NCBI RefSeq assembly: GCF_007559335.1
Contig: NZ_VMBG01000001.1
Location: 744,001 to 808,000, forward strand
Direction: 5' to 3'
Length of the DNA: 64,000 nucleotides
From: Rariglobus hedericola
GTDB lineage: Bacteria; Verrucomicrobiota; Verrucomicrobiia; Opitutales; Opitutaceae
Part shown: piece by piece, positions 1-64,000 of the stretch
How positions within the stretch are numbered: position 1 is the stretch's first letter
Layout: each line of letters begins with the position of its first letter
The notes under the pieces: model-generated
Told to the model about the DNA's origin: nothing
The model's database searches: none
The model's input: only the letters and a program-made list of their open reading frames with translations
Position numbers and translations under genes: made by a program

Positions 1-1
1 C

Positions 2-970
2 ACGACCAGTAAATACCTGGAAAAAATCCCCGTCCGCCCGCTCGACCCCGCCTTGCCCGCCGGCAAGCCCTACACGCCCGACCTCGGCCGCATCGCCCGC
101 ACCGCCGTGGGCGTGGGCGTGCTGGTGTTCTTCGGCGTCGCCATCGGCCTCAGCTTCATCGACGACCGCATCAAGAGCGCCTGGGACATCGAGCACTTCA
201 TCGGTGCCAACCTGCTGGGCATCATCCCCGACCTCTCCTCCCTCAAGGACTCGGAGAAATACAAACTCGTCCTCGATAATAAAAACACCTCGGGCGTGGA
301 GCCGTTTCTGGGCGTTTACAGCTCGGTCAAGATTCACTCCAAGCTCGATTTCCCCAAGTCGATTTTGGTCACCAGCACCATTCCGGGTGAGGGCAAGACG
401 CTCATTTCATCCAATCTCGCCGGCAGCTTTGCCCGTCACGGCAAGTCCGTGCTGCTGATCGACTGCGACCTTCGCCGCCCGATGATGCATCGCCACTTCG
501 AACTCGCCAACGAAGCCGGCTTGATCACGTGGTATGAGAAGGGCGCCAGCCTCGATGGCGACCTCACGATCAACCCCAGTCTCGGCATCACGTCCATCGG
601 TGAAAACCTTTCCCTGCTGAGTTCCGGCGGACGCTCCAAGAGCCCGACTCAACTCCTCGAAAGCCCCATTTTCGGACAACTGCTGGAGAAGCTTAAAAAA
701 CACTACGATCTCATCGTGGTGGACTCCCCGCCTTTGGGCGCCGTCACCGACTCGCTGCTCATTGCCGAGCGCGTCGACGAAGTCATCTACGTCTGCCGCT
801 TCAATCGCGCCTTCCGCAAACACATCCGCCTCTACATTAAAGCGCTTCGTTCCGGCAAAAACGAAATCCTCGGCGTCGTGCTCAACGGCCTTTCCCCGCG
901 CCGCATCGAATACTACTCCAACTACCGCTACTACCGGAGCTATAAAAAATACTACGGCACCCAGGACTGA
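2..970 (+). CDS. Polysaccharide biosynthesis tyrosine autokinase (BY-kinase), 3' part
   Basis: The reading frame is already open at base 2, so the start lies before the window. The visible part opens with the end of a periplasmic region and one membrane segment (VGVGVLVFFGVAIGLSF), as in Wzz/Wzc-type chain-length regulators. A cytoplasmic kinase follows: Walker A (STIPGEGKT), Walker A' (VLLIDCDLRRP) and Walker B (LIVVDSPP). It ends in a tyrosine cluster (RRIEYYSNYRYYRSYKKYY), the autophosphorylation tail of bacterial tyrosine kinases. Family knowledge: such fusions control polymerisation and export of exopolysaccharide or capsule at the inner membrane. That this copy works with a polysaccharide locus upstream is inference. 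A strong terminator follows 25 bp after the stop. Confidence 0.9.
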   Translation, partial: TTSKYLEKIPVRPLDPALPAGKPYTPDLGRIARTAVGVGVLVFFGVAIGLSFIDDRIKSAWDIEHFIGANLLGIIPDLSSLKDSEKYKLVLDNKNTSGVEPFLGVYSSVKIHSKLDFPKSILVTSTIPGEGKTLISSNLAGSFARHGKSVLLIDCDLRRPMMHRHFELANEAGLITWYEKGASLDGDLTINPSLGITSIGENLSLLSSGGRSKSPTQLLESPIFGQLLEKLKKHYDLIVVDSPPLGAVTDSLLIAERVDEVIYVCRFNRAFRKHIRLYIKALRSGKNEILGVVLNGLSPRRIEYYSNYRYYRSYKKYYGTQD

Positions 971-994
971 TCCGGTCCTTTTGCCTTGGTCCCC

Positions 995-1031
995 AGCCGC
1001 GTGGCGCGAAGCGCCTCTACGCGGCTTTTTT
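995..1031 (+). terminator. Rho-independent terminator after the BY-kinase gene
   Basis: The outer arms AGCCGCGT and ACGCGGCT pair perfectly over 8 bp. They enclose a second stem, GGCGC-GAA-GCGCC. The structure runs directly into six T residues. It is well placed to end the polysaccharide transcript before lpxI. Confidence 0.85.
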
Positions 1032-1040
1032 GTTTCCGTC

Positions 1041-1080
1041 TCCGGCTACTCGCTACTCACTACCCGCTACTCGCTACTTC
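1041..1080. repeat. CTACTCGCTACT short repeats in intergenic DNA
   Basis: The 12-mer CTACTCGCTACT occurs at 1046-1057 and again at 1067-1078, inside a pyrimidine-rich stretch just before lpxI. The same 12-mer recurs at 2482-2493 in another intergenic tract. No coding role is visible. Confidence 0.6.
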
Positions 1081-1083
1081 GTC

Positions 1084-1932
1084 ATGCCCGCCTTGTCCGC
1101 CTTCCTGCCCGCCGATTTTAATCCGCAACGCCCCGTCGCGCTCATTGCCGGCCAAGGCATTTATCCCGTTCTCATCGCACAGGCCATTCGTCGCGCCGGC
1201 GTGCCCATCCGCCTCATTGCCTTCGACGAAGAAACGCGCCCGGACTTAATTGATTCGTTCCCCGCCGCCGATCGGCGCGTCATCCAGGTCGGCCAGCTCG
1301 GCAAGATGCTCGACACGCTCAAGGACTACGATGCGGGCTACGCGCTCATGGCCGGACAAATCACTCCGCGCCGTCTCTTCAAAGGCCTCCACCCCGACTT
1401 CAAAGCGGCCCGCATTCTCTTCTCCCTGAAACGTCGCAATGCGGAAACCATCTTCGGCGCTATCGCGCAGGAAATCACCGCGCTGGGCGTCCACCTGCTT
1501 GATGCCCGCAGTTTCCTCGACGATCAACTCGCCCACTCCGGTTGCATGACCGGAAAAAAATTCCCCATCGACCCCGACTACGTGGCCCACGGCGTGCAGA
1601 TCGCCCGCGAGTCCGCCCGTCTCGATATCGGCCAGGGCTGCGTTGTCCGCAAAGGCACCGTCCTTGCAGTCGAAGCCTTCGAGGGCACCGATGCGATGAT
1701 CCGCCGCGCCGGCGAATTCAAGACCGACGAATCCCTCTTCGTTAAAACCGTCAAAGCCCGTCAGGATTACCGCTTCGACGTGCCGTGCTTCGGCCTCAAG
1801 ACACTCGAAACCATGCGCGAAGCCGGCCTCAAAGCCGCCGCCCTCGAAACCGATCGCGTCATCCTCCTGGATAAACCCGCCGTCCTCGCCCAGGCCAAAT
1901 CCTGGGGCATTCAACTGCTGGGTTTCGAATAA
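1084..1932 (+). CDS. lpxI: UDP-2,3-diacylglucosamine diphosphatase LpxI
   Basis: LpxI hydrolyses UDP-2,3-diacylglucosamine to lipid X and UMP, an early step of lipid A synthesis on the cytoplasmic face of the inner membrane. The 282-residue product begins with a typical N-terminal stretch (PVALIAGQGIYPVLIAQAIR). It carries the conserved C-terminal family block GCMTGKKFPID, then DIGQGCVVRKGTVLAVEAFEG and TDAMIRRAG. Length matches the family. ATG 1084 is chosen because the frame upstream runs into repetitive pyrimidine-rich DNA. LpxI replaces LpxH in many bacteria, so its presence implies a lipid A-containing outer membrane. It is followed 50 bp later by the BFN-domain gene on the same strand. 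Confidence 0.9.
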   Translation: MPALSAFLPADFNPQRPVALIAGQGIYPVLIAQAIRRAGVPIRLIAFDEETRPDLIDSFPAADRRVIQVGQLGKMLDTLKDYDAGYALMAGQITPRRLFKGLHPDFKAARILFSLKRRNAETIFGAIAQEITALGVHLLDARSFLDDQLAHSGCMTGKKFPIDPDYVAHGVQIARESARLDIGQGCVVRKGTVLAVEAFEGTDAMIRRAGEFKTDESLFVKTVKARQDYRFDVPCFGLKTLETMREAGLKAAALETDRVILLDKPAVLAQAKSWGIQLLGFE

Positions 1933-1982
1933 GCCCGTCGCCCGCGCTTGCGCACCGGCGTTTCCAGAACCACTTTCCGCCC

Positions 1983-2468
1983 ATGAAAAACGATGTCGTC
2001 CCAGTGATCGTCAAAGGAGTGATGCCCACCTCCAACGGCTGCGCCGTGTTCCTCGGCGACGACAACAAGACGTTCGTCATCTACGTGGACCACTCCGTGG
2101 GCAATGCCATCCAGATGACCCTCGACGGCGTCAAAAAAGAACGCCCGCTCACCCACGATCTCATCGGCCACATTCTCACCGGCCTCGGCGCAACGATCGA
2201 CCATGTCGTCATCAACGACGTCAACGACGGCACTTTTTTCGCGCGCATCCTGCTGCGCATGGAAAACGAACTCGGCAAAAAAATCGTCGAGCTCGATGCC
2301 CGCCCCAGCGATTCGACCGTGCTGGCGCTCCAGCACCGCCGCCCCTTGTTCGCCGCCCGCAAAGTCTATGACACCGTCGAAGACATGACCGAAATCCTCG
2401 AACGCGTCCTCCGCCAGCAAAACGATGAAGCCAAACCCGACGCCGACGACGAAGACGACGACAAGTAA
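1983..2468 (+). CDS. Bifunctional nuclease (BFN/DUF151) domain protein
   Basis: This 161-residue protein is almost entirely one BFN/DUF151 domain. Recognisable features are the N-terminal strand NDVVPVIVKGVMPTSNGCAVFLG, the central THDLIGHILTGLGATIDHVVIND, and the C-terminal block ELDARPSDSTVLALQHRRPLF. It ends in an acidic tail (DADDEDDDK). Members of the family have been described with nuclease activity on RNA and DNA in plants, while most bacterial members are uncharacterised, so the substrate here is unknown. It lies between lpxI and a dihydrouridine synthase gene, all on the same strand, and may be co-transcribed with them. Confidence 0.8.
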   Translation: MKNDVVPVIVKGVMPTSNGCAVFLGDDNKTFVIYVDHSVGNAIQMTLDGVKKERPLTHDLIGHILTGLGATIDHVVINDVNDGTFFARILLRMENELGKKIVELDARPSDSTVLALQHRRPLFAARKVYDTVEDMTEILERVLRQQNDEAKPDADDEDDDK

Positions 2469-2479
2469 GCCCGTATCGG

Positions 2480-2590
2480 TCCTACTCGCTACTGCTCCCG
2501 TCCGCCCTCCGTCGTCCGTCCTCTGTCCGTAATTCGCCCTCCGAGCCGTGCCCTCCTCCGTCCCCCGTTCTCCGTCCTCCGTCGCTCTGC
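2480..2590. repeat. Pyrimidine-rich TCCGTCC-type repeat tract
   Basis: The tract starts with CTACTCGCTACT (2482-2493), the same 12-mer as at 1046 and 1067. It continues as imperfect copies of CCGTCC/CTCCGTC. It runs through the first codons of the longest version of the following gene, which makes that gene's start uncertain. A related tract is at 3820-3872. Confidence 0.55.
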
Positions 2591-3651
2591 CCGCGCCCAT
2601 TGTGCCGGGCGGCCCTCTCACGGCGCTTGCGCCGATGCAGGACGTCACCGATCTGGCGTTCATGGGAGTCATCGCGCACTACGGCGCCCCGGATTATTTC
2701 TTCACCGAGTTTTTCCGCGTCCACGCCCAGTCGAAGCCCGAGAAACACATTCTCCGCTCCATCGACGAGAATGCCACCGGCCGCCCCGTCTTCGCCCAGT
2801 TGATCGGCGAAGAGCTGACCCACCTCGCCCGCTCCGCCACCGAGCTGCTCCGCCACCCCGTCGCCGGCATCGACCTCAACATGGGCTGCCCCGCCCCCAA
2901 GGTTTACAAGAAAAACGTCGGCGGCGGACTCCTCCGCGACCCGCAGAAGATCGACGAAATCCTAGGCGTTCTCCGCCAGACCGTCCCCGGCCTCTTTACG
3001 GTCAAAATGCGTATCGGTTTCGACGATACCGCCAACTTCGAGCGCATCTTGGATCTGATCAACAAGCACGACGTCGATCTCCTCAGCCTCCACGGCCGCA
3101 CCGTGAAAGAAGGCTACCGCAGCGACGTCCACTACGACTACATCGCCCGCGCCGTGGAGCGCGTGAAATGCCCCGTCCTCGCCAACGGCAACATCACCTC
3201 CGCCGCCACCGCCGTCCGCGTGCTCGGCGAGACCCGGGCCGCCGGCGTCATGATCGGACGCCACGCTATCCGCAACCCGTGGATCTTCCGCCAGTGCCGC
3301 GAAGCCTTCGCCGGCCAGCCGGTGACCCTCGTCACCCTCGCCGACGTGCGCGACTACATCGCCCGCCTCTACGACGCCACCCGCCAGCCCGGCCTCCCCG
3401 AGCGCGACCACGTGAACAAGATGAAGAAGTATCTGAACTTCGTCGGCCAAAGTGTGGATGGCACCGGAGCGTTCCTCTATGAAATGCGCCGCACCGAGTC
3501 TGAGGCCCAACTCTTCGAAGTGTGCGACCGCCACCTCCTCGCCGAGCCCGGCAAAGTCTTTGCCGACGAACCCTACCCCGGAGTCATCGCCCGCCCCAAC
3601 TGCGAAACCCCGTCGTCCGACGGCTGCTCCCTGGATTCCGTGACGGCATAA
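2548..3651 (+). CDS. dus: tRNA-dihydrouridine synthase
   Basis: The enzyme reduces uridine to dihydrouridine in the D-loop of tRNA using FMN and NADPH. The TIM-barrel fold is clear: the N-terminal FMN strand TALAPMQDVTD, the catalytic-cysteine loop (NMGCPAPKVYKKNVGGGLL, Cys in GCP), VKMRIGFDD, SLHGRTVKEGY, ANGNI, and GVMIGRHAIRNPWIF. About 350 residues is normal for DusB-like proteins. The start is doubtful: GTG 2548 lies in the pyrimidine-rich repeat tract and has no ribosome site that I can see, so GTG 2602 just before the first conserved strand is a reasonable alternative. It converges on an ABC transporter gene. Confidence 0.85.
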   Translation: MPSSVPRSPSSVALPAPIVPGGPLTALAPMQDVTDLAFMGVIAHYGAPDYFFTEFFRVHAQSKPEKHILRSIDENATGRPVFAQLIGEELTHLARSATELLRHPVAGIDLNMGCPAPKVYKKNVGGGLLRDPQKIDEILGVLRQTVPGLFTVKMRIGFDDTANFERILDLINKHDVDLLSLHGRTVKEGYRSDVHYDYIARAVERVKCPVLANGNITSAATAVRVLGETRAAGVMIGRHAIRNPWIFRQCREAFAGQPVTLVTLADVRDYIARLYDATRQPGLPERDHVNKMKKYLNFVGQSVDGTGAFLYEMRRTESEAQLFEVCDRHLLAEPGKVFADEPYPGVIARPNCETPSSDGCSLDSVTA

Positions 3652-3874
3652 CCGCCTTCACCTTAAACGTCCCCCTTCATCGGGCAGGCCCCGTCGCCTC
3701 CCCCTCTTTTTTTCGAACTTAGGGGCGACTTTACGCCGCGATTGATTCAACGGAGTCCGCCCAGTCCGAACAGATAATTGCTCTGCACCTGCTTAGCGCC
3801 CATCATGTCTGACAGCTCCGCCCCGTCCGTCCTTTGTCCTCCGTATCCCGCCCTCCGCCCCCATCTCTCTGCGT
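3652..3874. other. Intergenic region between convergent dus and ABC binding-protein genes
   Basis: No gene is seen in these 223 bases. They hold a run of seven T residues at about 3705 with an imperfect GTCGCC...GGCGAC inverted repeat around it. At 3820-3872 there is a second pyrimidine-rich tract (CCGTCCGTCC, TCCTCCGT, CCCTCCGCC) resembling the one at 2480-2590. Confidence 0.5.
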
Positions 3875-5506
3875 TTAATTCTTCCGACTCTTCTCCGCCA
3901 ACTCCACCGTCCGCTTATATTGCGCGCGGAAGCGGTTGCCCAATTCATTCGCGAGCTTGATCTCGTCGACTTTGTTCTTTGAACGCAGCGCCTCGCGAAT
4001 GCGTCCGTTGGCGGCGGCGTAATCCAGAGCCGACAGATCTTGAAACTCCGCCAGCGCATCCGCCGGCATGCCGGCGTCGATCAAGGCGCGCCACGCTTGT
4101 TTCAATTCCGGCTGGGTATCGAGGCACATCACTCGAATCGCGAAGGCCATTTCACGGAATAAGCGGCCGGTCCACTCGCGACGGTAAATGAGCCGGTCTT
4201 GCGGACCATACGGCATCTCCTCGGGATCACTGCGCAGGGCGGCGATACCCTCGATGGTATAAAAATCCTTTCGCACGGGCAAACGTCGCAGCGCGAAGTA
4301 GTCGGGGCCGCCGGGCGCGCCCGGCTTCAGGTTCCAGAGCAGCTGGCCCTCCATCGACAGTGAGAACTCGATGAAGGCGAGCGCCGCCTTTTTGTTGGGC
4401 GCACCGCGCAACATCGCTACGGGATCCACCGAGTTGACCGCTCCGCCTTCGGGCGAGATGTAGGCCATGCGATCATCCGCCCCGCGACGACGCACCGCTT
4501 CCTGTTGCTGGCGTCCGTAGAAATCAATGCCCATGCCGACCGCACAATCGCCCGCGGCCACGTCGATCGGCACCTTCTGCGCCGAGTCGGTAAAATAGCG
4601 CGCATTGGCCCCGATGCGTTGCAACAAACGCAAACCCTCAAGCCATCCCTCAGCCACCGCGTTTGCTTCCGCGGCCTTCATGGCCTCGGGGGTGGCAAAC
4701 CGCACGGTCGCCATGCGGTTGAAAACCACCTTCTGCATCTGCTGCTGGATCACATTCTCAAACGCCTTGGCGATTGATCCACTCTTCGTCGGGTCGGCCA
4801 GCGCGACTTCACTCACGTAGCGCGGATCGGCCAGATCCTCCCAGCTGCGCGGCGCGGTGGTGACCCCAAGGCGCGCGAGCGAATCACGGTTGGTGATGAT
4901 CCCGAAGGAGCTCAACACCGTGCCGACCCACAGGCCTTTTTTATCCCAATATTCCTCGCCGGCAAACGACTGCGGGATCACCTCCTCGGTGAACCACTCC
5001 GGATGCAGCTGCATAATCCCGCTGTCCACCAGACGGCCCGCCTGTGCCTGGCGGATAAAGTCGTAGCTGCCGCCACCGTAAAACAAATCGATGCCACAGC
5101 TCATTTCCGAAGCGAGAAACGCCGCCCGCGCCTCGCGCGCAACCGCCGGCGCATCGGCGGGCAGCGAACCGTTGGCGAACCCGTTGAGCACATCGTTGCT
5201 CCAGGGCTTGTGCAGCGTGTTGACCCAATAATTTTGGAACGCCGCCGTGTATTCACCCTCCAGATACTTGGCGATCTCGGTGGTCCCGCCGATCAACCGC
5301 CAATCCAGCGAAACCGTGCGGCCCGTGCGCGCCTGATACCACTTGGCAAACGCCCGCTCGAACTCCTGCCGGATGGCCTCGTTGTGCGGCGTGATGATGA
5401 CCAGCGTGTCGTCCGTCTTGCCGACGGTTTCATGCTTCGGTCGCAGCGCAAACGGCAGCACCAAGGTCGCCACCAATGTGAAGATGATGAGGGCCTGTTT
5501 GAGCAT
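3875..5506 (-). CDS. ABC transporter extracellular substrate-binding protein
   Basis: This 543-residue protein begins with a membrane anchor or uncleaved signal (MLKQALIIFTLVATLVLPFAL). It continues as a type II periplasmic binding protein: TLVIITPHNEAIRQEFERAF at the first strand, then GTVLSSFGIITNRDSL, and WEDLADPRYVSEVALADPTKSG in the middle. That pattern is typical of the AfuA/FbpA-like iron(III) and polyamine group. It is longer than most such proteins because of a C-terminal extension (about residues 400-543) rich in charged helices. It begins 2 bp after the stop of the ATPase gene, so the two are co-transcribed. No permease gene lies beside them. The ligand cannot be read from sequence; Fe3+ or an organic cation is a guess from the ATPase family. 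Confidence 0.8.
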   Translation of the reverse strand: MLKQALIIFTLVATLVLPFALRPKHETVGKTDDTLVIITPHNEAIRQEFERAFAKWYQARTGRTVSLDWRLIGGTTEIAKYLEGEYTAAFQNYWVNTLHKPWSNDVLNGFANGSLPADAPAVAREARAAFLASEMSCGIDLFYGGGSYDFIRQAQAGRLVDSGIMQLHPEWFTEEVIPQSFAGEEYWDKKGLWVGTVLSSFGIITNRDSLARLGVTTAPRSWEDLADPRYVSEVALADPTKSGSIAKAFENVIQQQMQKVVFNRMATVRFATPEAMKAAEANAVAEGWLEGLRLLQRIGANARYFTDSAQKVPIDVAAGDCAVGMGIDFYGRQQQEAVRRRGADDRMAYISPEGGAVNSVDPVAMLRGAPNKKAALAFIEFSLSMEGQLLWNLKPGAPGGPDYFALRRLPVRKDFYTIEGIAALRSDPEEMPYGPQDRLIYRREWTGRLFREMAFAIRVMCLDTQPELKQAWRALIDAGMPADALAEFQDLSALDYAAANGRIREALRSKNKVDEIKLANELGNRFRAQYKRTVELAEKSRKN

Positions 5507-5508
5507 GC

Positions 5509-6579
5509 TCAGGCGCCCAGAATGACCACGTCGTCCGGATCCACGCTCGCAAACAAATCGCCATCCGATGCGGAGCCCACAAATCGCGGATTCAATTCGT
5601 AAATTTTCAGCGTCACACCACCGGCGACGAAATCATATTGCGCCACTTCGCCGAGATACACCGACTCGCCGATCTTCCCCCGCACCGCGTTGTGCGCGCG
5701 GGGCTCCTTCGCCAGTTTCCAGCATTCCGGGCGAATCGAAAGGGTGACGGTCGAACCGATCGCCGGCTGAAAAGCCTTATCGCCCACCACGCCGATAAAC
5801 CGTCCGATGGCCGTCTCCACCGCGGTGTAATCGCCCTCCGGCCCGAGCACGCGACCTTCAATGAAATCCGTCTCGCCGATGAAATGCGCCACGGTCTTGC
5901 AGACGGGGCGGCGGTAAACTTCCTTGGGCGAACCGACCTGCAAAATCTTGCCACCGTCCAGAATCGCCATGCGATCCGAGATCGACAGCGCCTCTTTCTG
6001 GTCATGCGTCACATACACCGTCGTGAGTTTAAATTCTTTGCACACGCGACGGATCTCAATGCGCATCTCAAGCCGGAGCTTTGCATCCAGGTTGGACAGC
6101 GGTTCGTCGAGCAGCAGGCAACGCGGACGGATGACCAACGCACGCGCCAGGGCCACGCGTTGCTGTTGACCGCCTGATAATTGATTCGGTTTGCGCGAGG
6201 CATACTGCCCCATGCGCACCGACTCCAAGGCCTCGCCGACGCGGCGCTTGATCTCATTTTTCGGCACTTTGCGCTCTTCCAACCCGAACGCCACGTTCTC
6301 AGCCAGGGTCATGTGCGGCCAGAGTGCATAGCTCTGAAACATCATGCCGGTGTTGCGCTTGTGCGGCGCCAGACGCGTCACGTCTTCATCGCCAAAGCGG
6401 ATAGTGCCTTCCTCGGGGATATAAAAGCCGGCCATGCTGCGCAGCAGCGTGGTCTTGCCGCAGCCACTGGGGCCGAGCAGGAAAAACAATTCCCCGGGCT
6501 CAATCACCAGGTCGAGGTTGCGCAACGCGACGGCCGTGCCGAACCGTTTGGTGAGATTTTGGATGCTAATCGAAATCAT
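5509..6579 (-). CDS. ABC transporter ATP-binding protein, FbpC/PotA type
   Basis: This is a 356-residue ATPase of the CUT1/FbpC/PotA import class. It has Walker A (GPSGCGKTTLLRSMAG), a Q-loop (MMFQSYALWPHMT), the signature LSGGQQQRVALARAL, Walker B (CLLLDEPLSNLD) and the H-loop (YVTHDQKEALSISDRMAIL). A C-terminal TOBE domain follows at about residues 240-356. The nearest families import iron(III), spermidine/putrescine or thiamine. It is first in a two-gene transcript with the binding protein. The permease that should couple to it is absent on both sides, so it must be encoded elsewhere or have been lost. Confidence 0.88.
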   Translation of the reverse strand: MISISIQNLTKRFGTAVALRNLDLVIEPGELFFLLGPSGCGKTTLLRSMAGFYIPEEGTIRFGDEDVTRLAPHKRNTGMMFQSYALWPHMTLAENVAFGLEERKVPKNEIKRRVGEALESVRMGQYASRKPNQLSGGQQQRVALARALVIRPRCLLLDEPLSNLDAKLRLEMRIEIRRVCKEFKLTTVYVTHDQKEALSISDRMAILDGGKILQVGSPKEVYRRPVCKTVAHFIGETDFIEGRVLGPEGDYTAVETAIGRFIGVVGDKAFQPAIGSTVTLSIRPECWKLAKEPRAHNAVRGKIGESVYLGEVAQYDFVAGGVTLKIYELNPRFVGSASDGDLFASVDPDDVVILGA

Positions 6580-6726
6580 ACGGTGATCATGCGTTGGCTC
6601 CGTTAAGCAAGATTTCGGCCTGATTTAAGTCAAAAGAATAGACCGTGTCTTCGAGGTTACAGTTGCCTCTAATTCGCACGAACCAGTTGCCCTTGTTGAA
6701 TGCCGCGGCATAAAGTTCGCCCATCC

Positions 6727-7302
6727 ATGACCAAGGCCAAAAATTTCCCCCTGCACGCTGACTTGGAAACCGTGCTGGTTTCCGAGAAGGACATCAAAAA
6801 ACGCGTCAAGAAACTCGGAGCCGAGCTGGCCGAGGCCTATGGCGACGAGGAGATCACCGTCGTCTCCATCATCAACGGCGCGATTTTATTCACCGCCGAT
6901 CTGCTGCGCGAGATCCCCAATCCCATCCGCCTCGATTGCATTCGCATCTCGAGCTATCGCAACGACACGAGATCGCTAGGTCAGCCGAAAATCCTCCAAA
7001 GCCTCACGCTCGACATCAGCAACCGCCACGTGCTCTTGATCGACGACATTCTCGACACGGGAAAAACCTTCTCCGCCGTCGCCGCCATGTTGCGCAAGCT
7101 CAACCCCGCGAGCCTCCGCACCTGCGTGCTGCTCGACAAACGCGGCCGCCGCGAAGTTGAGTTCGAGGCTGATTTTGTAGGCTTCCAAATCCCCGATAAA
7201 TTCGTGGTCGGCTACGGACTCGATTTCGCCGAGCGCTACCGGAACCTGCCTTGCATCGGCGTGCTCAAGCCCAACCTGCAAAACCCGCCCGAGTGGGCGT
7301 GA
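6727..7302 (+). CDS. hpt: Hypoxanthine phosphoribosyltransferase
   Basis: This 191-residue type I phosphoribosyltransferase converts hypoxanthine (and usually guanine) with PRPP to the nucleotide monophosphate in purine salvage. The PRPP-binding motif HVLLIDDILDTGKTF is intact. Other marks are TVVSIINGAILFTADLLREI (pyrophosphate loop), the DCIRISSYRNDT flexible-loop region, and CVLLDKRGRR followed by DFVGFQIPDKFVVGYGLDFAERYRN near the end. ATG 6727 fits the family start better than the upstream in-frame ATG-like codon at 6700. Converges with a DUF3574 gene; a 10-bp hairpin lies between. Confidence 0.92.
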   Translation: MTKAKNFPLHADLETVLVSEKDIKKRVKKLGAELAEAYGDEEITVVSIINGAILFTADLLREIPNPIRLDCIRISSYRNDTRSLGQPKILQSLTLDISNRHVLLIDDILDTGKTFSAVAAMLRKLNPASLRTCVLLDKRGRREVEFEADFVGFQIPDKFVVGYGLDFAERYRNLPCIGVLKPNLQNPPEWA

Positions 7303-7311
7303 GTTTTCCAA

Positions 7312-7338
7312 GACGTCCGCTGCTCAAAAGCGGACGTC
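7312..7338. terminator. Hairpin between convergent hpt and DUF3574 genes
   Basis: A perfect inverted repeat, GACGTCCGCT-N7-AGCGGACGTC. Its right half contains the end of the leftward gene, with the stop codon at 7324-7326. No U-tract follows on either strand, so termination here is inferred from position and stem strength. Confidence 0.55.
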
Positions 7339-7773
7339 CGCCGGCTGGGTGACCCGCAGCACGGATTGGTCTCCGGTCGTGCGTTTCCAAGCATCGCGAA
7401 TGGCGTCGATCTTGGCCGATGCCTCCGCGGTATCCAGGTGCACGATCACGAGAAGCCGGCTCCGCTCGCGCTTGATCTGCGCGCTTGGTTTGGCCTCACG
7501 CCACTGGCCATAGACATCGATCACACTGAGCCCGTCTGGAAAGCGCGGCGTCACTTCGGCATCCACGAATGTCGACCAACGCGACTCCGGCTCGGTGCTC
7601 AACGCCGTTTCCGTCCAGTCACCGATGCCAAAATACAATTCAGTCCGCACCCACTTGGCGGTTTCGGTCACGACGGGCGCGACGGTCTCGGCAGGCGGTT
7701 TGGTCGCGCAGCCCGAACCAGCGAGCGCCAGCACCGCCAATAACGAAAGGGACCACCAACGAAGGGTTCTCAT
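7324..7773 (-). CDS. DUF3574 family lipoprotein
   Basis: A 149-residue exported protein starting at MRTLRWWSLSLLAVLALAGSGC. The signal ends in a Cys that fits a lipoprotein site, although the residues before it (LAGSG) are not the usual LxGC pattern. The mature part matches what I know of DUF3574: TELYFGIGD, then WSTFVDAEVTPRFPDGLSVID, the core YGQWRE, and the end AWKRTTGDQSVLRVTQPADVRF. No function is established for the family. It is transcribed away from ompW and converges on hpt. Confidence 0.75.
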   Translation of the reverse strand: MRTLRWWSLSLLAVLALAGSGCATKPPAETVAPVVTETAKWVRTELYFGIGDWTETALSTEPESRWSTFVDAEVTPRFPDGLSVIDVYGQWREAKPSAQIKRERSRLLVIVHLDTAEASAKIDAIRDAWKRTTGDQSVLRVTQPADVRF

Positions 7774-7943
7774 GGTAGGTCCAGCTTGATTCCTAGTTCC
7801 GGCAACAGGCAATCGCAGACCCGCATTATCGGATCATTGCCCGACAAATCCCGCGCATTTTACGCCAACGGCTGCGCAGTCACCGGCTTCGCGGATCCTT
7901 AAGGTATGCTTACCGCAATCATTCCACGCGGTCTTCGCATACC

Positions 7944-8537
7944 ATGAACACACCCTCATCTAAACTTATCGCCATGCTCGGTGCCGGCCTCGTCGCGCTC
8001 GCGCCGCTCCACGCCGCCAGCCCTTGGTCGGTGCGCATCGCCACAGCCTACCTGCAAACCACCGATGGCTCCACCAACAAAGCCATCGCCGTGGACATCG
8101 AGGACAAGCTCATCCCCGAATTCGATATCTCCTATGCCTTCACCTCTCATTGGTCCGCCGACCTCGTGCTCACCGTGCCTCAGGAGCATGAAGTGAAGGT
8201 CAATGGCGCCAAGGTCGGCACGTTCAAACATCTGCCGCCCACCTTGCTCGCTAAATACACGTTCACCCCCATCGGTCGCTTTACACCTTACGTCGGAGCC
8301 GGCGTAAACTTCACCTTGATCTTCGATGATGACCTTGGAGGCGCCAAACTCGACAGTTACAGCGTCGGTCCCGCCGGCCAGGTTGGCTTCGATTATAAAT
8401 TGGCCGATCACTGGTCGCTCAACGCCGATGTGAAACGCGCCATGCTTCGCACCGACGTCAAAGCCGGTGGTGTGAAGCTCACCGAGGCGCGACTCGACCC
8501 GTGGATCTACTCACTCGGCCTTCGCTACCAGTTCTAA
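7944..8537 (+). CDS. ompW: OmpW family outer membrane protein
   Basis: A 197-residue protein with a cleavable signal (ends LAPLHAAS) and a small 8-strand beta-barrel pattern. OmpW hallmarks are SPWSVRIATAYLQTTD, DISYAFTSHWSADLVLTVPQEHEV, LPPTLLAKYTFTP, RFTPYVGAGVNFTLIFDDD, a GFDYKLADHWSLNADVK strand, and a C-terminal strand ending LDPWIYSLGLRYQF with a final Phe for barrel assembly. OmpW forms a narrow hydrophobic channel in the outer membrane. Symbol assigned by family only. Confidence 0.85.
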   Translation: MNTPSSKLIAMLGAGLVALAPLHAASPWSVRIATAYLQTTDGSTNKAIAVDIEDKLIPEFDISYAFTSHWSADLVLTVPQEHEVKVNGAKVGTFKHLPPTLLAKYTFTPIGRFTPYVGAGVNFTLIFDDDLGGAKLDSYSVGPAGQVGFDYKLADHWSLNADVKRAMLRTDVKAGGVKLTEARLDPWIYSLGLRYQF

Positions 8538-8549
8538 CATCATGCTCTG

Positions 8550-8575
8550 GGCACGGCGTAACCAAACGCCGTGCC
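8550..8575. terminator. Hairpin between convergent ompW and uvrB
   Basis: Perfect 10-bp inverted repeat GGCACGGCGT-N6-ACGCCGTGCC, ending exactly at the base before the uvrB stop codon. It probably ends transcripts from both sides; only two T residues follow. Confidence 0.6.
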
Positions 8576-10615
8576 TTACCGCCGGCGCTTCGCCTTGGCG
8601 TAAGCCCGCGACTTGCCCTTCAGACTGCTCGCCGCCGCCTTCCGGTAATCGCCGGACTTAAGCGCCTCGATTTGATCACGCAGCAACGCCGCGCGCTCGA
8701 ATTCGAGTTTAGCCGACGCCGTGGTCATCTCCTCTTCGAGTTCCTCGATCACCGCCTTCACATCCTCGTCACTACCCTCGGCCAGTGCGCCGGCCTCTTC
8801 GTCGCGCGCACCACTACCGTCGTAAACATGCAGGCTGGATTGCGCCGTGCGCTTCGTGCTGCGCGGCGTGATGCCGTGCTCTTCGTTGTAGGCGATCTGC
8901 TTCAACCGACGCGCCGAGGTCACTTCCTGCGTGCGACGGATCGACTCGGTGATCTTGTCCGCATAAAAAATCACCCGTCCGTTTTCATGACGCGCCGCGC
9001 GCCCGGCCGTCTGAATGAGCGAAGTCTGGCTGCGCAGGAATCCTTCCTTGTCCGCATCGAGGATCGCCACGAGGGCCACTTCCGGAAGGTCGAGACCTTC
9101 CCGCAACAAGTTAATGCCGATCAGCACGTCGAAATTACCCAGCCGCAAATTGCGGAGAATTTCCACGCGTTCGATCGCATCGATATCGCTGTGTAGATAC
9201 TCCACGCGAATCTTTGCCTCGCGCATGAAGCTCGTGAGGTCCTCCGACAAACGCTTGGTCAACGTCGTCACGAGCACACGTTCTCCTTTTGACGTCGCCT
9301 GCTTGATCTCGCCGATCAGGTGCTCGACCTGCCCCTTCGTGGGATGAATGACGATCTCCGGATCAAGCAGACCCGTCGGCCGGATGACCTGCTCGGCGAT
9401 CACTGTCGAGTGAGTCAGCTCATAACTTGCCGGCGTAGCGGAAACAAAAAGCGTCTGTCCGGTGATCGACAGAAATTCGTCGAATGTCTGCGGACGATTA
9501 TCGAGTGCCGAAGGCAGACGGAATCCGAAGTTCACTAAATTCATTTTGCGAGCCCGGTCGCCATTGGACATGCCGCCGACCTGCGGAATCGTCACGTGGC
9601 TTTCATCGACCATCAGCAACGCATCCTTCGGGAAGAAATCGATCAAGCAGATGGGACGTTCTCCCGGACGCCGCCGGGCGATCACACTGGAGTAGTTCTC
9701 GATGCCGTTGCAGAAGCCCATTTCCTGGAGCATCTCGAGGTCGTAGTTCGTGCGCATACGAATGCGCTGCGCTTCCAGGAGCTGTCCGTTTTTCTCAAAG
9801 AACTCCACGCGTTCATCCAGCTCGTGTTTGATCGCCTGGATCGCCTCGGTGAGCTTGTCCTTGCTGGCGACGTATTGGGTCGCCGGATAAAGATCAAATT
9901 GGTCCAGCGTGCGCGTGACCGTGCCCGTCGTGGGATCGAACTCGCTCAACGCCTCGATTTCCTCGCCCCAAAACTCCACCCGCAAACCGAGTTCGAGATA
10001 GGCGGGCATGATGTCCACAACATCGCCCCGCACGCGAAATGCCCCGCGCTTCAGGTCGTAGTCGTTTCGCTCATACAAAATATCCACGAGCTTCTGGAGC
10101 AGCACCTGACGTCCCAGCGGTTCGCCTTTGCGCAAGGCAATGCGCATGGCCTGAAAGTCCTCGGGCGAGCCCAAGCCGTAGATGCACGAAACCGAAGCCA
10201 CCACGATCACATCACGGCGCGAAACCAGCGAACTCGCGGTCGCAATTCGCATGCGCTCGATCTCCTCGTTGATCGAAGAATCCTTCTCGATGTAAGTGTC
10301 GCTCGACGCGACATACGCCTCGGGTTGGTAGTAGTCGTAGTAGCTGACGAAGTATTCGACCGCATTCTCGGGGAAGAAGTTTTTAAACTCCGAGTAGAGC
10401 TGCGCCGCCAGCGTCTTGTTGTGCGAAATGATCAGCACCGGCCGGTCGCAACGCGCGATGACATTGGCCATCGTGAAAGTCTTTCCCGAGCCGGTAACAC
10501 CCAGCAGCGTCTGAAATTTGTTTCCCGCCTGAATCGAGGCCGTGAGTTTATCAATGGCCTGCGGTTGATCACCGGTCGGCTGGTATTCGGAATTCAGTTT
10601 AAACAACGAAGCCAT
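8576..10615 (-). CDS. uvrB: Excinuclease ABC subunit B
   Basis: UvrB verifies and holds damaged DNA in nucleotide excision repair, receiving it from UvrA and recruiting UvrC. The 679-residue protein has the full set of parts: Walker A ([16 protein letters not shown]), the damage-wedging beta-hairpin ([20 protein letters not shown]), the DEAD-like motif ([13 protein letters not shown]), the helicase C-terminal motifs ([27 protein letters not shown] and QTAGRAAR), and the UVR coiled coil that contacts UvrC ([17 protein letters not shown]). Length is normal. ATG at 10615 starts [21 protein letters not shown], the usual beginning. No LexA-like site was recognised upstream. Confidence 0.97.
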
Positions 10616-10673
10616 GGTTTGATTTTAGCAGACCACCATTATCCGGTTTCGGTTCATCGCAAACGCCGTGGCC

Positions 10674-12065
10674 TCAAAGACCGCAACGTTTCAACAGCCG
10701 CGCGCGAAGCCGGTCACGTCCACGCCCTTCCTCGCCCCGCGTCAGGTAAACGCCGGAGCCTTTGACCAACACATCAAATAAGGCCGTGCGACGGCGGCAG
10801 TAACGCCAGAACCCTTCGGTGCGCACGGCCTTCAACTCGAGCTGGGGCGAGAAACCGATCAACGCTTTCTGACCGGCGCGGCACGATGAACCTTTCCCGT
10901 CATCGTTGGTCGCCAGAGTTTCGCCCTGCAATGCGCTGACGCTGGAAACAATCAGCCGGCACGGGCCAAAAAACTCGAAGTAGCCGAACTGGCCCGACAC
11001 CCACGATTGCCAGCACAACAACCGCCAATGCCGGCGGATCACCAGGCGTTGCTCCGAGTTCATGATGATTCCGTGCAGGAAAGCGGCACGGAGCACAAAC
11101 GAACTCCCCTCCGGCACCGATACGATGGCGAACTCCGCAAAGGGATCGGCCGCCGACGCCAGCACCACGCGGCGTTCGCCCGCGCTGCGTCCGTTGCGCA
11201 GCTCGATCAATCTCCACAAGCCGCCGGCGAGACACGAAAACGGCATCCGCCAGTTTAACATAAAGCGCCGCCGACGGATGAGTTCGTTATCCGACGCCTG
11301 CAAAAACCCTTTGCGCACCCACAACACCTCGCCCGCCCAAAGCGCATCTTCCACGGTGACCGCACTCTCGCCGATCGATGAATAGCCGCCGCCAGTCGTT
11401 ACCAAGCTTACCGGTTTCCGGCGCGAAACCCATGACGCCCACCCATAATAAAGCACAAAGGCGACCACCAGTCCGCCGAAGAGATACGCGAGGAACACCG
11501 CCAGCACCCACCAGCGTGCCTCGGCCCATGCGCTGCGCACATAATGCGCGGCGGCGTGGTTTTCGTTTTTTAACGTGAGCAGGTTTGCGTCCAGAGCCAC
11601 CAGCTGGGTCTCAAGGCTCTTTCGGGCTTGTTCGCCCGCCACGATATCGCGTTGCAACTCGACGACGCGAGTCTGCGATTCGGTTTTGATTTTCTCCAGA
11701 CTGGCCACGCGCTCGCCGTGCGTCTTCACCTCGGCCGCGTCACCAAACCAACGATCCAGCGCACCGGGATCGGATTCATGCAGGTTCTTGAGCACCTTCT
11801 CGGCCCGCTCGGAACGCTGCTGCTGCATTTCGATCATCGTGACCGTGGCCTGATGCTTTTCGTTCAGCACGGTCAACTCTCCGTCGATGCGGGTGCGCTC
11901 CGTCTCGGTCACCGTCATCAGGGTCGCACGGCGTTCCTCATAACTGGACTGATCCTTCCCGAACAACCACAGGCTGTAGGCAACCAGCGCGAGTGCGGCG
12001 ATGAGGGAAGCCATCACCAGCTTGCGCACGAGTTTTGAAACAAAAATAAAGACGGGTTTGGCCAT
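10674..12065 (-). CDS. Membrane protein with a periplasmic-type coiled coil, function unknown
   Basis: I do not recognise this 463-residue protein. Residues 10-35 form a membrane segment (KLVMASLIAALALVAYSLWLF). Residues 40-180 are a charged coiled coil with many Glu, Gln and Lys. A second membrane segment follows (WWVLAVFLAYLFGGLVVAFVLYYG). The remaining 240 residues look globular and cytoplasmic (SVPEGSSFVLRAAFLHGI, then GYFEFFGPCRLIVSS). They faintly resemble AIM24-type beta domains, but I would not assign it. The C-terminus is very basic (GRDRLRARLLKRCGL). Divergent from gdhA and immediately upstream of uvrB on the same strand, with a 58-bp gap. Confidence 0.7.
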   Translation of the reverse strand: MAKPVFIFVSKLVRKLVMASLIAALALVAYSLWLFGKDQSSYEERRATLMTVTETERTRIDGELTVLNEKHQATVTMIEMQQQRSERAEKVLKNLHESDPGALDRWFGDAAEVKTHGERVASLEKIKTESQTRVVELQRDIVAGEQARKSLETQLVALDANLLTLKNENHAAAHYVRSAWAEARWWVLAVFLAYLFGGLVVAFVLYYGWASWVSRRKPVSLVTTGGGYSSIGESAVTVEDALWAGEVLWVRKGFLQASDNELIRRRRFMLNWRMPFSCLAGGLWRLIELRNGRSAGERRVVLASAADPFAEFAIVSVPEGSSFVLRAAFLHGIIMNSEQRLVIRRHWRLLCWQSWVSGQFGYFEFFGPCRLIVSSVSALQGETLATNDDGKGSSCRAGQKALIGFSPQLELKAVRTEGFWRYCRRRTALFDVLVKGSGVYLTRGEEGRGRDRLRARLLKRCGL

Positions 12066-12147
12066 TCGTTAAACCGATCAAGCGGGAAACCCGCATCGAT
12101 TTCAACCGCCCATCCATCTCCACGTCCGATTTGCCATTCCCTTACGA

Positions 12148-12162
12148 AGTGACATGATCACT
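12148..12162. promoter_or_regulatory. Inverted repeat upstream of glutamate dehydrogenase
   Basis: AGTGA-N5-TCACT lies 23 bp before the gdh ATG. The arms are short, so it is only a candidate operator. Confidence 0.25.
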
Positions 12163-12185
12163 CGCAGTCCACCCCACCCCGTCGC

Positions 12186-13460
12186 ATGTCCAAAACCATC
12201 GTTTCTTCACTCTACGACTCAGACGTTTTCAAACAGGCCTGCCGCCAGTTCGATCTCGCGGCCGATGCCATCAGTCTGCCCGAGTCCATTCGCGACCGCA
12301 CCAAATACCCCAAGCGCTGCGTCGCGGTTGCACTCCCGATCAAACGCGACGACGGCAGCGTCACGGTGTTCGAAGGCTATCGGGTGCAGCACAATCTTTC
12401 GACCGGTCCGGCCAAGGGCGGTATTCGTTTCCATCAAGATGTCACCTTGGGCGAGGTCGCCGCACTCTCCATGTGGATGAGTTGGAAAACTTCGCTGGTC
12501 GGCCTGCCCTACGGCGGCGCCAAAGGCGGTGTGATCGTCGATCCGCGCCAACTGTCCGAAGGAGAACTCGAGCGGCTTTCGCGTCGCTACATGCAGGAGC
12601 TGATTCCATTTATGGGCCCGCAGATCGACGTGCCTGCACCGGATGTCGGCACCAATGCCAAGATCATGGGTTGGATGATGGACACCTATTCCAATCACGT
12701 TGGCCGCAACGAGCCGGCCTGCGTCACCGGAAAACCCATCTCGCTCGGGGGTTCGCAAGGCCGTCACGAGGCCACCGGCGCCGGTGTCGCCTATCTCGTC
12801 AAAGCCTACCTCGAGGATTTCAACATCCCGATTTCGTCCGCGACCATAGCCATTCAAGGATTTGGTAATGTCGGCGGAGAAGCCGCCCTCGCCCTCGCCA
12901 ACTACGGAGCGAAAATTGTCGCGATCTCCGACTACAGTGCAGCGATCCACAACCCCGCGGGCATCGATATCAAAAAGGCCCTCGCCTACGTCACGTCACA
13001 GAAGGTCCTGCATAACTTCGACGGCGGCGAGATGATCACCAACGAGGAACTGCTCACGCTCGACTGCACGGTTCTTATTCCCGCGGCACTCGAACGGGTC
13101 ATCACCGCCGAGATCGCGCAAAAACTGCGTTGTCGCGTTCTGGCGGAAGCCGCCAACGGCCCCACCACGTTCAGCGCCGACAAAATCCTGGAGCAACGTG
13201 ACGACATCGAAATCATCCCCGACGTGCTCTGCAATTCAGGCGGCGTGATCGTCTCCTATTTCGAATGGCTGCAAAACCTGCAGAACTTCTATTGGGATCG
13301 CGATGAGGTCCTCAAAAAACTTTTCGTCATGCTCGACCGCGCGAAATCCTCGGTCGAATACCAGAAGCGCAAGTTCAAGTTCAGCCGCCGCCTCGCCGCG
13401 CTCACGCTCGGCATCCAGCGGGTTGCCGAGACCAAACAAAGCCGCGGACTCTTCCCCTGA
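12186..13460 (+). CDS. gdhA: Glu/Leu/Phe/Val dehydrogenase (glutamate dehydrogenase)
   Basis: The enzyme interconverts glutamate and 2-oxoglutarate plus ammonia. The 424-residue protein has the dimerisation and substrate part first: VFEGYRVQHNLSTGPAKGGIRFH, then LPYGGAKGGVIVDP with the catalytic Lys, and QIDVPAPDVGTNAKIMGWMMD. The Rossmann domain follows with AIQGFGNVGGEAALALANYG. Near the end, VLCNSGGVIVSYFEWLQNLQ is typical of the NAD-linked hexameric class. Length is right for that class. The usual catabolic direction is inferred from cofactor type, not proven. It stands alone between two leftward units. Confidence 0.9.
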   Translation: MSKTIVSSLYDSDVFKQACRQFDLAADAISLPESIRDRTKYPKRCVAVALPIKRDDGSVTVFEGYRVQHNLSTGPAKGGIRFHQDVTLGEVAALSMWMSWKTSLVGLPYGGAKGGVIVDPRQLSEGELERLSRRYMQELIPFMGPQIDVPAPDVGTNAKIMGWMMDTYSNHVGRNEPACVTGKPISLGGSQGRHEATGAGVAYLVKAYLEDFNIPISSATIAIQGFGNVGGEAALALANYGAKIVAISDYSAAIHNPAGIDIKKALAYVTSQKVLHNFDGGEMITNEELLTLDCTVLIPAALERVITAEIAQKLRCRVLAEAANGPTTFSADKILEQRDDIEIIPDVLCNSGGVIVSYFEWLQNLQNFYWDRDEVLKKLFVMLDRAKSSVEYQKRKFKFSRRLAALTLGIQRVAETKQSRGLFP

Positions 13461-13476
13461 GCCTGCCCTTGCCCGC

Positions 13477-13794
13477 TTACTCCTGCACCCAGCCGCGCGA
13501 GGTCCAGCGGCGCAGCTTGCGTCGATAGGCCGCCAGACAGAAGAGGTGGCTGGCCACGGGAATCGTCACGAGTTGGAAGAAGATACCTGCGGCGACTTTC
13601 TGCCACGAAAGATCTTCGAGCAGCAGTCCCATCGCGATCAGCAGGAAAATGATTCCGAGCGTCATCGCTTTGCCGAGCGCGTGTGCGCGGCAATACGCAT
13701 CGGGTAACTTCACCACGCCCACTCCGGCCACCAACATAAAGAACGCCCCGGCCAACAGGAAAAGGCCGGCCATGATATCAACGATCAGACTCAT
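13477..13794 (-). CDS. mrpG: Mrp-type Na+/H+ antiporter subunit G
   Basis: This 105-residue subunit has three membrane segments (IMAGLFLLAGAFFMLVAGVGVV, MTLGIIFLLIAMGLLL, and AAGIFFQLVTIPVASHLFCLAAY). The family motif VKLPDAYCRAHALGKAMTLG is present. It is the last gene of the Mrp operon and starts inside the mrpF stop codon (ATGA). Mrp complexes need all subunits to exchange cytoplasmic Na+ for H+. Confidence 0.92.
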   Translation of the reverse strand: MSLIVDIMAGLFLLAGAFFMLVAGVGVVKLPDAYCRAHALGKAMTLGIIFLLIAMGLLLEDLSWQKVAAGIFFQLVTIPVASHLFCLAAYRRKLRRWTSRGWVQE

Positions 13795-14099
13795 TTCCCG
13801 TCCTCCTGATTAAAATCCTCACCACTGCGTTGTTTGGGCTGCGACAGATAATAACAATACGCCACCGTCGTGAAGAACCCGAGTGCTGTCATCACGATGA
13901 TCAGTTCCATGTATTCCGATGTGCCGGCATGAATTGAAAAAATCGCAACCAATGCCGTGACGGCGATCGTCACGGCATCGAATCCCACCATGCGGTCCAG
14001 AGTCGTCGGACCGGCAATGACGCGCCAGAAACCGCACAGTGTAACGGTCAGCAAGACCGCCCAACCGAGATAATAAGCGATTTCGAGGAAAAGGTTCAT
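13791..14099 (-). CDS. mrpF: Mrp-type Na+/H+ antiporter subunit F
   Basis: About 102 residues with three membrane helices and the family core CGFWRVIAGPTTLDRMVGFDAVTIAVTA. Start is placed at ATG 14099 because it overlaps the mrpE stop by four bases, the pattern seen at every junction of this operon. An in-frame ATG three codons upstream is less likely. Confidence 0.92.
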   Translation of the reverse strand: MNLFLEIAYYLGWAVLLTVTLCGFWRVIAGPTTLDRMVGFDAVTIAVTALVAIFSIHAGTSEYMELIIVMTALGFFTTVAYCYYLSQPKQRSGEDFNQEDGK

Positions 14100-14461
14100 C
14101 GCGTCCACGCCAGGATCGGCGTCTCCAGGGTTTTCTTGATTCCATCGCAGACTCCCTGCGGATCTCGCGCATCCAGTGCATGCACCACGAGCGTGGTGCG
14201 ATCTTCGGATACTTCCACACTCGTCGTGCCGGGCGTCAGCGTGATGCAGTGCGTGAGAACCACGATTTCAAAGTCGCTGAGGCCATCCAGCGGATAGGAA
14301 ATGAAGTCCGGCACCAGCGCCGAGACGGGTTGAAACAACACCGATTTGGCCACGGCGATATTCGCCAGCACGAGTTCGCGCGCAAAATGAAACAGGAATG
14401 CCGCGAAGCCGATCGCCCGTGAGGGCCATGAATGACGCGGATGTTCTTTGGCCGTGCTCAT
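14096..14461 (-). CDS. mrpE: Mrp-type Na+/H+ antiporter subunit E
   Basis: A 121-residue subunit. The conserved MnhE pattern runs from FARELVLANIAVAKSVL through the LTHCITLTPGTTSVEV motif to LVVHALDARDP. Starts in the mrpD stop (ATGA) and its own stop overlaps mrpF. MrpE is a peripheral-type membrane subunit of the antiporter. Confidence 0.9.
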   Translation of the reverse strand: MSTAKEHPRHSWPSRAIGFAAFLFHFARELVLANIAVAKSVLFQPVSALVPDFISYPLDGLSDFEIVVLTHCITLTPGTTSVEVSEDRTTLVVHALDARDPQGVCDGIKKTLETPILAWTR

Positions 14462-15984
14462 GGATGCTTCCCTTCGTAAATCGTCTCGTTGGCCGACATC
14501 ACCGTGCGCACATAACCCGGGCGATCGAGTGTCTCCAGCGCCGCATGTTTGGCGGTCTTAACAAAAATTTCCGCTCCAAAACCGATCAACAGCGACACCG
14601 CCACCATGCCGAGGCCGACCGCCGTCATGCGCTTGGCACGCTTGTCATAATTAAGCGGAGCCGCCGCTTCGCCGCGCCAAAATGCACCGAGCCAGATTTT
14701 CAGCATGCTCATCAGCGTGAGAATGCTCGCGATTAAAGACATGGCTACGAGCGCCCACTCGCCCTGCGTCAGGCCTTCCTGGATGATCATGAACTTGCCC
14801 CAAAATCCGCTCAACGGCGGCAGGCCCGCCAGCGACATTGCCTGAAAGACAAAGACGATTCCCAGCCACGGTGCCGCCCTCCACAGACCGCCCGTGCGAT
14901 TGAGATCATCGGTGCCGTTGGCGCGCACGATCACGCCGCCCACCAGGAAGAGCGCCGCCTTCACGATGATGTGATGGATGATGTAGAAAATCGCCGCCGT
15001 GAACGCGAAGGGCGTGAACAGACCGATCGCCAGCACCATGAAGCCGATCTGGCTCACGATGTGATAAGACAGGATTTTTTGCACGCGCCCTTGCGAGACC
15101 GCACCGAGCACGCCGATCACCATCGTGAGGCCCGCGGTCCAGGCGATCAGGGTGTGCAGTCCCGTCAATTGCGGCGGCATCACCGTTCCGAAAATGCGCA
15201 ACAGCACATAGACGCCGACCTTGGTCAGCATGCCCGCGTAAAACGCCGCCGTCGGCGCCGGCAGAATCGGATAACTTCCCGGCAGCCAGTAATAGAGAGG
15301 AAACACGCCGGCCTTTAATCCGAATACCAGCAACATCAGCACCGCGAGCACCGTGAGGCGGACATCGCCCACCAGCAGATCGGCGCGCACAATCATCTCT
15401 GCGAAGTTTAGCGTGCCAAACAGGCTGTAGGCAAAACCGCACGTCGCCAGAAACAGCGCACTGCCAACCAGATTCAGCGTGAGATACGGCAACGCCCCGC
15501 GCGATTCCCGCGCCGTCGCCTCAAGTGTGAGCAACGCATACGACGAGAGCAACATCACCTCGAACGCGACAAAGAGATTGAATAAATCGCCAGTCACAAA
15601 CGACAGGTCGATACCCGCCAGCAAAAACAGCATCAGCGGCAGTCGCATCGGGTGTTCGTCGGCGGCCGCGGTTTCGGCAAAACCATAGAGCACGCACGCC
15701 AGCGCCGTGAATGACGACAGACACAGCATGATCGCTGCGAGCGTGTCCCCCACCAGCACGATACCATAAGGCGTAAGCCAGCCGCCCACGCGCAACACCA
15801 GCGGCCCGTTTTCCATGACGTGCACCACCATCCAGAGCGCCAGCCCGAGCAGCGCCGTCAGCACCAGCGCGGTGAATCCACGACGCGCGAACGACGGACG
15901 CGGAAACAGCAACAGCAGCAACGCCGCCACGATGGGCGCGACGACCGGAAGCCCGACAAGATTGGCCAGTTCCGTAACGCTCAT
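14458..15984 (-). CDS. mrpD: Mrp-type Na+/H+ antiporter subunit D
   Basis: This 508-residue polytopic protein is homologous to the proton-pumping antiporter-like subunits of complex I (NuoL/M/N). It has about 14 membrane helices. Diagnostic stretches are DLFNLFVAFEVMLLSSYALL with the essential Glu, the region GLKAGVFPLYYWLPGSYPIL with a buried Lys, and SYHIVSQIGFMVLAIGLF followed by IIHHIIVKAALFLVGG. It ends with GLPPLSGFWGKFMII before the last helices. Translation is coupled to mrpC and mrpE by four-base overlaps. Confidence 0.95.
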   Translation of the reverse strand: MSVTELANLVGLPVVAPIVAALLLLLFPRPSFARRGFTALVLTALLGLALWMVVHVMENGPLVLRVGGWLTPYGIVLVGDTLAAIMLCLSSFTALACVLYGFAETAAADEHPMRLPLMLFLLAGIDLSFVTGDLFNLFVAFEVMLLSSYALLTLEATARESRGALPYLTLNLVGSALFLATCGFAYSLFGTLNFAEMIVRADLLVGDVRLTVLAVLMLLVFGLKAGVFPLYYWLPGSYPILPAPTAAFYAGMLTKVGVYVLLRIFGTVMPPQLTGLHTLIAWTAGLTMVIGVLGAVSQGRVQKILSYHIVSQIGFMVLAIGLFTPFAFTAAIFYIIHHIIVKAALFLVGGVIVRANGTDDLNRTGGLWRAAPWLGIVFVFQAMSLAGLPPLSGFWGKFMIIQEGLTQGEWALVAMSLIASILTLMSMLKIWLGAFWRGEAAAPLNYDKRAKRMTAVGLGMVAVSLLIGFGAEIFVKTAKHAALETLDRPGYVRTVMSANETIYEGKHP

Positions 15985-16370
15985 GATGCGTCCTCCTTCT
16001 CACGCGCCACCGCGCCGCCGGGAGCCTTTTCAGCGTAGAGCGAATTCATCGTGGCCGCACCGCGGTCGGTGTAGAGGCGGTAAAGCAACACCGTCAAATA
16101 AGCCGCGACCGCGAATCCGATCACGATGGCCGTGAGAATGAGCGCCTGCGGCAGCGGATCAACTGAGTTTCGGGCCAGTCCGTCAGCTCCGACCGTGCCC
16201 GAAGGCCGTCCGGTGGGATCACCCGAAATCGAGATCAGCACGACATTCGCCGCGTTGGAGATCAGCAAAAACCCAAACAGGATACGCAGGAAGCGTCGCG
16301 ACAGGCACAAATAAATGCCCGCCGTAAACAGCACAAAAATCAAGATGGCGGATTCGAGTTGATTGGTCAT
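15981..16370 (-). CDS. mrpC: Mrp-type Na+/H+ antiporter subunit C
   Basis: A 129-residue NuoK-like subunit with three helices. LFTAGIYLCLSRRFLRILFGFLLISNAANVVLI and PLPQALILTAIVIGFAVAAYL match MnhC/MrpC. It contains a hydrophilic loop (GDPTGRPSGTVGADG) between helices two and three. It begins in the stop of the fused A/B gene. Confidence 0.93.
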   Translation of the reverse strand: MTNQLESAILIFVLFTAGIYLCLSRRFLRILFGFLLISNAANVVLISISGDPTGRPSGTVGADGLARNSVDPLPQALILTAIVIGFAVAAYLTVLLYRLYTDRGAATMNSLYAEKAPGGAVAREKEDAS

Positions 16371-19288
16371 GACGCACCTCCCTTGCCCGTCGCGTTATCC
16401 GCAGGCGCATCAATATCGATGGACTCGCTATCACGCGCCGCGAACCGGCCTTGCTCCTCGTTCACGAAAGCGGGCAAGCCGTGCACCGATTTCATCAGCG
16501 GCAACATCAGTTTGAGCGTCACGCCGACCACCGCGCAGAACACACCGAGGTCAAAAAACACCGGCGATCCGAGGTAGAATGAGCCAATGTAGTTATGCAG
16601 ATGATTCAGCATCGGCAGTCCCTTCAGCGCAGGAACGATCGCCGTGCTGATCGTCAGCAACACACCACAGATCGCCAGAATCATGGGGTTGAATCGCAGC
16701 AGGCGGCGCAACCCATGCACGCCCAATACGAACACGAGCACCAGCAGCGACAGGGCGGTCACCAAGCCGGCAATAAAGCCTCCACCAGGTGCGTTGTGAC
16801 CGCGGAAGAAGATGTGAAGTGCCAAGAGATTGAGCGGAACGAACGCACCGATCGCGACAGCCCTCAGGATCAAATCGCGCGGCACGGGGAAAAAATTGCC
16901 ACCGTCGTCACACTTCACCGGAGACCGATTTCCGGTGCGACGACGCGAGAGCAAGCCCAGACATCCGCACGCCGCAATGATCAGCACGGTGATTTCAAAC
17001 ATCGTATCCCAGCCGCGGAAATCGACCACGACCGTGTTCACGGCATTGCGGCCTTTTGAAAGTGCGAGGGTGTTGTTCAGGTAAAAATCACCCGCCCACT
17101 CCAGCGCATGCGGCTGCTGGAAAAACAATACACCGCCGCCCATGATCAGACCCACGCCCGCACCAAGCGCCACACGCAATAACTTCGAAGGCGCGCCCTG
17201 CTCCGGCAGCACTTCGCGATCGGCACCATCGCGTTTCAGGCGCAACACGACCAGCAGCACCAACAACAGCGTGGCCGACTCAACCATCATCTGCGTCAGC
17301 GCCAGATCGGGCGCCTGATACAGCACATAATAAAAACAGATGCCGAGGCCCACGATCGACAGCGCGAAGAGCTGCTTGATCGGATGTTTCCACACGGCGG
17401 CCAAAATCGCCGCAGCGCTCATCACCACCGCCATAACCGTGCGCATCCAGCCTTCGGAGCCATGCGGCAGCCAGTCCCACTGCGTGGCGAGCTGGGTCAC
17501 CGAAGCCCAATCCACTACCACGACCGTTCCTGTGACCGCGATGATCGTGGCCAACACCACGAACAGATACGCATAGGGGTTCTCGAAACCGAGGGCCTTG
17601 TTCAGCTTCTTTCCAAAGAGCTGCACTCCATCGACCAAGTGATCGAACCAGGCATCAAAGCGCAGCGCCGTGGGAATCTCCAGCACGGCCCAACGCTTCG
17701 CACCCACGGCAAAGTAAACCGCCACGCCCGTTGCGAGTATGCCCATGCTGGTGAGAAACGCGGGCGTCAGTCCGTGCCAGAGGTGGAGCGTTTCTGCCTC
17801 CATCAGATGTTCACCCACCACACCAAACGACAGCGTGAAGTGCCCAAACGCGCCCGCCGCCACACCACAGGCCAAGGTCGCCCCCGCCAGCAGCAGTGCC
17901 GGCAATTGCAGACCAAACGACGGCGCATGGTAGTGGTGCTCCACGTCGTGCGAGACCGGACCGAGGAACACGCGATGAAACACGCCCGCCGCCACGATTA
18001 CTTTAACAAACGAGGCCAGCACGACCGCCACCAGCGGCCACCAACCCAGCAGTCCGGCGGTCGTCTCACGGAATCCAATCACTGATTCCAACAGGAGCTC
18101 CTTGCTCAGGAATCCCGTGGTCGGTGCCACGCCCGCCAGCGATGCCAACGTAATGAATGCGGCAATACCGGTGAGAGGCATCTTGCGGAACAAGCCGCCC
18201 AGCTTGCGCAAATCCCGCGTCCCCGTGCTGTGGTCGATGATGCCGACCACCATGAAGAGACACGCCTTGTAGAAAACGTGGTTCAGGATGTGCAGGTAGT
18301 CCCACGCCACCGGCACGCCCTGCGTGTAAAGTCCGTAGTAACCGATCAGCAACCCGAGTTGCGCCACCGTCGTGTAGGCCAGCACCGCCTTCAAATCTTG
18401 CGACAACAGCGCCAGCACGGCGCCCAGCAGGAGCGTGCCGAAACCGATCACCGTGAGCACCGGCATCCACGATTCGAGACCGTTGAATACCGGCAGCAGC
18501 CGCGCCGTAAGGAACACGCCCAACTTCACCATCGTTGCCGAGTGCAGGTAGGCGCTCACCGGAGTGGGCGCAGCCATGGCGTTGGGCAGCCAGTAATGAA
18601 ACGGGAACTGGGCCGACTTGCCCGCGATGCCGATGAAGCAGCAGATGAACGCCGCGGTCATCAAGACTTCCGACCCCGCCGGCACCGAGCCCATCGCGAT
18701 GATTTCGCCCAGCTCGTAGGTGCCATAGATAACCCGCAACAGCACCACGCCCGCCAGGAGCGCAAGCCCCGTGAGCCCCGTGGTAAGCAGCGCCATGCGA
18801 GCCCCGCGCTGCGACTCGTGTTTGTCGTGCAAAAAACCGATTAGCAAAAACGACGTGAGTCCGGTCAGCTCCCAGCAAACGAAGAGCACCAGCAGGTTGC
18901 TCGAAAACACCGTGCCCAACATCGCGCCCATGAAGAGCAGCAGATAGCAGTAAAATTTACCGTGATCACGGTAGTGATGATCGTCGAGGTAGTTTGCCGC
19001 GTAAAACGTCACCAGCACGCCCACGCCCGTCACCACGAGTCCGAAGAACAACGCCAGCCCGTCCGGATTAAACGTCAACGTTCCTCCCAGGCTAGGCACC
19101 CAATCCCAGACCACCGCCATGCGCTCCATCGGAGGCAGCAGGTAGATCGAAAGCACCGCCGCGCAACTGGCCAGGGGCGCCAGCAAGGCGATCCAACCGG
19201 TGCGTGAGCCGAGCCGGGCCCCCAGCCATGGCATCACCAACGCCAGTAAGAATGGCGTGAGGAGCACTATGAGGAGGCGGGTTTCCAT
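16367..19288 (-). CDS. mrpA: Mrp-type Na+/H+ antiporter subunit A fused to subunit B
   Basis: The 973-residue protein joins three parts. Residues 1 to about 510 form a NuoL-like subunit with FVCWELTGLTSFLLIGF (conserved Glu), LPNAMAAPTPVSAYLHSATMVK and LNHVFYKACLFMVVG. A middle part carries the MrpA C-terminal domain, including FYYVLYQAPDLALTQMMVE. The last 170 residues are a complete MrpB domain (FRGHNAPGGGFIAGLVTA, then GSPVFFDLGVFCAVVGVTLKL). No separate mrpB exists, so this is a group-2 type operon. Mrp systems confer Na+ and alkali tolerance at the inner membrane. This is the first gene; nothing promoter-like stood out in the 118 bp upstream. Confidence 0.95.
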   Translation of the reverse strand: METRLLIVLLTPFLLALVMPWLGARLGSRTGWIALLAPLASCAAVLSIYLLPPMERMAVVWDWVPSLGGTLTFNPDGLALFFGLVVTGVGVLVTFYAANYLDDHHYRDHGKFYCYLLLFMGAMLGTVFSSNLLVLFVCWELTGLTSFLLIGFLHDKHESQRGARMALLTTGLTGLALLAGVVLLRVIYGTYELGEIIAMGSVPAGSEVLMTAAFICCFIGIAGKSAQFPFHYWLPNAMAAPTPVSAYLHSATMVKLGVFLTARLLPVFNGLESWMPVLTVIGFGTLLLGAVLALLSQDLKAVLAYTTVAQLGLLIGYYGLYTQGVPVAWDYLHILNHVFYKACLFMVVGIIDHSTGTRDLRKLGGLFRKMPLTGIAAFITLASLAGVAPTTGFLSKELLLESVIGFRETTAGLLGWWPLVAVVLASFVKVIVAAGVFHRVFLGPVSHDVEHHYHAPSFGLQLPALLLAGATLACGVAAGAFGHFTLSFGVVGEHLMEAETLHLWHGLTPAFLTSMGILATGVAVYFAVGAKRWAVLEIPTALRFDAWFDHLVDGVQLFGKKLNKALGFENPYAYLFVVLATIIAVTGTVVVVDWASVTQLATQWDWLPHGSEGWMRTVMAVVMSAAAILAAVWKHPIKQLFALSIVGLGICFYYVLYQAPDLALTQMMVESATLLLVLLVVLRLKRDGADREVLPEQGAPSKLLRVALGAGVGLIMGGGVLFFQQPHALEWAGDFYLNNTLALSKGRNAVNTVVVDFRGWDTMFEITVLIIAACGCLGLLSRRRTGNRSPVKCDDGGNFFPVPRDLILRAVAIGAFVPLNLLALHIFFRGHNAPGGGFIAGLVTALSLLVLVFVLGVHGLRRLLRFNPMILAICGVLLTISTAIVPALKGLPMLNHLHNYIGSFYLGSPVFFDLGVFCAVVGVTLKLMLPLMKSVHGLPAFVNEEQGRFAARDSESIDIDAPADNATGKGGAS

Positions 19289-19406
19289 GCTTGAAATAAA
19301 GTAAATGACTTAAGCGGAAACCCTGCCAACCAGCTCCCGTGTCGCCACAATTACGACGCAGCGAAGTCCCGAGGGAACCGATGTCAACGAATTGCGCATC
19401 CCGTGC

Positions 19407-20057
19407 TTAAATTCGTGCGATCAATGCAGGCAATTCGCTCAGTTGTGTGATGAACGCCGCGGACTCACGCTTCACTTTTTCACGCGCCATATAACGTCCG
19501 AAGCCGACGAATAAATCCACCACCGGCTTTGTTTCCAAATCACTCGCACCATCACCAACCATGACGACTTTGTCGGGCTTCAATTCAGATTTCAGTCGAG
19601 TAATGACCTCCGGCTTCCCACCCGACCGCGTCGTCGGATAGCTCTCATCGAAGCCCGTGTAACGGCCCGCCTCATCGAAAAACAAATCCACCGCCTCGAC
19701 GCGTTCGATCCCCAAAAAGTCCGCGAGCGGACGGATGATCGGGCGGAATCCGCCGCTGATAATCATCACCGTCCAGTCCGCCGCGCGCGCCTGCGCGATG
19801 ACCGCCTTCGCGTCCGGCTCCACCGTGTCGATGTAGTGCTGCCCGATCTGCGCCACGTGCTTTGCTTCCGGCTGGATGATCTCCAAACGACGGCCAAACA
19901 CCGCTTCGACGGAGATTTTTCCATCCATCGCCTCGTTGGTCATCTCCTCGACGCGCTTAAAAACCTCGGGCCCGCGCACCCGCGCAAGCTCATCGATGCC
20001 CTCGATGGAGCTGAGTGTGCTATCACAGTCAAAAATCAAAAGTTTGGGACCAGACAC
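19407..20057 (-). CDS. serB: HAD-family phosphatase, phosphoserine phosphatase-like
   Basis: This 216-residue HAD-IB hydrolase has motif I LLIFDCDSTLSSIEGIDELA (nucleophile Asp and acid/base Asp in DCDST), motif II TVMIISGGFRPI, a conserved Lys in SGGKPEVI, and motif III/IV VVMVGDGASDLE. The cap sequence (FKRVEEMTNEAMDGKISVEAVF) is that of phosphoserine phosphatases, which make serine from phosphoserine. The ACT domain found in some SerB proteins is absent. It follows the family B polymerase gene on the same strand after 54 bp, with no obvious functional link. The substrate is likely but not certain. Confidence 0.8.
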   Translation of the reverse strand: MSGPKLLIFDCDSTLSSIEGIDELARVRGPEVFKRVEEMTNEAMDGKISVEAVFGRRLEIIQPEAKHVAQIGQHYIDTVEPDAKAVIAQARAADWTVMIISGGFRPIIRPLADFLGIERVEAVDLFFDEAGRYTGFDESYPTTRSGGKPEVITRLKSELKPDKVVMVGDGASDLETKPVVDLFVGFGRYMAREKVKRESAAFITQLSELPALIARI

Positions 20058-20111
20058 GCCGCCAAGAAAACGCCCGCGCTTACCTCGTGCAACGCGTTTC
20101 GACCCGTTCGT

Positions 20112-22283
20112 TCAAAACAATTCCCCCTGCGCCCCACCCTGCGGCTCCACTCCCAGAAACGGACCATATCGCTCCAACCAATCGTCCAGCTTGTCCGCAT
20201 AATATCCCGGATCATACGGCGCAATCGCCGCATCGTAGATCACCACCGGCCGCGCGCGCTGCCAGTCGCTGGTTTTGCCCTTTTCTTTCGCCGTGATGTA
20301 ATACGCCACCCGCTCGCCCATGCGCGGTCGCTTGGGCATCAACAACGCCGCCTCCGCCGAGGCGCGCCGCGGCTTTCCACCTCCGGTGATGAAGCGCTCA
20401 TACGCATCCGGATTCATGCTCAACACTTCCGCCTTTGCGACCTCGGTCACCGGCAGCGCCCGCGCCGCCAACTTCGTCCGATAATCCTCCACCATGCCGA
20501 GCGGCGACTCCGTGCTCGCACCCACCAAGAACCGGATCAACTGATTCCCCAGCTTCTTCAAATACGGTTCGATCCCGCGCGATCGCAGCGCACTGCCGCG
20601 GATCGTCACTTTTTTGCCATCATAGAGTGCATAGTTCTTCGCTTTGTAGCAGAACATCGCCTCGTAGCGTCCGTCGTATTCCAACTCGATGCCCGGCGGC
20701 AGCACGCCCACCACTTTCTCCAGCAACGCCTCGGGCCGGTCATAGTAAACATCCGAGGACAGATAAATTCCGTCCGTATCCGCCTCAAGGATTGTGCAGC
20801 CGTGCCGTGCGAATTCGTCGATCAACACCTGCAATAATTCGCGTCCGCGCCGCGTGACTTCCGCCGCCAGTTCGCCATCGCCAAACCGCGCCCCCGAAAA
20901 GCCGAGGTAACCGTAGAACGAGTTGATCAAAATCTTGAAACTCGACTGCCGCGCCTGCGCCTCCGCACGTTCGTCTTCGGTCGAGGCACTCTTCGCCAGT
21001 TGTTTGTAGCGCAGTCGATATTGCCGCAGCTCCGTGAGCAGCGGAATGAACACGCCCAGCGTATCGTTTCGCGGATTCCGCCCGATGCTCATCAGCAAAC
21101 TCGGATACAGCGACGCCACGTCGAAATGCAGCACATGCTTGAACACGCCTTCCTTAAAACTCCGCGTGTAACCGCCCTCGAACGGCGTCACCTCCGGCGG
21201 CACCGGACAGGCCTGCCGTGCGTGATAGTAATGCTCGAGAAACAGCAGATCGATCTTCCCCGTTGTTCCGCGCAGCGTCGCTTCTTGCAGCAGAATCGGG
21301 AATGTCCGCACTTGCTCGAAATAGGTCGGCAACAGCAGATCCGCGATGCCTTTGGTCTCGCGCAGGTCGTCCGCCAAATACGCCAGAAACGCCGCCCGGT
21401 CCGTCGTGAACGTCGCGTGAATCTGGTCGCCCGCCAGGTAAGTGCGCTCGCTGTCTTCGTCGGTGATGCCGAAATACACCGCTACGTCCTTCAGCCCATA
21501 CGAGGTCAGCTCGCGTGTCGTGATGTCGTATTGCTGCACCAATAAATACGTATCCACCACCGTCCGCCCCGGCAGATCGCAGCGTGGAAAATCAATCCAC
21601 CGCTCCGCCACTTTCAGCCGGCTGTTGCGAAACGTCGCCTTTTGCCCAAACCGTCCCCACGCGCACGGCACTTTAAGTTTCTTCGCACGCTGCCGCAGGT
21701 AATCGAAATCGAATTTAAAGATATTATGACCCTCGATCACGTCGGGATCTTCCTCGATCAGCACGGCGTTAAACTCCTCCAGAAGTCGCTTTTCGCCCGC
21801 CGCGCTCACTTCGTCCAGGACGAGCATCCGGTTGCGTTCGCCGAAGCGCAGGCCGATCGCCAGCACGCGATCTTCGGGTTTGGTCGCATCACTGAATTCG
21901 CCGTCGCTCGAGCCCGTCTCGATATCAAGCTGGCACCGGCGCAACTGCGTAAAACTCAAATCCCGAAAAAGCCGCGCGCGTTGTTGCAGCAGAAACTGGC
22001 TCTCCAGCGGACGCACCGCATCAAACCCGCCCGTCTCACGAGCCGCCGAGGCAAATGTCTCGAATGCCGCAAGTGAATCCGCCTGCGCCAGACGGTTGAA
22101 CGGCCCCTCGCCCTTCAGCGGCTCGATCACCACGCCATCGGCGGGCGCAGTGACTTTTTCGTTGAGCCAGGCAAAAGGCCTCAACACCTCTGTGCGGGTC
22201 GCACGCGAGCCATCGGCTCCGGCGACCGAGAGGTGGACGACGCCGTCGTCATCCACCCAGACGCCACAAAGGGACTCACTCAT
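20112..22283 (-). CDS. polB: Family B DNA polymerase (Pol II-like)
   Basis: A 723-residue DNA polymerase with 3'-5' exonuclease. Exo I is QLDIETGSSDGE, exo II is EGHNIFKFDFDYL, and exo III-like residues follow. The polymerase motifs are HVLHFDVASLYPSLLMS (motif A), QSSFKILINSFYGYLGFSG (motif B) and ILEADTDGIYLSS (motif C with catalytic Asp pair). It is somewhat shorter than E. coli Pol II (783). ATG 22283 is chosen because it begins MSESLCGVWVDDDG and avoids overlapping the next gene; the frame stays open further upstream. Family B enzymes in bacteria act in damage bypass or restart; no SOS site is recognised here. Confidence 0.88.
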   Translation of the reverse strand: MSESLCGVWVDDDGVVHLSVAGADGSRATRTEVLRPFAWLNEKVTAPADGVVIEPLKGEGPFNRLAQADSLAAFETFASAARETGGFDAVRPLESQFLLQQRARLFRDLSFTQLRRCQLDIETGSSDGEFSDATKPEDRVLAIGLRFGERNRMLVLDEVSAAGEKRLLEEFNAVLIEEDPDVIEGHNIFKFDFDYLRQRAKKLKVPCAWGRFGQKATFRNSRLKVAERWIDFPRCDLPGRTVVDTYLLVQQYDITTRELTSYGLKDVAVYFGITDEDSERTYLAGDQIHATFTTDRAAFLAYLADDLRETKGIADLLLPTYFEQVRTFPILLQEATLRGTTGKIDLLFLEHYYHARQACPVPPEVTPFEGGYTRSFKEGVFKHVLHFDVASLYPSLLMSIGRNPRNDTLGVFIPLLTELRQYRLRYKQLAKSASTEDERAEAQARQSSFKILINSFYGYLGFSGARFGDGELAAEVTRRGRELLQVLIDEFARHGCTILEADTDGIYLSSDVYYDRPEALLEKVVGVLPPGIELEYDGRYEAMFCYKAKNYALYDGKKVTIRGSALRSRGIEPYLKKLGNQLIRFLVGASTESPLGMVEDYRTKLAARALPVTEVAKAEVLSMNPDAYERFITGGGKPRRASAEAALLMPKRPRMGERVAYYITAKEKGKTSDWQRARPVVIYDAAIAPYDPGYYADKLDDWLERYGPFLGVEPQGGAQGELF

Positions 22284-22297
22284 GGCGCGACAAACGC

Positions 22298-22642
22298 TCA
22301 GAGCGTAGGCTTGAGATAGACCATCGTCACCGCGAGCGCCACAAGGACCAGGGCAACCACCGACAGCGTTCCGGCAGCTCCACGGCGGCGATAACCAAAG
22401 CCCGTGAGGGCCGACAGGGCCAGCCACGCGACGAGCTTAACAATCATCCACAGCTCAAATTTGTTGCCATAGATTTTGGACACCAGACCGAACCCGCTCA
22501 CGAGCACCAGAAGGCTCGCGATGCCGGTGATCATGAGAACTTTTTTGCGCGTCTCGGCCGGAGCGGCGAACGCGTAAAACGTAAAGCCAAACAATACGAA
22601 CAACGAAACAAGGTGGATGATATGGTAGATGGTCGGAGACAT
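22298..22642 (-). CDS. Small four-helix membrane protein, function unknown
   Basis: About 114 residues with four predicted membrane helices (IYHIIHLVSLFVLFGFTFYAF, VLMITGIASLLVLVSGFGLV, LWMIVKLVAWLALSALTGFGY, LSVVALVLVALAVTMVYL). The helix pattern recalls SirB2-like or CopD-like small proteins, but no motif decides it. ATG 22642 is preferred over TTG 22648. It ends 14 bp before the polymerase start, so the two may share a transcript. Confidence 0.7.
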   Translation of the reverse strand: MSPTIYHIIHLVSLFVLFGFTFYAFAAPAETRKKVLMITGIASLLVLVSGFGLVSKIYGNKFELWMIVKLVAWLALSALTGFGYRRRGAAGTLSVVALVLVALAVTMVYLKPTL

Positions 22643-22717
22643 GGTCAAAAGGTGACCAAGGTTGTTGGAGAACCGTCCTTAAATGTCTAGACGGTATCCT
22701 GCCCCGTCCACCGGTTA

Positions 22718-24331
22718 TCAGGCGCCACCCTTGGACTGCGCTTTATCATCCACGTAATGCGGCGACATAATCTGCACGCCACGCTCGTTGAAGACATCCT
22801 GGATGTGCGAGTGCAACTCGGCCCGCACCATGCCACGCTGACGCGGATCCAGCAGGCGCGCGTTGACCTCATACTCCACATAAAAATCCGACAACGCCGT
22901 CTGCATCACAAAGGGCTTGGTCTCGCGATTCAGGCCCGCGGTGCGCGTGGCCGACTCGATCAACATTTCGTGCACCTGCCGCCACGGCGTATCATAGCCA
23001 ATCGTCACGCTGGTATGCACCAACACCCCGCCGTCCGTGGAGAACCGCGAAAAATTCTTCACGGTGGTGCCGAGAATCACCGTGTTCGGCACATGCAATT
23101 CCTCGTTCTTGCCCGAGCGAATCTTCGTCGAAAGAAATCCGAGTGTCTCGACCGTGCCCTCGTGCTCGCCAATGCGGATGTATTCACCGGGTTTCAGCGC
23201 ACGCGAATACATCAGCACCAATCCACTCGTAAACTGGCCGATCACGCTGCTCGATCCCAATGAAACCAGCAGGCCGATGAACACACTCATTCCCTTGAAC
23301 GCCGCGCTGCCGCTGCCGGGAATGTAGGGGTAAATCATCACCACCGCGAACAACCACACGACGACCACGATGATGCGTTGTGTCGCCCGCGCCGCCTCCA
23401 ACTCCATGCCGGGAATTTTTATATGACCCGTGCCCACGCTTCGAAAAAAGGCGCGCACCAACCCGATCACTCCGCGCGTGATCAACAAAATCAGTGTGAT
23501 CACCAAAAGATTGGGAATCGCCTGCACGCACGACGCACCGATGCGGAGAATCAATTTCCACAGGTTAAGCTGCAGGCCTTCGCCCCACGGGTGCGTGTAT
23601 GGAAAACAAGACAGACAATACGCCAACCACTCAAACACCGCACCCGCCACCAGCAGCCAGAATGCGAGGCGCAACACCCACCGCAGCGCCTTGACCGCGT
23701 AGGACATGATCTGGAGTCCACGCTCCTTGAGTTTTTCGGTCAAACGACGCTCCAATATCAGCACGCGATGCCGCATGAAGCGGTTGATCCGCACCACCGC
23801 CATGATGACCACCACCAAAATCACCGTGGCGACTGCCGCGCGTAAAATGGCCCGCATCAAAAGACCGCCATCGCGCTGCCGCTGGGCTTGTTGAAGCGCC
23901 TGTCCCAAGGACCGCGCCGCTTCGTCGGCAGTCTGCTCGTAGGTTTTACCAATGAGCGCGTCGGCGTCACCGGGGGCCACTGTCAGCACGAGTTCACCGC
24001 CGACTAGAATCTTGATGCCGTCCGCCGTGGCCACCGTTTCAATCGGGCCAAAAATATCGCGGCTCAAAATACCGTCGATTCGCCCCGTGGCGCGTTGAGC
24101 GCGTTCAGCCGGATCAGCGCCGAACAACTCGGCGCGCAATAGGATGATCGGCCGGTTAAAAACCGAGAACAGCGCCGGCTCGCCTTCGCTGCCGGGCGTC
24201 GCGCCGGCAGTCGCGGAGTTATCCTCTGCGCCTGGCAACAACGGCGGCGTATCCGCGCCGGCGCAAAGCCAAGTCGAGAAGGTCAAAACCAGCGCCACCA
24301 GAAAACCGCTGCGAAGCACGGAAGATTTCAT
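22718..24331 (-). CDS. MscS-family mechanosensitive channel
   Basis: A 537-residue channel-type protein. A signal peptide (LVALVLTFSTWLCAGAD) leads into a periplasmic domain of about 130 residues, then four to five helices. The conserved MscS core follows: the pore-lining helix with GSSSVIGQFTSGLVLMYSR, then the beta domain PGEYIRIGEHEGTVETLGFLSTKIRSG and VPNTVILGTTVKNFSR. It protects against hypo-osmotic shock at the inner membrane. The N-terminal extension puts it among the larger MscS relatives (YbiO/MscM-like). It stands upstream of the small membrane protein gene, separated by about 75 bp. Confidence 0.9.
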   Translation of the reverse strand: MKSSVLRSGFLVALVLTFSTWLCAGADTPPLLPGAEDNSATAGATPGSEGEPALFSVFNRPIILLRAELFGADPAERAQRATGRIDGILSRDIFGPIETVATADGIKILVGGELVLTVAPGDADALIGKTYEQTADEAARSLGQALQQAQRQRDGGLLMRAILRAAVATVILVVVIMAVVRINRFMRHRVLILERRLTEKLKERGLQIMSYAVKALRWVLRLAFWLLVAGAVFEWLAYCLSCFPYTHPWGEGLQLNLWKLILRIGASCVQAIPNLLVITLILLITRGVIGLVRAFFRSVGTGHIKIPGMELEAARATQRIIVVVVWLFAVVMIYPYIPGSGSAAFKGMSVFIGLLVSLGSSSVIGQFTSGLVLMYSRALKPGEYIRIGEHEGTVETLGFLSTKIRSGKNEELHVPNTVILGTTVKNFSRFSTDGGVLVHTSVTIGYDTPWRQVHEMLIESATRTAGLNRETKPFVMQTALSDFYVEYEVNARLLDPRQRGMVRAELHSHIQDVFNERGVQIMSPHYVDDKAQSKGGA

Positions 24332-24649
24332 AAATTTAAAGCCGCGCCCTTGTTAAGCGACTGCTGCGCATTAGCCCAGCCCGATCGCTGCACCGGCCTT
24401 ATGAATCCCGCCAAAAAAGAAAAGTGACACCCCGCCTGTGCCGTGCGCTCAAAGGCTCGAGAACCTTTTTATGACTAGGTGGGCTCCTCCGAGCGGCTTC
24501 ATGCTTTCCGATTTACGGCCTAGCACTCCACCACCCGTTCCGGATCCCGAATTTTATCAAAGGAGAGAGCAGTTATTGAAAACGCCTCGAACACTGCAGG
24601 GTGTCGGCGACAAATCTAGGTCGGCCGGCACCTCCGTCAACCAGTCATC
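24332..24649. other. Intergenic region without a convincing gene
   Basis: Between the clpS operon end and mscS. It contains an imperfect hairpin (AAAGGCTC-GA-GAACCTTT, about 24455-24472) with short T runs on both strands, which may end the clpS transcript. An open frame on the plus strand runs from here into the next gene but shows no family signal and has a long antisense overlap, so it is not called. Confidence 0.4.
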
Positions 24650-25066
24650 CTATTTTTTTAGGCCTCTCGTCGCCCAGGCAGTAAACGCCACTGTCGCCGC
24701 GAGTGCAAAACCCGGCGAAGTCACTATCAAACCGGCTATCAGCAGAGTGCCGGTAAAAAACATGATCAGGCTGTCGTTGCGCCGTCCTGCGCCTGTGAAG
24801 CGAAATTGCAGCACGAGAAGAATCAACCACAGCGCCACGCCCAAACCCAGCGATGCGACGAGAAAACGCCCTGCGGGAACCGGCCGTCCCTGCCCGTGAA
24901 TCAGCACCGCCAGCAGCCAGAACAAAGCCTGGTTGAACAACGCCACGGCGAACGCCAGCAACGCGATCAACGTGCGGGTGATCGGGAAATTCCCCTGCGC
25001 ATCCACTTGAATGCGACTGCGCACGGCTGCACCGATGCTCGAAAATCGTTGCGGTAGATCACTCAT
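24650..25066 (-). CDS. Four-helix membrane protein, function unknown
   Basis: A 138-residue protein with a short cytoplasmic N-terminus (MSDLPQRFSSIGAAVRSRIQ) and four membrane helices (TLIALLAFAVALFNQALFWLLAVLI, FLVASLGLGVALWLILLVLQF, SLIMFFTGTLLIAGLIV, GFALAATVAFTAWATRG). I do not recognise a family. It overlaps the gene before it by 8 bp, which ties it to the clpS transcript. Confidence 0.7.
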   Translation of the reverse strand: MSDLPQRFSSIGAAVRSRIQVDAQGNFPITRTLIALLAFAVALFNQALFWLLAVLIHGQGRPVPAGRFLVASLGLGVALWLILLVLQFRFTGAGRRNDSLIMFFTGTLLIAGLIVTSPGFALAATVAFTAWATRGLKK

Positions 25067-25532
25067 CTTCTTCGACCGCCATCGGATCCAGATACTTCAG
25101 GATAATTTTCTGCAGTTCGTCCAAAAACAGAAAACACGAAAATGCTTTCTGCTCAGCTTCACTGAGGCCGGTCATGCTGCTGCTCGCCTCGAGCGCTTCC
25201 AGCGTGTCATCCGGAATGTTCACCAGATGCGTTGCCCGGAAGCGAAGCCGCAGCGCCGCACAGGCGCGCAGGACGCACTCGGCATTGTCACGGTCAAAGG
25301 CCACGACGCCTTCGGTGAAAAACTCCTGGTCAAAGAGCGAAAAAAGCCGGTCGCAATCGTTACGCTGCGACTCGAGCAGATCTTCCTTCCACACGGACGC
25401 CAGCTCGGTATCCGCATCGCTCAGCGCAAGCGGCACAGCCAACGTGGTGTGCAATTCGTCGGCCACCGACTTGATCAGATCAAGCAAGGGCGCGACCGCG
25501 GTGATACTCAGGCGGACTTCAACTCTCTTCAT
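25059..25532 (-). CDS. Conserved hypothetical protein downstream of clpS
   Basis: 157 residues, soluble and acidic, mainly helical. ATG 25532 gives MKRVEVRLSITAVAPLLDLI; the frame is open further upstream inside clpS, but this start leaves a 14-bp overlap and is more natural. In actinobacteria a DUF2017 protein sits beside clpS. The pattern here (a Trp-Lys-Glu-Asp-Leu helix, DQEFF, and a C-terminal FLDELQKIILKYL) could be a distant equivalent, but I have not tested that. Its overlap with clpS suggests a role connected with ClpS/ClpA proteolysis, by context only. Confidence 0.65.
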   Translation of the reverse strand: MKRVEVRLSITAVAPLLDLIKSVADELHTTLAVPLALSDADTELASVWKEDLLESQRNDCDRLFSLFDQEFFTEGVVAFDRDNAECVLRACAALRLRFRATHLVNIPDDTLEALEASSSMTGLSEAEQKAFSCFLFLDELQKIILKYLDPMAVEEDE

Positions 25533-25815
25533 CGCGTTCGAAGGTGGCGGACAGATGCCACTGTTGAAGTGAAAAAACGTAGGCTTCGGCATTCTCGCGA
25601 ACGCCCTGCCAGACGACTGAACGCCCGCTTTCGTGCGCTTCGAGCATGTGTTTGGTCGCCGTCGCCTCATCAAAGCCAAACAGCTTGCGCAGCACCATCA
25701 CCGCATAAGACATGCGGGTGACGGCGTCATTGAGGAATACCACGCGCCAGCCGCGCGATGCGATCGGCTCGATTCCGGAGGGTGAATGGAAGGGGGTTCG
25801 TGTGCTGGAAGCCAT
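25519..25815 (-). CDS. clpS: ATP-dependent Clp protease adaptor ClpS
   Basis: ClpS delivers N-degron substrates to ClpA for degradation. The 98-residue protein has the N-terminal extension followed by the core GWRVVFLNDAVTRMSYAVMVLRKLFGFDEATATKHMLEAHESGRS. It includes the Asn-Asp pair that binds the substrate's alpha-amino group and the helix containing the H of EAHESG. The second residue after ND is Ala rather than the usual Asp, Glu or Tyr. It is the first gene of a three-gene overlapping unit and lies 58 bp downstream of the metallopeptidase gene on the same strand. Confidence 0.85.
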   Translation of the reverse strand: MASSTRTPFHSPSGIEPIASRGWRVVFLNDAVTRMSYAVMVLRKLFGFDEATATKHMLEAHESGRSVVWQGVRENAEAYVFSLQQWHLSATFERDEES

Positions 25816-25873
25816 CGATCAGACGGGCAGTAAAGCCACCCGCGTTCGTCGTGCAACCCCGCAGGCGATGCTT

Positions 25874-28800
25874 TTATGGTGCCGCGATTTTGACGCGGAT
25901 GAACCTCCGTGTCGCCTCGGACGGCAGCGCGTCGCCCACACGAACCCGCTCCCGTCCGTCGCCCAACGGCGTGCGGCTGATTTCCTGCGTGGGCAACGCG
26001 CCGGTGTTTTCCGCCCTCGCACCATACGCATGGCCACGCAGCCAAGTGATCAGGTCCTCTGAAACCTCGACCGTGTAGGTCAGCTCGGCGCGATCCGCCG
26101 GCCGGACAAACTCGATCTCCAGATGAGGACCGGCACCGAGTGCTACCGTCGGGCTTGCGCTTGAAATCGCAGCAGACGGATCCGTATCGAACGCATATTC
26201 CACCAGGTTGCCCACGCCGTCACCGTCAGGATCGGCCGATGCCGCAGCCTGATCACCAAACAGCGACTTCGATTCGGCCCAGAATGCGAAACGGCTGCGC
26301 ACCGTAATCAACACAAAGGCGTTCGCCGTTCCGTGGGCATTGGTGGCACCCACCGTAACCACGTAGAGGCCCGCAGTGGAGGGAACACCACCAATGGTGC
26401 CCGTCCCGGTGTTCACCGACAAACCCGGAGGCAGGCCCGTAGCGGTGTAGCTCGAGGGCGAGTTAGTGGCGGTGATTTGAAACCCGTAGCCGTTGCCGGT
26501 TGTGGTGGTTTGAGAGATCAACGTTGCGCCAGGATGAGTGAGCACCGGTGCCTCGCCTGCTCGCGCATAGCTGACCGCATCCAGCCAGCCCGTATCCTCG
26601 CCCACCGAGGAATAGGGATCCTTCTGATAAACCCATCGTAGCGTATGCGTGCCGGCGGGCACTGCATACACAAGCTCTGCCCAATCCTCCTCGCCGCTGA
26701 TAAACGCCTCACGCGTTCCACCTCGCCAAAACTCCAGCCGGTCAAACGGCTCCGCTGGCTCGGATACATTAAGCTCTGACGATACTTTCCATCGAAAGCG
26801 CAACTCACCCGGCCCCGTCACCGTCGTCTCCAGCCAACTCTGTTCGTCGCCCTGCACCGCCCCGCTGCGCAGCGCCGAACGCCCCTCGACAAACACTTCT
26901 CGGTCCATTTTCCACGGAAAATTGCCATCGCCTCCACTCGTCCAAATGAGCGCAGGCGCGCCCACCGCGGAACCAAGTCCGCCAGGCAACACTACGAGAT
27001 CCAGCGCTCGCATCGTGCTCCCGCTCGCATTGACCACCGTCAACGTCACTGCGTGCGTTCCCGGATTGGTCGGCGTGCCACTGATCACTCCGGTGGCCGT
27101 GTTGATCTTCAGCGCATTCGGCAACCCGTCCGCATAAAACGCCAGCGGTGCTCCCACGGCCTGCACCGGATAAGACGCGGCCACCCCGGTCACCGCGACC
27201 CATTCCAACGGACCGCCAATCACCGGCGCCCGTGCCGCCGGGACCGGAAACGTGCCGCTCAACCGGTAGCGCCCGATGCTCCCGTAGTTCGAATAGCCTT
27301 CGCCCGTGACCAAGCCTTCGCCCGTGCCCCGCAGGCGCAGACGATACACACCACCGCTTACGGCAGTCGTCAGTTCGGCGGTGCTCTGGCCTATCGGGTT
27401 GGCGGTCGCCACCAGCACGCCGGCTGAGTCGTAAAGATCCAGCTGCGCGTCGATGTTGCCGAGTCCGTCAACAGTCGCGTCCTCAAGATTTATCCCGGCG
27501 GTAAACGTCACCGTTCCTGCGCCCACCAGCACTTGATAGACGTCGCTGTCGCCCGTGCGTTCCAACACACCGTTCACCTCTGCCGTGCTTGCGTTGATCA
27601 GAGGCAGATTCGCCGCCTCGGCCAGCGCGCCGGAAACCGCATCGTCCAAATAACCAGTGCGATTTCCACTCGATCCAATAATCGCCAGATCGTCCTCATG
27701 GTTGTTCGCGACGTTGGAGCCGGATGCATATTCGCCGCGGCTCCACTGTGAGAGTGCCTGCTCATAACCATCGCCCATGATAGGAGCCCAACCGGCCGGA
27801 CCGGCGCCATGCCCGTGGTAATATTCTTCAACCGCATCACCCTCGGCGTTCATCAAACCATCGTGCGAAAGTCCGAGGGTATGGCCGATTTCGTGCGAGA
27901 CCGCCTCCGCCACCGCCTTGGCATCATTCAACCGGTTGGGTGGAAAAACCCAGCACGGCACATTGTCGCTGTAATCAGGCGCGCCTGCATCCGCCCACGA
28001 TCCGAGAAAAGCCACTCCGCCTGCGTCCACCACCAACGTCGGCGTGATGATGCAGCGCATGCGACTGCCCACCGGCGCCGCGTCGTAGGCATCCTGGTCG
28101 GTGGTGACATTGATATTAAACGCCCGGTAATCCTCCGCCACGCGCTGCCAGACTTCTTTCACTTGGGCGTCGTTGAGACCGCTGAACATCGCTTGAATCA
28201 CCGGAGGAGTCTCTGGATCGTTGTCGTGATCCGGAGGATTCCAATCGAGCTCCGTAACATCCGCCCCGTCAAAATCCAGAAACACCACCGCCGTCGCTCC
28301 CGGACGGCTGCTGAACTCCAGCTGCGGAAGCGTGATGACCGAATCCTCCTCAACAGATGCCGGTGCCCCCGAACCGGCTGTAACCGGCCACCGCGGATAC
28401 GAGACGCACATCACAGACTGCCGAGGTTTCTCCAAAAGATAAGTGCTCGCGGTCTTCGTTGCGCGAATCACCGCCACCTTATCCTCGCCGTCCGGCAGGA
28501 TACGGCCTCCGAAACCGCGCGGTCCCGAGCCCAGCGTAAACGTGCCGCCCGTTTCAAGCACGCCGACCATTAAAAGTTGTCCGTCTGCAGCGCGATTCAC
28601 CGCGCGCACCACTCCATCCAGCACGCGACCGTCGAAATACGGTAATCGCACGCGATCTTGTGGCTTTAACGCCGCCATCGCCACAACCGCCGGCGTGTTG
28701 ATCTCCATCGCTCGTGAAAATTCATCGGCCTTCGCCGGCACTCCATAGCGTGAGGGCAATCGCGGACGCCCGCCGCCCGTCAAAACCGGTCCCGCTGAAA

Positions 28801-29020
28801 ACAACGTCGCTGAGCTCAGCGATGTGCTGGCCGAAGTCGCCGACGACGAGGGCACCGATTTTTCCTGCATGTCTGACCGATCATGCATTCCCGCTGTCGC
28901 CGCCGGAGCCATCTTCCGTCCGCGTTCCGTTACGACTCCAAAAAACAGACCTGCCACTATCGCCAAGCCGCACACGGCCAGCGCGAGCACTCTCAACTTG
29001 GGGTAACGATCAAATGCCAT
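25874..29020 (-). CDS. Secreted metzincin-type zinc metallopeptidase with Ig-like domains
   Basis: This 1048-residue exported protein starts with a membrane segment (VLALAVCGLAIVAGLFFGVV). The peptidase is near residues 250-460: EAVSHEIGHTLGLSHDG is the HExxHxxGxxHD zinc site and WAPIMGDGYEQ is a Met-turn, the pattern of the M12 metzincins. Next come a pre-peptidase C-terminal-like domain (SDVYQVLVGAGTVTFTAG...YRLRLRG), a putative Ig domain (SGTPTNPGTHAVTLTVVN), a MAM/laminin-like sheet domain (LETTVTGPGELRFRWKVS), and a second Ig-like domain. The last 130 residues (DPDGDGVGNLVEYAFDTDP, then TYTVEVSEDLITW, ending RRFIRVKIAAP) share a layout with the tail of the 1,916-residue protein at 50.8-56.5 kb. 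Likely an extracellular or surface protease; substrate unknown. Confidence 0.8.
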   Translation of the reverse strand: MAFDRYPKLRVLALAVCGLAIVAGLFFGVVTERGRKMAPAATAGMHDRSDMQEKSVPSSSATSASTSLSSATLFSAGPVLTGGGRPRLPSRYGVPAKADEFSRAMEINTPAVVAMAALKPQDRVRLPYFDGRVLDGVVRAVNRAADGQLLMVGVLETGGTFTLGSGPRGFGGRILPDGEDKVAVIRATKTASTYLLEKPRQSVMCVSYPRWPVTAGSGAPASVEEDSVITLPQLEFSSRPGATAVVFLDFDGADVTELDWNPPDHDNDPETPPVIQAMFSGLNDAQVKEVWQRVAEDYRAFNINVTTDQDAYDAAPVGSRMRCIITPTLVVDAGGVAFLGSWADAGAPDYSDNVPCWVFPPNRLNDAKAVAEAVSHEIGHTLGLSHDGLMNAEGDAVEEYYHGHGAGPAGWAPIMGDGYEQALSQWSRGEYASGSNVANNHEDDLAIIGSSGNRTGYLDDAVSGALAEAANLPLINASTAEVNGVLERTGDSDVYQVLVGAGTVTFTAGINLEDATVDGLGNIDAQLDLYDSAGVLVATANPIGQSTAELTTAVSGGVYRLRLRGTGEGLVTGEGYSNYGSIGRYRLSGTFPVPAARAPVIGGPLEWVAVTGVAASYPVQAVGAPLAFYADGLPNALKINTATGVISGTPTNPGTHAVTLTVVNASGSTMRALDLVVLPGGLGSAVGAPALIWTSGGDGNFPWKMDREVFVEGRSALRSGAVQGDEQSWLETTVTGPGELRFRWKVSSELNVSEPAEPFDRLEFWRGGTREAFISGEEDWAELVYAVPAGTHTLRWVYQKDPYSSVGEDTGWLDAVSYARAGEAPVLTHPGATLISQTTTTGNGYGFQITATNSPSSYTATGLPPGLSVNTGTGTIGGVPSTAGLYVVTVGATNAHGTANAFVLITVRSRFAFWAESKSLFGDQAAASADPDGDGVGNLVEYAFDTDPSAAISSASPTVALGAGPHLEIEFVRPADRAELTYTVEVSEDLITWLRGHAYGARAENTGALPTQEISRTPLGDGRERVRVGDALPSEATRRFIRVKIAAP

Positions 29021-29061
29021 GAATCAGCAATACGAGAGCGGCAACTTATCCCCGCATCAAG

Positions 29062-29090
29062 CCTCACGAGCATCCCGCTCGTGAGGTTTT
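29062..29090. terminator. Hairpin terminator between proS and the metallopeptidase gene
   Basis: Perfect 10-bp arms CCTCACGAGC-N5-GCTCGTGAGG followed by TTTT on the plus strand. It sits just past the proS stop, so it most likely ends the leftward proS transcript; on that strand the T-run precedes rather than follows the stem. Confidence 0.6.
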
Positions 29091-29106
29091 CCACCTACTT
29101 GCGGAT

Positions 29107-30870
29107 TCAGGCGGACTGCATCTCGCGAACAATCGCCGCGATCTGCTCGGCCGCCTCGGCCACCGGAACCTTGATGACGTCCTTCTTCGAGCGCCACTTG
29201 AGCTCGATGATGCCGGCCGCGAGGCCTTTGCCGCCGATGGTGATGCGCAAAGGAATACCGATGAGATCGGCATCCTTGAACTTCACGCCCGGACGCTCCT
29301 CACGGTCGTCGATAATGACGTCCGCACCGGCCTTCTCGGCCACTTCGGCGAGTTGTTTCGCCAGCGCGGCGGGCTCCGCAACCGACGGGTCAAGCAGCGT
29401 GACGATGATCTGGAACGGCGCGACCGCCCATGGCCAGATGATGCCGTCGTTGTCGTGGCTTTGCTCGATCACAGCCTGCAACGTGCGGCTGATGCCGATG
29501 CCGTAACAGCCCATGACCATCGGGTGGTTCTGCTTGGCGTCGTCGGTGTAAACCGCGCCGAATTTCTCCGAGTATTTGGTGCCGAGTTTGAAGATGTGAC
29601 CGACCTCGATACCGCGTTTCACTGAGAGCGGCTGGCCATTCTTCGGGTCGGGTTCGCCCGGACGCACGCGGCGGAAATCGCCGAACTTCGTGATCGCGAG
29701 ATCGCGGGTCACGTTGACGTTACGCACGTGGAAACCGTCCTTGTTGGCACCGGTCGTGCCGTTGCCGATGAGGCGGATCGCGTGGTCGGCAAAAATGCCG
29801 GCGAGCGCCGCCTGATCTTTGATCGAACCCTTGATCGCACCGAGGCTGCCGGGCTTCGCCCCGAGAACCGGCTCGATTTCTTCGGCCGTGGCCGCGCGCG
29901 TAAGCGTGAAGCCGAGCGAGCCGAGTTTGGCCTCTTCGAGTTCGTCGTTGCCGCGGATGATCACGAGGAACGGCTTGCCGTCGCCCATGTAAACGAGGGT
30001 CTTGAACTGCTCGCTGCCCTTCACGTTGTAAGGCGCGGCTTCGAGTGCGGCGATCGTGGTGGCACCGGGCGTGGCGAATTCCTCGATGGCACCGATTGGG
30101 GCAGCGTCAGCGAGGTCGGCGGGCACGAGGGCGCTGGTGGCTTTCTCGCGGTTGGCCGCGTAACCGCTGGCCTCGTTGTAGATCACGTCGTCATCGCCGA
30201 TTTCAGCGGGGACCATGAACTCATGGGAAAAGCTGCCGCCCATCACGCCGGTGTCGGCCTCGACCGCGATGGCGGTCACGCCGATGCGTTTGAAGAAACG
30301 CTTGTAGGCGTCCTTCATCGCGAAGTAGCTCTTGGTGGCGCCCTCGTCGTTGGCGTCGAAGGAATACGCGTCCATCATCACGAACTCGCGGGCACGCATT
30401 AGGCCGAAGCGCGGACGGATTTCGTTACGGAACTTGGTCGCGATCTGATAAAAATTCTTGGGGAGATCCCGGTAGCTGGTGATCTCGTTTTTCACGAGCG
30501 GTGTAATGATCTCCTCGTGGGTCGGTCCGAGCACGAACTCGGGCTCGCGCGAGCGGCCTTTGTTGGCACCGGCATTGTCGGCGCGGAACATGATCTCGCG
30601 GGCGGCGGCCCAGCGCGGACCCTGCTCCCAGTTGTCCACGGGATGGAGGTGCGGCATCCACAGCTCGATGGCATCGGAAACCTCGAGCTCCTCACGGCAG
30701 ATCTTTGAAATCTTCTGCATGACGCGAAGACCGAGCGGCATGTAGGTATAGAGGCCGCCGCCGAGCTTGCGCACGAGGCCGGCGCGCATGAGCAATTTGT
30801 GCGAGGCGATCTCGGCGTCGGCCGGGCTGTCGCGGAGCGTGGAAATGTAGAACTTGGACCAAGTCTTCAT
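29107..30870 (-). CDS. proS: Prolyl-tRNA synthetase
   Basis: Charges tRNA-Pro. The 587-residue bacterial-type enzyme has class II motif 2 regions (GPTHEEIITPLVKNEITSYRDLP and FRNEIRPRFGLMRAREFVMMDAYSF), the YbaK-like editing insertion in the middle (about residues 230-400, including YMGDGKPFLVIIRGNDELEEAKL), motif 3 (GCYGIGISRTLQAVIEQ) and a C-terminal anticodon-binding domain ending in PVAEAAEQIAAIVREMQSA. ATG 30870 (MKTWSKFYISTLRD) is the family start; the frame continues 13 codons upstream without support. Divergent from the gene at 30987. Confidence 0.96.
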   Translation of the reverse strand: MKTWSKFYISTLRDSPADAEIASHKLLMRAGLVRKLGGGLYTYMPLGLRVMQKISKICREELEVSDAIELWMPHLHPVDNWEQGPRWAAAREIMFRADNAGANKGRSREPEFVLGPTHEEIITPLVKNEITSYRDLPKNFYQIATKFRNEIRPRFGLMRAREFVMMDAYSFDANDEGATKSYFAMKDAYKRFFKRIGVTAIAVEADTGVMGGSFSHEFMVPAEIGDDDVIYNEASGYAANREKATSALVPADLADAAPIGAIEEFATPGATTIAALEAAPYNVKGSEQFKTLVYMGDGKPFLVIIRGNDELEEAKLGSLGFTLTRAATAEEIEPVLGAKPGSLGAIKGSIKDQAALAGIFADHAIRLIGNGTTGANKDGFHVRNVNVTRDLAITKFGDFRRVRPGEPDPKNGQPLSVKRGIEVGHIFKLGTKYSEKFGAVYTDDAKQNHPMVMGCYGIGISRTLQAVIEQSHDNDGIIWPWAVAPFQIIVTLLDPSVAEPAALAKQLAEVAEKAGADVIIDDREERPGVKFKDADLIGIPLRITIGGKGLAAGIIELKWRSKKDVIKVPVAEAAEQIAAIVREMQSA

Positions 30871-30986
30871 GAAGTCCGCCAACGAAGCATCCGGCCCCGC
30901 ACGGCGCAATTGTTATTACTCACACCGTGCAGGACGGTTTTGCCTCCCTCCTTGCATTGCGCAGACGCCTCCGTTCACTCGCGCCC

Positions 30987-31613
30987 ATGCCCGATCCTCT
31001 CAACCGCAAGCCCTGGCCCATGAAATGGGTCGCCCTCGCGATCGTCCTCTGCATCGGCCCTTACACCTGGGTCACACTCCATTACCGGAAACCGAAGGAC
31101 CAGACGTTCAACCCCTACGAGGACATGAAGCAGCGCGCCAATGTCATGCGCCTGCTTGACGCCGGTTATCAACGCATCAACGCCACCGCCGAGCGTCCGG
31201 CCGAGCCACAGCAAATCGTGCGCGCCATGAACGCTCTGGCCTCCATCTCCGATGCACCCGCCGGGCTCAGCGAATCCCTCGATGTCACCCTGGTCGAAAT
31301 CCCGCAGTTGCCCCTTTCCTTCAGCTCAGTCTCTGCACCACGGGAAACCGCCTCGCTACTCCCCTATCCCATCGTGATCACCTGCACGCTGGGCGATCAA
31401 AAACACCAGCTCGGTGGCGCGCAGGTTTTCGTGCGTGGCTTAAGCGTGGTGATCGTCGCGCAGTTTGAACCGCTCGATGGCGAACTCACTGCGCGTTCCA
31501 AAGAAAGCCCGGTCCTCATCACGTTGCCGGGCGGCACACTCAAAGTCGGCGAATACACCGTGCTGCTGGCCGGCAGCGAACAGTCGCGGCAGTGGACGCT
31601 GACCGTGCGCTAA
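30987..31613 (+). CDS. Membrane-anchored protein of unknown function
   Basis: 208 residues. A single N-terminal anchor (MKWVALAIVLCIGPYTWVTL) precedes a soluble part with short helices and later beta strands (PYPIVITCTLGDQKHQLGGAQVFVRGLSVVIVAQF, LPGGTLKVGEYTVLLAGSEQSRQWTLTVR). The strand-rich C-terminal half resembles a small Ig or jelly-roll fold, which is an impression only. I do not recognise a family. Start at ATG 30987 (MPDPLNRKPWP) rather than the TTG-like start 60 bases upstream. It converges with recN. Confidence 0.7.
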   Translation: MPDPLNRKPWPMKWVALAIVLCIGPYTWVTLHYRKPKDQTFNPYEDMKQRANVMRLLDAGYQRINATAERPAEPQQIVRAMNALASISDAPAGLSESLDVTLVEIPQLPLSFSSVSAPRETASLLPYPIVITCTLGDQKHQLGGAQVFVRGLSVVIVAQFEPLDGELTARSKESPVLITLPGGTLKVGEYTVLLAGSEQSRQWTLTVR

Positions 31614-31647
31614 ACGCGGGCAGCGCGGGGTTGTCGGCGTTTAGCGC
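31607..31647. terminator. Bidirectional hairpin between the unknown gene and recN
   Basis: GCGCTAAACGC pairs with GCGTTTAGCGC over 11 bp across a 19-base loop. The left arm contains the TAA stop of the rightward gene. A T-rich stretch (CTCTTTTTATTT) follows on the plus strand. Confidence 0.65.
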
Positions 31648-31661
31648 GCGTCCGCCTCTTT

Positions 31662-33323
31662 TTATTTGGCCAGCAATTCTTCGGCGTGCGCGATCGCGCT
31701 CTTGGCCGTTCGATCTCCGAGCATGCGAGCCAGCTCGCCCACGCGGGCTTTGCGATTGGCCTGAATCGGCGAGATCGTGACGATCGCACGATCCGTTGAC
31801 TGGTCTTTTTCCACCACAAGATGGCTGTCACCCTGTGCCGCCACCTGCGGCAGATGCGTGATGCACAACACTTGGTGACTCTTGGCGATGCCCGCCATTT
31901 TTTCACCGACTACGCGGCCGATTTCGCCGCCGACGTTCGCATCCACTTCGTCGAACACCAGCACCGGCACGTCATCGAGATCGGCGAGCACGGTCTTCAA
32001 CGCGAGCATCACGCGCGCAAGTTCACCGCTCGAAGCGACGCGGTTGAGCGGCAAAGCCGGTTCGCCGACATTCGGTGAGAACAGGAACTCGACGCCACAA
32101 TCACCGGCCGGCCCGAGCTGTTCCAATGGAACGATGCGAATCTGAAAGTCTGCTTTCTTAAAGCCGAGTTGGGCGATGCTGGCGGCGGCAATCTTGGCGA
32201 GTTCGCGCGATGATTTTTCGCGCAAGGTGCGCAGCACCGTCGCTTCTTTGCGGGCGGCGCGCTCGGCATCGGCGATTTGTTTCTCAACCCGGATGAGCGT
32301 GCCTTCGATGTCTCCCTGGATTTCCAAACGGCGGCGCATGTCATCGCGCGCTTCGACGACCGCCTGCAAATCACCGCCGTGCTTACGCTTCACCTCGAGC
32401 CAGGTGTTCATGTTGGCTTGAAGCTGCTCGGCCTGCTCGGGGTCGAAATAAAATTGTCCGCCGAGCGATTCGAATTCCGCGCCGAGATCAGCGAGCTCGA
32501 TGCTCGCCGCAGCCAGACGGTCGGCGAGCGCCTTGCTGGCGGGATCAAGATTTTCCAGCTGACGCGCCTCTCGCACGAGACCGGCCACACGACCGGTCGC
32601 GCCGTCTTCGCCGGTCAGACCGTTGGCGAGGGTCGAGGCGAGACCGGTGAGTTCCTGCGCTTTGCTCAGACGCTGAAAATCACGCTCCAGTGTTTCAATC
32701 GCCTCGTCGGTCAGATCGAGTGCGTCGAGACGAGCGAGCTGGTTTTCGAGAAACTTAATTTGATCCGGCGAGAGCTTGGTCTCGCGCGCAATGCGTTCAC
32801 GCTCGGCCAGCAGATCGCGCCACACGCGATATTTAACCGTGTAAGCGGCCAGCGCATCGCCCGCGCGCCCGTAGAGATCGAGCAGATCCAGCTGGCAACT
32901 TTCCTTGAGCAAGCGGCGCGGTTCACTGGGCCCATGAAAATCGATCCATGCCTCGCCGAGACGCTGCAACGCGGCCAGCGTGGCCAGGCCGCCGTTGACG
33001 GTGATCTTGGGGGCTTTGTCGCGGGGCAGACTGCGCTTGAGAATAAGAATACCATCTTCGCACGACGGCAGATCGAGTTCGGCCAGCAACGCGTTCGTGC
33101 GGCTTGGATCCTCGAAATACAATGAAGCCTCGACCTCGCAGGAGGAGGCACCTTGGCGGATGAGTGTTTTGTCGGCGCGTTCACCGGCCAGCAGTGACAA
33201 CGCGCCCAGCAGAATGCTTTTGCCGGCTCCCGTCTCACCGGTGACGACGGTAAACCCTGCTTCAAAATCGAGGGCGACTTCTTCCAACAGGGCGAGATTC
33301 TTGATGCGAAGCGATTGGAGCAT
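31662..33323 (-). CDS. recN: DNA repair protein RecN
   Basis: An SMC-like ATPase for double-strand break repair. The 553-residue protein has the N-terminal ATP site (FTVVTGETGAGKSILLGALSLL), a central coiled coil of about 250 residues, then the SMC signature (VASSGELARVMLALK) and Walker B (VPVLVFDEVDANVGGEIG). The H-loop (HQVLCITHLPQVAAQGD) follows. ATG 33323 (MLQSLRIKNLALLEEV) is the family start; the open frame upstream is 5' flank. It is divergent from tRNA-Val. Confidence 0.95.
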   Translation of the reverse strand: MLQSLRIKNLALLEEVALDFEAGFTVVTGETGAGKSILLGALSLLAGERADKTLIRQGASSCEVEASLYFEDPSRTNALLAELDLPSCEDGILILKRSLPRDKAPKITVNGGLATLAALQRLGEAWIDFHGPSEPRRLLKESCQLDLLDLYGRAGDALAAYTVKYRVWRDLLAERERIARETKLSPDQIKFLENQLARLDALDLTDEAIETLERDFQRLSKAQELTGLASTLANGLTGEDGATGRVAGLVREARQLENLDPASKALADRLAAASIELADLGAEFESLGGQFYFDPEQAEQLQANMNTWLEVKRKHGGDLQAVVEARDDMRRRLEIQGDIEGTLIRVEKQIADAERAARKEATVLRTLREKSSRELAKIAAASIAQLGFKKADFQIRIVPLEQLGPAGDCGVEFLFSPNVGEPALPLNRVASSGELARVMLALKTVLADLDDVPVLVFDEVDANVGGEIGRVVGEKMAGIAKSHQVLCITHLPQVAAQGDSHLVVEKDQSTDRAIVTISPIQANRKARVGELARMLGDRTAKSAIAHAEELLAK

Positions 33324-33474
33324 GGAGGCGCGTCGAGTGAGTTGGTTCAGGCGATGCGGAGCAAGTCGGTTTGCGCGATCCGCAGCGCGGCAGACACGGA
33401 ATGAAAAAGCTGAATAATTTTTCTTGCGGAGACGCAGTGAAGTCCTGCTTACTCCGCGACTCGTTTTTTCGTTT

Positions 33475-33551
33475 GGACCCATAGCTCAGTTGGTTAGAGC
33501 GTTTCGTTGACATCGAAGAGGTCACTGGTTCGAGCCCAGTTGGGTCCACCA
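33475..33551 (+). tRNA. tRNA-Val(GAC), CCA encoded
   Basis: The acceptor GGACCCA pairs with TGGGTCC. The D-arm is GCTC...GAGC and the anticodon stem is TTTCG/CGAAG around the loop TTGACAT, giving anticodon GAC (33509-33511). The T-arm is ACTGG-TTCGAGC-CCAGT. Discriminator A and CCA are encoded at 33549-33551. Folded by eye. Confidence 0.95.
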
Positions 33552-33559
33552 TTTTAATA

Positions 33560-33592
33560 AAGCCGTCAGCCTTAACAGGTTGGCGGCTTTTT
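33560..33592 (+). terminator. Terminator of tRNA-Val
   Basis: AAGCCGTCAGCC and GGTTGGCGGCTT form a 12-bp stem with two G-U pairs around TTAACA, followed by TTTT. It begins about 9 bases after the tRNA. Confidence 0.8.
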
Positions 33593-33793
33593 CGCGTCAT
33601 AAACCGAATGCTTATCGACGCCGGCGATTTAACCCGTTCTAGTCGCCTCGTTCCGTTTGGATGCACGCATATACTTTGGCGGCTTTAGTCGTTTGATGTT
33701 CCACGACGTCAGCGGCTCCAAACGGGGCACTTCTTTCATCGATTGATAGTCCGTCCGAAGAACAGGACCAAGGGTTAACACCCGCCCGAATAA

Positions 33794-34744
33794 TTAACGC
33801 CGGGCGAACCACGCCAGCGCGGCATCGCGATCAAGGGCGATCTGGGTGCGCAAGGCTTCGACGCCGTCGAACTTCTTCTCCGGACGCAGAAAGCTGAGCC
33901 ATTCGATGCTCAGTGCATCGCCTTCTGTAAATGGACACGGCCCCAGCACATGGATTTCCAAGCGTGGCACGGTGGAGTTTTCCACGGTCGGGCGAAGTCC
34001 GTAATTGGCCACGGCGGCGAGCGGCCCGATGCCATTCGCACCCGAAATCTGCACGGCGTAGACACCAAAGCGCGGACGCAGGTCCGGCTCCCAGCCGACG
34101 TTCAGCGTGGGAAAGCCCAATTTGCGCCCTAGTTGTTTGCCCGGCGTCACCACGCCCTCCGCAAAATAAGAATAACCCAGCAACGCGTTCACTTCCTCCA
34201 TGCGCCCCTCCTCCAAATAAGTGCGGATGCGCGTGCTGCTGATCGGCTCGCCATTTTGATTGATGCGCGGCGCGCTCACGACGGAGATGCCGTGTTTGCG
34301 TCCCTCGGCCAGCAAGACGGCGATGTCACCGCGACGTCCCCGTCCGAATTTCCAGTTCTCGCCGACGTAGAGGGTCGTGAGCGTGGGCAGCGCACGCTTG
34401 AGCTGCGGCAGAAATTCCTCCGCCTCGATCGCGGCATATCCGGCGTCGAAGTTTTGCGTGATGACCGCATCAACGCCCAGCCGTCCCAGCTGACGGATTT
34501 TCAGATCCGGCGTCATGATCAAGCGCACCGGATTTTCCGGCCGAAACAGCCGGCTCGGATGCGGCCAGAACGTGAGCACCGCGGCCAGACCATGGCTGCG
34601 ACGCGCGGAATGCACCGCCGCTTCGATGACCGCATGATGTCCGAGGTGAACGCCATCGAACATGCCGATTGCCAGATGAAGCGGCCGCGCTGGCAACGAT
34701 GCCGCCTGCTCGATGCTGTCGAACTGGAGCAAAGGCTTGTTCAT
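33794..34744 (-). CDS. ribF: Bifunctional riboflavin kinase/FAD synthetase
   Basis: Makes FMN from riboflavin and FAD from FMN. The 316-residue protein has the N-terminal adenylyltransferase (LAIGMFDGVHLGHHAVIEAAV with the HxGH nucleotide site, VGENWKFGRGRRGD, and EPISSTRIRTYLEEG). The C-terminal kinase domain has GKQLGRKLGFPTLNVGWE and ends in IEWLSFLRPEKKFDGVEALRTQIALD. It is the last gene of the nusA-infB-rbfA-nrnA-truB-ribF series and starts 18 bp after truB. An FMN riboswitch was looked for upstream and not seen. Confidence 0.95.
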   Translation of the reverse strand: MNKPLLQFDSIEQAASLPARPLHLAIGMFDGVHLGHHAVIEAAVHSARRSHGLAAVLTFWPHPSRLFRPENPVRLIMTPDLKIRQLGRLGVDAVITQNFDAGYAAIEAEEFLPQLKRALPTLTTLYVGENWKFGRGRRGDIAVLLAEGRKHGISVVSAPRINQNGEPISSTRIRTYLEEGRMEEVNALLGYSYFAEGVVTPGKQLGRKLGFPTLNVGWEPDLRPRFGVYAVQISGANGIGPLAAVANYGLRPTVENSTVPRLEIHVLGPCPFTEGDALSIEWLSFLRPEKKFDGVEALRTQIALDRDAALAWFARR

Positions 34745-34762
34745 GGAACGGCTGCGCGAAAA

Positions 34763-35491
34763 TCAACCGATGGCAATACTCGGCGCCGCCTCGTAACCGG
34801 GCACCAGCACCGTTTCGATTTCGGACGGCGTCATTTTTTGCACCTGTTCGAGGGTGACGGCGCGCGAGACATTCAGTGAGCCCGACGCGATTCGGCGCAG
34901 CGCCTTCAAATGCGCGCCGCAGCCGAGACGTTGTCCGAGATCATGCGCCAGGGTGCGCACGTAGGTGCCCTTGGTGCAGAGCACACGGAAATCGATCTCA
35001 GGCGATTCCCAGCGCGTGACTTCGTAGCTGATCACGCGAATAAAACGCGGCTCGCGTTCGACCTCTTCGCCGGCACGCGCGCTTTTGTAGAGCGGCTGGC
35101 CCTTGATCTTGATCGCGGAAAACATCGGCGGGATCTGATATTGATCGCCGAGAAAACCAGCGAGGGCCTTGCGCACATCCTCTTCGGTGAGCGCGGGCAC
35201 GGGTTGCGTCGTGAGCACTTCGCCCTCGGCATCCTGCGTGTTGGTGGTTTCACCGAGCTTGATCGTGCCGGTGTATTCCTTCTCCACGCTCATGAGATAC
35301 TGGGAGAGCTTGGTGGCTTTGCCGACGAGCATCACGAGCAGGCCGGTGGCCATCGGATCCAGCGTGCCGGCGTGGCCGATGCGCTTCATTTTAAGAATGC
35401 CGCGCAAACGGGCGACCACATCGTGGGAGGTGTGATCGGTCGGCTTGTCGATGAGCAACACGCCATCGTATTCAGGAGCGGGTGCGCGCAT
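34763..35491 (-). CDS. truB: tRNA pseudouridine(55) synthase
   Basis: TruB makes pseudouridine 55 in the T-loop of tRNA. The 242-residue protein has [21 protein letters not shown], then [26 protein letters not shown] with the catalytic Asp in GTLDP. It continues with [39 protein letters not shown], and [29 protein letters not shown]. The start overlaps the nrnA stop by one base. The gene order rbfA, nrnA, truB, ribF is widespread in bacteria. Confidence 0.96.
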
Positions 35492-36504
35492 CAGAGAGTG
35501 GATTTTTTCAAGGTGTCGACGGCGGAGATTTGCGTGTCGATGGCCGCGACCAGACGCGACCGAAAGTCGGCCATGGTGACGTCACGCAGATTGAGTCCGG
35601 CGGCGCAGGCGTGTCCGCCGCCGTTGAATGCGGCCGCAATGCGATCCACCCGATAAACGGGATCTTTGGAGCGCAGGCTGGCCTTGATTGCGGTGCCTTG
35701 TTCTTCGATGAGCACGCCGATTTCAACGCCTTCGATGGAGCGCGCGTAATCGACCAAACCCTCAACATCCTCGGGACTGGTTCCAGTGGCGGCATAGATG
35801 CCGTTGGGAAGAGTGCCGATGCACACACGACCGGCGCACTCGTAGCTGAGCGACGCGAGAAAGCGCTGGAGCAAGTCGAGCTTGCCGGCGGTTTCGCGTT
35901 CATAGAGTTCGGCGGCGGCAGCGGCAGGCTGGGCACCGCGAGCCATGAGTTCCGCCACGATGAGGAACGTGCGGCGCGAGGTGGAATTAAAACGGAACTG
36001 GCCGGTGTCGGTCGCGATGCCCGCGTAGAGCGACTGGGCCGCCTGCGCATCAATCGGCAGATGGTGATCGAGAAACAAACCGGCGAGAATCTCCGCGGTC
36101 GCAGCCGAGCCCACATCAATGAAGTTGTGCTGGGCGAAACCGATGTTCGAAAGGTGGTGGTCGATGTTGGCGAACGGCGCGGGAAAGCGTGCTTTGAGCT
36201 TTTCGCCGGCCCGGCCCTGATCGGCGCAATCGACATAGATGGCCGTGAGATCGCCCTCGGGGAGTCCGTCGAAATTCACAAGCGGCGTGTCGCCGACCGC
36301 GAACTGAATACGGCGCGGAACCGGATCCGGATTGGCGCAGATGACATCGATGTTGAGTGCACGCAGCACGCGGGTGAGCGCGACTTGCGAGCCGATGCAA
36401 TCACCGTCCGGACGGGCGTGCGAGATGACCACCACCCGGCGGCCTTCCAGCGAACGCAGGAACGCGGCGAAGCGGTCGTAAAACTCGGGATAGATCAACT
36501 CCAC
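35491..36504 (-). CDS. nrnA: DHH/DHHA1 bifunctional oligoribonuclease / PAP phosphatase
   Basis: Degrades nanoRNAs (2-5 nt) and dephosphorylates 3'-phosphoadenosine 5'-phosphate in characterised relatives. The 337-residue protein has the metal-binding DHH motifs: [24 protein letters not shown], then IYVDCADQG, the DHH itself ([13 protein letters not shown]), and [19 protein letters not shown]1 domain ends with the nucleotide-binding [14 protein letters not shown]. It is placed 5 bp downstream of rbfA, as in many bacterial nusA operons. Confidence 0.93.
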
Positions 36505-36509
36505 TACGC

Positions 36510-36893
36510 TTACTCCTTCTCGGGTGCTGGCGGTTGGGCGGCATTGCGCGCCTTGTCTTGCGCAGCGATGTCGTCGAGGACGGACAGGATGCGATTCCCG
36601 CGCGTGGTGGACGTGTCCATCGCGTAGGTGAAATGCGGCATGTTCTTCAGCACGATGCGACGGCCGAGTTCGAAGCGGAACTCCTTGGAGTTATGCTTGA
36701 GCCAGCGGAGGGACTTGACCTCGTCCTCTTCCTCACCGGTCACGGCGACGAAGACCTTGCCCTCGTGAAGGTCGGGGGAAACCTGGACACCGGTGATGGT
36801 GATGGCGACCGCCTCGTCCTTGTAGATCGTGCGAAGAATGGCGTTCAGCTCACGATGAATGAGCTCGTTGACGCGTAAAGTGCGGGTGGACAT
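36510..36893 (-). CDS. rbfA: 30S ribosome-binding factor RbfA
   Basis: RbfA assists late maturation of 16S rRNA and cold adaptation of the 30S subunit. The 127-residue KH-fold protein carries RVNELIHRELNAILRTIYKD, then VQVSPDLHEGKVFVAVTGEEE, and a strand-helix end EFRFELGRRIVLKNMPHFTYAMDTST. It lies 100 bp downstream of infB in the same direction. Confidence 0.93.
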   Translation of the reverse strand: MSTRTLRVNELIHRELNAILRTIYKDEAVAITITGVQVSPDLHEGKVFVAVTGEEEDEVKSLRWLKHNSKEFRFELGRRIVLKNMPHFTYAMDTSTTRGNRILSVLDDIAAQDKARNAAQPPAPEKE

Positions 36894-36993
36894 GGCGGCG
36901 GAGGTGTTGGACGGACGAAGGTGATGAGCAGGTGGCGAGCCGTTCTTTTCAGAAGGCGTCTAACACGCTACCCACCACCCGGCCAGACTGCAA

Positions 36994-39504
36994 TCAGAGC
37001 GAAGCGCGAACCTTTTGGATTTCGTAGCACTCAATGACGTCACCGATTTCGTAACCGTTGAAGTCGCCGAGCTTGATACCGCACTCGATGCCGGCGCGGA
37101 CCTCGTTGGCATCGTCCTTGAAACGCTTGAGCGTGCTGACCTTGCCTTCGAAAACGATCTCCTTCTTGCGGCGGAGACGGGCGGAACCGTTGCGGGTGAT
37201 CTTGCCTTCGGTGACCAAGCAGCCGGCCACAAAACCCTTGGCGAGCGGGAACGTCGCGCGCACTTCGGCGGCGCCGGTCTTGTTCTCCTTGAGGTCGGGA
37301 TCGAGCATGTCGGCCATCATGTCGCGGACCTTGTCGGCCAGCTCGTAGATGATGCCGTAGGTCTCGATTCGGACACCGTGGTGTTTGGCGACGGGGGTGA
37401 CGCCGTTTTCGAGCTTGGTGTTGAAACCGATCACGACTGCACCGGCGGCGCTGGCCAAAAGGATGTCGGTCTTGGAAACGAGACCTACTTCCACGGAAAC
37501 GATTTCCAGCGAAACCTTGGAGCTCTTGATGTTTTCGAGAACGTTGCGCACGGCCTCGGTCGAGCCGAACACGTCGGTCTTGATGATGAGTTTGAGCGTC
37601 TTGGCCTGGGTCGCGGCGATGTTCGCGAAAAGGCTCTCAACCGAGACTTCCTTCGGCGCGGCATCGGTGGTGCCGGTGTTCTTGCGGATGAGATGCTCGG
37701 CCTCTTCGGCGAGGTTTTCAGCTTCGCGGGCATTCTTGACGGACTTGAACTCAGCGCCGCTGTCAGGCGCGCCGGACCAGCCGATGACGCGCACGGGCGT
37801 GGACGGAGGAGCCTCTTTGATGTTCTTGCCCTGATCGTCGAACATCGCGCGAACCTTGGCCCAATTCGGGCCGCAGACGATCGAGTCGCCGACACGAAGG
37901 GTGCCGCGTTGAACGATGACGGTGGCGAGAGGCCCACGACCGACTTCGATCTGCGATTCGATGATGATACCGGAGGCCTCGGTCTTGGCGTTGGCCTTGA
38001 GCTCAAGCACGTCGGCTTGAAGCAGGATCATGTCGAGGAGATCGGTGATGCCGGTGCCCTTGAGGGCGGAAACGGGCACGGTGACGGTTTCGCCACCCCA
38101 GTCTTCAGGGGCGATGTTGCGCTCCTGCATCTGCTGCTTGACGCGCTCGATGTTGGCGCCCTTCACGTCCATCTTGTTGATGGCAACCATGAGCGTGACG
38201 CCGGCATTCTGGGCGTGCTTCAGAGCTTCGTCGGTCTGCGGCATAAAGCCGTCGTCGGCCGCCACCACGAGAACGGCGATGTCGGTGACATCGGCACCAC
38301 GGGCGCGCATCTTGGTGAAGGCGGCGTGGCCGGGCGTGTCGAGGAAGGTGATCTTACGCTCGGAGTGTTCGATCTGATAAGCACCGATGTGCTGGGTGAT
38401 ACCACCGGCCTCACCGGCGGCGACATCGGCCTTGCGGATGGCGTCGAGCAACGAGGTTTTACCGTGGTCAACGTGGCCGAGAATACAAACAACCGGCGGA
38501 CGCATCGCGAGGTTTTGAACCTCGGCTTCAGCGGCGGCCTGTTCCTTGACCTTGGCCTTTTCCTTGGCGGATTGCTGGATCTGCTGGGCGGCCTCACCGC
38601 GATGCTTGATCTCGAGCTGGAAGCCATGCTTCTCGCCCACCTTGATGGCAACAGGTTCGTCGATCGCCTGGTTCATCGACGCGAAAATACCCATCTCCAT
38701 GAGTTCGGAGATGAGCTTGAACGGCTTCATTCCGAGCGCGGTCGCGAAGTCGCGAACGATGATCGGAGGCTTCAAGTGAATCACCTTGATGTCGCCTTCG
38801 GTGGTGATCGTGGCGGTCTGGGCCGGAGGAGTCGCCGGCATGGCGGGATTGCCGGGGGCGGAGACGATGGCCGGAGGCGGCTTGGGCGCACCGGGGATCG
38901 GCAGCGTGGCGCGCGGAGCGGAAACCGGAGCGGGCGCGGAGACCGCGGCCGGACGGGAAACCGGAGGTGGCAGGACCGGAGCCGGACGCGGTGCCGAGGC
39001 GATGCCGGGCACAGGTGCCGGCGGACGCACGGGAGCCGACACGGGCGCGGGACGGGAAATGGCAGGAACCGGCGCGGGCGCAGAAACGGAGCGCGGCGGC
39101 AGTGGTTGCGGCGCGGAGATCGGACGCGGCGCGGACACGGGGGCGGGAGCCGAAACGACCGGTGTGGGCTTCGGTGCGGAAACCGGAGCGGGTGCTGAAA
39201 TAACCGGGGCGGCAAGAGCGGCCTTGGCCTCTTCTTTTTCGCGCACCACGTCCTCGGCACTTTTTACGCTGGGGACTTTGAGCGGCGCGGGCTCGGGAGC
39301 AACCTCGACGGCGGCCGGCGCGGGTGCCTCGGCAGCGGCCTTGGCGGCAAACTCCTTCTCGATCTCTTCCTCGTAGATCTTATTGAGCGTGCTCGAGACT
39401 GATTTGGTGTCCGCAGAAACGAAGCCGCGCTCCTTCAGCAAGGCCAACATGTCCTTGGCCTCCATGTTATGACGTTTGGCGAGTTCGTGAATGCGGATGC
39501 TCAT
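36994..39504 (-). CDS. infB: Translation initiation factor IF-2
   Basis: IF-2 places fMet-tRNA in the 30S P site and drives subunit joining. The 836-residue protein has an IF2 N-terminal helix domain ([27 protein letters not shown]). A 200-residue linker of repeated Ser-Ala-Pro units follows (APVSAP and RPISAPQP types, about residues 95-230). The G domain has [20 protein letters not shown] (G1), ITQHIGAYQ (G2), [19 protein letters not shown] (G3) and AINKMDVKG (G4). Domains II-IV end in [22 protein letters not shown]. The low-complexity linker is variable between species and has no assigned role. Confidence 0.97.
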
Positions 39505-39555
39505 TAAGTAAGTAGCGGCTGAAAAAAGAGTGAAGGTTCTGAAAAAAGAGACGGC

Positions 39556-40785
39556 TTATTGGGCGCCGCCGACGCTGGAAATGATGCTGGCGGCCTCGTC
39601 GGAGGTGAAACCCGCATCAACAAGGTCATCCGCACCGACGCCCTCGAAGGCGGCAGGCGAATTGATGCCGATGGCCACCAGACGACCGGCGAGATCAGCA
39701 TCGAGACCGAAGGTCTTGACGAGGACATCAACGGCGACCGTGCGCGGATCGGTGGAGACGGCGTGGAACTCCTCGATGTCGAGGCGCCAGCCGATCAGGC
39801 GTGAAGTGAGACGCGCGTTCTGGCCCTTGCGACCGATCGCGATGGCGAGATCCTCGGTGGCAACCTTGAGCAGGATGCGGTGAGTCTTCTCATCGAGGAT
39901 GATCTCCCGGGGAGCGGCCGGCTTGAGCGCCTCGATCACCATCTGCTTTGGGTCGGCGAAATAGTTGATGATATCGATCTTCTCGCCGTTGAGCTCGCGA
40001 ACGATGGTCTTCACGCGGGCGCCACGGGCACCGACGCAAGCGCCGACCGGATCAACCTTGGGGTCGGTGCTGGTGACGGCGATCTTGGTGCGGTAGCCGG
40101 GCTCACGGGCAAACGCCTCTATCTTGACGGTGCCATCGGCGATCTCGCCGACCTCAACCTCAAACAAGCGGCGGACAAATTTCGGGCTGGCACGGGTGAG
40201 CATGAGCTCGGGACCGCGGGGCGTGCTGTCGATAGAGAGCAGCAAGCAACGGATGCGGTCGCCGGGCTGGTATTCTTCGCCGGGGACCTGTTCTTTGCCG
40301 GGCAACACGGCCTCGGCCTTGCCGAGATCGATGAAGATGTCGTTGCGCTCTTTGCGACGCACGGTGCCGGTAACGATGTTGCCGACGGTGTCCTTGAAGT
40401 CGTCGTAAATGCGGTCTTTTTCGAACTGGCGAAGCTTCTGCATCACCGCCTGGCGGGCGGTTTGCGCGGCGATACGGCCGAGCGTGGACGGATCCAACTC
40501 CTTCTCGACGAACTCACCCAACAGCACGCCGGGCGTAAAGGCCTGGGCCTTTTCGACATGGATTTCCGTGCGCGGATCGCTCACGGAATCAACCACCCTG
40601 AGGAGCGTCCACGCGTGGAGCTGGCCGTTCTTGGGGTTGATCTCGATCTTAAGTTCCTGACCGGCGCTAACTCCCTTGAGCGCAGCGGTTTTAATAGCAT
40701 TGACGATAGCCGAGATCATGTCGGCCCGGCCAATGCCCTTCTCTTTCTCCATGTATTCGAGAACTGAAAGAATTTCGCTGCTCAT
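39556..40785 (-). CDS. nusA: Transcription termination/antitermination factor NusA
   Basis: NusA binds RNA polymerase and nascent RNA, promoting pausing and hairpin-dependent termination. The 409-residue protein has the N-terminal polymerase-binding domain ([20 protein letters not shown]...), an S1 domain with [34 protein letters not shown]1 with [31 protein letters not shown]2 with [16 protein letters not shown], and a C-terminal helix-hairpin-helix end ([21 protein letters not shown]). The two acidic repeats of E. coli NusA are missing, as in many bacteria. A promoter-like element and a terminator-like hairpin precede the gene. The usual neighbour rimP is not present. Confidence 0.97.
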
Positions 40786-40801
40786 AGGATATGTAATTGG
40801 G

Positions 40802-40829
40802 AAAAAAAAAGCGGGCCGATAGGCCCACC
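40802..40829 (-). terminator. Short GC hairpin with U9 tract in the nusA leader (possible attenuator)
   Basis: On the leftward strand the sequence is GGGCC-TATC-GGCCC, then GC, then nine T residues. It begins 43 bases and ends 17 bases before the nusA ATG, and 85 bases or more downstream of the DUF2851 stop. The stem is only 5 bp with a 2-nt gap to the U-tract, which resembles weak terminators that depend on NusA. It may serve both as terminator for the upstream gene and as a leader attenuator. Confidence 0.65.
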
Positions 40830-40860
40830 TTTTGGAAAGTGAACGTTGTTAGAAAGGGTC

Positions 40861-40890
40861 AAGGTAGCTGGTGCGGTAAAATCTTGTCAA
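40861..40890 (-). promoter_or_regulatory. Sigma-70-like promoter candidate upstream of nusA
   Basis: On the leftward strand TTGACA (40885-40890) is followed 18 nt later by TACCTT (40861-40866). The -35 element is perfect and the -10 element is weak. A transcript from here would start between the DUF2851 stop and the U9 hairpin. Confidence 0.45.
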
Positions 40891-40914
40891 GTCCCGCGCC
40901 CGTCATGGGGAACA

Positions 40915-42153
40915 TCACGCGCCGCGCAGCTCCCCTTCCCTTGCCAGCATCCAACCCAACAATCCCTGAATCGGACCTTGCGCGGCCGGCTGTCCCCGCG
41001 CGCCGAATACGCCTAACGCCTGCAAAACGCCGGCCAACGCTTCCGGTGCGTCGCCTGCATACCACCCTGCCCACACCGGCTGAAAATTAAGTCCCGTTTG
41101 CGCCGCGAGCAACGGCAGGAACCCATCACACACGAGATTATCCAGCCGGCTTCCGCTCACCACGCCTCCGCACACCTGATCCTGCACCCGCAGGCGTTGA
41201 GCCGTCAGCCGCACCGTCCGCCGCCATTCCCCCGTGTTAATGGATGCTGAGGAGGTCGATGCGGCCGCCATATCCCGCAGGCCGGCATCTTCACGCAGGC
41301 GCACAACCCAATCCGGCCGCAGCGTGCACCACTCGGCGTATTGCCTGAGCCGGAGCCTCGGGTGGTTAAGCGGTCGCACGCCTTGCACGCTCCAACGATC
41401 AGCCATCTCTTCGAAAACCCGCGCGGGATCCACACGACCTTCCGTCCACTCCACCAGCGGATAAAGCGTCGCCACTGACAACATCGGGGCGCGATTGAAT
41501 CGATATCCAAGAACCTCCAGCGCGGCATGATGACAGGCGCCTTCCCATCCCAGTCGCTTGATGCGTTCGCCGGCAAAATGAACCTTTCCCGTCCAACGCT
41601 GTTTCGCGTGGGCGGAAAGGAGCGTATTCAATTCCTCATTACTCAAAGCACCGAGAACTTCCTGCGCCTGATGCAGCGGGCGACCGGCCAGATGCTCCAT
41701 TGCCTCCTCCGCTGCATATTCCTCAAGGCCATGATGCAATAAAGGCAGCAGGCATAATACCGGGATCTTCCGTCCGCCGACTCCGTTCGTTTCCAGTTCG
41801 GCGCAGGGAAACAATACGACGTGCAGCACCACGTTGCCGTAAGCCGGATCACCGGCATGGCCATGCGCCACCCAATCACGCGCATGAAGATGGAGCTCAA
41901 CGTCGCCGGTCAGCTCGCGTCCATCAATGCTCAGGCGTGCTGCGGAAAAATCCGGCCCGCCCAGGTGGTTCCACTTGCCCGCATACAGAATCTTGATCGC
42001 GCGTCCGTCGGACAACCGCGTTGCCGTCAGGTCAAAGTCCCCGCGTTGCCAGATTTTTTGCAGCAGACGCTCGGGAAAGGAAAACGTCCCGTAGAGTCCC
42101 TGCACCTCGGCCACGGTCGCGGTTTCCACGGATTTTACGCTGCTCATACTCAT
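40915..42153 (-). CDS. DUF2851 family protein
   Basis: 412 residues, soluble. The N-terminal block is recognisable as DUF2851: FPERLLQKIWQRGDFD, then GRAIKILYAGKWNHLGGPDFSAARLSIDG and GDVELHLHARDWVAHGHAGDPAYGNVVLHVVLF. No function is established for the family, though this segment has nuclease-like character (acidic and His residues around ELHLHARDW). ATG 42153 overlaps the NYN-gene stop by four bases, so translation is coupled; this favours it over the longer frame. Confidence 0.8.
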   Translation of the reverse strand: MSMSSVKSVETATVAEVQGLYGTFSFPERLLQKIWQRGDFDLTATRLSDGRAIKILYAGKWNHLGGPDFSAARLSIDGRELTGDVELHLHARDWVAHGHAGDPAYGNVVLHVVLFPCAELETNGVGGRKIPVLCLLPLLHHGLEEYAAEEAMEHLAGRPLHQAQEVLGALSNEELNTLLSAHAKQRWTGKVHFAGERIKRLGWEGACHHAALEVLGYRFNRAPMLSVATLYPLVEWTEGRVDPARVFEEMADRWSVQGVRPLNHPRLRLRQYAEWCTLRPDWVVRLREDAGLRDMAAASTSSASINTGEWRRTVRLTAQRLRVQDQVCGGVVSGSRLDNLVCDGFLPLLAAQTGLNFQPVWAGWYAGDAPEALAGVLQALGVFGARGQPAAQGPIQGLLGWMLAREGELRGA

Positions 42154-42707
42154 GAGGAACGAGTCCCCCACTCACGGGCGTTCGAGCGATTAAGCCCCGC
42201 CACTTTTGATGACAGCCGTTGTTCGGCGCGTTCGATGCGTGCCAACAAATCCGCTGGCGGCACCCACACCGAGCCCAGGGCTTCGATGGTGCTGCGCTCC
42301 GCCTGATCGCCCGTAGCCACTTCACAGGTCGCCGGATCTGGAGAGCGGCCGACCATTTGTTCAATCACGTCGTCGGCCGTGAGTGAGGAAGGCGTATAAA
42401 TTACCGTCAACGTGTCCTGCTTCGAGGGATGCTCAATCACGATTTCGCGCCCGCGACCGTCAATCACCACGGTGACGCGCACCGACTCCGCGTCGTGCAC
42501 GGCTCCGAGCCGTTGAACCAGCTGGGAGCGCGCGGCATCGCGATCACGCTTTAGCAACGCACGCAATTCGGGCCACGCATGAAGCATGTTGGCCGCATCC
42601 ACCAATAGATGTTTCTCAAACGCCACGGACTGGACGCTGCCCGACGACGACTGCGGAGCAATGCCGGAGTCGCGGGATTCACGCGAGTTACGCACATAGT
42701 CCCGCAA
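42150..42707 (-). CDS. NYN-domain ribonuclease-like protein (YacP/Rae1-like)
   Basis: 185 residues. The NYN fold of YacP relatives is visible from residue 30: [21 protein letters not shown] (first catalytic-type Asp), [39 protein letters not shown], and [24 protein letters not shown]. Family members are RNases in ribosome-associated mRNA decay (Rae1 in Bacillus). This copy lacks the last standard helix block seen in some homologues. The first 25 residues (many Ser, Arg) may not be native; a later start is possible. Transcribed with DUF2851 and divergent from tRNA-Ser. Confidence 0.75.
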
Positions 42708-42760
42708 GAAAGCTCGACAACCCGCCCGCAGGCGGAAGATTTTCCCGACGCGCTTGCACC

Positions 42761-42848
42761 GGAGAGGTGGCAGAGTGGTCTATCGCGACGGTCTTGAAAA
42801 CCGTTGGGGCGAAAGCTCCCGGGGGTTCGAATCCCTCCCTCTCCGCCA
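42761..42848 (+). tRNA. tRNA-Ser(TGA), CCA encoded
   Basis: GGAGAGG pairs with CCTCTCC. The anticodon stem ACGGT/ACCGT encloses CTTGAAA, giving anticodon TGA (42795-42797). A class II variable arm (TGGGGCGAAAGCTCCCG) and T-loop GGTTCGAATCC are present. CCA is encoded at 42846-42848. Its 3' end borders the recombinase pseudogene. Confidence 0.95.
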
Positions 42849-42853
42849 GTTTA

Positions 42854-42870
42854 CCCTTCGATAAGAAGGG
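42854..42870 (+). terminator. Small hairpin after tRNA-Ser
   Basis: CCCTTC-GATAA-GAAGGG lies 5 bp past the tRNA. The U-run after it is weak, so termination is likely but not strong. Confidence 0.45.
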
Positions 42871-42918
42871 GTTAGGTTTTGGATAAAGCCAGGTTGCCCA
42901 GTTTACGTGGCAACCTAC

Positions 42919-43740
42919 ATGAATCAGTCAGCGTTTGTAATCACCCGGTTTCAAAACCGCAACGGGAGTGACCTCGTGGAGAGTAGACTGTCGGCTCCAC
43001 GGCATTCGCATCCGCAAGAACTTCAAGTCACGCGAGGAGGCTATCGCCGAGAAAGCCACTCAGGTATTCAAGGCGCTCCAAGCCGACGCCGGTCTCCAGT
43101 CTGCCACTACGTTTCCTTTCCGAGGAGCAGCTACGCGAATCGGAAACCGCGTTCAACCGCATTAAGAACCAAGCCCACCCGCTTACGTTCTATCTCGATT
43201 ACGCTCTGTCCAACTACCGCGAATCGCAGACGCGCAAAAAACCCCTCCGTGCCGTGGCCGAATACCTCGCGGCGAAAAAGCACGAGCAGCAGCAGGATCA
43301 ATTTCCAAGTCCCATCTGGTTTTCATGAGGCGCGACCTAAAGCGCTTTCTGCGTCATTTCCGCCGTATCACCGTCGCTGAACTCACGACGGAACAGCTGA
43401 TCAATTACTTCAACTTGGGGAAACCAATGTTGAAGACCTACAACAATCGGCGCGGCATCGTCTCCACCTTCCTCAAGTTCGCTTTCCAACGCGGATGGAT
43501 TACCGAGAACCCATGGCCAAGGTTCCCAGCCACCGGATTCGCCGGAAGCCATCTCAACGTTCTCCGCTGCGAAAGCAGAGGAACTCATGCGGCACGTCGA
43601 AAGCTTGGAGGGTGGCCGGTTCGTCCCTACTTCGCCTTGTGTCTGTTCGCCGGCATCCACCCTTGCCTGCGCACAGGGGAAATTCTCCGGCTCAAGCCCG
43701 AGCTGGTTAATCTGGAGGCCGGTATGGGTCTAACCCGCCA
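42919..43740 (+). pseudogene. Tyrosine recombinase pseudogene, N-terminal part with frameshifts
   Basis: Conserved recombinase segments appear in order but in changing frames: [17 protein letters not shown] (42919), SWRVDCRLHGIRIRKNFKSR (about 42970), LSEEQLRESETAFNRIKNQA and HPLTFYLDYALSNYRESQT (about 43120-43215), RRDLKRFLRHFRRITVAELT (43325) then MLKTYNNRRGIVSTFLKFAF, KVPSHRIRRK (about 43517), TFSAAKAEELMRHVESLEGG (about 43557), and FALCLFAGIHPCLRTGEILR with VNLEAG (about 43630-43722). At least four or five frameshifts separate them. The catalytic Arg region (GIHP..) has lost the normal Arg. Homology stops near 43725 and resumes at about 50.23 kb. The position beside tRNA-Ser fits a former integration site. 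Confidence 0.8.
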
Positions 43741-43785
43741 TACGCATAACTGCCTGTCATATCGGCCGCGGTTGCGGTTATTATC

Positions 43786-44670
43786 TTACTTGGTCTTGCT
43801 CGCGTGCTTCAAAAGCATCTTCGGAGCTACGCCGTGCACAGCTTTGAAGCGTCGCGAAAAATGATAGGGATCAGTAAATCCCACACGTTGCGCAGCCTCT
43901 TTCACCATCCCGCCACCTTTAACCAAAAACGCCGCGGCCAGATTCATTTTTCGCCGAAGTAAATACTGATACGGACTCGTATCGTGATAGCGGCGAAACA
44001 ACCGGCAGATACTCGATTCCTCCAAGCCCGCCGCCGTGGCAATTTCCTGCAACGTGAGCAATTTATCCGCCTGTGCATCGATCAGCGATTTGCAGCGATG
44101 GAAATTCTCCAAGGCCGGATCGCCTTGCGCAGCAGAGGTCGCCGAATCTTCGATCTTCAATAAAAGCACCTCCAGCAGATGCGCGCAGATTTTGTCTGCC
44201 AACGAGCCACTCCGCTGCCCCTCCTTCACGAGATCCTCAAGCACGCTGCGGATCTCCGCATGTCCCGCCAAGGTGATTCCAACGCCCGCCGCCACGCCCG
44301 CACGCTTAAGTCGCGGCCCGGCATTCGCTCCGGTGAAGCAGATAAAGTATTTCAACATCGGCTTCTGCGGATCGGTCGCCATCTCGCAACGGGTTGATGG
44401 CGCATAAGAAAAAAGACTGCCAGGCCGGAGCTCGTAACGGACCCCGTCGAGCGTCGCCTCCCCTGCTCCTTCGGCCACGTATTCCAACCCGTAATACGAG
44501 TAAAACGAACGATGGATTTCGTAATCCAAGTTACATCGTTCCCTGCCGCCCAATGTCACTGCGATGTCCTTGCCTGCTTTTTTGGCGCCAAGGTTGAGGA
44601 AAAAATAACGCGTTTCAGATACCTGTTTTGAGAGTAACGCGTCCGCTGAATGGGTGCCGATTTTATCCAT
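43786..44670 (-). CDS. AraC family transcriptional regulator (fucose cassette, first)
   Basis: 294 residues. The N-terminal half is an AraC-type sugar-sensing cupin (HRSFYSYYGLEYVAEGAGEATLDGVRYELRPGSLFSYAP). The C-terminal half is two helix-turn-helix motifs (LTLQEIATAAGLEESSICRLFRRYHDTSPYQYLLRRKMN, then MVKEAAQRVGFTDPYHFSRRFKAVHGVAPKMLLKH). It is divergent from the isomerase gene and probably activates it in response to a sugar, by analogy with AraC. A 21-bp-spaced direct repeat overlaps its start codon. The ligand is not identified. Confidence 0.85.
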   Translation of the reverse strand: MDKIGTHSADALLSKQVSETRYFFLNLGAKKAGKDIAVTLGGRERCNLDYEIHRSFYSYYGLEYVAEGAGEATLDGVRYELRPGSLFSYAPSTRCEMATDPQKPMLKYFICFTGANAGPRLKRAGVAAGVGITLAGHAEIRSVLEDLVKEGQRSGSLADKICAHLLEVLLLKIEDSATSAAQGDPALENFHRCKSLIDAQADKLLTLQEIATAAGLEESSICRLFRRYHDTSPYQYLLRRKMNLAAAFLVKGGGMVKEAAQRVGFTDPYHFSRRFKAVHGVAPKMLLKHASKTK

Positions 44671-44695
44671 CTTTGATCAAGGTTTATCCATTTTA
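44662..44695. promoter_or_regulatory. Direct repeats TTTATCCATYTT, AraC-type half-sites
   Basis: TTTATCCATCTT at 44662-44673 and TTTATCCATTTT at 44683-44694. The repeat period is 21 bp (two helical turns), as in known AraC-type tandem sites. They overlap the first codon of the AraC gene and lie about 90-120 bp before the isomerase start. A single mismatch separates the copies. Confidence 0.5.
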
Positions 44696-44784
44696 GGCGG
44701 GGTAAATCGAGAGTATATTCAACACCTCACCGGCCGCCCCTCGCCAAGTATTTCTAGGTTACCGCCCGCCCAACTCATTTCATC

Positions 44785-46413
44785 ATGCCCAAAACGCCCA
44801 AAAACACCGTCCTGCTCATTGCCAACGGCGACCTCCGCCAGAGCGCCAACGCCACTTGTTGGGCTGCACAGGCCGAGATGGAAAAAACGCTGACCTCCGC
44901 CCTCGCCGATTTGGGCTACAAACTGGTGCGCGCTCATCCCTACAAAAAGGACGTTAAGCACGGCTTCATCAGTTCGCAAAAGGAAGGCATGGAGGTGTTC
45001 GCCACGATAGATCCCGACGCCCCGCTGATCGTCGCTGAGGCCGTCTGGCAATACTCGCACCACATCCTCCACGGCCTCATCTCGCACCGCGGTCCCATTC
45101 TCACCGTAGCCAATTGGTCGGGCACTTGGCCGGGCCTTGTTGGAATGTTGAACTTGAATGGCTCGCTGACCAAAGCTGGCGTCAAATACTCGACGCTCTG
45201 GAGCGACAACTTCGACGACAGTTACTTCCTCGACGGTTTCTCCACGTGGTTAAAAACCGGCGTGACCAAACACAAGATCACGCACGTCAAGCCTCTTGCC
45301 AAAACCGCCGTGCCCGCAAAAGCCAAAGCGTTGGCCAAAAAAATTGCGGACGAGTTGCGCGTTAAAAAGTCCATCATGGGCGTTTTCGACGAGGGCTGCA
45401 TGGGTATGTATAACTCGATCATCCCCGACGAGCTCCTCTTCCAAACCGGTGTTTACAAAGAGCGTCTCTCACAGTCCGCGCTCTACTACAGCGCAACCCA
45501 GGTCAGCGACGAAGATGCGCAGGCCGTGTTCTCGTGGTATAAAAAGAAGGGGCTCAAATTCCACTTCGGAAAAGACGAAGCTACCGAGCTCACCGAGGCA
45601 CAGGTCATCTGGCAGTGTAAGACTTACATTGCGGCCGTTCGCATCGCCGACGACTTCGGCGCCGAGACCATCGGTATCCAATATCAACAGGGCCTCAAGG
45701 ACCTGCTTCCCGCCTCCGATCTCGTCGAAGGCACACTTAACAACAGCGATCGTCCACCGGTCAAAAACGCCGCCGGTAAAGTCGTTCGCGCTGGTGAACC
45801 GATTCCCCATTTCAACGAAGTCGACGAGTGCGCCGGCCTCGACGGTTTGTTCACCTACCGCGTTCACAAAGCGCTCGGTCAGCCCGTCGAAAACACGCTC
45901 CACGATCTGCGTTGGGGCGCGTTCGACGAGAGCGGCACGACCGACGAATACGTTTGGGTTTTCCTCATCTCGGGCAGCGCGCCTCCCGCGCATCACATCG
46001 GTGGCTGGGCCTGCTCGGATTCGATGCGTCAGCCGTCCATGTATTTCCGTCTCGGTGGCGGCACGCTTCGCGGCATCGCAAAGGTCGGCGAAATTATCTG
46101 GAGCCGCGTCTTCGTCGAAGGCGGCAAACTCAAGATGGACCTCGGCCGCGCCAAGGTCATCGCGTTGCCCCAAGCTGAGACCGACCGCCGCTGGAAACTG
46201 ACTACCGTTCAATGGCCGATCATGCACGCCGTGACGTATGGCGTTAACCGCGACCAGATGATGGCCCGTCACAAGAGCAACCACATCCAGGTCGTCTACG
46301 CCAAAAACGCTAAGGACGCCGATCTCGCGCTCTACACCAAGGCCCAACTCGCGGCCGAACTCGGCCTCGAAGTCAGTCTCTGCGGCACCAAGGCCGACGG
46401 ATCGGCATTCTAA
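44785..46413 (+). CDS. L-fucose isomerase-like protein (FucI/AraA superfamily)
   Basis: 542 residues. The N-terminal Rossmann-like domain ([29 protein letters not shown]) and the region [36 protein letters not shown] belong to the FucI/AraA superfamily of metal-dependent sugar isomerases. The C-terminal catalytic region has [39 protein letters not shown] and the end [12 protein letters not shown]. It is somewhat shorter than E. coli FucI (591). Neighbours (aldolase, fucosidase-like enzyme) point to L-fucose to L-fuculose. Another deoxy or pentose sugar (D-arabinose, L-galactose) is possible. Aldolase follows 15 bp downstream. Confidence 0.7.
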
Positions 46414-46428
46414 AAAACGCCTTACAAC

Positions 46429-47196
46429 ATGTCTGCCAACACGCCGCTCGACGCCCTCCTCAACCTCTCGCACCAACTCGGTCGGGAGGACCGTCGCCTC
46501 GCCATTCTTGGCGAGGGCAACATATCCGTTCGCCACGATGCCGAGACGTTTACCGTCAAGGCCTCCGGCTCGAATCTCGCCACGCTCGCCGCTGCCGGCA
46601 CCGCCACGTGCCGCTTTGATAAACTGATTCCACTACTCGCTTCCGCGGGCATGTCGGATGCCGCGATCGAAGAGTCGCTATTCGCCGCACGCATCTCGAC
46701 CGATTCAAAAAAACCGTCGGTCGAAACGATTTTCCACGCCTACTTGCTCACGCTGCCGGGCGTTAATTACGTCGGTCACACGCATCCGATTACAATTAAC
46801 CAAGTGCTGTGCTCGACTCACGCGCGTTCGTTCGCAACGCACCGCTTGTTCCCCGACGAGATCGTCTGCTGCGGAGTCGAAAGCGTCTTCGTTCCCTACA
46901 CCGATCCCGGTCTCAAGCTCTCGCAAGCGATCAAGACCGCCGTCGAGGAATACATCAACCGTCTCTCTCGTTCGCCTCGCATCATCCTCTTGGAAAACCA
47001 CGGATTGATCGCGCTCGGCGCCACGCCGGAAGCCGTTCTAGCCGGCACGTTGATGACCGCAAAATCCGCCGAGATCTATGTCGGAGCCGCCTCAATCGGG
47101 GGTGCCCCCAAGTTCCTCACCGACGCGCAGGTCGAGCGAATCGCAGGCCGCCCCGACGAACACTATCGGCAAAAAGCGCTGGGCCTTTCCACCTAA
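46429..47196 (+). CDS. Class II aldolase (L-fuculose-phosphate aldolase-like)
   Basis: 255 residues of the class II aldolase/adducin domain. GEGNISVRHDAETFTVKASG is the substrate loop, and GVNYVGHTHPITINQVL carries the two zinc His residues. IILLENHGLIALGATPEAVL carries the third zinc His region. These enzymes cleave fuculose-1-phosphate or rhamnulose-1-phosphate to dihydroxyacetone phosphate and lactaldehyde. The kinase that makes the phosphate is not encoded here. It is in one transcription unit with the isomerase and converges on the second AraC gene. Confidence 0.8.
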   Translation: MSANTPLDALLNLSHQLGREDRRLAILGEGNISVRHDAETFTVKASGSNLATLAAAGTATCRFDKLIPLLASAGMSDAAIEESLFAARISTDSKKPSVETIFHAYLLTLPGVNYVGHTHPITINQVLCSTHARSFATHRLFPDEIVCCGVESVFVPYTDPGLKLSQAIKTAVEEYINRLSRSPRIILLENHGLIALGATPEAVLAGTLMTAKSAEIYVGAASIGGAPKFLTDAQVERIAGRPDEHYRQKALGLST

Positions 47197-47272
47197 CGCT
47201 AGACGCTTCCAAACTAATAAACTCCGATCATTTAGCAAAAATCCGCAGACACGAAGCCGGTTAGTCGTTCGT

Positions 47273-48094
47273 TCATTCCATCTGCTGCAATCCCTGCCTC
47301 AACGCGCGGAATGCCGCGGGCGTGATCTCGCGAAACTTTCTAAAAGTTTTCGTGAAGTGGTAGCGATCGCAAAACCCAACGGCAGTGGCGATGTCGTCTA
47401 TTTTACGGTCGCCATGATGCAACAGCTCGCAGGCGGTGGAAATCCTCCGCGCGCGCAAACAAGCCATTGGCGTGTCGCTGGTTTCTTTCCGAAATAATCG
47501 TATCAAAGCCCGCCCGTGCATTCCCGCCACCACCGCCAAACTTTCGAGGGTATGGGGGGCGCCTAGATCTCGCTCCATGTGCTCCAACGCGCGCTGCACT
47601 CGAGGATCAATCTGGCGCTCACTCAGCGAACCGAGCGGCAGGTAATCGAGTGCTCCCAAGATCAACGCGAGCCATGCAATACCGCCCGCCTCAGATGTTC
47701 GAGCTGACACCGCGCACCCGTGCCACCGCCGCATTTCTTGAGACAGCGGCACCTCATAAATGCCCGGTGCAACCAACACTCCGGGAGCTAGTGTGAAATG
47801 CACATAACACTGCGTCGCTGGATTCCGTAACGCAGTTCCGAACGGTGTATCCGGTGCGATCAACCACGCCGATTCTGGGGACAGCATTATCCGTTTTCCT
47901 TTCCAACTTACCTCCGCTCCCGGTCCTTCCATCAAGTAAAGCCGCCAGTAAGGCGCGGCCAGATTCGGGAATGTCCACCGCTGCAGTTGAGCGGTAACGC
48001 ACGCCCGCACGCGCACGCCCAAATTCGCACACATGCCATGTGCCTGTTCGCTCACTACAATTTCCGTCGGCAAGGTGTTGGGTGACTTTTGCAC
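47273..48094 (-). CDS. AraC family transcriptional regulator (fucose cassette, second)
   Basis: 273 residues. The N-terminal half is a sensing domain different from the first regulator (LYLMEGPGAEVSWKGKRIMLSPESAWLIAPDTPFGTA). The C-terminal half has two HTH motifs (HTLESLAVVAGMHGRALIRLFRKETSDTPMACL, and KIDDIATAVGFCDRYHFTKTFRKFREITPAAFRALR). It is divergent from the GH151-like gene, its probable target. Having two AraC-type regulators in five genes suggests separate control of sugar release and sugar breakdown. Confidence 0.85.
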   Translation of the reverse strand: MQKSPNTLPTEIVVSEQAHGMCANLGVRVRACVTAQLQRWTFPNLAAPYWRLYLMEGPGAEVSWKGKRIMLSPESAWLIAPDTPFGTALRNPATQCYVHFTLAPGVLVAPGIYEVPLSQEMRRWHGCAVSARTSEAGGIAWLALILGALDYLPLGSLSERQIDPRVQRALEHMERDLGAPHTLESLAVVAGMHGRALIRLFRKETSDTPMACLRARRISTACELLHHGDRKIDDIATAVGFCDRYHFTKTFRKFREITPAAFRALRQGLQQME

Positions 48095-48209
48095 ACAATT
48101 TAGCGATTTCTGAACATGGAAGACGAACCGGAAATCGGTTATTATCTACATATTCTCCCCCTCGCTTTAAGAGCAAGCATTCCCGTTTTCCTTAACCGCT
48201 ATTCTCCCC

Positions 48210-50216
48210 ATGCACCGTCTTCGTTTCCGCCAGGTTCACCTCGACTTTCACACCAACGGCGACATTCCGGACATCGGAAAAAAGTTCTCCAAGCTCAGAT
48301 TTCAAGAGGCGCTCAAGGCCGGACACGTCGACTCGATCACGCTCTTCTCTAAATGCCATCACGGCTACAGTTACCATCCGACCAATGTCGGCACGCAGCA
48401 CCCGCATTTGAAATTCGATCTACTTGGCCAACAGATTGAAGCCTGCCGCGAAATCGGCGTGCGTTGCCCGATATATCTCAGCGCCGGCGTCGATGAATTG
48501 ACCGCCATGGCGCACCCGGAGTGGATCGTGAAAAACCGCGACGGCACCAGTTACGATCCGCTCCAAGTGGGTTGGTTTAAAAAACTCCGCTTCAACTCAG
48601 CCTACCTCGATTACCTCTGCGCTCAGATTGAAGAAGTTGTCCAACGCTGGCCGGACAACGACGGCATCTTCCTCGATATCATCTCTCCGTGGGATGACTT
48701 CTCCGAGCACACCTTGCGCGACATGCTGGCGCTCGGACTCTCGCCTTCTAAGCCGGAAGATGTCTGCACTTACACGCAGCGCACGCTCCTCAACTATTAC
48801 GAACGCACCAACGCCGCGGCCCGCAGCGTGCGTAAAGACACACCGGTTTTCCACAACGGCGGACACATCCCCGTCGGCGCGACGAAGTTCAACTTCTTCA
48901 ATTCTCACTTTGAATTGGAATCTCTTCCTACCGGCGGTTGGGGCTACGACCACTTCGCTTTCTCAGCCCGCTACGCCGCCACCCAACCGCGCGATTTCCT
49001 CGGCATGACGGGTAAGTTCCACACAACGTGGGGCGAGTTCGGCGGCTTCAAACGTCCCGCCGCGCTTCGCTATGAATGCGCCGGCATGCTGGCCTACGGA
49101 GCCAAGTGCTCGATCGGCGACCAGCTCCATCCTAACGGCGATATGAACGTCGATACCTACAAGCTCATCGGCGCTGCCTATGCCGAGGTCGAGGCTCGCG
49201 AACCCTGGATCGACAACGTGCGCCCCGTCGCTCGCATCGGTTTAGTCAGCACCGAATCCAACCAGAAGCTCGCCCGCGGCCACGAAACCGTCAGCCGGGC
49301 CGACGAGGGTGCAGCGCGCATGCTGTTGGAAACGCACCTGCCCTTTCTCGTGCTCGACGAGAACGCGAAGTGGGACCGCTTCGACCTCATCGTATTCCCC
49401 GACTCCTTCGTGCTTACGCCGGCGACGATAGCTAAAGCCAAAAAATTCCTCGCAGGTGGAGGCAAGCTTCTCGCCGCCGGCGGCGCGTTGCTCAACGCCG
49501 ACAAATCAGCCTTCGCCATCGACCCGGGGGCAAAGCTCCTCGGGCGTTCCGACAGCGATCCCGATTATCTCGTCGCCACAGCGCTCACGCCCGCCGTTTC
49601 CATTCGCTCGCCCGTCGTGATCCACGGCGCTGCTTACGAAGTGAAACCCACCGTTAAAACCCGAGTTCTAGTCGAGCGCCGCACGGCATACTTTAACCGC
49701 ACATGGGAGCACTTCTGCTCACATCAACACGCTCCCGATTCACCGTCCAAGGCGGCGCCTGCAGCGACTTTGACCGCCAACATCGCGTGGTTTGCCCACG
49801 ATATTTTCACGCGCTACCGCAACTATGGACAACCGATCTACCGCGACTTTGTCCTCGCCGCGATCGATCACCTGCTCGACGGCGAACGCCCCGCCGTCAC
49901 CAGCCTACCAACTGACGGCCGCTTCAGTCTCCTCGATCAACCGTCCGAAAAACGCCTCATCGCTCATCTCATCTACGCGCCTAAATCCCTGCGCGGCGCC
50001 AACCAATCCGAAGGCGTGAATAAGTCACTCGAAGTCATCGAAGACCTCATTCCGCTGCGGAACGTTCAAGTCGCAGTCCAAGTCCCGCGCCAGATCCACT
50101 CCGCCCGTCTCGTGCCTGAAAACGTGGTCATTCCCTTCACTCAAAAAGGCGGCATTGTGTCACTTGTCGTTCCCGAGTTCACCGCCCACGCCATGATCGA
50201 GCTGAGCTATGCATAA
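48210..50216 (+). CDS. GH151-like glycoside hydrolase, putative alpha-L-fucosidase
   Basis: 668 residues with no signal peptide. Residues 1-350 form a TIM barrel of the GHL6 type (VHLDFHTNGDIPDIGKKF, then VDSITLFSKCHHGYSYHPTN, RCPIYLSAGVDELTAMAHPEW, DNDGIFLDIISPWDDF and HTTWGEFGGFKRPAALRYE). Residues 350-450 look like a beta-galactosidase trimerisation domain (PVARIGLVSTESN...DLIVFPDSFVL). From the family, GH151 contains alpha-L-fucosidases with this layout. Asp in DGIFLDI and Glu in TWGEFGG are candidate catalytic residues, which is my inference. It is presumably cytoplasmic, so oligosaccharide import is needed. Confidence 0.65.
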   Translation: MHRLRFRQVHLDFHTNGDIPDIGKKFSKLRFQEALKAGHVDSITLFSKCHHGYSYHPTNVGTQHPHLKFDLLGQQIEACREIGVRCPIYLSAGVDELTAMAHPEWIVKNRDGTSYDPLQVGWFKKLRFNSAYLDYLCAQIEEVVQRWPDNDGIFLDIISPWDDFSEHTLRDMLALGLSPSKPEDVCTYTQRTLLNYYERTNAAARSVRKDTPVFHNGGHIPVGATKFNFFNSHFELESLPTGGWGYDHFAFSARYAATQPRDFLGMTGKFHTTWGEFGGFKRPAALRYECAGMLAYGAKCSIGDQLHPNGDMNVDTYKLIGAAYAEVEAREPWIDNVRPVARIGLVSTESNQKLARGHETVSRADEGAARMLLETHLPFLVLDENAKWDRFDLIVFPDSFVLTPATIAKAKKFLAGGGKLLAAGGALLNADKSAFAIDPGAKLLGRSDSDPDYLVATALTPAVSIRSPVVIHGAAYEVKPTVKTRVLVERRTAYFNRTWEHFCSHQHAPDSPSKAAPAATLTANIAWFAHDIFTRYRNYGQPIYRDFVLAAIDHLLDGERPAVTSLPTDGRFSLLDQPSEKRLIAHLIYAPKSLRGANQSEGVNKSLEVIEDLIPLRNVQVAVQVPRQIHSARLVPENVVIPFTQKGGIVSLVVPEFTAHAMIELSYA

Positions 50217-50225
50217 CGATCTATT

Positions 50226-50405
50226 ATCCTATTTGACGACTCGCACGACATCATGCGGCACACGTTCATTTCCATGTTCGTCGCCAAGTTCCGCTCCATC
50301 GGAGAGGCCGCAATTCAGGAGGGCAATTCCGAGGCCGTCATTCGCAAGCATTATCTCGGCATGAAGAGTCAGACCGAGGCCGAGGTTTTTAACGCGATCA
50401 TGCGG
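50226..50405 (+). pseudogene. Tyrosine recombinase pseudogene, C-terminal part
   Basis: In frame from about 50226: LFDDSHDIMRHTFISMFVAKF, then RSIGEAAIQEGNSEAVIRKH and YLGMKSQTEAEVFNAIMRKRP. RHTF carries the second catalytic Arg pattern, GNSEAVIRKHYL contains the catalytic His region and the Tyr. This is the end of the same recombinase family as the fragment at 42.9-43.7 kb. It has no start of its own (preceded by the end of the GH151-like gene). Confidence 0.8.
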
Positions 50406-50503
50406 AAAAGACCGCCGGAGAGCAGGAGCCGAAAGCCCTTTCTGTCGCCGCCTGACAACTTCGCCCGACGCGGTGCCAACGGGCGCGCCACGTCGGGGCA
50501 GTG

Positions 50504-50525
50504 CGACACACATCGTGTCGTTTTT
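50504..50525 (+). terminator. Hairpin terminator after the integrase remnant
   Basis: CGACAC-ACATC-GTGTCG followed by TTTTT. It lies about 100 bases after the recombinase homology ends. The rest of 50405-50756 shows no gene I can support. Confidence 0.65.
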
Positions 50526-50756
50526 AGCAATCGGCCGCGGGCAGAGTGCCTGCCACTCGCTGCGTTTACACCGGTGCATGGGTATGGAAACGCAACTACC
50601 TGCATCGACTCTCCCCACGCTCACCGACATCACCGTCTGCGCATCTCGGGCCCGCTGGAGGAGAAGACCGACATCGGTAAAGCAGGAGATATATCGATTA
50701 CCACCGGCTACCAGCTAGCTGAATTTGTCTATCTCATGAAGGGACTCGACGAGTCA

Positions 50757-53700
50757 TTAGGGACGGGTAACGCGCAGGCGCATGAAACGCTTCGTCACCG
50801 ACGAGAGAGATTGGGTGTCGTCCACTTTGACGGTGCCGGGGGCCGAACCGCTGTGCGTGTAGAGCGATGTCCAAGTTCCGTTAAGATCGCTGGTCGCTTC
50901 GACAACGTAGGTCACATCCGCGGCCGTTCCCGTAAAAGTATAGCTGAGGTAGTTGCTACCTTCGACCGTCTGCACTTGGAGAATCAGCCCGGCGGAGGCC
51001 GCAGTGGCGGGGAGGTTGGGATTTAGGCCGAGTGCATACTTCAGGAGATTGGCCATGCCGTCGTTGGCCGCGCTGGCGTTGTCGGCGCGGTTGCCGGTCG
51101 CGTCGGTCGTGCCGAAGTGGGTCATCCGCCACGTGTCGATGCCGGAAGCCGCCACGATGGACGCCGTGGTCTGCGCGTAGGTGGTGACGGCGCCGTCGTT
51201 GGCCGTGAGCCGCAGCGTGTAGGCGCCGGCCTGGTTAAAATTCGCCGTGGTGGTGGCGGCCGCCGCGTTGCCGAAGGCCGCGTTGCCGAGACCCGCGGAC
51301 TTGCTCCAGCCGAGGACCAAGGAAGAGCCGGCCGGATTGCCGTCGTCGATCACCGATCCGGAGAGAGGGAGAAGTTCGCCGGTGTTGCCCGCAATCGCGG
51401 TGCCGGCGGAGACGACCGGCCCCATGTTGGCGGGCGTGGCAGCGGCAAGGTCCTGGATCTCCGTGAGGTCCAGCGCACGGTTGTAGATGCGGGCCTCGTC
51501 GATCGTGCCGAAGAAATTCCAGGCGTCGTTCGAGCCGATCTTGAGTGGCGCGGTGTTGTTTCGCGGGACGCTCGTCGGGGTAATGGTGCTGAATTTATCG
51601 GCGCTGCCGTTGACATAGATCCGGAGGTTGTTGGTGGCCTGCGAGCCGTCGAAAACGACGCAGAGGTGATACCATTGGCCCGCGGCCACAGTGGTGGCGG
51701 CCACGAGGGTTGTGCCCCCGGAGATGGTGACGGAGATCGTCGCGTTGCCGGTGCCGCCGCGCAGTTCGACGCGATAGGACTCTTTGTTGAAGGGGCCGAT
51801 ACGCTTGGTGATGATGCCTGCGTAGGCGCTGCCGCCGGAGGGGATGCTGTCGGCTTTGAACCAGAGCGAGATCGTCATCTTGCCGAGGCCGTCGAGCGGA
51901 TTGGGGTTGGTGGACGAATCGGCCACCTCGACGCGCTGAAATCCGCCGCTGAAAGTGAGCCCGCCGCCGATGCGGCCCGCGGCGTTCCATGCGGGCGATT
52001 CGAAGAAGGTGCCGTTGGTGGTGGATGCCACGCCCGAGCTGTCCACGGCGGTGGTGCCGCTCGTCTCGTCGAGCGCGAGGCGCAATTTGAGGGCGCCGTC
52101 GGCCGGACCGTTGACGGGGATGGAGAGCACGCGCACCGGGATGTCGCGGCTGGACTGGTCCACGCCGTCGTTGGCCGTCAGGCGGAGGACGTAGTCGCCG
52201 GGGGAGCCGAACGTGGCGCCGGTCGAGAGGGAGGTTGCGCTCGTGAAGGTGACGGTGCCCTGACCGGAGACCTTGGTCCATTGCAGCGTGAGCGAGCCGG
52301 CGCGGGCCGGCAGCGGAGTGACTGTAGTGCTGATAAGGATACCGGAGCCCGTGTAGATGCACGCCGGGCTCGCGGTGGGAGAGATGACCGCGATGTCGGG
52401 GGCGTTGGTGGTTTCAAAAACGATATAGGGCCGTGCCGAACCGTAGGCGTTGGCGGAGCCGACGGTGACGGTCTGCTGTGTCGCGGTGAAGAAACGCAGG
52501 CTCATTTTTTTCAACGAGTCGTTGGCGAGGGTTTCGCGAACGTAGGAAGTCACGTCGAACTGCAGGAGCGTGCCGGGGGTGTTGACGCCGGAGTCGGTGA
52601 GCGTGGGGACGCCGGCGTTGTAGCTCGTGGGACGCGTGTTGTAGGTCATGCTCGTCGTAGAAACGAAGGCCAGGGCGGGATCGTAGGTCCAGGAGCCGAA
52701 GGCAACGGTGAGGAGGTCGAAGTTGTCCGCGTCCACGACGGTGAGCGCGTAGGGACCGTTGGAGGGGGCGCCGGTGCCGGTGAGGCCGGCAAGCGAGACT
52801 TGGGTGCCGTTGGTGAAGCCGTGGCCGGCACAGGCGACGCGGGTCTTGCCGGAGCCGTTGTTGCTGACGCCGGTGAAGGGTCGCGAGATGCCGCGGTCGA
52901 TCCAGCCGTCCTGCGCGTCGGCGATGAGGTTGGCCTGGACGTTGGCGATGACGCCGGCGGCCGTGCCGCTGGTGACGTAGAGATGGAGCGTGGCGCGGAC
53001 GAAGCTGTTGTTGAGCGCGAGGCCGGAAAGGTCATAGCGCTGGAAGGTCTCGTGCTGGTTGGCGGCGATGTTGGAAATATAGCCGACCTCGTCGGTGCCG
53101 TAGGAGCTGGTGGACCTGGCCTTGTCGGTGTAGGTGGTGGCCTCGGGATAGAGGACGGTCGCGCTGGAGGAGTTGACCGTCAGTGTGAAAGCTTGGTTGG
53201 CCGTCTGATTGAGCTGATCGGTCACTTGGGCGGTGAACGTGAACGTGCCCGTGACGGTGGGCGCGCCGGAGAGGACGCCGGCGCTGGAGAACGTGAGGCC
53301 GGCGGGCAGCGCGCCGGAAGCGAGCGACCAGGCGTATTGGGGCACGCCGCCCTGGGCGTCGAGGGAGACGGAACCGGGCGAATTCCAGTTGAAGGCCGGA
53401 AGCGTGGTGGTGGAGATCGCGACGGCGGTGGGCGCAGCGTCGAGGTTGACGGACTGGGTGGCGCCGAGGCTGGCGTTGTAGAAGGTGCCGCCGCCGGTGG
53501 TTTCGAGGCGAACGGCCCGCACCATGTAAACGTGACTGCCGGTCGTGACGATAGTGTCGGTGTAGGTGGTGCCCGTGATCGGAGTCGCGGTCAGGCGGGT
53601 GAACGGAGCGGAGGCGTGGGCGGCGCGATAAACGTGGTAACCGATGACGCCGGAATCGGGCGAGGCAGTCCAAGTGAGGACGGGGTTGCCGGCGGTCTTG

Positions 53701-56507
53701 ACCACGCTCAGGCCCGTGGGCGGCTCGAACATGAAGAGGCGCAGCGCGGGGTCGCCCATATGGTTCATGTAGAGCGAGCCGTGGTAGTCGCCGTTGTTTT
53801 GGGCGTTGAACTTGTAGGTGTAGGGGCCGCCGTCGGAGCCGGTGGTCCAGCCGCGGTTGTTGATGCTCTGTTTCATCATGTCGCCCGCTTCGAGGCCCAT
53901 GCCCATGCGATGGTAGATGTAGCGCAGGCCCCAGATATTCCACGTGTAGCTCAGCGTGAAACTATCCTCGGAAAGCGACTTCAGCATGATGTTCGCGCTG
54001 TTGGTTATCCGGGTGGCCTCATACCAGTAGCCCCAGTGGCTCTGCATGCCGGTCCAGAAAACGGCGCGACCACCGACACCGCTCATCGGTCCGCTGTTGC
54101 CTTTGAAGTAAAACAGGTAGGGGCCGTTTTGGATGGTGTAGAGCTGGTCGGCGTCCTCTCCGGTCCTCGTGCGCGGAAGTGCGGCGTTGGTGATGAACTC
54201 GACATTGTTCATGCCGACGACGCCGGGCATGGATTGAAGCTGGGCGTCGCGCTCGTTGGCATAGAGCAGGCGATCAACAACGCGACGGCCGGGCCGGAAA
54301 TCGGGGCTGGCCACCTTGTAGCGGTGGAGCTTCCAGAAGTAAGTGCGCAGGGCCTCGGTCTCGGTCTGGATACCGTGGGAGAGGTCAATGCGGCTGAAGC
54401 CGAGCTCGACGCGTCCGTTGGGGCCCACCTCGGAGATCTTGCGTTGGTCGAACTGGCCGTCGCCCGGGATGTTGTTGATGGCGCTCGAGCCGTCGTTGGA
54501 GCCGGTGTCGGTCCAACCCATTCCAATCGCCCCGTCGGTGTCGGCGTAGAAGGCGTCGGTGCCGTAGGGGGCGACACTGCCGTGGCCGTCGGCGCCTGCT
54601 CCATCGCTCAGGCCGCTGCGGGCGACCGGCACTTTGCCGATCAGGGCGAGATTTTTCAGTTCGCCCGGGTAGGCGTTGTTGACCGCCAGGACGGCGTCAC
54701 GAATGAGCAGGTGGTAATTGTTGAGTGCGGAACCCGCGGTCGCAGTGGCGCCGCTTCCACCGGATGCGGGCGCGAGCGTGAGCGCCTCGTTCGCGCCGAA
54801 GGTGGCGGGCAGGACCACCGAGACGCCGGTGACGGATCCGGCGGGCGCGATGAGCGAACCGGTGGCGGTGGCGCCGCTGGTCGCCCCGGTGATGGTCACG
54901 CGGTCGTTGTCGCGATAGCCGGAACCGCCGGCGACAACGTTCACATTCCGGCCCACGCCGGAGTTGTCCACGGTGTTGACCGACACGTTCAGGCCGCCCG
55001 AGTTGGTCTGGAGACCGGTCAGGTAGAGGTAGCCGCTGTCGGTGTAGCCCGAGCCGCCCGAGGTGATGGTGATCGAGGTGATGACGCCGTTGGTGACGTT
55101 CAGCACGCCTTGAGCGGCGGTGGTTCCGTAGTTGAATCCCACTACGTTTCCGTTTACGTAACCCGAGCCACCGCCGAGGACCTGCACGGATTGAAGCGGC
55201 CCGCCTACCGTGGCCGTGAAGGGTCCGACGCCCGAGCCGGCGGAGGCGCCCGACACGGCGATGGCCTCGCCCTCGATGAAGCCGACCTCGCTGGAGGTGA
55301 CCTCCATGGAAAGGATCACACCGTCGGAATTGACGCCCAGGACCGCCTGGGCGGTCTTGCCGCTGGTGCCGCCCGTCAAGGTGACGGTGTCACCTTCGAT
55401 GTAACCGGAGCCCGTGGTGTAGATGCCGGCCTGGGTCAGCTTGCCCGTTCCATCAAGGTAGTCCGCGATGATCGTGCCGACACCGGAGCCGGTCGTATTG
55501 CCCGTCATGATGAGGCGCTCTTTTTCGATGAAGCCGGCATCGCTGGAATTGATGGTGAGCCAATAGACCGCGCCCGCCGGATAGTTGAAGATCGTGACCT
55601 GCGCGGTCTTTCCGCTGACGGCGCCGGTGAGCGTCACGTCCTGGCCTTGGGTGTAACCGGAACCGCCGGTGACTGCTTCGGGAGACCGGAGGGTGAATTG
55701 GGCGGTATTGACGCGACCGATCAGCGTGGCGCCGGTTCCGGTCGAGGTGCCTCCCGAGACGGTGAGCGCCTCATTGGCGGAGAAGCCCGTGCCGCCGCCG
55801 GCATTCGGAATCGAGACGGAGGAGACGACTCCGTTGGTGGCGGTGATCTTGCCGCGCGCGGTTTTCCCGGAGGCGTTGGTGAGCGTGATGTAGTCGCTGT
55901 TCACGTATCCGGAGCCGCCGGCGTTGACCTTGGTCGTGAGGATGTTGCCGTTGCCGAGCGCGGAGTAGTTGGGCGCACGCGGCACGAGGATCTCGTGCAC
56001 GGTCCAGCCGTCAGCGAAGAGGTCGGCTTTGTATTGCGCGAACTCGGCAGGCAGCGTCGTCAGGACGTCGGAGGCCACGACCACGGCCATGCGGCCTTTG
56101 GGCTGCGTGCCGTCAACTTGGATACCGCACAGGATGTAGCCCGAGGGATAAATCGAGTTGGTCGTCGTGCCGGCGGTATTGACGAAACGATACTCGTAAA
56201 GCGTGCCGACGGAGACGGTGTTGTCCGTCCACGTGCCCTCGCCCGCGAGCGAGACGCCGGTCGCGACCGCGGCGCCCCAGGAGAGCGCGTCGGGCGATTT
56301 GCGGTAGATGCTAAAGGTGCCGGGCGCGTAGGTTTTTATCCGTATCTGCGCGGGACTCGCCTGAACGGCGGCCTCAAGGGGGATGGTCTGGACAGTGCCA
56401 TCCGAGGCGGTCTGCAAGTTGGCCGGCGTGTAGGCGCGAAGCGTCGAGACCAAAATCGAGAGGCAAAGCAAAGCCGCAACGGCGCGCAGGTAGGGGTGTC
56501 TGCTCAT
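50757..56507 (-). CDS. Very large secreted protein: interrupted C25-like domain, Fn3, Ig, DNRLRE, LamG and shared tail
   Basis: 1916 residues with signal peptide (VAALLCLSILVSTLRA). Residues 138-178 (RMAVVVASDVLTTLPAEFAQYKADLFADGW) and 597-930 (LIRDAVLAVNNAYPGELKNLALIGKVPVAR, DAFYADTDG, MNHMGDPALRLF) resemble a gingipain-type C25 peptidase. Between them are about 400 residues of Gly-rich repeats (GGSGY..VTLTG..SGKTAQ, about six copies). The 597-930 part has no Cys at all, so catalysis by a thiol is impossible if the homology holds. Next: Fn3 (about 935-1030), putative Ig (SGALPAGLTFSSAGVLSGAP), a DNRLRE-type segment (HETFQRYDLSGLALNNSFVRATLHLYV), PKD-like, LamG (about 1520-1700), and a tail ending VTKRFMRLRVTRP. 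A surface adhesin or binding role is inferred. Confidence 0.75.
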   Translation of the reverse strand: MSRHPYLRAVAALLCLSILVSTLRAYTPANLQTASDGTVQTIPLEAAVQASPAQIRIKTYAPGTFSIYRKSPDALSWGAAVATGVSLAGEGTWTDNTVSVGTLYEYRFVNTAGTTTNSIYPSGYILCGIQVDGTQPKGRMAVVVASDVLTTLPAEFAQYKADLFADGWTVHEILVPRAPNYSALGNGNILTTKVNAGGSGYVNSDYITLTNASGKTARGKITATNGVVSSVSIPNAGGGTGFSANEALTVSGGTSTGTGATLIGRVNTAQFTLRSPEAVTGGSGYTQGQDVTLTGAVSGKTAQVTIFNYPAGAVYWLTINSSDAGFIEKERLIMTGNTTGSGVGTIIADYLDGTGKLTQAGIYTTGSGYIEGDTVTLTGGTSGKTAQAVLGVNSDGVILSMEVTSSEVGFIEGEAIAVSGASAGSGVGPFTATVGGPLQSVQVLGGGSGYVNGNVVGFNYGTTAAQGVLNVTNGVITSITITSGGSGYTDSGYLYLTGLQTNSGGLNVSVNTVDNSGVGRNVNVVAGGSGYRDNDRVTITGATSGATATGSLIAPAGSVTGVSVVLPATFGANEALTLAPASGGSGATATAGSALNNYHLLIRDAVLAVNNAYPGELKNLALIGKVPVARSGLSDGAGADGHGSVAPYGTDAFYADTDGAIGMGWTDTGSNDGSSAINNIPGDGQFDQRKISEVGPNGRVELGFSRIDLSHGIQTETEALRTYFWKLHRYKVASPDFRPGRRVVDRLLYANERDAQLQSMPGVVGMNNVEFITNAALPRTRTGEDADQLYTIQNGPYLFYFKGNSGPMSGVGGRAVFWTGMQSHWGYWYEATRITNSANIMLKSLSEDSFTLSYTWNIWGLRYIYHRMGMGLEAGDMMKQSINNRGWTTGSDGGPYTYKFNAQNNGDYHGSLYMNHMGDPALRLFMFEPPTGLSVVKTAGNPVLTWTASPDSGVIGYHVYRAAHASAPFTRLTATPITGTTYTDTIVTTGSHVYMVRAVRLETTGGGTFYNASLGATQSVNLDAAPTAVAISTTTLPAFNWNSPGSVSLDAQGGVPQYAWSLASGALPAGLTFSSAGVLSGAPTVTGTFTFTAQVTDQLNQTANQAFTLTVNSSSATVLYPEATTYTDKARSTSSYGTDEVGYISNIAANQHETFQRYDLSGLALNNSFVRATLHLYVTSGTAAGVIANVQANLIADAQDGWIDRGISRPFTGVSNNGSGKTRVACAGHGFTNGTQVSLAGLTGTGAPSNGPYALTVVDADNFDLLTVAFGSWTYDPALAFVSTTSMTYNTRPTSYNAGVPTLTDSGVNTPGTLLQFDVTSYVRETLANDSLKKMSLRFFTATQQTVTVGSANAYGSARPYIVFETTNAPDIAVISPTASPACIYTGSGILISTTVTPLPARAGSLTLQWTKVSGQGTVTFTSATSLSTGATFGSPGDYVLRLTANDGVDQSSRDIPVRVLSIPVNGPADGALKLRLALDETSGTTAVDSSGVASTTNGTFFESPAWNAAGRIGGGLTFSGGFQRVEVADSSTNPNPLDGLGKMTISLWFKADSIPSGGSAYAGIITKRIGPFNKESYRVELRGGTGNATISVTISGGTTLVAATTVAAGQWYHLCVVFDGSQATNNLRIYVNGSADKFSTITPTSVPRNNTAPLKIGSNDAWNFFGTIDEARIYNRALDLTEIQDLAAATPANMGPVVSAGTAIAGNTGELLPLSGSVIDDGNPAGSSLVLGWSKSAGLGNAAFGNAAAATTTANFNQAGAYTLRLTANDGAVTTYAQTTASIVAASGIDTWRMTHFGTTDATGNRADNASAANDGMANLLKYALGLNPNLPATAASAGLILQVQTVEGSNYLSYTFTGTAADVTYVVEATSDLNGTWTSLYTHSGSAPGTVKVDDTQSLSSVTKRFMRLRVTRP

Positions 56508-56551
56508 ATTGAGCAGCCACCTTTCCGGTATTCTTTACGAAAACTCAAGCC

Positions 56552-56573
56552 GTTAATCAAACATGTGATTAAC
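56552..56573. promoter_or_regulatory. Inverted repeat, candidate operator of the large secreted protein
   Basis: GTTAATCA-N6-TGATTAAC, arms perfect over 8 bp, 45-66 bp before the ATG. On the leftward strand TTGATT inside it, a 17-nt spacer and TAAAGA could be -35 and -10, so a repressor here would block the promoter. The core AATCAAAC-N2-GTGATT recurs at 63549. Confidence 0.55.
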
Positions 56574-56671
56574 TGGCAAATATCTTTCGTTTTTGGAACT
56601 CGCGACAGCCGTGCTGCCCGCGTTTCTACTCCTCATGCCCGTGCTGTCCGATGGCTTTGGTCAGCCTGAAT

Positions 56672-57910
56672 TTAAGGCCGGCTTCCTCTAGGCAGGCGCA
56701 ACGCAAACGCGACGGCCGACGACACGGTGGCGAGCGCCATCACGCCCTTCCAGCCCGCAGCCTGCAGCAACACCCCGCCAAGCCCGGCCCCGAGCGACAT
56801 GCCGGCGAACATCGCCGCGATCAGCACCGCGTTGAGCCGGCTGCGCGCCTCCGCATCGAGTCCGTAGATGATCGTCTGGTGGCCGATGAGCGTTGCCTGC
56901 ACGCCGAGGTCAAATCCCACCACCGCCAGCGCCATCGCAGCCAGTTGAGCGCGCGGCTCCAGCCAGCAGGCGCCCAGCATTCCGGCAAAGGAGGCGACCG
57001 CCAATGCCGAGCAAATCCGCGTCACCCAGGCCGGACCGCGTCTGTCCGCCAGCCGGCCGGCCAGCGGCGCGGCCAACGCGCCCACCGCTCCCGCCAGTCC
57101 GAAAGCACCCGCCGCCGCGCTGCCCAACCGGAAAGGCTCCGCGCTCAGCATCAGCGCGAGCGAGGACCAGAAGGCGCTGAAGCCCACCGCGAGCAGCCCC
57201 TGCGCCCACGCCGCCCGGCGCAGTTCCGGATGACGCCGCCACAGCCCGCCCAGCGAACGCAACAGCTCGCCGTAGGGCAGCCGCGTAGTGACGCGCAGCG
57301 AAGGCAGGAGACGCCACACCGGCACCATCGCCGCCACCATGCCGACCGCCGACAGACCGAGCATCGCACGCCAGCCGAAATATTGCGCCACCAGTCCGCT
57401 GACCGCGCGCGAGAGCAGGATGCCCAGCAGCAGCCCCGTCATCACCGAACCCACCACGCGGCCGCGACTGCGCTCCGGCGCCAACGTCGCGGCGGAGGAA
57501 ACCACGTCCTGCGCCAACGTCGCCGCCAGACCCAGGACAAAGCTCGCGGCCAACAACACCGTAATGCCCTGCGCAAACGCCGCCACCGCGAGCGTGCCGG
57601 CCAGCGTCGCCGTCTTCGCGAGAATAATGCGCCTCCGATCAAGCCGGTCGCCCAGCGGGGCAAGCAGGAGAATACCGGCCGCATAGCCGAGTTGCGTCAG
57701 CATCGGCACCGCCCCCAGCGCCGCCGGCGAAACCCGCAGGTCCGCCGCCATCACCGCGAGCATCGGCTGCGTGTAGTAGAGCGCCGCCACGCCGAGCCCG
57801 GCAACCGCCGCCAGCAGGAAAGTCAGCCCGCCCGTCAGTTCCCCGCCTTCACTGCCCGAAGCGGAGGCGGCGAGGGCCGTATTGTCATGCGTTGATCGAA
57901 TAGCATTCAT
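56672..57910 (-). CDS. MFS transporter (drug/metabolite exporter type)
   Basis: 412 residues with 12 predicted helices. The loop 2-3 signature LAPLGDRLDRRRIILAKTATLAG is that of the 12-helix DHA-type MFS exporters. Other helices include GLGVAALYYTQPMLAVMAADLRVS, LAATLAQDVVSSAATLAPERSRGRVVGSVMTGLLLGILLSR. It is divergent from a LysR gene across 74 bp, the standard arrangement for a regulator and its controlled exporter. Substrate unknown. Confidence 0.85.
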   Translation of the reverse strand: MNAIRSTHDNTALAASASGSEGGELTGGLTFLLAAVAGLGVAALYYTQPMLAVMAADLRVSPAALGAVPMLTQLGYAAGILLLAPLGDRLDRRRIILAKTATLAGTLAVAAFAQGITVLLAASFVLGLAATLAQDVVSSAATLAPERSRGRVVGSVMTGLLLGILLSRAVSGLVAQYFGWRAMLGLSAVGMVAAMVPVWRLLPSLRVTTRLPYGELLRSLGGLWRRHPELRRAAWAQGLLAVGFSAFWSSLALMLSAEPFRLGSAAAGAFGLAGAVGALAAPLAGRLADRRGPAWVTRICSALAVASFAGMLGACWLEPRAQLAAMALAVVGFDLGVQATLIGHQTIIYGLDAEARSRLNAVLIAAMFAGMSLGAGLGGVLLQAAGWKGVMALATVSSAVAFALRLPRGSRP

Positions 57911-57922
57911 GTCGCCATCAGC

Positions 57923-57949
57923 CTACCCGATCTCATTTTCCAAGGGTAG
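57923..57949. promoter_or_regulatory. Inverted repeat between MFS and LysR genes
   Basis: CTACCC-N15-GGGTAG in the shared 74-bp promoter region. The layout (dyad in the divergent gap) is what LysR-type regulators bind, although the half-sites are not a T-N11-A consensus. Confidence 0.4.
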
Positions 57950-57984
57950 TGGCCGCGCTCAAATAACGGTCATACGCTAAACGC

Positions 57985-59004
57985 ATGGCCAAATCACGCC
58001 CCTCTCGTCCCGCGACCTCCCCTGCCCGCTCCGCTTCGCCTGCGGGCGGAGCCGACCGGCTCGACCTGCTGCAAACCTTCGTGCGCATCGTGGAGACGGG
58101 CGGGCTCTCCTCCGCGGCGGCCTCGCTCGGCACCACTCAGCCGACCGTCAGTCGGCGGCTTCAGGAATTGGAGCGGCAGCTCGGCTGTCGGCTCGTGCAT
58201 CGCTCCACCCACGGCATCCGCCTGGGCGACGAAGGGGAACGTTGCTACCGGCGGGCACTCGAGCTGCTGGCCGGCTGGTCCGAATTTGAAGCGGAGCTGC
58301 GCGGGGCCGGAGCCGAGCCCGCCGGCCTGCTGCGCGTGGTGGTGCCCCACGCCTTCGGCCAGCGCCTGCTGATCGGCCCGTTGGCGGATTTTCTACGCAG
58401 CCACCCGAAGGTCACGGTTGAATGGCTGCTGCGCGACAACGCGCCGGACTTCGTGGCCGAAGGCGTGGATTGCGCGATCCATGTCGGCGAGGTGCACGAC
58501 GCCGCCGTCGTCGCCGTGCGCCTGGCCGAGGTGCCTCGCATCGTGGTGGCCGCGCCGTCCGTGACGGAGGGCCGCGCCCTTCCGTCCAGGCCGCGCGAAC
58601 TCGCCGGCCTGCCCTGGCTCGCGATCAAGACCTACTACCACCGCGAGATCACGCTGCGCCGGCGCAGGGGTGACGAAACCTGCCGCGTCGCCCTGCGTCC
58701 GCGCCTCGTCACCGACAATCTCTACGCATTGCGCGAGGCAGCCCTCCAAGGCCTCGGCGTTGCCGTGGTCTCGCGCTGGCTGGTGGCCGAGGACCTCGCC
58801 TCCGGCGCGCTCCGGCAACTCACGCCCGAATGGGAGGCCGCACCGCTACCGGTGCATATCGCCTACCCCTACGCCAAAATGTATCCGCCCGCACTGCGCG
58901 CCTTCGTCGACGCCATGCGCCGCCTCCTGCCCGCCGCACTCGGCGAGACAGTGCTTCCGCCCCGAGCGAGTAAGCAGTCCGGAAACGGCGTGAACCGAGC
59001 CTAA
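57985..59004 (+). CDS. LysR family transcriptional regulator
   Basis: 339 residues. A 30-residue Ser/Pro/Ala-rich N-terminal extension precedes the HTH (LDLLQTFVRIVETGGLSSAAASLGTTQPTVSRRLQELERQLG). The effector domain follows (AGLLRVVVPHAFGQRLL through LRQLTPEWEAAPLPVHIAYP, the LysR substrate-binding type). Probably controls the divergent MFS exporter. Its stop overlaps the end of the convergent helical-repeat gene by four bases. Confidence 0.85.
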   Translation: MAKSRPSRPATSPARSASPAGGADRLDLLQTFVRIVETGGLSSAAASLGTTQPTVSRRLQELERQLGCRLVHRSTHGIRLGDEGERCYRRALELLAGWSEFEAELRGAGAEPAGLLRVVVPHAFGQRLLIGPLADFLRSHPKVTVEWLLRDNAPDFVAEGVDCAIHVGEVHDAAVVAVRLAEVPRIVVAAPSVTEGRALPSRPRELAGLPWLAIKTYYHREITLRRRRGDETCRVALRPRLVTDNLYALREAALQGLGVAVVSRWLVAEDLASGALRQLTPEWEAAPLPVHIAYPYAKMYPPALRAFVDAMRRLLPAALGETVLPPRASKQSGNGVNRA

Positions 59005-60449
59005 AAAGCGGCGGCAAACGAAACCTGACTCGGCTTGCAGGGCACCTTCACATCCGGCGTGGTGCGCTCGCGATCCAGTTGTTCGTGCAACGCGCGGTTG
59101 GGCGGGTTCTCCAGAAAACGCCGGCCGACCCATTCGAAGGACCTGGGGTTTGCTCGGATGCCCGGCGCCACCACGAACTTTTCCCGGACATAGTCCTGCG
59201 CATCCGCGCCGCCGAGCCAGGAAGACGCAGCGTTCCGCCCGGCCTCCTCCTCGTGCGGGCCGCGAAACGCCAGGCGCGAAAGGGTCTCGTCGTAGTGGGC
59301 GAGTTGATACGAAAGAAAACGGCCGACGGTGAACTTGTTGGCCTGCCCGGAAACCGTGCGGTAGGCGGGACGCTCGGTGTCTCCGTTCCAGCACATCTCT
59401 TTTTGGGTGCGCAGGAAGCGGCCGATATCCTCGTCGGTGAAGAGCAGGCCATGCCGGTAAAGGCTGGTGGCGATGGAGACACCGGCCGCATACCATTCGC
59501 CCCTCGGGTCCGGAGCCATCCAGCCCACTTTCCACGCGTCCGCGCCGCCGGGTGCCACGTCCCATGGCCCCGCCGGACACCACGAGAGCCATTCGTAGTG
59601 ACCGTCAACGAGGGACAGGCAGTCTTTGAAACGCGCACCGAGTTGCAGCGCGCGCTTCAGGTAAGAGTCGTTGCCCGTCACACGGTGAAGCGCGAGCAAA
59701 CCATCCACCACCAGCGCAGTTTTTTCATGCGCGAGCGTCAAAAAACCGTCGGATGGAAAATCCAGTCCGCGATAAACCCCTCGCCCCTCGCCCGTCTCCG
59801 CAAAATAACCGCGCTTGTCCCACTTAGGGTAAAGCTGCGACTCCATCAGGTCCAGGTAGGCTTTGATCGTCTCCTGGTTTTGGTCGGCGTAGGACGGGCT
59901 GACGCGGGCGAGTTCGATCCAGCGCGAAAGGATGGAGATGGCTCGAAAGCTCATCTGCAGCTCGTCGATTTGCAGCGTGGGATTGTCGGCGGACAGGCGC
60001 GAAGGAATCGGCGAGCCCATCCACCCGAGAAAGCCGTCCGAAGCCGGCCGGAGGATGTCGAGATAGAGCCGGAACGTATCGCGGAAGAGATCGAGGTATT
60101 GGGTGTCGCCTGTCAGCTCGTAGGAGATGTTCAGGCAGTTCAGGTAGCGAAAATCGACCCACGCGAAAGATTCCGGGCTGCGCGCGCAATCCCGCGAAAC
60201 GCGCTCGGGATTACGCTGCTTGGCGAACTCAACCGCGTGGCGAATGAACGCGGTTACGATCAGTTTATCCCCTGCGGGCAACGCGTCGTCGGAGGCGGCA
60301 TAAACCACCTTGGCCTCACCGGACTTGGTATCCGTGCCCTTGGCCTGGCCCGGATGAGGCGCGCCCAGAACGAGAAGAAAAGCTGGAATAAAAGCCGCCA
60401 GACCGCGCAGGCCGGACGGCTTGCGAAACAGCGGACGGGAAGGAGCCAT
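59001..60449 (-). CDS. Secreted alpha-helical (toroid-like) protein in GH2 operon
   Basis: 482 residues with signal peptide (LRGLAAFIPAFLLVLGAPHPGQA). The body is a series of helical hairpins with many aromatic residues (DFRYLNCLNISYELTGDTQYLDLF, HEKTALVVDGLLALHRVTGNDSYLKRALQLGARF, GEWYAAGVSIATSLYRHGLLFTDED), the pattern of (alpha/alpha)6 toroids used by many glycosidases and lyases. No family motif is recognised, so no activity is assigned. It is second in a transcript with the GH2 gene (15-bp gap), which points to carbohydrate processing. Confidence 0.7.
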   Translation of the reverse strand: MAPSRPLFRKPSGLRGLAAFIPAFLLVLGAPHPGQAKGTDTKSGEAKVVYAASDDALPAGDKLIVTAFIRHAVEFAKQRNPERVSRDCARSPESFAWVDFRYLNCLNISYELTGDTQYLDLFRDTFRLYLDILRPASDGFLGWMGSPIPSRLSADNPTLQIDELQMSFRAISILSRWIELARVSPSYADQNQETIKAYLDLMESQLYPKWDKRGYFAETGEGRGVYRGLDFPSDGFLTLAHEKTALVVDGLLALHRVTGNDSYLKRALQLGARFKDCLSLVDGHYEWLSWCPAGPWDVAPGGADAWKVGWMAPDPRGEWYAAGVSIATSLYRHGLLFTDEDIGRFLRTQKEMCWNGDTERPAYRTVSGQANKFTVGRFLSYQLAHYDETLSRLAFRGPHEEEAGRNAASSWLGGADAQDYVREKFVVAPGIRANPRSFEWVGRRFLENPPNRALHEQLDRERTTPDVKVPCKPSQVSFAAAF

Positions 60450-60464
60450 CGGATTCAGTCTGGT

Positions 60465-63400
60465 TTATTTGGTCGCGAGTCGGCGTTTCTCGCTGCGTGC
60501 CGATTTCGCGCCCGGAGCGGCGACGGAGACCGCCATGATCTTCGACGCCGTCAAATCCGCGACCAGCGGGTCGATGCAGCGCGACAGCAGTCTCTTCGTA
60601 TCTGGCTTCCGGATACAGCCCGTCGCGAACTTCGCAAGCGAGGCGAGCACCGCCTCAGCCTCCGGCCTTCCGGCGGCGAGCGCCGGAAGAATCTGCAGAT
60701 GGCAGACCACCAGCGTTCCGCGGCCGACCGGCAGGGAGTAAACCGACGCGCCATGGAAATAAGCGGCCGGCCGTGTCCACATGTTGAAAGAAAGCGCGCC
60801 GGCCAGCACGCGCCCGCCCGCTGCATCGACATCGTCCACACGGTCGTATTTTCCCGGAATCAGCTCCGCCCATGAAAAGTCCATGAGCCCGTTGCCCGCG
60901 AGGTCACCAAAGACCTCGTTCGAGACATGGCCGACGGCGCGCATGATGGGCTGCATCCGCACCGCCGCCTCCGGGATCACCTCACGCAGGAGCGCCATTT
61001 CGGGGTTGAAGAGCACCGCGCAGCCGCCGATTTGGAGCATCTTCCGCAATTGCCCCATCTCCTCGAACCAGAGCTGACGGCTGGGACAGACGCGCGACTG
61101 GTCGAGAAAGACCGGCTGATCGGCCTCGCGACAATTATTGCCGAAGGGCGTGAGCGAAAAACCGAGTTTGCCCAGGGCAGCGCCCAGCACCGAGTCAGGG
61201 ACGCCGACCACCGCCGCCGTGCGCACGCGCGGGGGACGAGCGACCACGCGCATCTCGTGACGTCCGTGCAGCACGAGGTCCCCGGCCTGTCCCTCCGCAC
61301 GCCACGTCCAGAGTCCGGCCCGTTTCGGAGCACGCAGTTGTTTCTTCAACAGCACCCGGGGCGTTCCCGAAACGGGTTGAAAACGTCCACGCCAACGCTT
61401 CTCCACCACGCCGTCGATGGACAGCTCCAGCGACCAATAGGCCTGTTTGGCCGAGACCTGATCGTCGCCTCCGCCCAGCCAGATCAACTCCAATTCCACC
61501 GGCGCACCGGGCGCGGCGACACGCGGAGAGGTGACGATCGCGAGCGTGCCGGCAGCAGAGGCCTCGGTGATCGCCTGCAGGGTCGCCTTCGGACGCCGCC
61601 AGACATCGACCGCGCCGAACAGCTCGCCACTGGCATCGGCCAGCTGGCAAAAACAGTAGCCCGCCATACGCGGATTGCAGCGCAACGCGGTCGTGATGGC
61701 GTAAACCTCGTCGGCGCGAAGACGGTTGCACTGCTCGATAAAACGACGCGGCGTCCCGCAGGCTTGGACCAACGCGGGGTGCCGGAAATGGCGTTGAAGT
61801 GAGTCCGCGAAATCGGCGTGCAAACGGTAATCCTCCAAACCGGCCGCGCGATCCTCGGCGGAGTAACCCTTGATGACTTCATCGAACTGAGGCGGCACCG
61901 GAGGCGCGCCGTATTCGCTGATGAAAAACAACGGACCCTCGCGTCCCACCTCGCGGAACCGGCGCAGCATCTCCTCCGGCACGGGGAACTCGTGATAGAT
62001 GTGCGCGTCGAGCACGGGCTGCGTTCCTGGCACGCCGGGCAGCGTCATGAGCGCCGTTCGACCCTGGCTGGCCGTATCCGGCAGCATGTCCGCGGCACCA
62101 CCGCCCTCGGCGATGCCGTGTCCGCCGGACACATCGATGACCGGACGCGTCGGATCGAGTTTTTGCAACCGCGCGAGCCATCGCGTGGTCATGCCGATCA
62201 CGACCTGCGGAGAAAACCCGCGCAGATGAAAGACCTCGTTCATCAGACACCACACGACGACCGAAGCATGGTGCGCGTCACGTTCCACCAAGCCCTTGAT
62301 TTCCCGCCAGGCGCGCTGCTCGGCCTCGGGCGTGCGTTCCATCCAGCCGATCGGGGGCTCGGCCATGACAAGCAGACCGATCTCGTCGCAGAGATCGAGC
62401 CACTCGGGCAGAGCCGGCTGCAAGTGGGCGCGGATGAAGTTGAAGCCGTTTTCCTTCACCAACCGCAACTCGCGCTCCGCAAAGGCGCGGTCCTGCGGAC
62501 GCACCAGCGACCGCGGATAAGAACCCTGGTGGAGGAAACCCTTCAGCATGACGGGGCGTCCGTTGAGTTCGAAACGCCCGCCGCGCGCGGTGAACTCCCG
62601 CATCCCGAAACGCACGCTAGAGCTGTCGCACACGCCCCCGTCGCGACTCACCGTCACCCGCACCGTGTGCAGGAAGGGATCCTCGACCGACCAACGCCGC
62701 GCACCGGGCAACGGGATGCGCAGGCTCAGCTGATTGACGCCCAGTCCGAGCCGACGACGAATGCGGGCAACAGGCCACGGGCAAAAACCGTCCGCATCCA
62801 CAATCTCGCAGGCGATCTCGTAGGAACCCGCTTCAGCCACCAGCCCCACGGCCAGCTTCACGACCACTTCGTCGCGCGCCAGTGAGGGCTCGGGCGTGAT
62901 CCGTGTGATCGCCAGCCCGTCGGTCGCGATGAGGCTCACACTCTGCCAAAGTCCGCCGAAATTGTAATACCAGCCCGCCTTGCCCACCGGAATCGGGCCT
63001 TGGTTGAGCGGCGCTCCGCAACGGAATCCATCGATTTCGCGGTCCATCGGCGGATTCACCACACGCACTACCACGGTATTCTCACCGGCACACACCTTGG
63101 AGGAGACATCGAACTCAAACGGCAAAAAGCCGCCCTCATGCGCGCCGAGGCGAACGCCGTTCAGCCAGACTTCGGCGTGATACTGCGCCGCGTCAAAACG
63201 CAGCCGCAGCGTGCGATCAACCCAGTCTCCGGGCAGCTCAAATCGACGCAAATACCAGACCACGCCATCGTAGCCCGGCCGCACCAATTCCAAAACGGCG
63301 GGCACATCCGCCTCGATCGCTTCTTCGGGAAATACGGCCTGCCAGCCTTGGACCGAACCCTGATTCTCCGGATCAAACGCCAGGTGCCAGCACCCGTCGA

Positions 63401-63479
63401 GCGAGCGCACTTCCCTCGTCGGGGAAGCGGGGGCAAACGACCGGGAGGCGGGAGCCAGGGAGGAGTTCAGATGCTTCAT
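60465..63479 (-). CDS. Glycoside hydrolase family 2 protein
   Basis: About 1004 residues from ATG 63479 ([19 protein letters not shown]). The N-terminal sugar-binding domain has [35 protein letters not shown]. An Ig-like domain precedes the TIM barrel ([21 protein letters not shown], then [31 protein letters not shown]). The acid/base Glu is in [13 protein letters not shown] and the nucleophile Glu in [13 protein letters not shown]. About 350 extra C-terminal residues follow. The family includes beta-galactosidases, beta-glucuronidases and beta-mannosidases; the substrate is not determined. No clear signal peptide. The upstream in-frame codons include another ATG (MECSLSISP) with no better ribosome site. 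First gene of a two-gene unit. Confidence 0.88.
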   Translation of the reverse strand: [1004 protein letters not shown]

Positions 63480-63548
63480 TGGGGAGATAGAAAGGGAGCA
63501 TTCCATGCGGCCGATCATTGAGGGGCCGAGTTCAGGGAAATTCTCGTG

Positions 63549-63564
63549 AATCAAACGAGTGATT
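63549..63564. promoter_or_regulatory. AATCAAAC-type inverted repeat before the GH2 gene
   Basis: AATCA-N6-TGATT (core AATCAAAC-N2-GTGATT), 70 bp upstream of the GH2 ATG and about 117 bp before the rightward gene at 63681. It has the same spacing and core as the dyad at 56552-56573. Confidence 0.45.
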
Positions 63565-63680
63565 TTAGGCGTTGACAGCAAGTCTGTAAAATAACTTTTT
63601 TGGCGGTCCTCTTCACCCCCTGCCCGCGTGTCCTCCTCGGGCTGCATGCTGGCATAAGCCTCCCCCTTCCGTCCTCACCG

Positions 63681-64000
63681 ATGCCTGTTCGCATCTTCTG
63701 CTTTCTCCTCCTTCTCGTCTCCGGGTTCACGAGCTTGCGGGCCGTCACGTCGGTCACGTCCAACGGTGTTACTTGGACTTTGATGGAATCGCGCCAGACC
63801 GGTGCCTTCGTGAACGGAGATCCGTGGGTGATCGGGCCGGTGACCGTGACTTCGATCACGAACACGCTCAGCTCCCCCGACTACACGCCACGACCCGGCC
63901 AAAGCGGCTCGATGGTCAACCCCGGGACTGACGCCAAGCAGGGCTACGAGAGCAGCCTCAAAAACTACGTCGCCGCCCTAAACGCCGCCCTGCCCAACGG
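63681..64000 (+). CDS. Secreted protein, 5' part only
   Basis: The open frame begins at ATG 63681 and runs to the window end without a stop. It encodes a signal peptide (PVRIFCFLLLLVSGFTSLRA) and then VTSVTSNGVTWTLMESRQTG, a strand-rich stretch with NGDPWVIGPVTVTSI and a GSMVNPGTDAKQGYES motif. I associate this N-terminal pattern (GxFxNGDxWVxGPVTxTxI, GSMVNP, QGYxS) with large secreted proteins of Verrucomicrobiota, but no function is assigned. Divergent from the GH2 gene. Confidence 0.75.
   Translation, partial: MPVRIFCFLLLLVSGFTSLRAVTSVTSNGVTWTLMESRQTGAFVNGDPWVIGPVTVTSITNTLSSPDYTPRPGQSGSMVNPGTDAKQGYESSLKNYVAALNAALPN

Follow-up and report, generated by a model that had tools for sequence, protein, structure and literature searches.

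Behind tRNA-Ser(TGA) in Rariglobus hedericola, a tyrosine recombinase gene is split by a block of five genes: two AraC-type regulators, an L-fucose-isomerase-like protein, a class II aldolase and a GH151 fucosidase homologue. How this block came to lie inside an integrase gene, and what its arrival meant for the surrounding DNA, was analyzed in a stretch of 64,000 nucleotides (the window) and by comparison with related genomes. The features are collected in Table 1.

Table 1. Features of the split integrase, the inserted block and the surrounding island. Positions are those of the window unless a contig is named.
Feature	Position	Strand	Basis or remark
tRNA-Ser(TGA)	42761..42848	+	ARAGORN
Left attachment core of island	42824-42848	+	Last 25 bp of tRNA-Ser(TGA); 25-bp core with distant copy
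Island left-end motif GTTGCCCAGTTTACGTGGCAAC	42893..42914	+	Between tRNA and integrase; similar in 7/7 islands compared
Integrase pseudogene, N-terminal part	42919..43725	+	Residues about 1-286 of 411, paralogue alignment
Inserted block	43726..50239		6,506-6,514 bp in place of 154-162 nt of integrase gene
AraC1, AraC-type regulator	43786..44670	-	Divergent from ISO; pairing recurs in many relatives
ISO, L-fucose/L-arabinose isomerase fold protein (predicted)	44785..46413	+	Fold comparison
ALD, class II aldolase, fuculose/rhamnulose-phosphate-type	46429..47196	+	Sequence comparison
AraC2, AraC-type regulator	47273..48094	-	Divergent from GH151 gene
GH151 alpha-L-fucosidase homologue (Pfam GHL6)	48210..50216	+	phmmer to 6TVK
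Integrase pseudogene, C-terminal part	50240..50456	+	Motifs HDIMRHTF and IRKHYL; paralogue alignment
Remaining island within window	50457..64000		1916-aa LamG/PKD/CBM96 protein, LysR, GH2; continues to C1:858644
Right attachment core of island	C1:858620-858644		Outside window; 25-bp tRNA 3' end copy, 1 mismatch

Results

Two pieces of one integrase gene flank the block

An intact paralogue of the same genome (L003:8768-10003, 411 aa, behind tRNA-Ser(GCT)) was used as tblastn query. Window 42923-43726 matched its residues 15-286 and 50232-50411 its residues 338-397, with no overlap, so that 42919-43725 and ~50240-50456 are pieces of one gene, as the first-pass annotation had proposed. The left break lies at 43725/43726, i.e., codon 286, and the right break at 50232-50240, depending on whether TTTGA is counted as integrase. 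The loss at the split is thus 154-162 nt or 51-54 codons; the annotation was right about a small gap but its count of about 60 missing residues was too high. In the alignment of integrase motifs, reference rows were readable only for L003, L020 and L026, and five of eight ended at an upstream stop.

The N-terminal part is a decayed pseudogene in itself with six frame-breaking indels, and the C-terminal part carries one; because of these seven small indels besides the insertion, the integrase may already have been inactive when the block arrived. Identity of the N-terminal part to the paralogue is 0.67-0.79 until about 43519 and then 0.94-1.0 to the break, that of the C-terminal part is 0.94, and the last 53 residues of the island integrase and the intact paralogue are 89% identical. 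The 94-100% identity flanking the break on both sides agrees with a single integrase copy, and the mosaic along the gene would also admit a more complex history. Another reading would start from tandem islands, which do exist in G150, and take the N-terminal piece from one integrase and the C-terminal piece from another, deletions having left the block in between. It is unlikely, given that the pieces do not overlap and stop just 51-54 codons short of each other, that both break flanks keep their high identity to the paralogue and that no attachment core lies between them.

The integrase pseudogene lies at one end of a 71.8-kb tRNA-Ser genomic island

The island extends from tRNA-Ser(TGA), which the first-pass annotation had correctly seen beside the integrase, to a 25-bp copy of the tRNA 3' end. 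A search for 14-mer repeats of the tRNA inside the window gave none, and the far end lay outside it. The right attachment core is a bare copy not within a tRNA gene, located directly before the gene that comes after tRNA-Ser in G117, G074 and G097. In the tRNA-Ser comparison suggested by the annotation, the next host gene is ~200 bp or less from tRNA-Ser in G074 and G097, showing the empty site, and the block was found at this site in none of 11 genus relatives (fetched stretches of 3-20 kb). The same next host gene is present in G117, where the tRNA is inverted.

The integrase family of the island is also located behind the same tRNA in G150 and G202 (the G201 copy is cut by a contig end), and it adjoins a tRNA in 22 of the 30 loci scanned. 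A search of three genomes yielded six similar island intervals whose integrase genes are open. Two features at the right end of the tRNA-Ser(TGA) island count against the explanation given below: the mismatch in its attachment core and the lack of a right-end motif that 5/7 islands share. A scan across 126 kb at <=7 mismatches gave no match to this motif elsewhere on the island. In the tandem islands of G150, a second integrase comes after a bare attachment core.

The block encodes putative fucose-use proteins

The gene identities read earlier (AraC, isomerase, class II aldolase, AraC, GH151-like) were upheld. The GH151 protein matched ALfuk2 (PDB 6TVK) by phmmer with an E value of 3e-163 across residues 4-667, and it keeps the nucleophile D and the acid/base E of characterised GH151 (residue numbers from PMC10154630). 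ISO is predicted to have the FucI/AraA fold; its Pfam FucI domains scored 22.4 and 18.8 bits, under the gathering scores of 29.3 and 28. Fold comparison with a predicted structure of mean pLDDT 66.6 gave 41 PDB matches at E <= 0.001, those listed being fucose or arabinose isomerases, at a TM of about 0.45 only; the sequence search against solved structures gave nothing, even at E 10. The block may still serve fucose use, with the fucosidase freeing fucose, the isomerase and aldolase processing it and the two AraC proteins regulating the genes. No fuculokinase gene is among the five genes, and the kinase for such a pathway would have to be supplied from elsewhere. An FGGY kinase is encoded near ISO-ALD in G134.

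The junctions carry no significant mark of site-specific recombination or transposition

As the first-pass annotation stated, the insert showed no mobility gene; only about 60 bp on the left and 16-23 bp on the right lie outside the outermost genes, and no transposase is among the block genes. Six junction tests with shuffle controls compared the block ends with each other, with the att core and with the missing integrase stretch, and revealed no significant inverted repeat, att-like core or microhomology. The inverted similarity of the block ends was equalled by 30% of shuffles; the best of the six tests, a weak direct similarity reached by 2.35% of shuffles, is not counted as evidence. Inspected by eye, the outer 60 bp and 16-23 bp showed no homology to the sequence that follows these genes in relatives. 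That the integrase itself placed the block, via a secondary attachment site in its own gene, is highly improbable: the left junction starts with GGGTCTAACCC, which slightly resembles the core GGGTTCGAATCCC, but 63% of shuffles equal this likeness, the right junction has no core likeness and the loss of 154-162 nt is unlike site-specific recombination.

Two modules known elsewhere in the family were found joined only here

Two modules make up the block, AraC-isomerase(-aldolase) and AraC-GH151 fucosidase; both occur elsewhere in Opitutaceae, and they were found side by side only here. The five-gene cassette of the first-pass annotation does split the integrase, but it consists of two conserved modules, and as an addition to the 71.8-kb island it is not a lone cassette next to a tRNA. 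The isomerase was near an integrase or GH151 gene in 0/59 other genomes, and none of 72 GH151 loci had ISO, ALD or an integrase nearby. Neither the 39 genomes having both places listed nor the 72 loci included a donor in which all five genes are joined. The isomerase is present in 139/200 family genomes, with one copy in the genome studied here (G000). The block genes are ordinary for the family; what is unusual is their place alone. The earlier reading as gene gain is not demonstrated, since the isomerase is this common and its commonest genus site survives here without it; the genes may instead have moved.

Such a move within the genome would have taken AraC1-ISO from that site and AraC2-GH151 from another locus, either ahead of their entry into the integrase or in the same event; it is quite conceivable, if a little short of an even bet. 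AraC1-ISO lies between ribonucleotide reductase and NamZ genes in G074, G164, G178 and G190, and the NamZ side of this locus was seen in G117 and G200; 4.3 kb separate the two genes in G000, with an AlkZ-like gene in place of AraC1-ISO. The single isomerase copy fits a move, as does the protein divergence of the block genes from relatives, which resembles that of core genes, and in the ALD and AraC2 trees G000 goes with G097, the same placement as in core genes. However, the reductase and NamZ genes are together in G134 with the isomerase elsewhere, indicating that loss of AraC1-ISO from this site is not rare, and the ISO tree groups G000 with G117/G074 (0.89), apart from G097. The AraC1 and GH151 trees give no resolved placement, and the neighbours of the G097 AraC-ISO-ALD module, compared as possible traces of an earlier location, have a best G000 match of only 34%.

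Base composition also speaks against a move: GC3 of all five block genes falls 0.08-0.17 below the values in relatives, against +0.05 to -0.06 for six core genes. This joint shift, together with a block GC of 0.573 versus 0.616-0.646 for the corresponding modules of relatives, would fit a ready-made block acquired from a lower-GC relative in replacement of a lost native copy. We give this possibility slightly less weight than a move within the genome: in absolute GC3 the five genes (0.62-0.75) and the core genes of the same genome (0.67-0.80) overlap, and no donor was found in the comparison above.

Modules with both ISO and ALD lie <=1 kb from a tRNA gene in 4 of 16 cases (Ser, Met, Pro, Pro) and those without ALD in 1 of 44; about 0.4 of 16 would be expected assuming one tRNA per 84 kb, for a pattern noticed after the fact. 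It would be a speculation, and one we regard as improbable, that in Opitutaceae whole AraC-isomerase-aldolase modules move about with no mobility genes of their own, settling by preference at tRNA genes and island ends and using up island integrases as landing sites.

Discussion

The locus is probably best explained as the left-hand end of a tRNA-Ser island of 71.8 kb whose own recombinase gene was destroyed. The two modules would have been joined before entering the integrase gene, and their entry would have been an illegitimate (non-homologous) recombination event that removed a short stretch of the gene and involved neither the integrase itself nor a transposon. Loss of the integrase would then have fixed an island with polysaccharide-degradation genes in the chromosome. 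Fixation is what we infer, because the intact paralogue could act in trans and excise the island. A small literature search, which by its size says little, found no published account of a fucose block in an island integrase.

Replacement of part of an end integrase by catabolic genes common in the family suggests a route to fixing a mobile island, and the tRNA-Ser islands of Opitutaceae, with their clear ends, offer a way to ask how polysaccharide-use genes enter and leave genomes.

Like other tRNA-associated islands, this one has an integrase behind the tRNA, a far-end copy of the tRNA 3' end, adaptive cargo and an empty site in relatives; here, however, the integrase is interrupted by a catabolic block, decayed and frameshifted, and excision by its own action is not expected. 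SSV-type archaeal elements have their attachment site within the integrase gene, which is split by the act of integration. Two integrase pieces flank other DNA in both cases, whereas the split described here has lost sequence and has no attachment core. As to an integron, the recombinase adjoins a tRNA, and no analysis points to IntI. The GH151 protein is homologous to ALfuk2 across 664 of 668 residues with D and E conserved, but its gene adjoins an AraC regulator and is joined with an isomerase-aldolase module. The locus is not a new type of system, and its interest lies in genome history.

Integrase fragments and junctions

An intact 411-aa tyrosine recombinase lies directly 3' of tRNA-Ser(GCT) in the 4.15-Mb genome of this Opitutaceae member (G000), and both window fragments aligned to this paralogue without overlap, in agreement with the first-pass annotation that they are halves of one recombinase. 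Between the breaks, 154-162 nt of the integrase gene are gone and 6,506-6,514 bp are gained. Frame-breaking indels were found in both the N part (6) and the C part (1). The recombinase had no Pfam match at 0.001, matched PHROG integrase families (4e-23) and showed a weak XerC match.

Coordinates of the analyzed features
Feature	Location	Detail
Window	C1:744001-808000	
Integrase N part	window 42923-43726	paralogue residues 15-286
Integrase C part	window 50232-50411	paralogue residues 338-397
Left DNA-level break	window, after 43725	
Right DNA-level break	window 50232-50240	
High-identity stretch	window 43519-43725 + 50240-50456	94-100% between integrase copies; 5' part ~70%
Antisense open frame	window 51117-56669, +	1850 aa
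Intact paralogue	L003:8768-10003	411 aa
Island	C1:786849-858619	71.8 kb
tRNA 3' end copy GGTTCGAATCCCTCCCTCTTCGCCA	C1:858620-858644	one mismatch
G000 counterpart of the 338-aa protein gene	C1:858777	96%
G000 tRNA-Ser island	C1:948711-1045608	
Six further island intervals		96.8, 29.3, 38.1, 40.0, 40.3, 75.2 kb; ends putatively paired
Old AraC-ISO site	L146:9825-11721	
G200 isomerase	L158:9951-11466	two pieces with gap

Identity to the paralogue was 0.67-0.79 up to ~43519, rose to 0.94-1.0 in the remainder of the N part and stood at 0.94 in the C part; the G000 integrase copies are mosaic and look as after gene conversion between islands. Because the high-identity stretch lies on both sides of the break, it fits a single copy, which would have been partially converted by the paralogue first and interrupted by the block later. 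The two parts may possibly come from two integrase copies of tandem islands, which are present in G150, but that reading requires matching deletions.

No transposase was found with the block, and its junctions showed neither an inverted repeat nor an att-like core nor clear microhomology. The simple reading that remains is illegitimate recombination accompanied by a small deletion, by which the block would have entered the integrase gene. With its integrase interrupted, the island would not excise by its own enzyme; the intact paralogue could possibly aid excision.

The tRNA-Ser site and island extent

The gene order nusA, DUF2851, NYN, tRNA-Ser is conserved in the genus, with DUF2851 detected in 12 of 13 genomes (G000 included). 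Among the fetched regions of 11 relatives, tRNA-Ser(TGA) adjoins the NYN gene in 9 (8 in the same orientation), and a same-family recombinase then follows in 3 (G150, G202 and G201, the last ending at the contig end). The five block genes were absent from this region in all 11 (stretches of 3-20 kb). In G117, G074 and G097, the next gene encodes a conserved 338-aa protein, presumably resembling GDP-mannose dehydratase, whose G000 counterpart lies 72 kb further on, directly after a tRNA 3' end copy belonging to no tRNA gene. This copy before a displaced host gene delimits the island. A reversed-pattern control for the core gave no matches in G000, G150 and G013.

The same pattern of tRNA-Ser, open integrase and bare core was found in six further intervals of these three genomes. 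Their tRNA-Ser islands span 29-97 kb, have ends of 25 bp and carry recombinases of a divergent family. The family is present in 91/200 Opitutaceae genomes and adjoins tRNA-Ser, -Glu or -Leu in 22/30 loci. A right-end motif, AATAATTAACCATCAACTAAGTCCG, is conserved just inside the bare core in five of seven islands (L300, L307, L301, L311, L293); it is degenerate in the G150 Ser-TGA island and absent from the window's island.

Pfam matches among the 19 island proteins scanned included GH2, heparinase/alginate-lyase-like, rhamnosidase-like, sugar transport, LacI, LysR, aldolase and epimerase; three had no match. The 1916-aa surface protein gene has an 1850-aa open frame on its opposite strand, which is probably a GC-rich artefact.

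Origin of the block

Identity of the five block proteins to relatives was similar to that of core genes. The core tree joined G000 with G097 (1.000), as did the aldolase (ALD, 0.96) and AraC2 (0.89) trees; the isomerase (ISO) tree placed G000 with G117/G074 instead (0.89), and the AraC1 and GH151 trees gave no resolved placement. Compared with the mean over up to four relatives, GC3 was lower by 0.08-0.17 in the block genes, whereas six core genes deviated by +0.05 to -0.06 (Mann-Whitney p = 0.004); the absolute ranges nevertheless overlapped (0.62-0.75 and 0.67-0.80). Taken together, the block may have moved within the G000 genome or may have been acquired from a near relative.

ISO occurs in 139/200 family genomes, including all 9 genus members among those 200, and GH151 relatives in 42/200 (E <= 1e-150), 41 of which carry ISO. 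AraC1-ISO lies between the ribonucleotide reductase and NamZ genes in G074, G164, G178 and G190, and adjoins NamZ in G117 and G200. In G000, these flanking genes are 4.3 kb apart, with an AlkZ-like gene and no AraC1-ISO; G134 also lacks the pair there, so the absence is not unique. Two BON-domain genes flank AraC-ISO in relatives, and one is kept in G000. The gap in the two-piece match to the G200 isomerase may reflect a broken gene or a fault in the assembly.

ISO-ALD adjacency was also seen in G097, G134 and G150, as well as at the ALD loci of G201 and G203. The divergent AraC2-GH151 pair recurs in G134, G097, G074 and G200, its neighbours differing from one genome to the next. Besides G000, both places are listed for 39 genomes, and in none of them did ISO and GH151 lie within 50 kb of each other on a contig: 5 genomes had the two on the same contig, and 34, with broken assemblies, had them on separate contigs. 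The 59 other ISO regions gave no match to integrase or GH151, and the 72 GH151 regions gave none to ISO, ALD or integrase, the two sets overlapping in organisms. AraC-ISO(-ALD) modules (noted at L070, L071, L077 and L257) lay within 1 kb of a tRNA gene in 4/16 cases with ALD and 1/44 without, more often than expected, a pattern noticed after the fact.

Predicted function and comparison with known systems

The GH gene product is homologous to the GH151 fucosidase 6TVK (E 3e-163) and keeps the FLD and ELES residues; the assignment of D154 and E235 follows PMC10154630, with the shift in numbering counted manually. The isomerase scores under Pfam cut-offs, and its predicted model, of modest confidence (pLDDT 66.6), retrieved fucose and arabinose isomerases; ALD matches class II aldolases. 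Fucose use is the likeliest predicted role. This is a true, tidy case of a genomic island whose dead integrase houses catabolic genes: the kind of system is already known, and the particular event appears, from a limited literature search, to be new to us.
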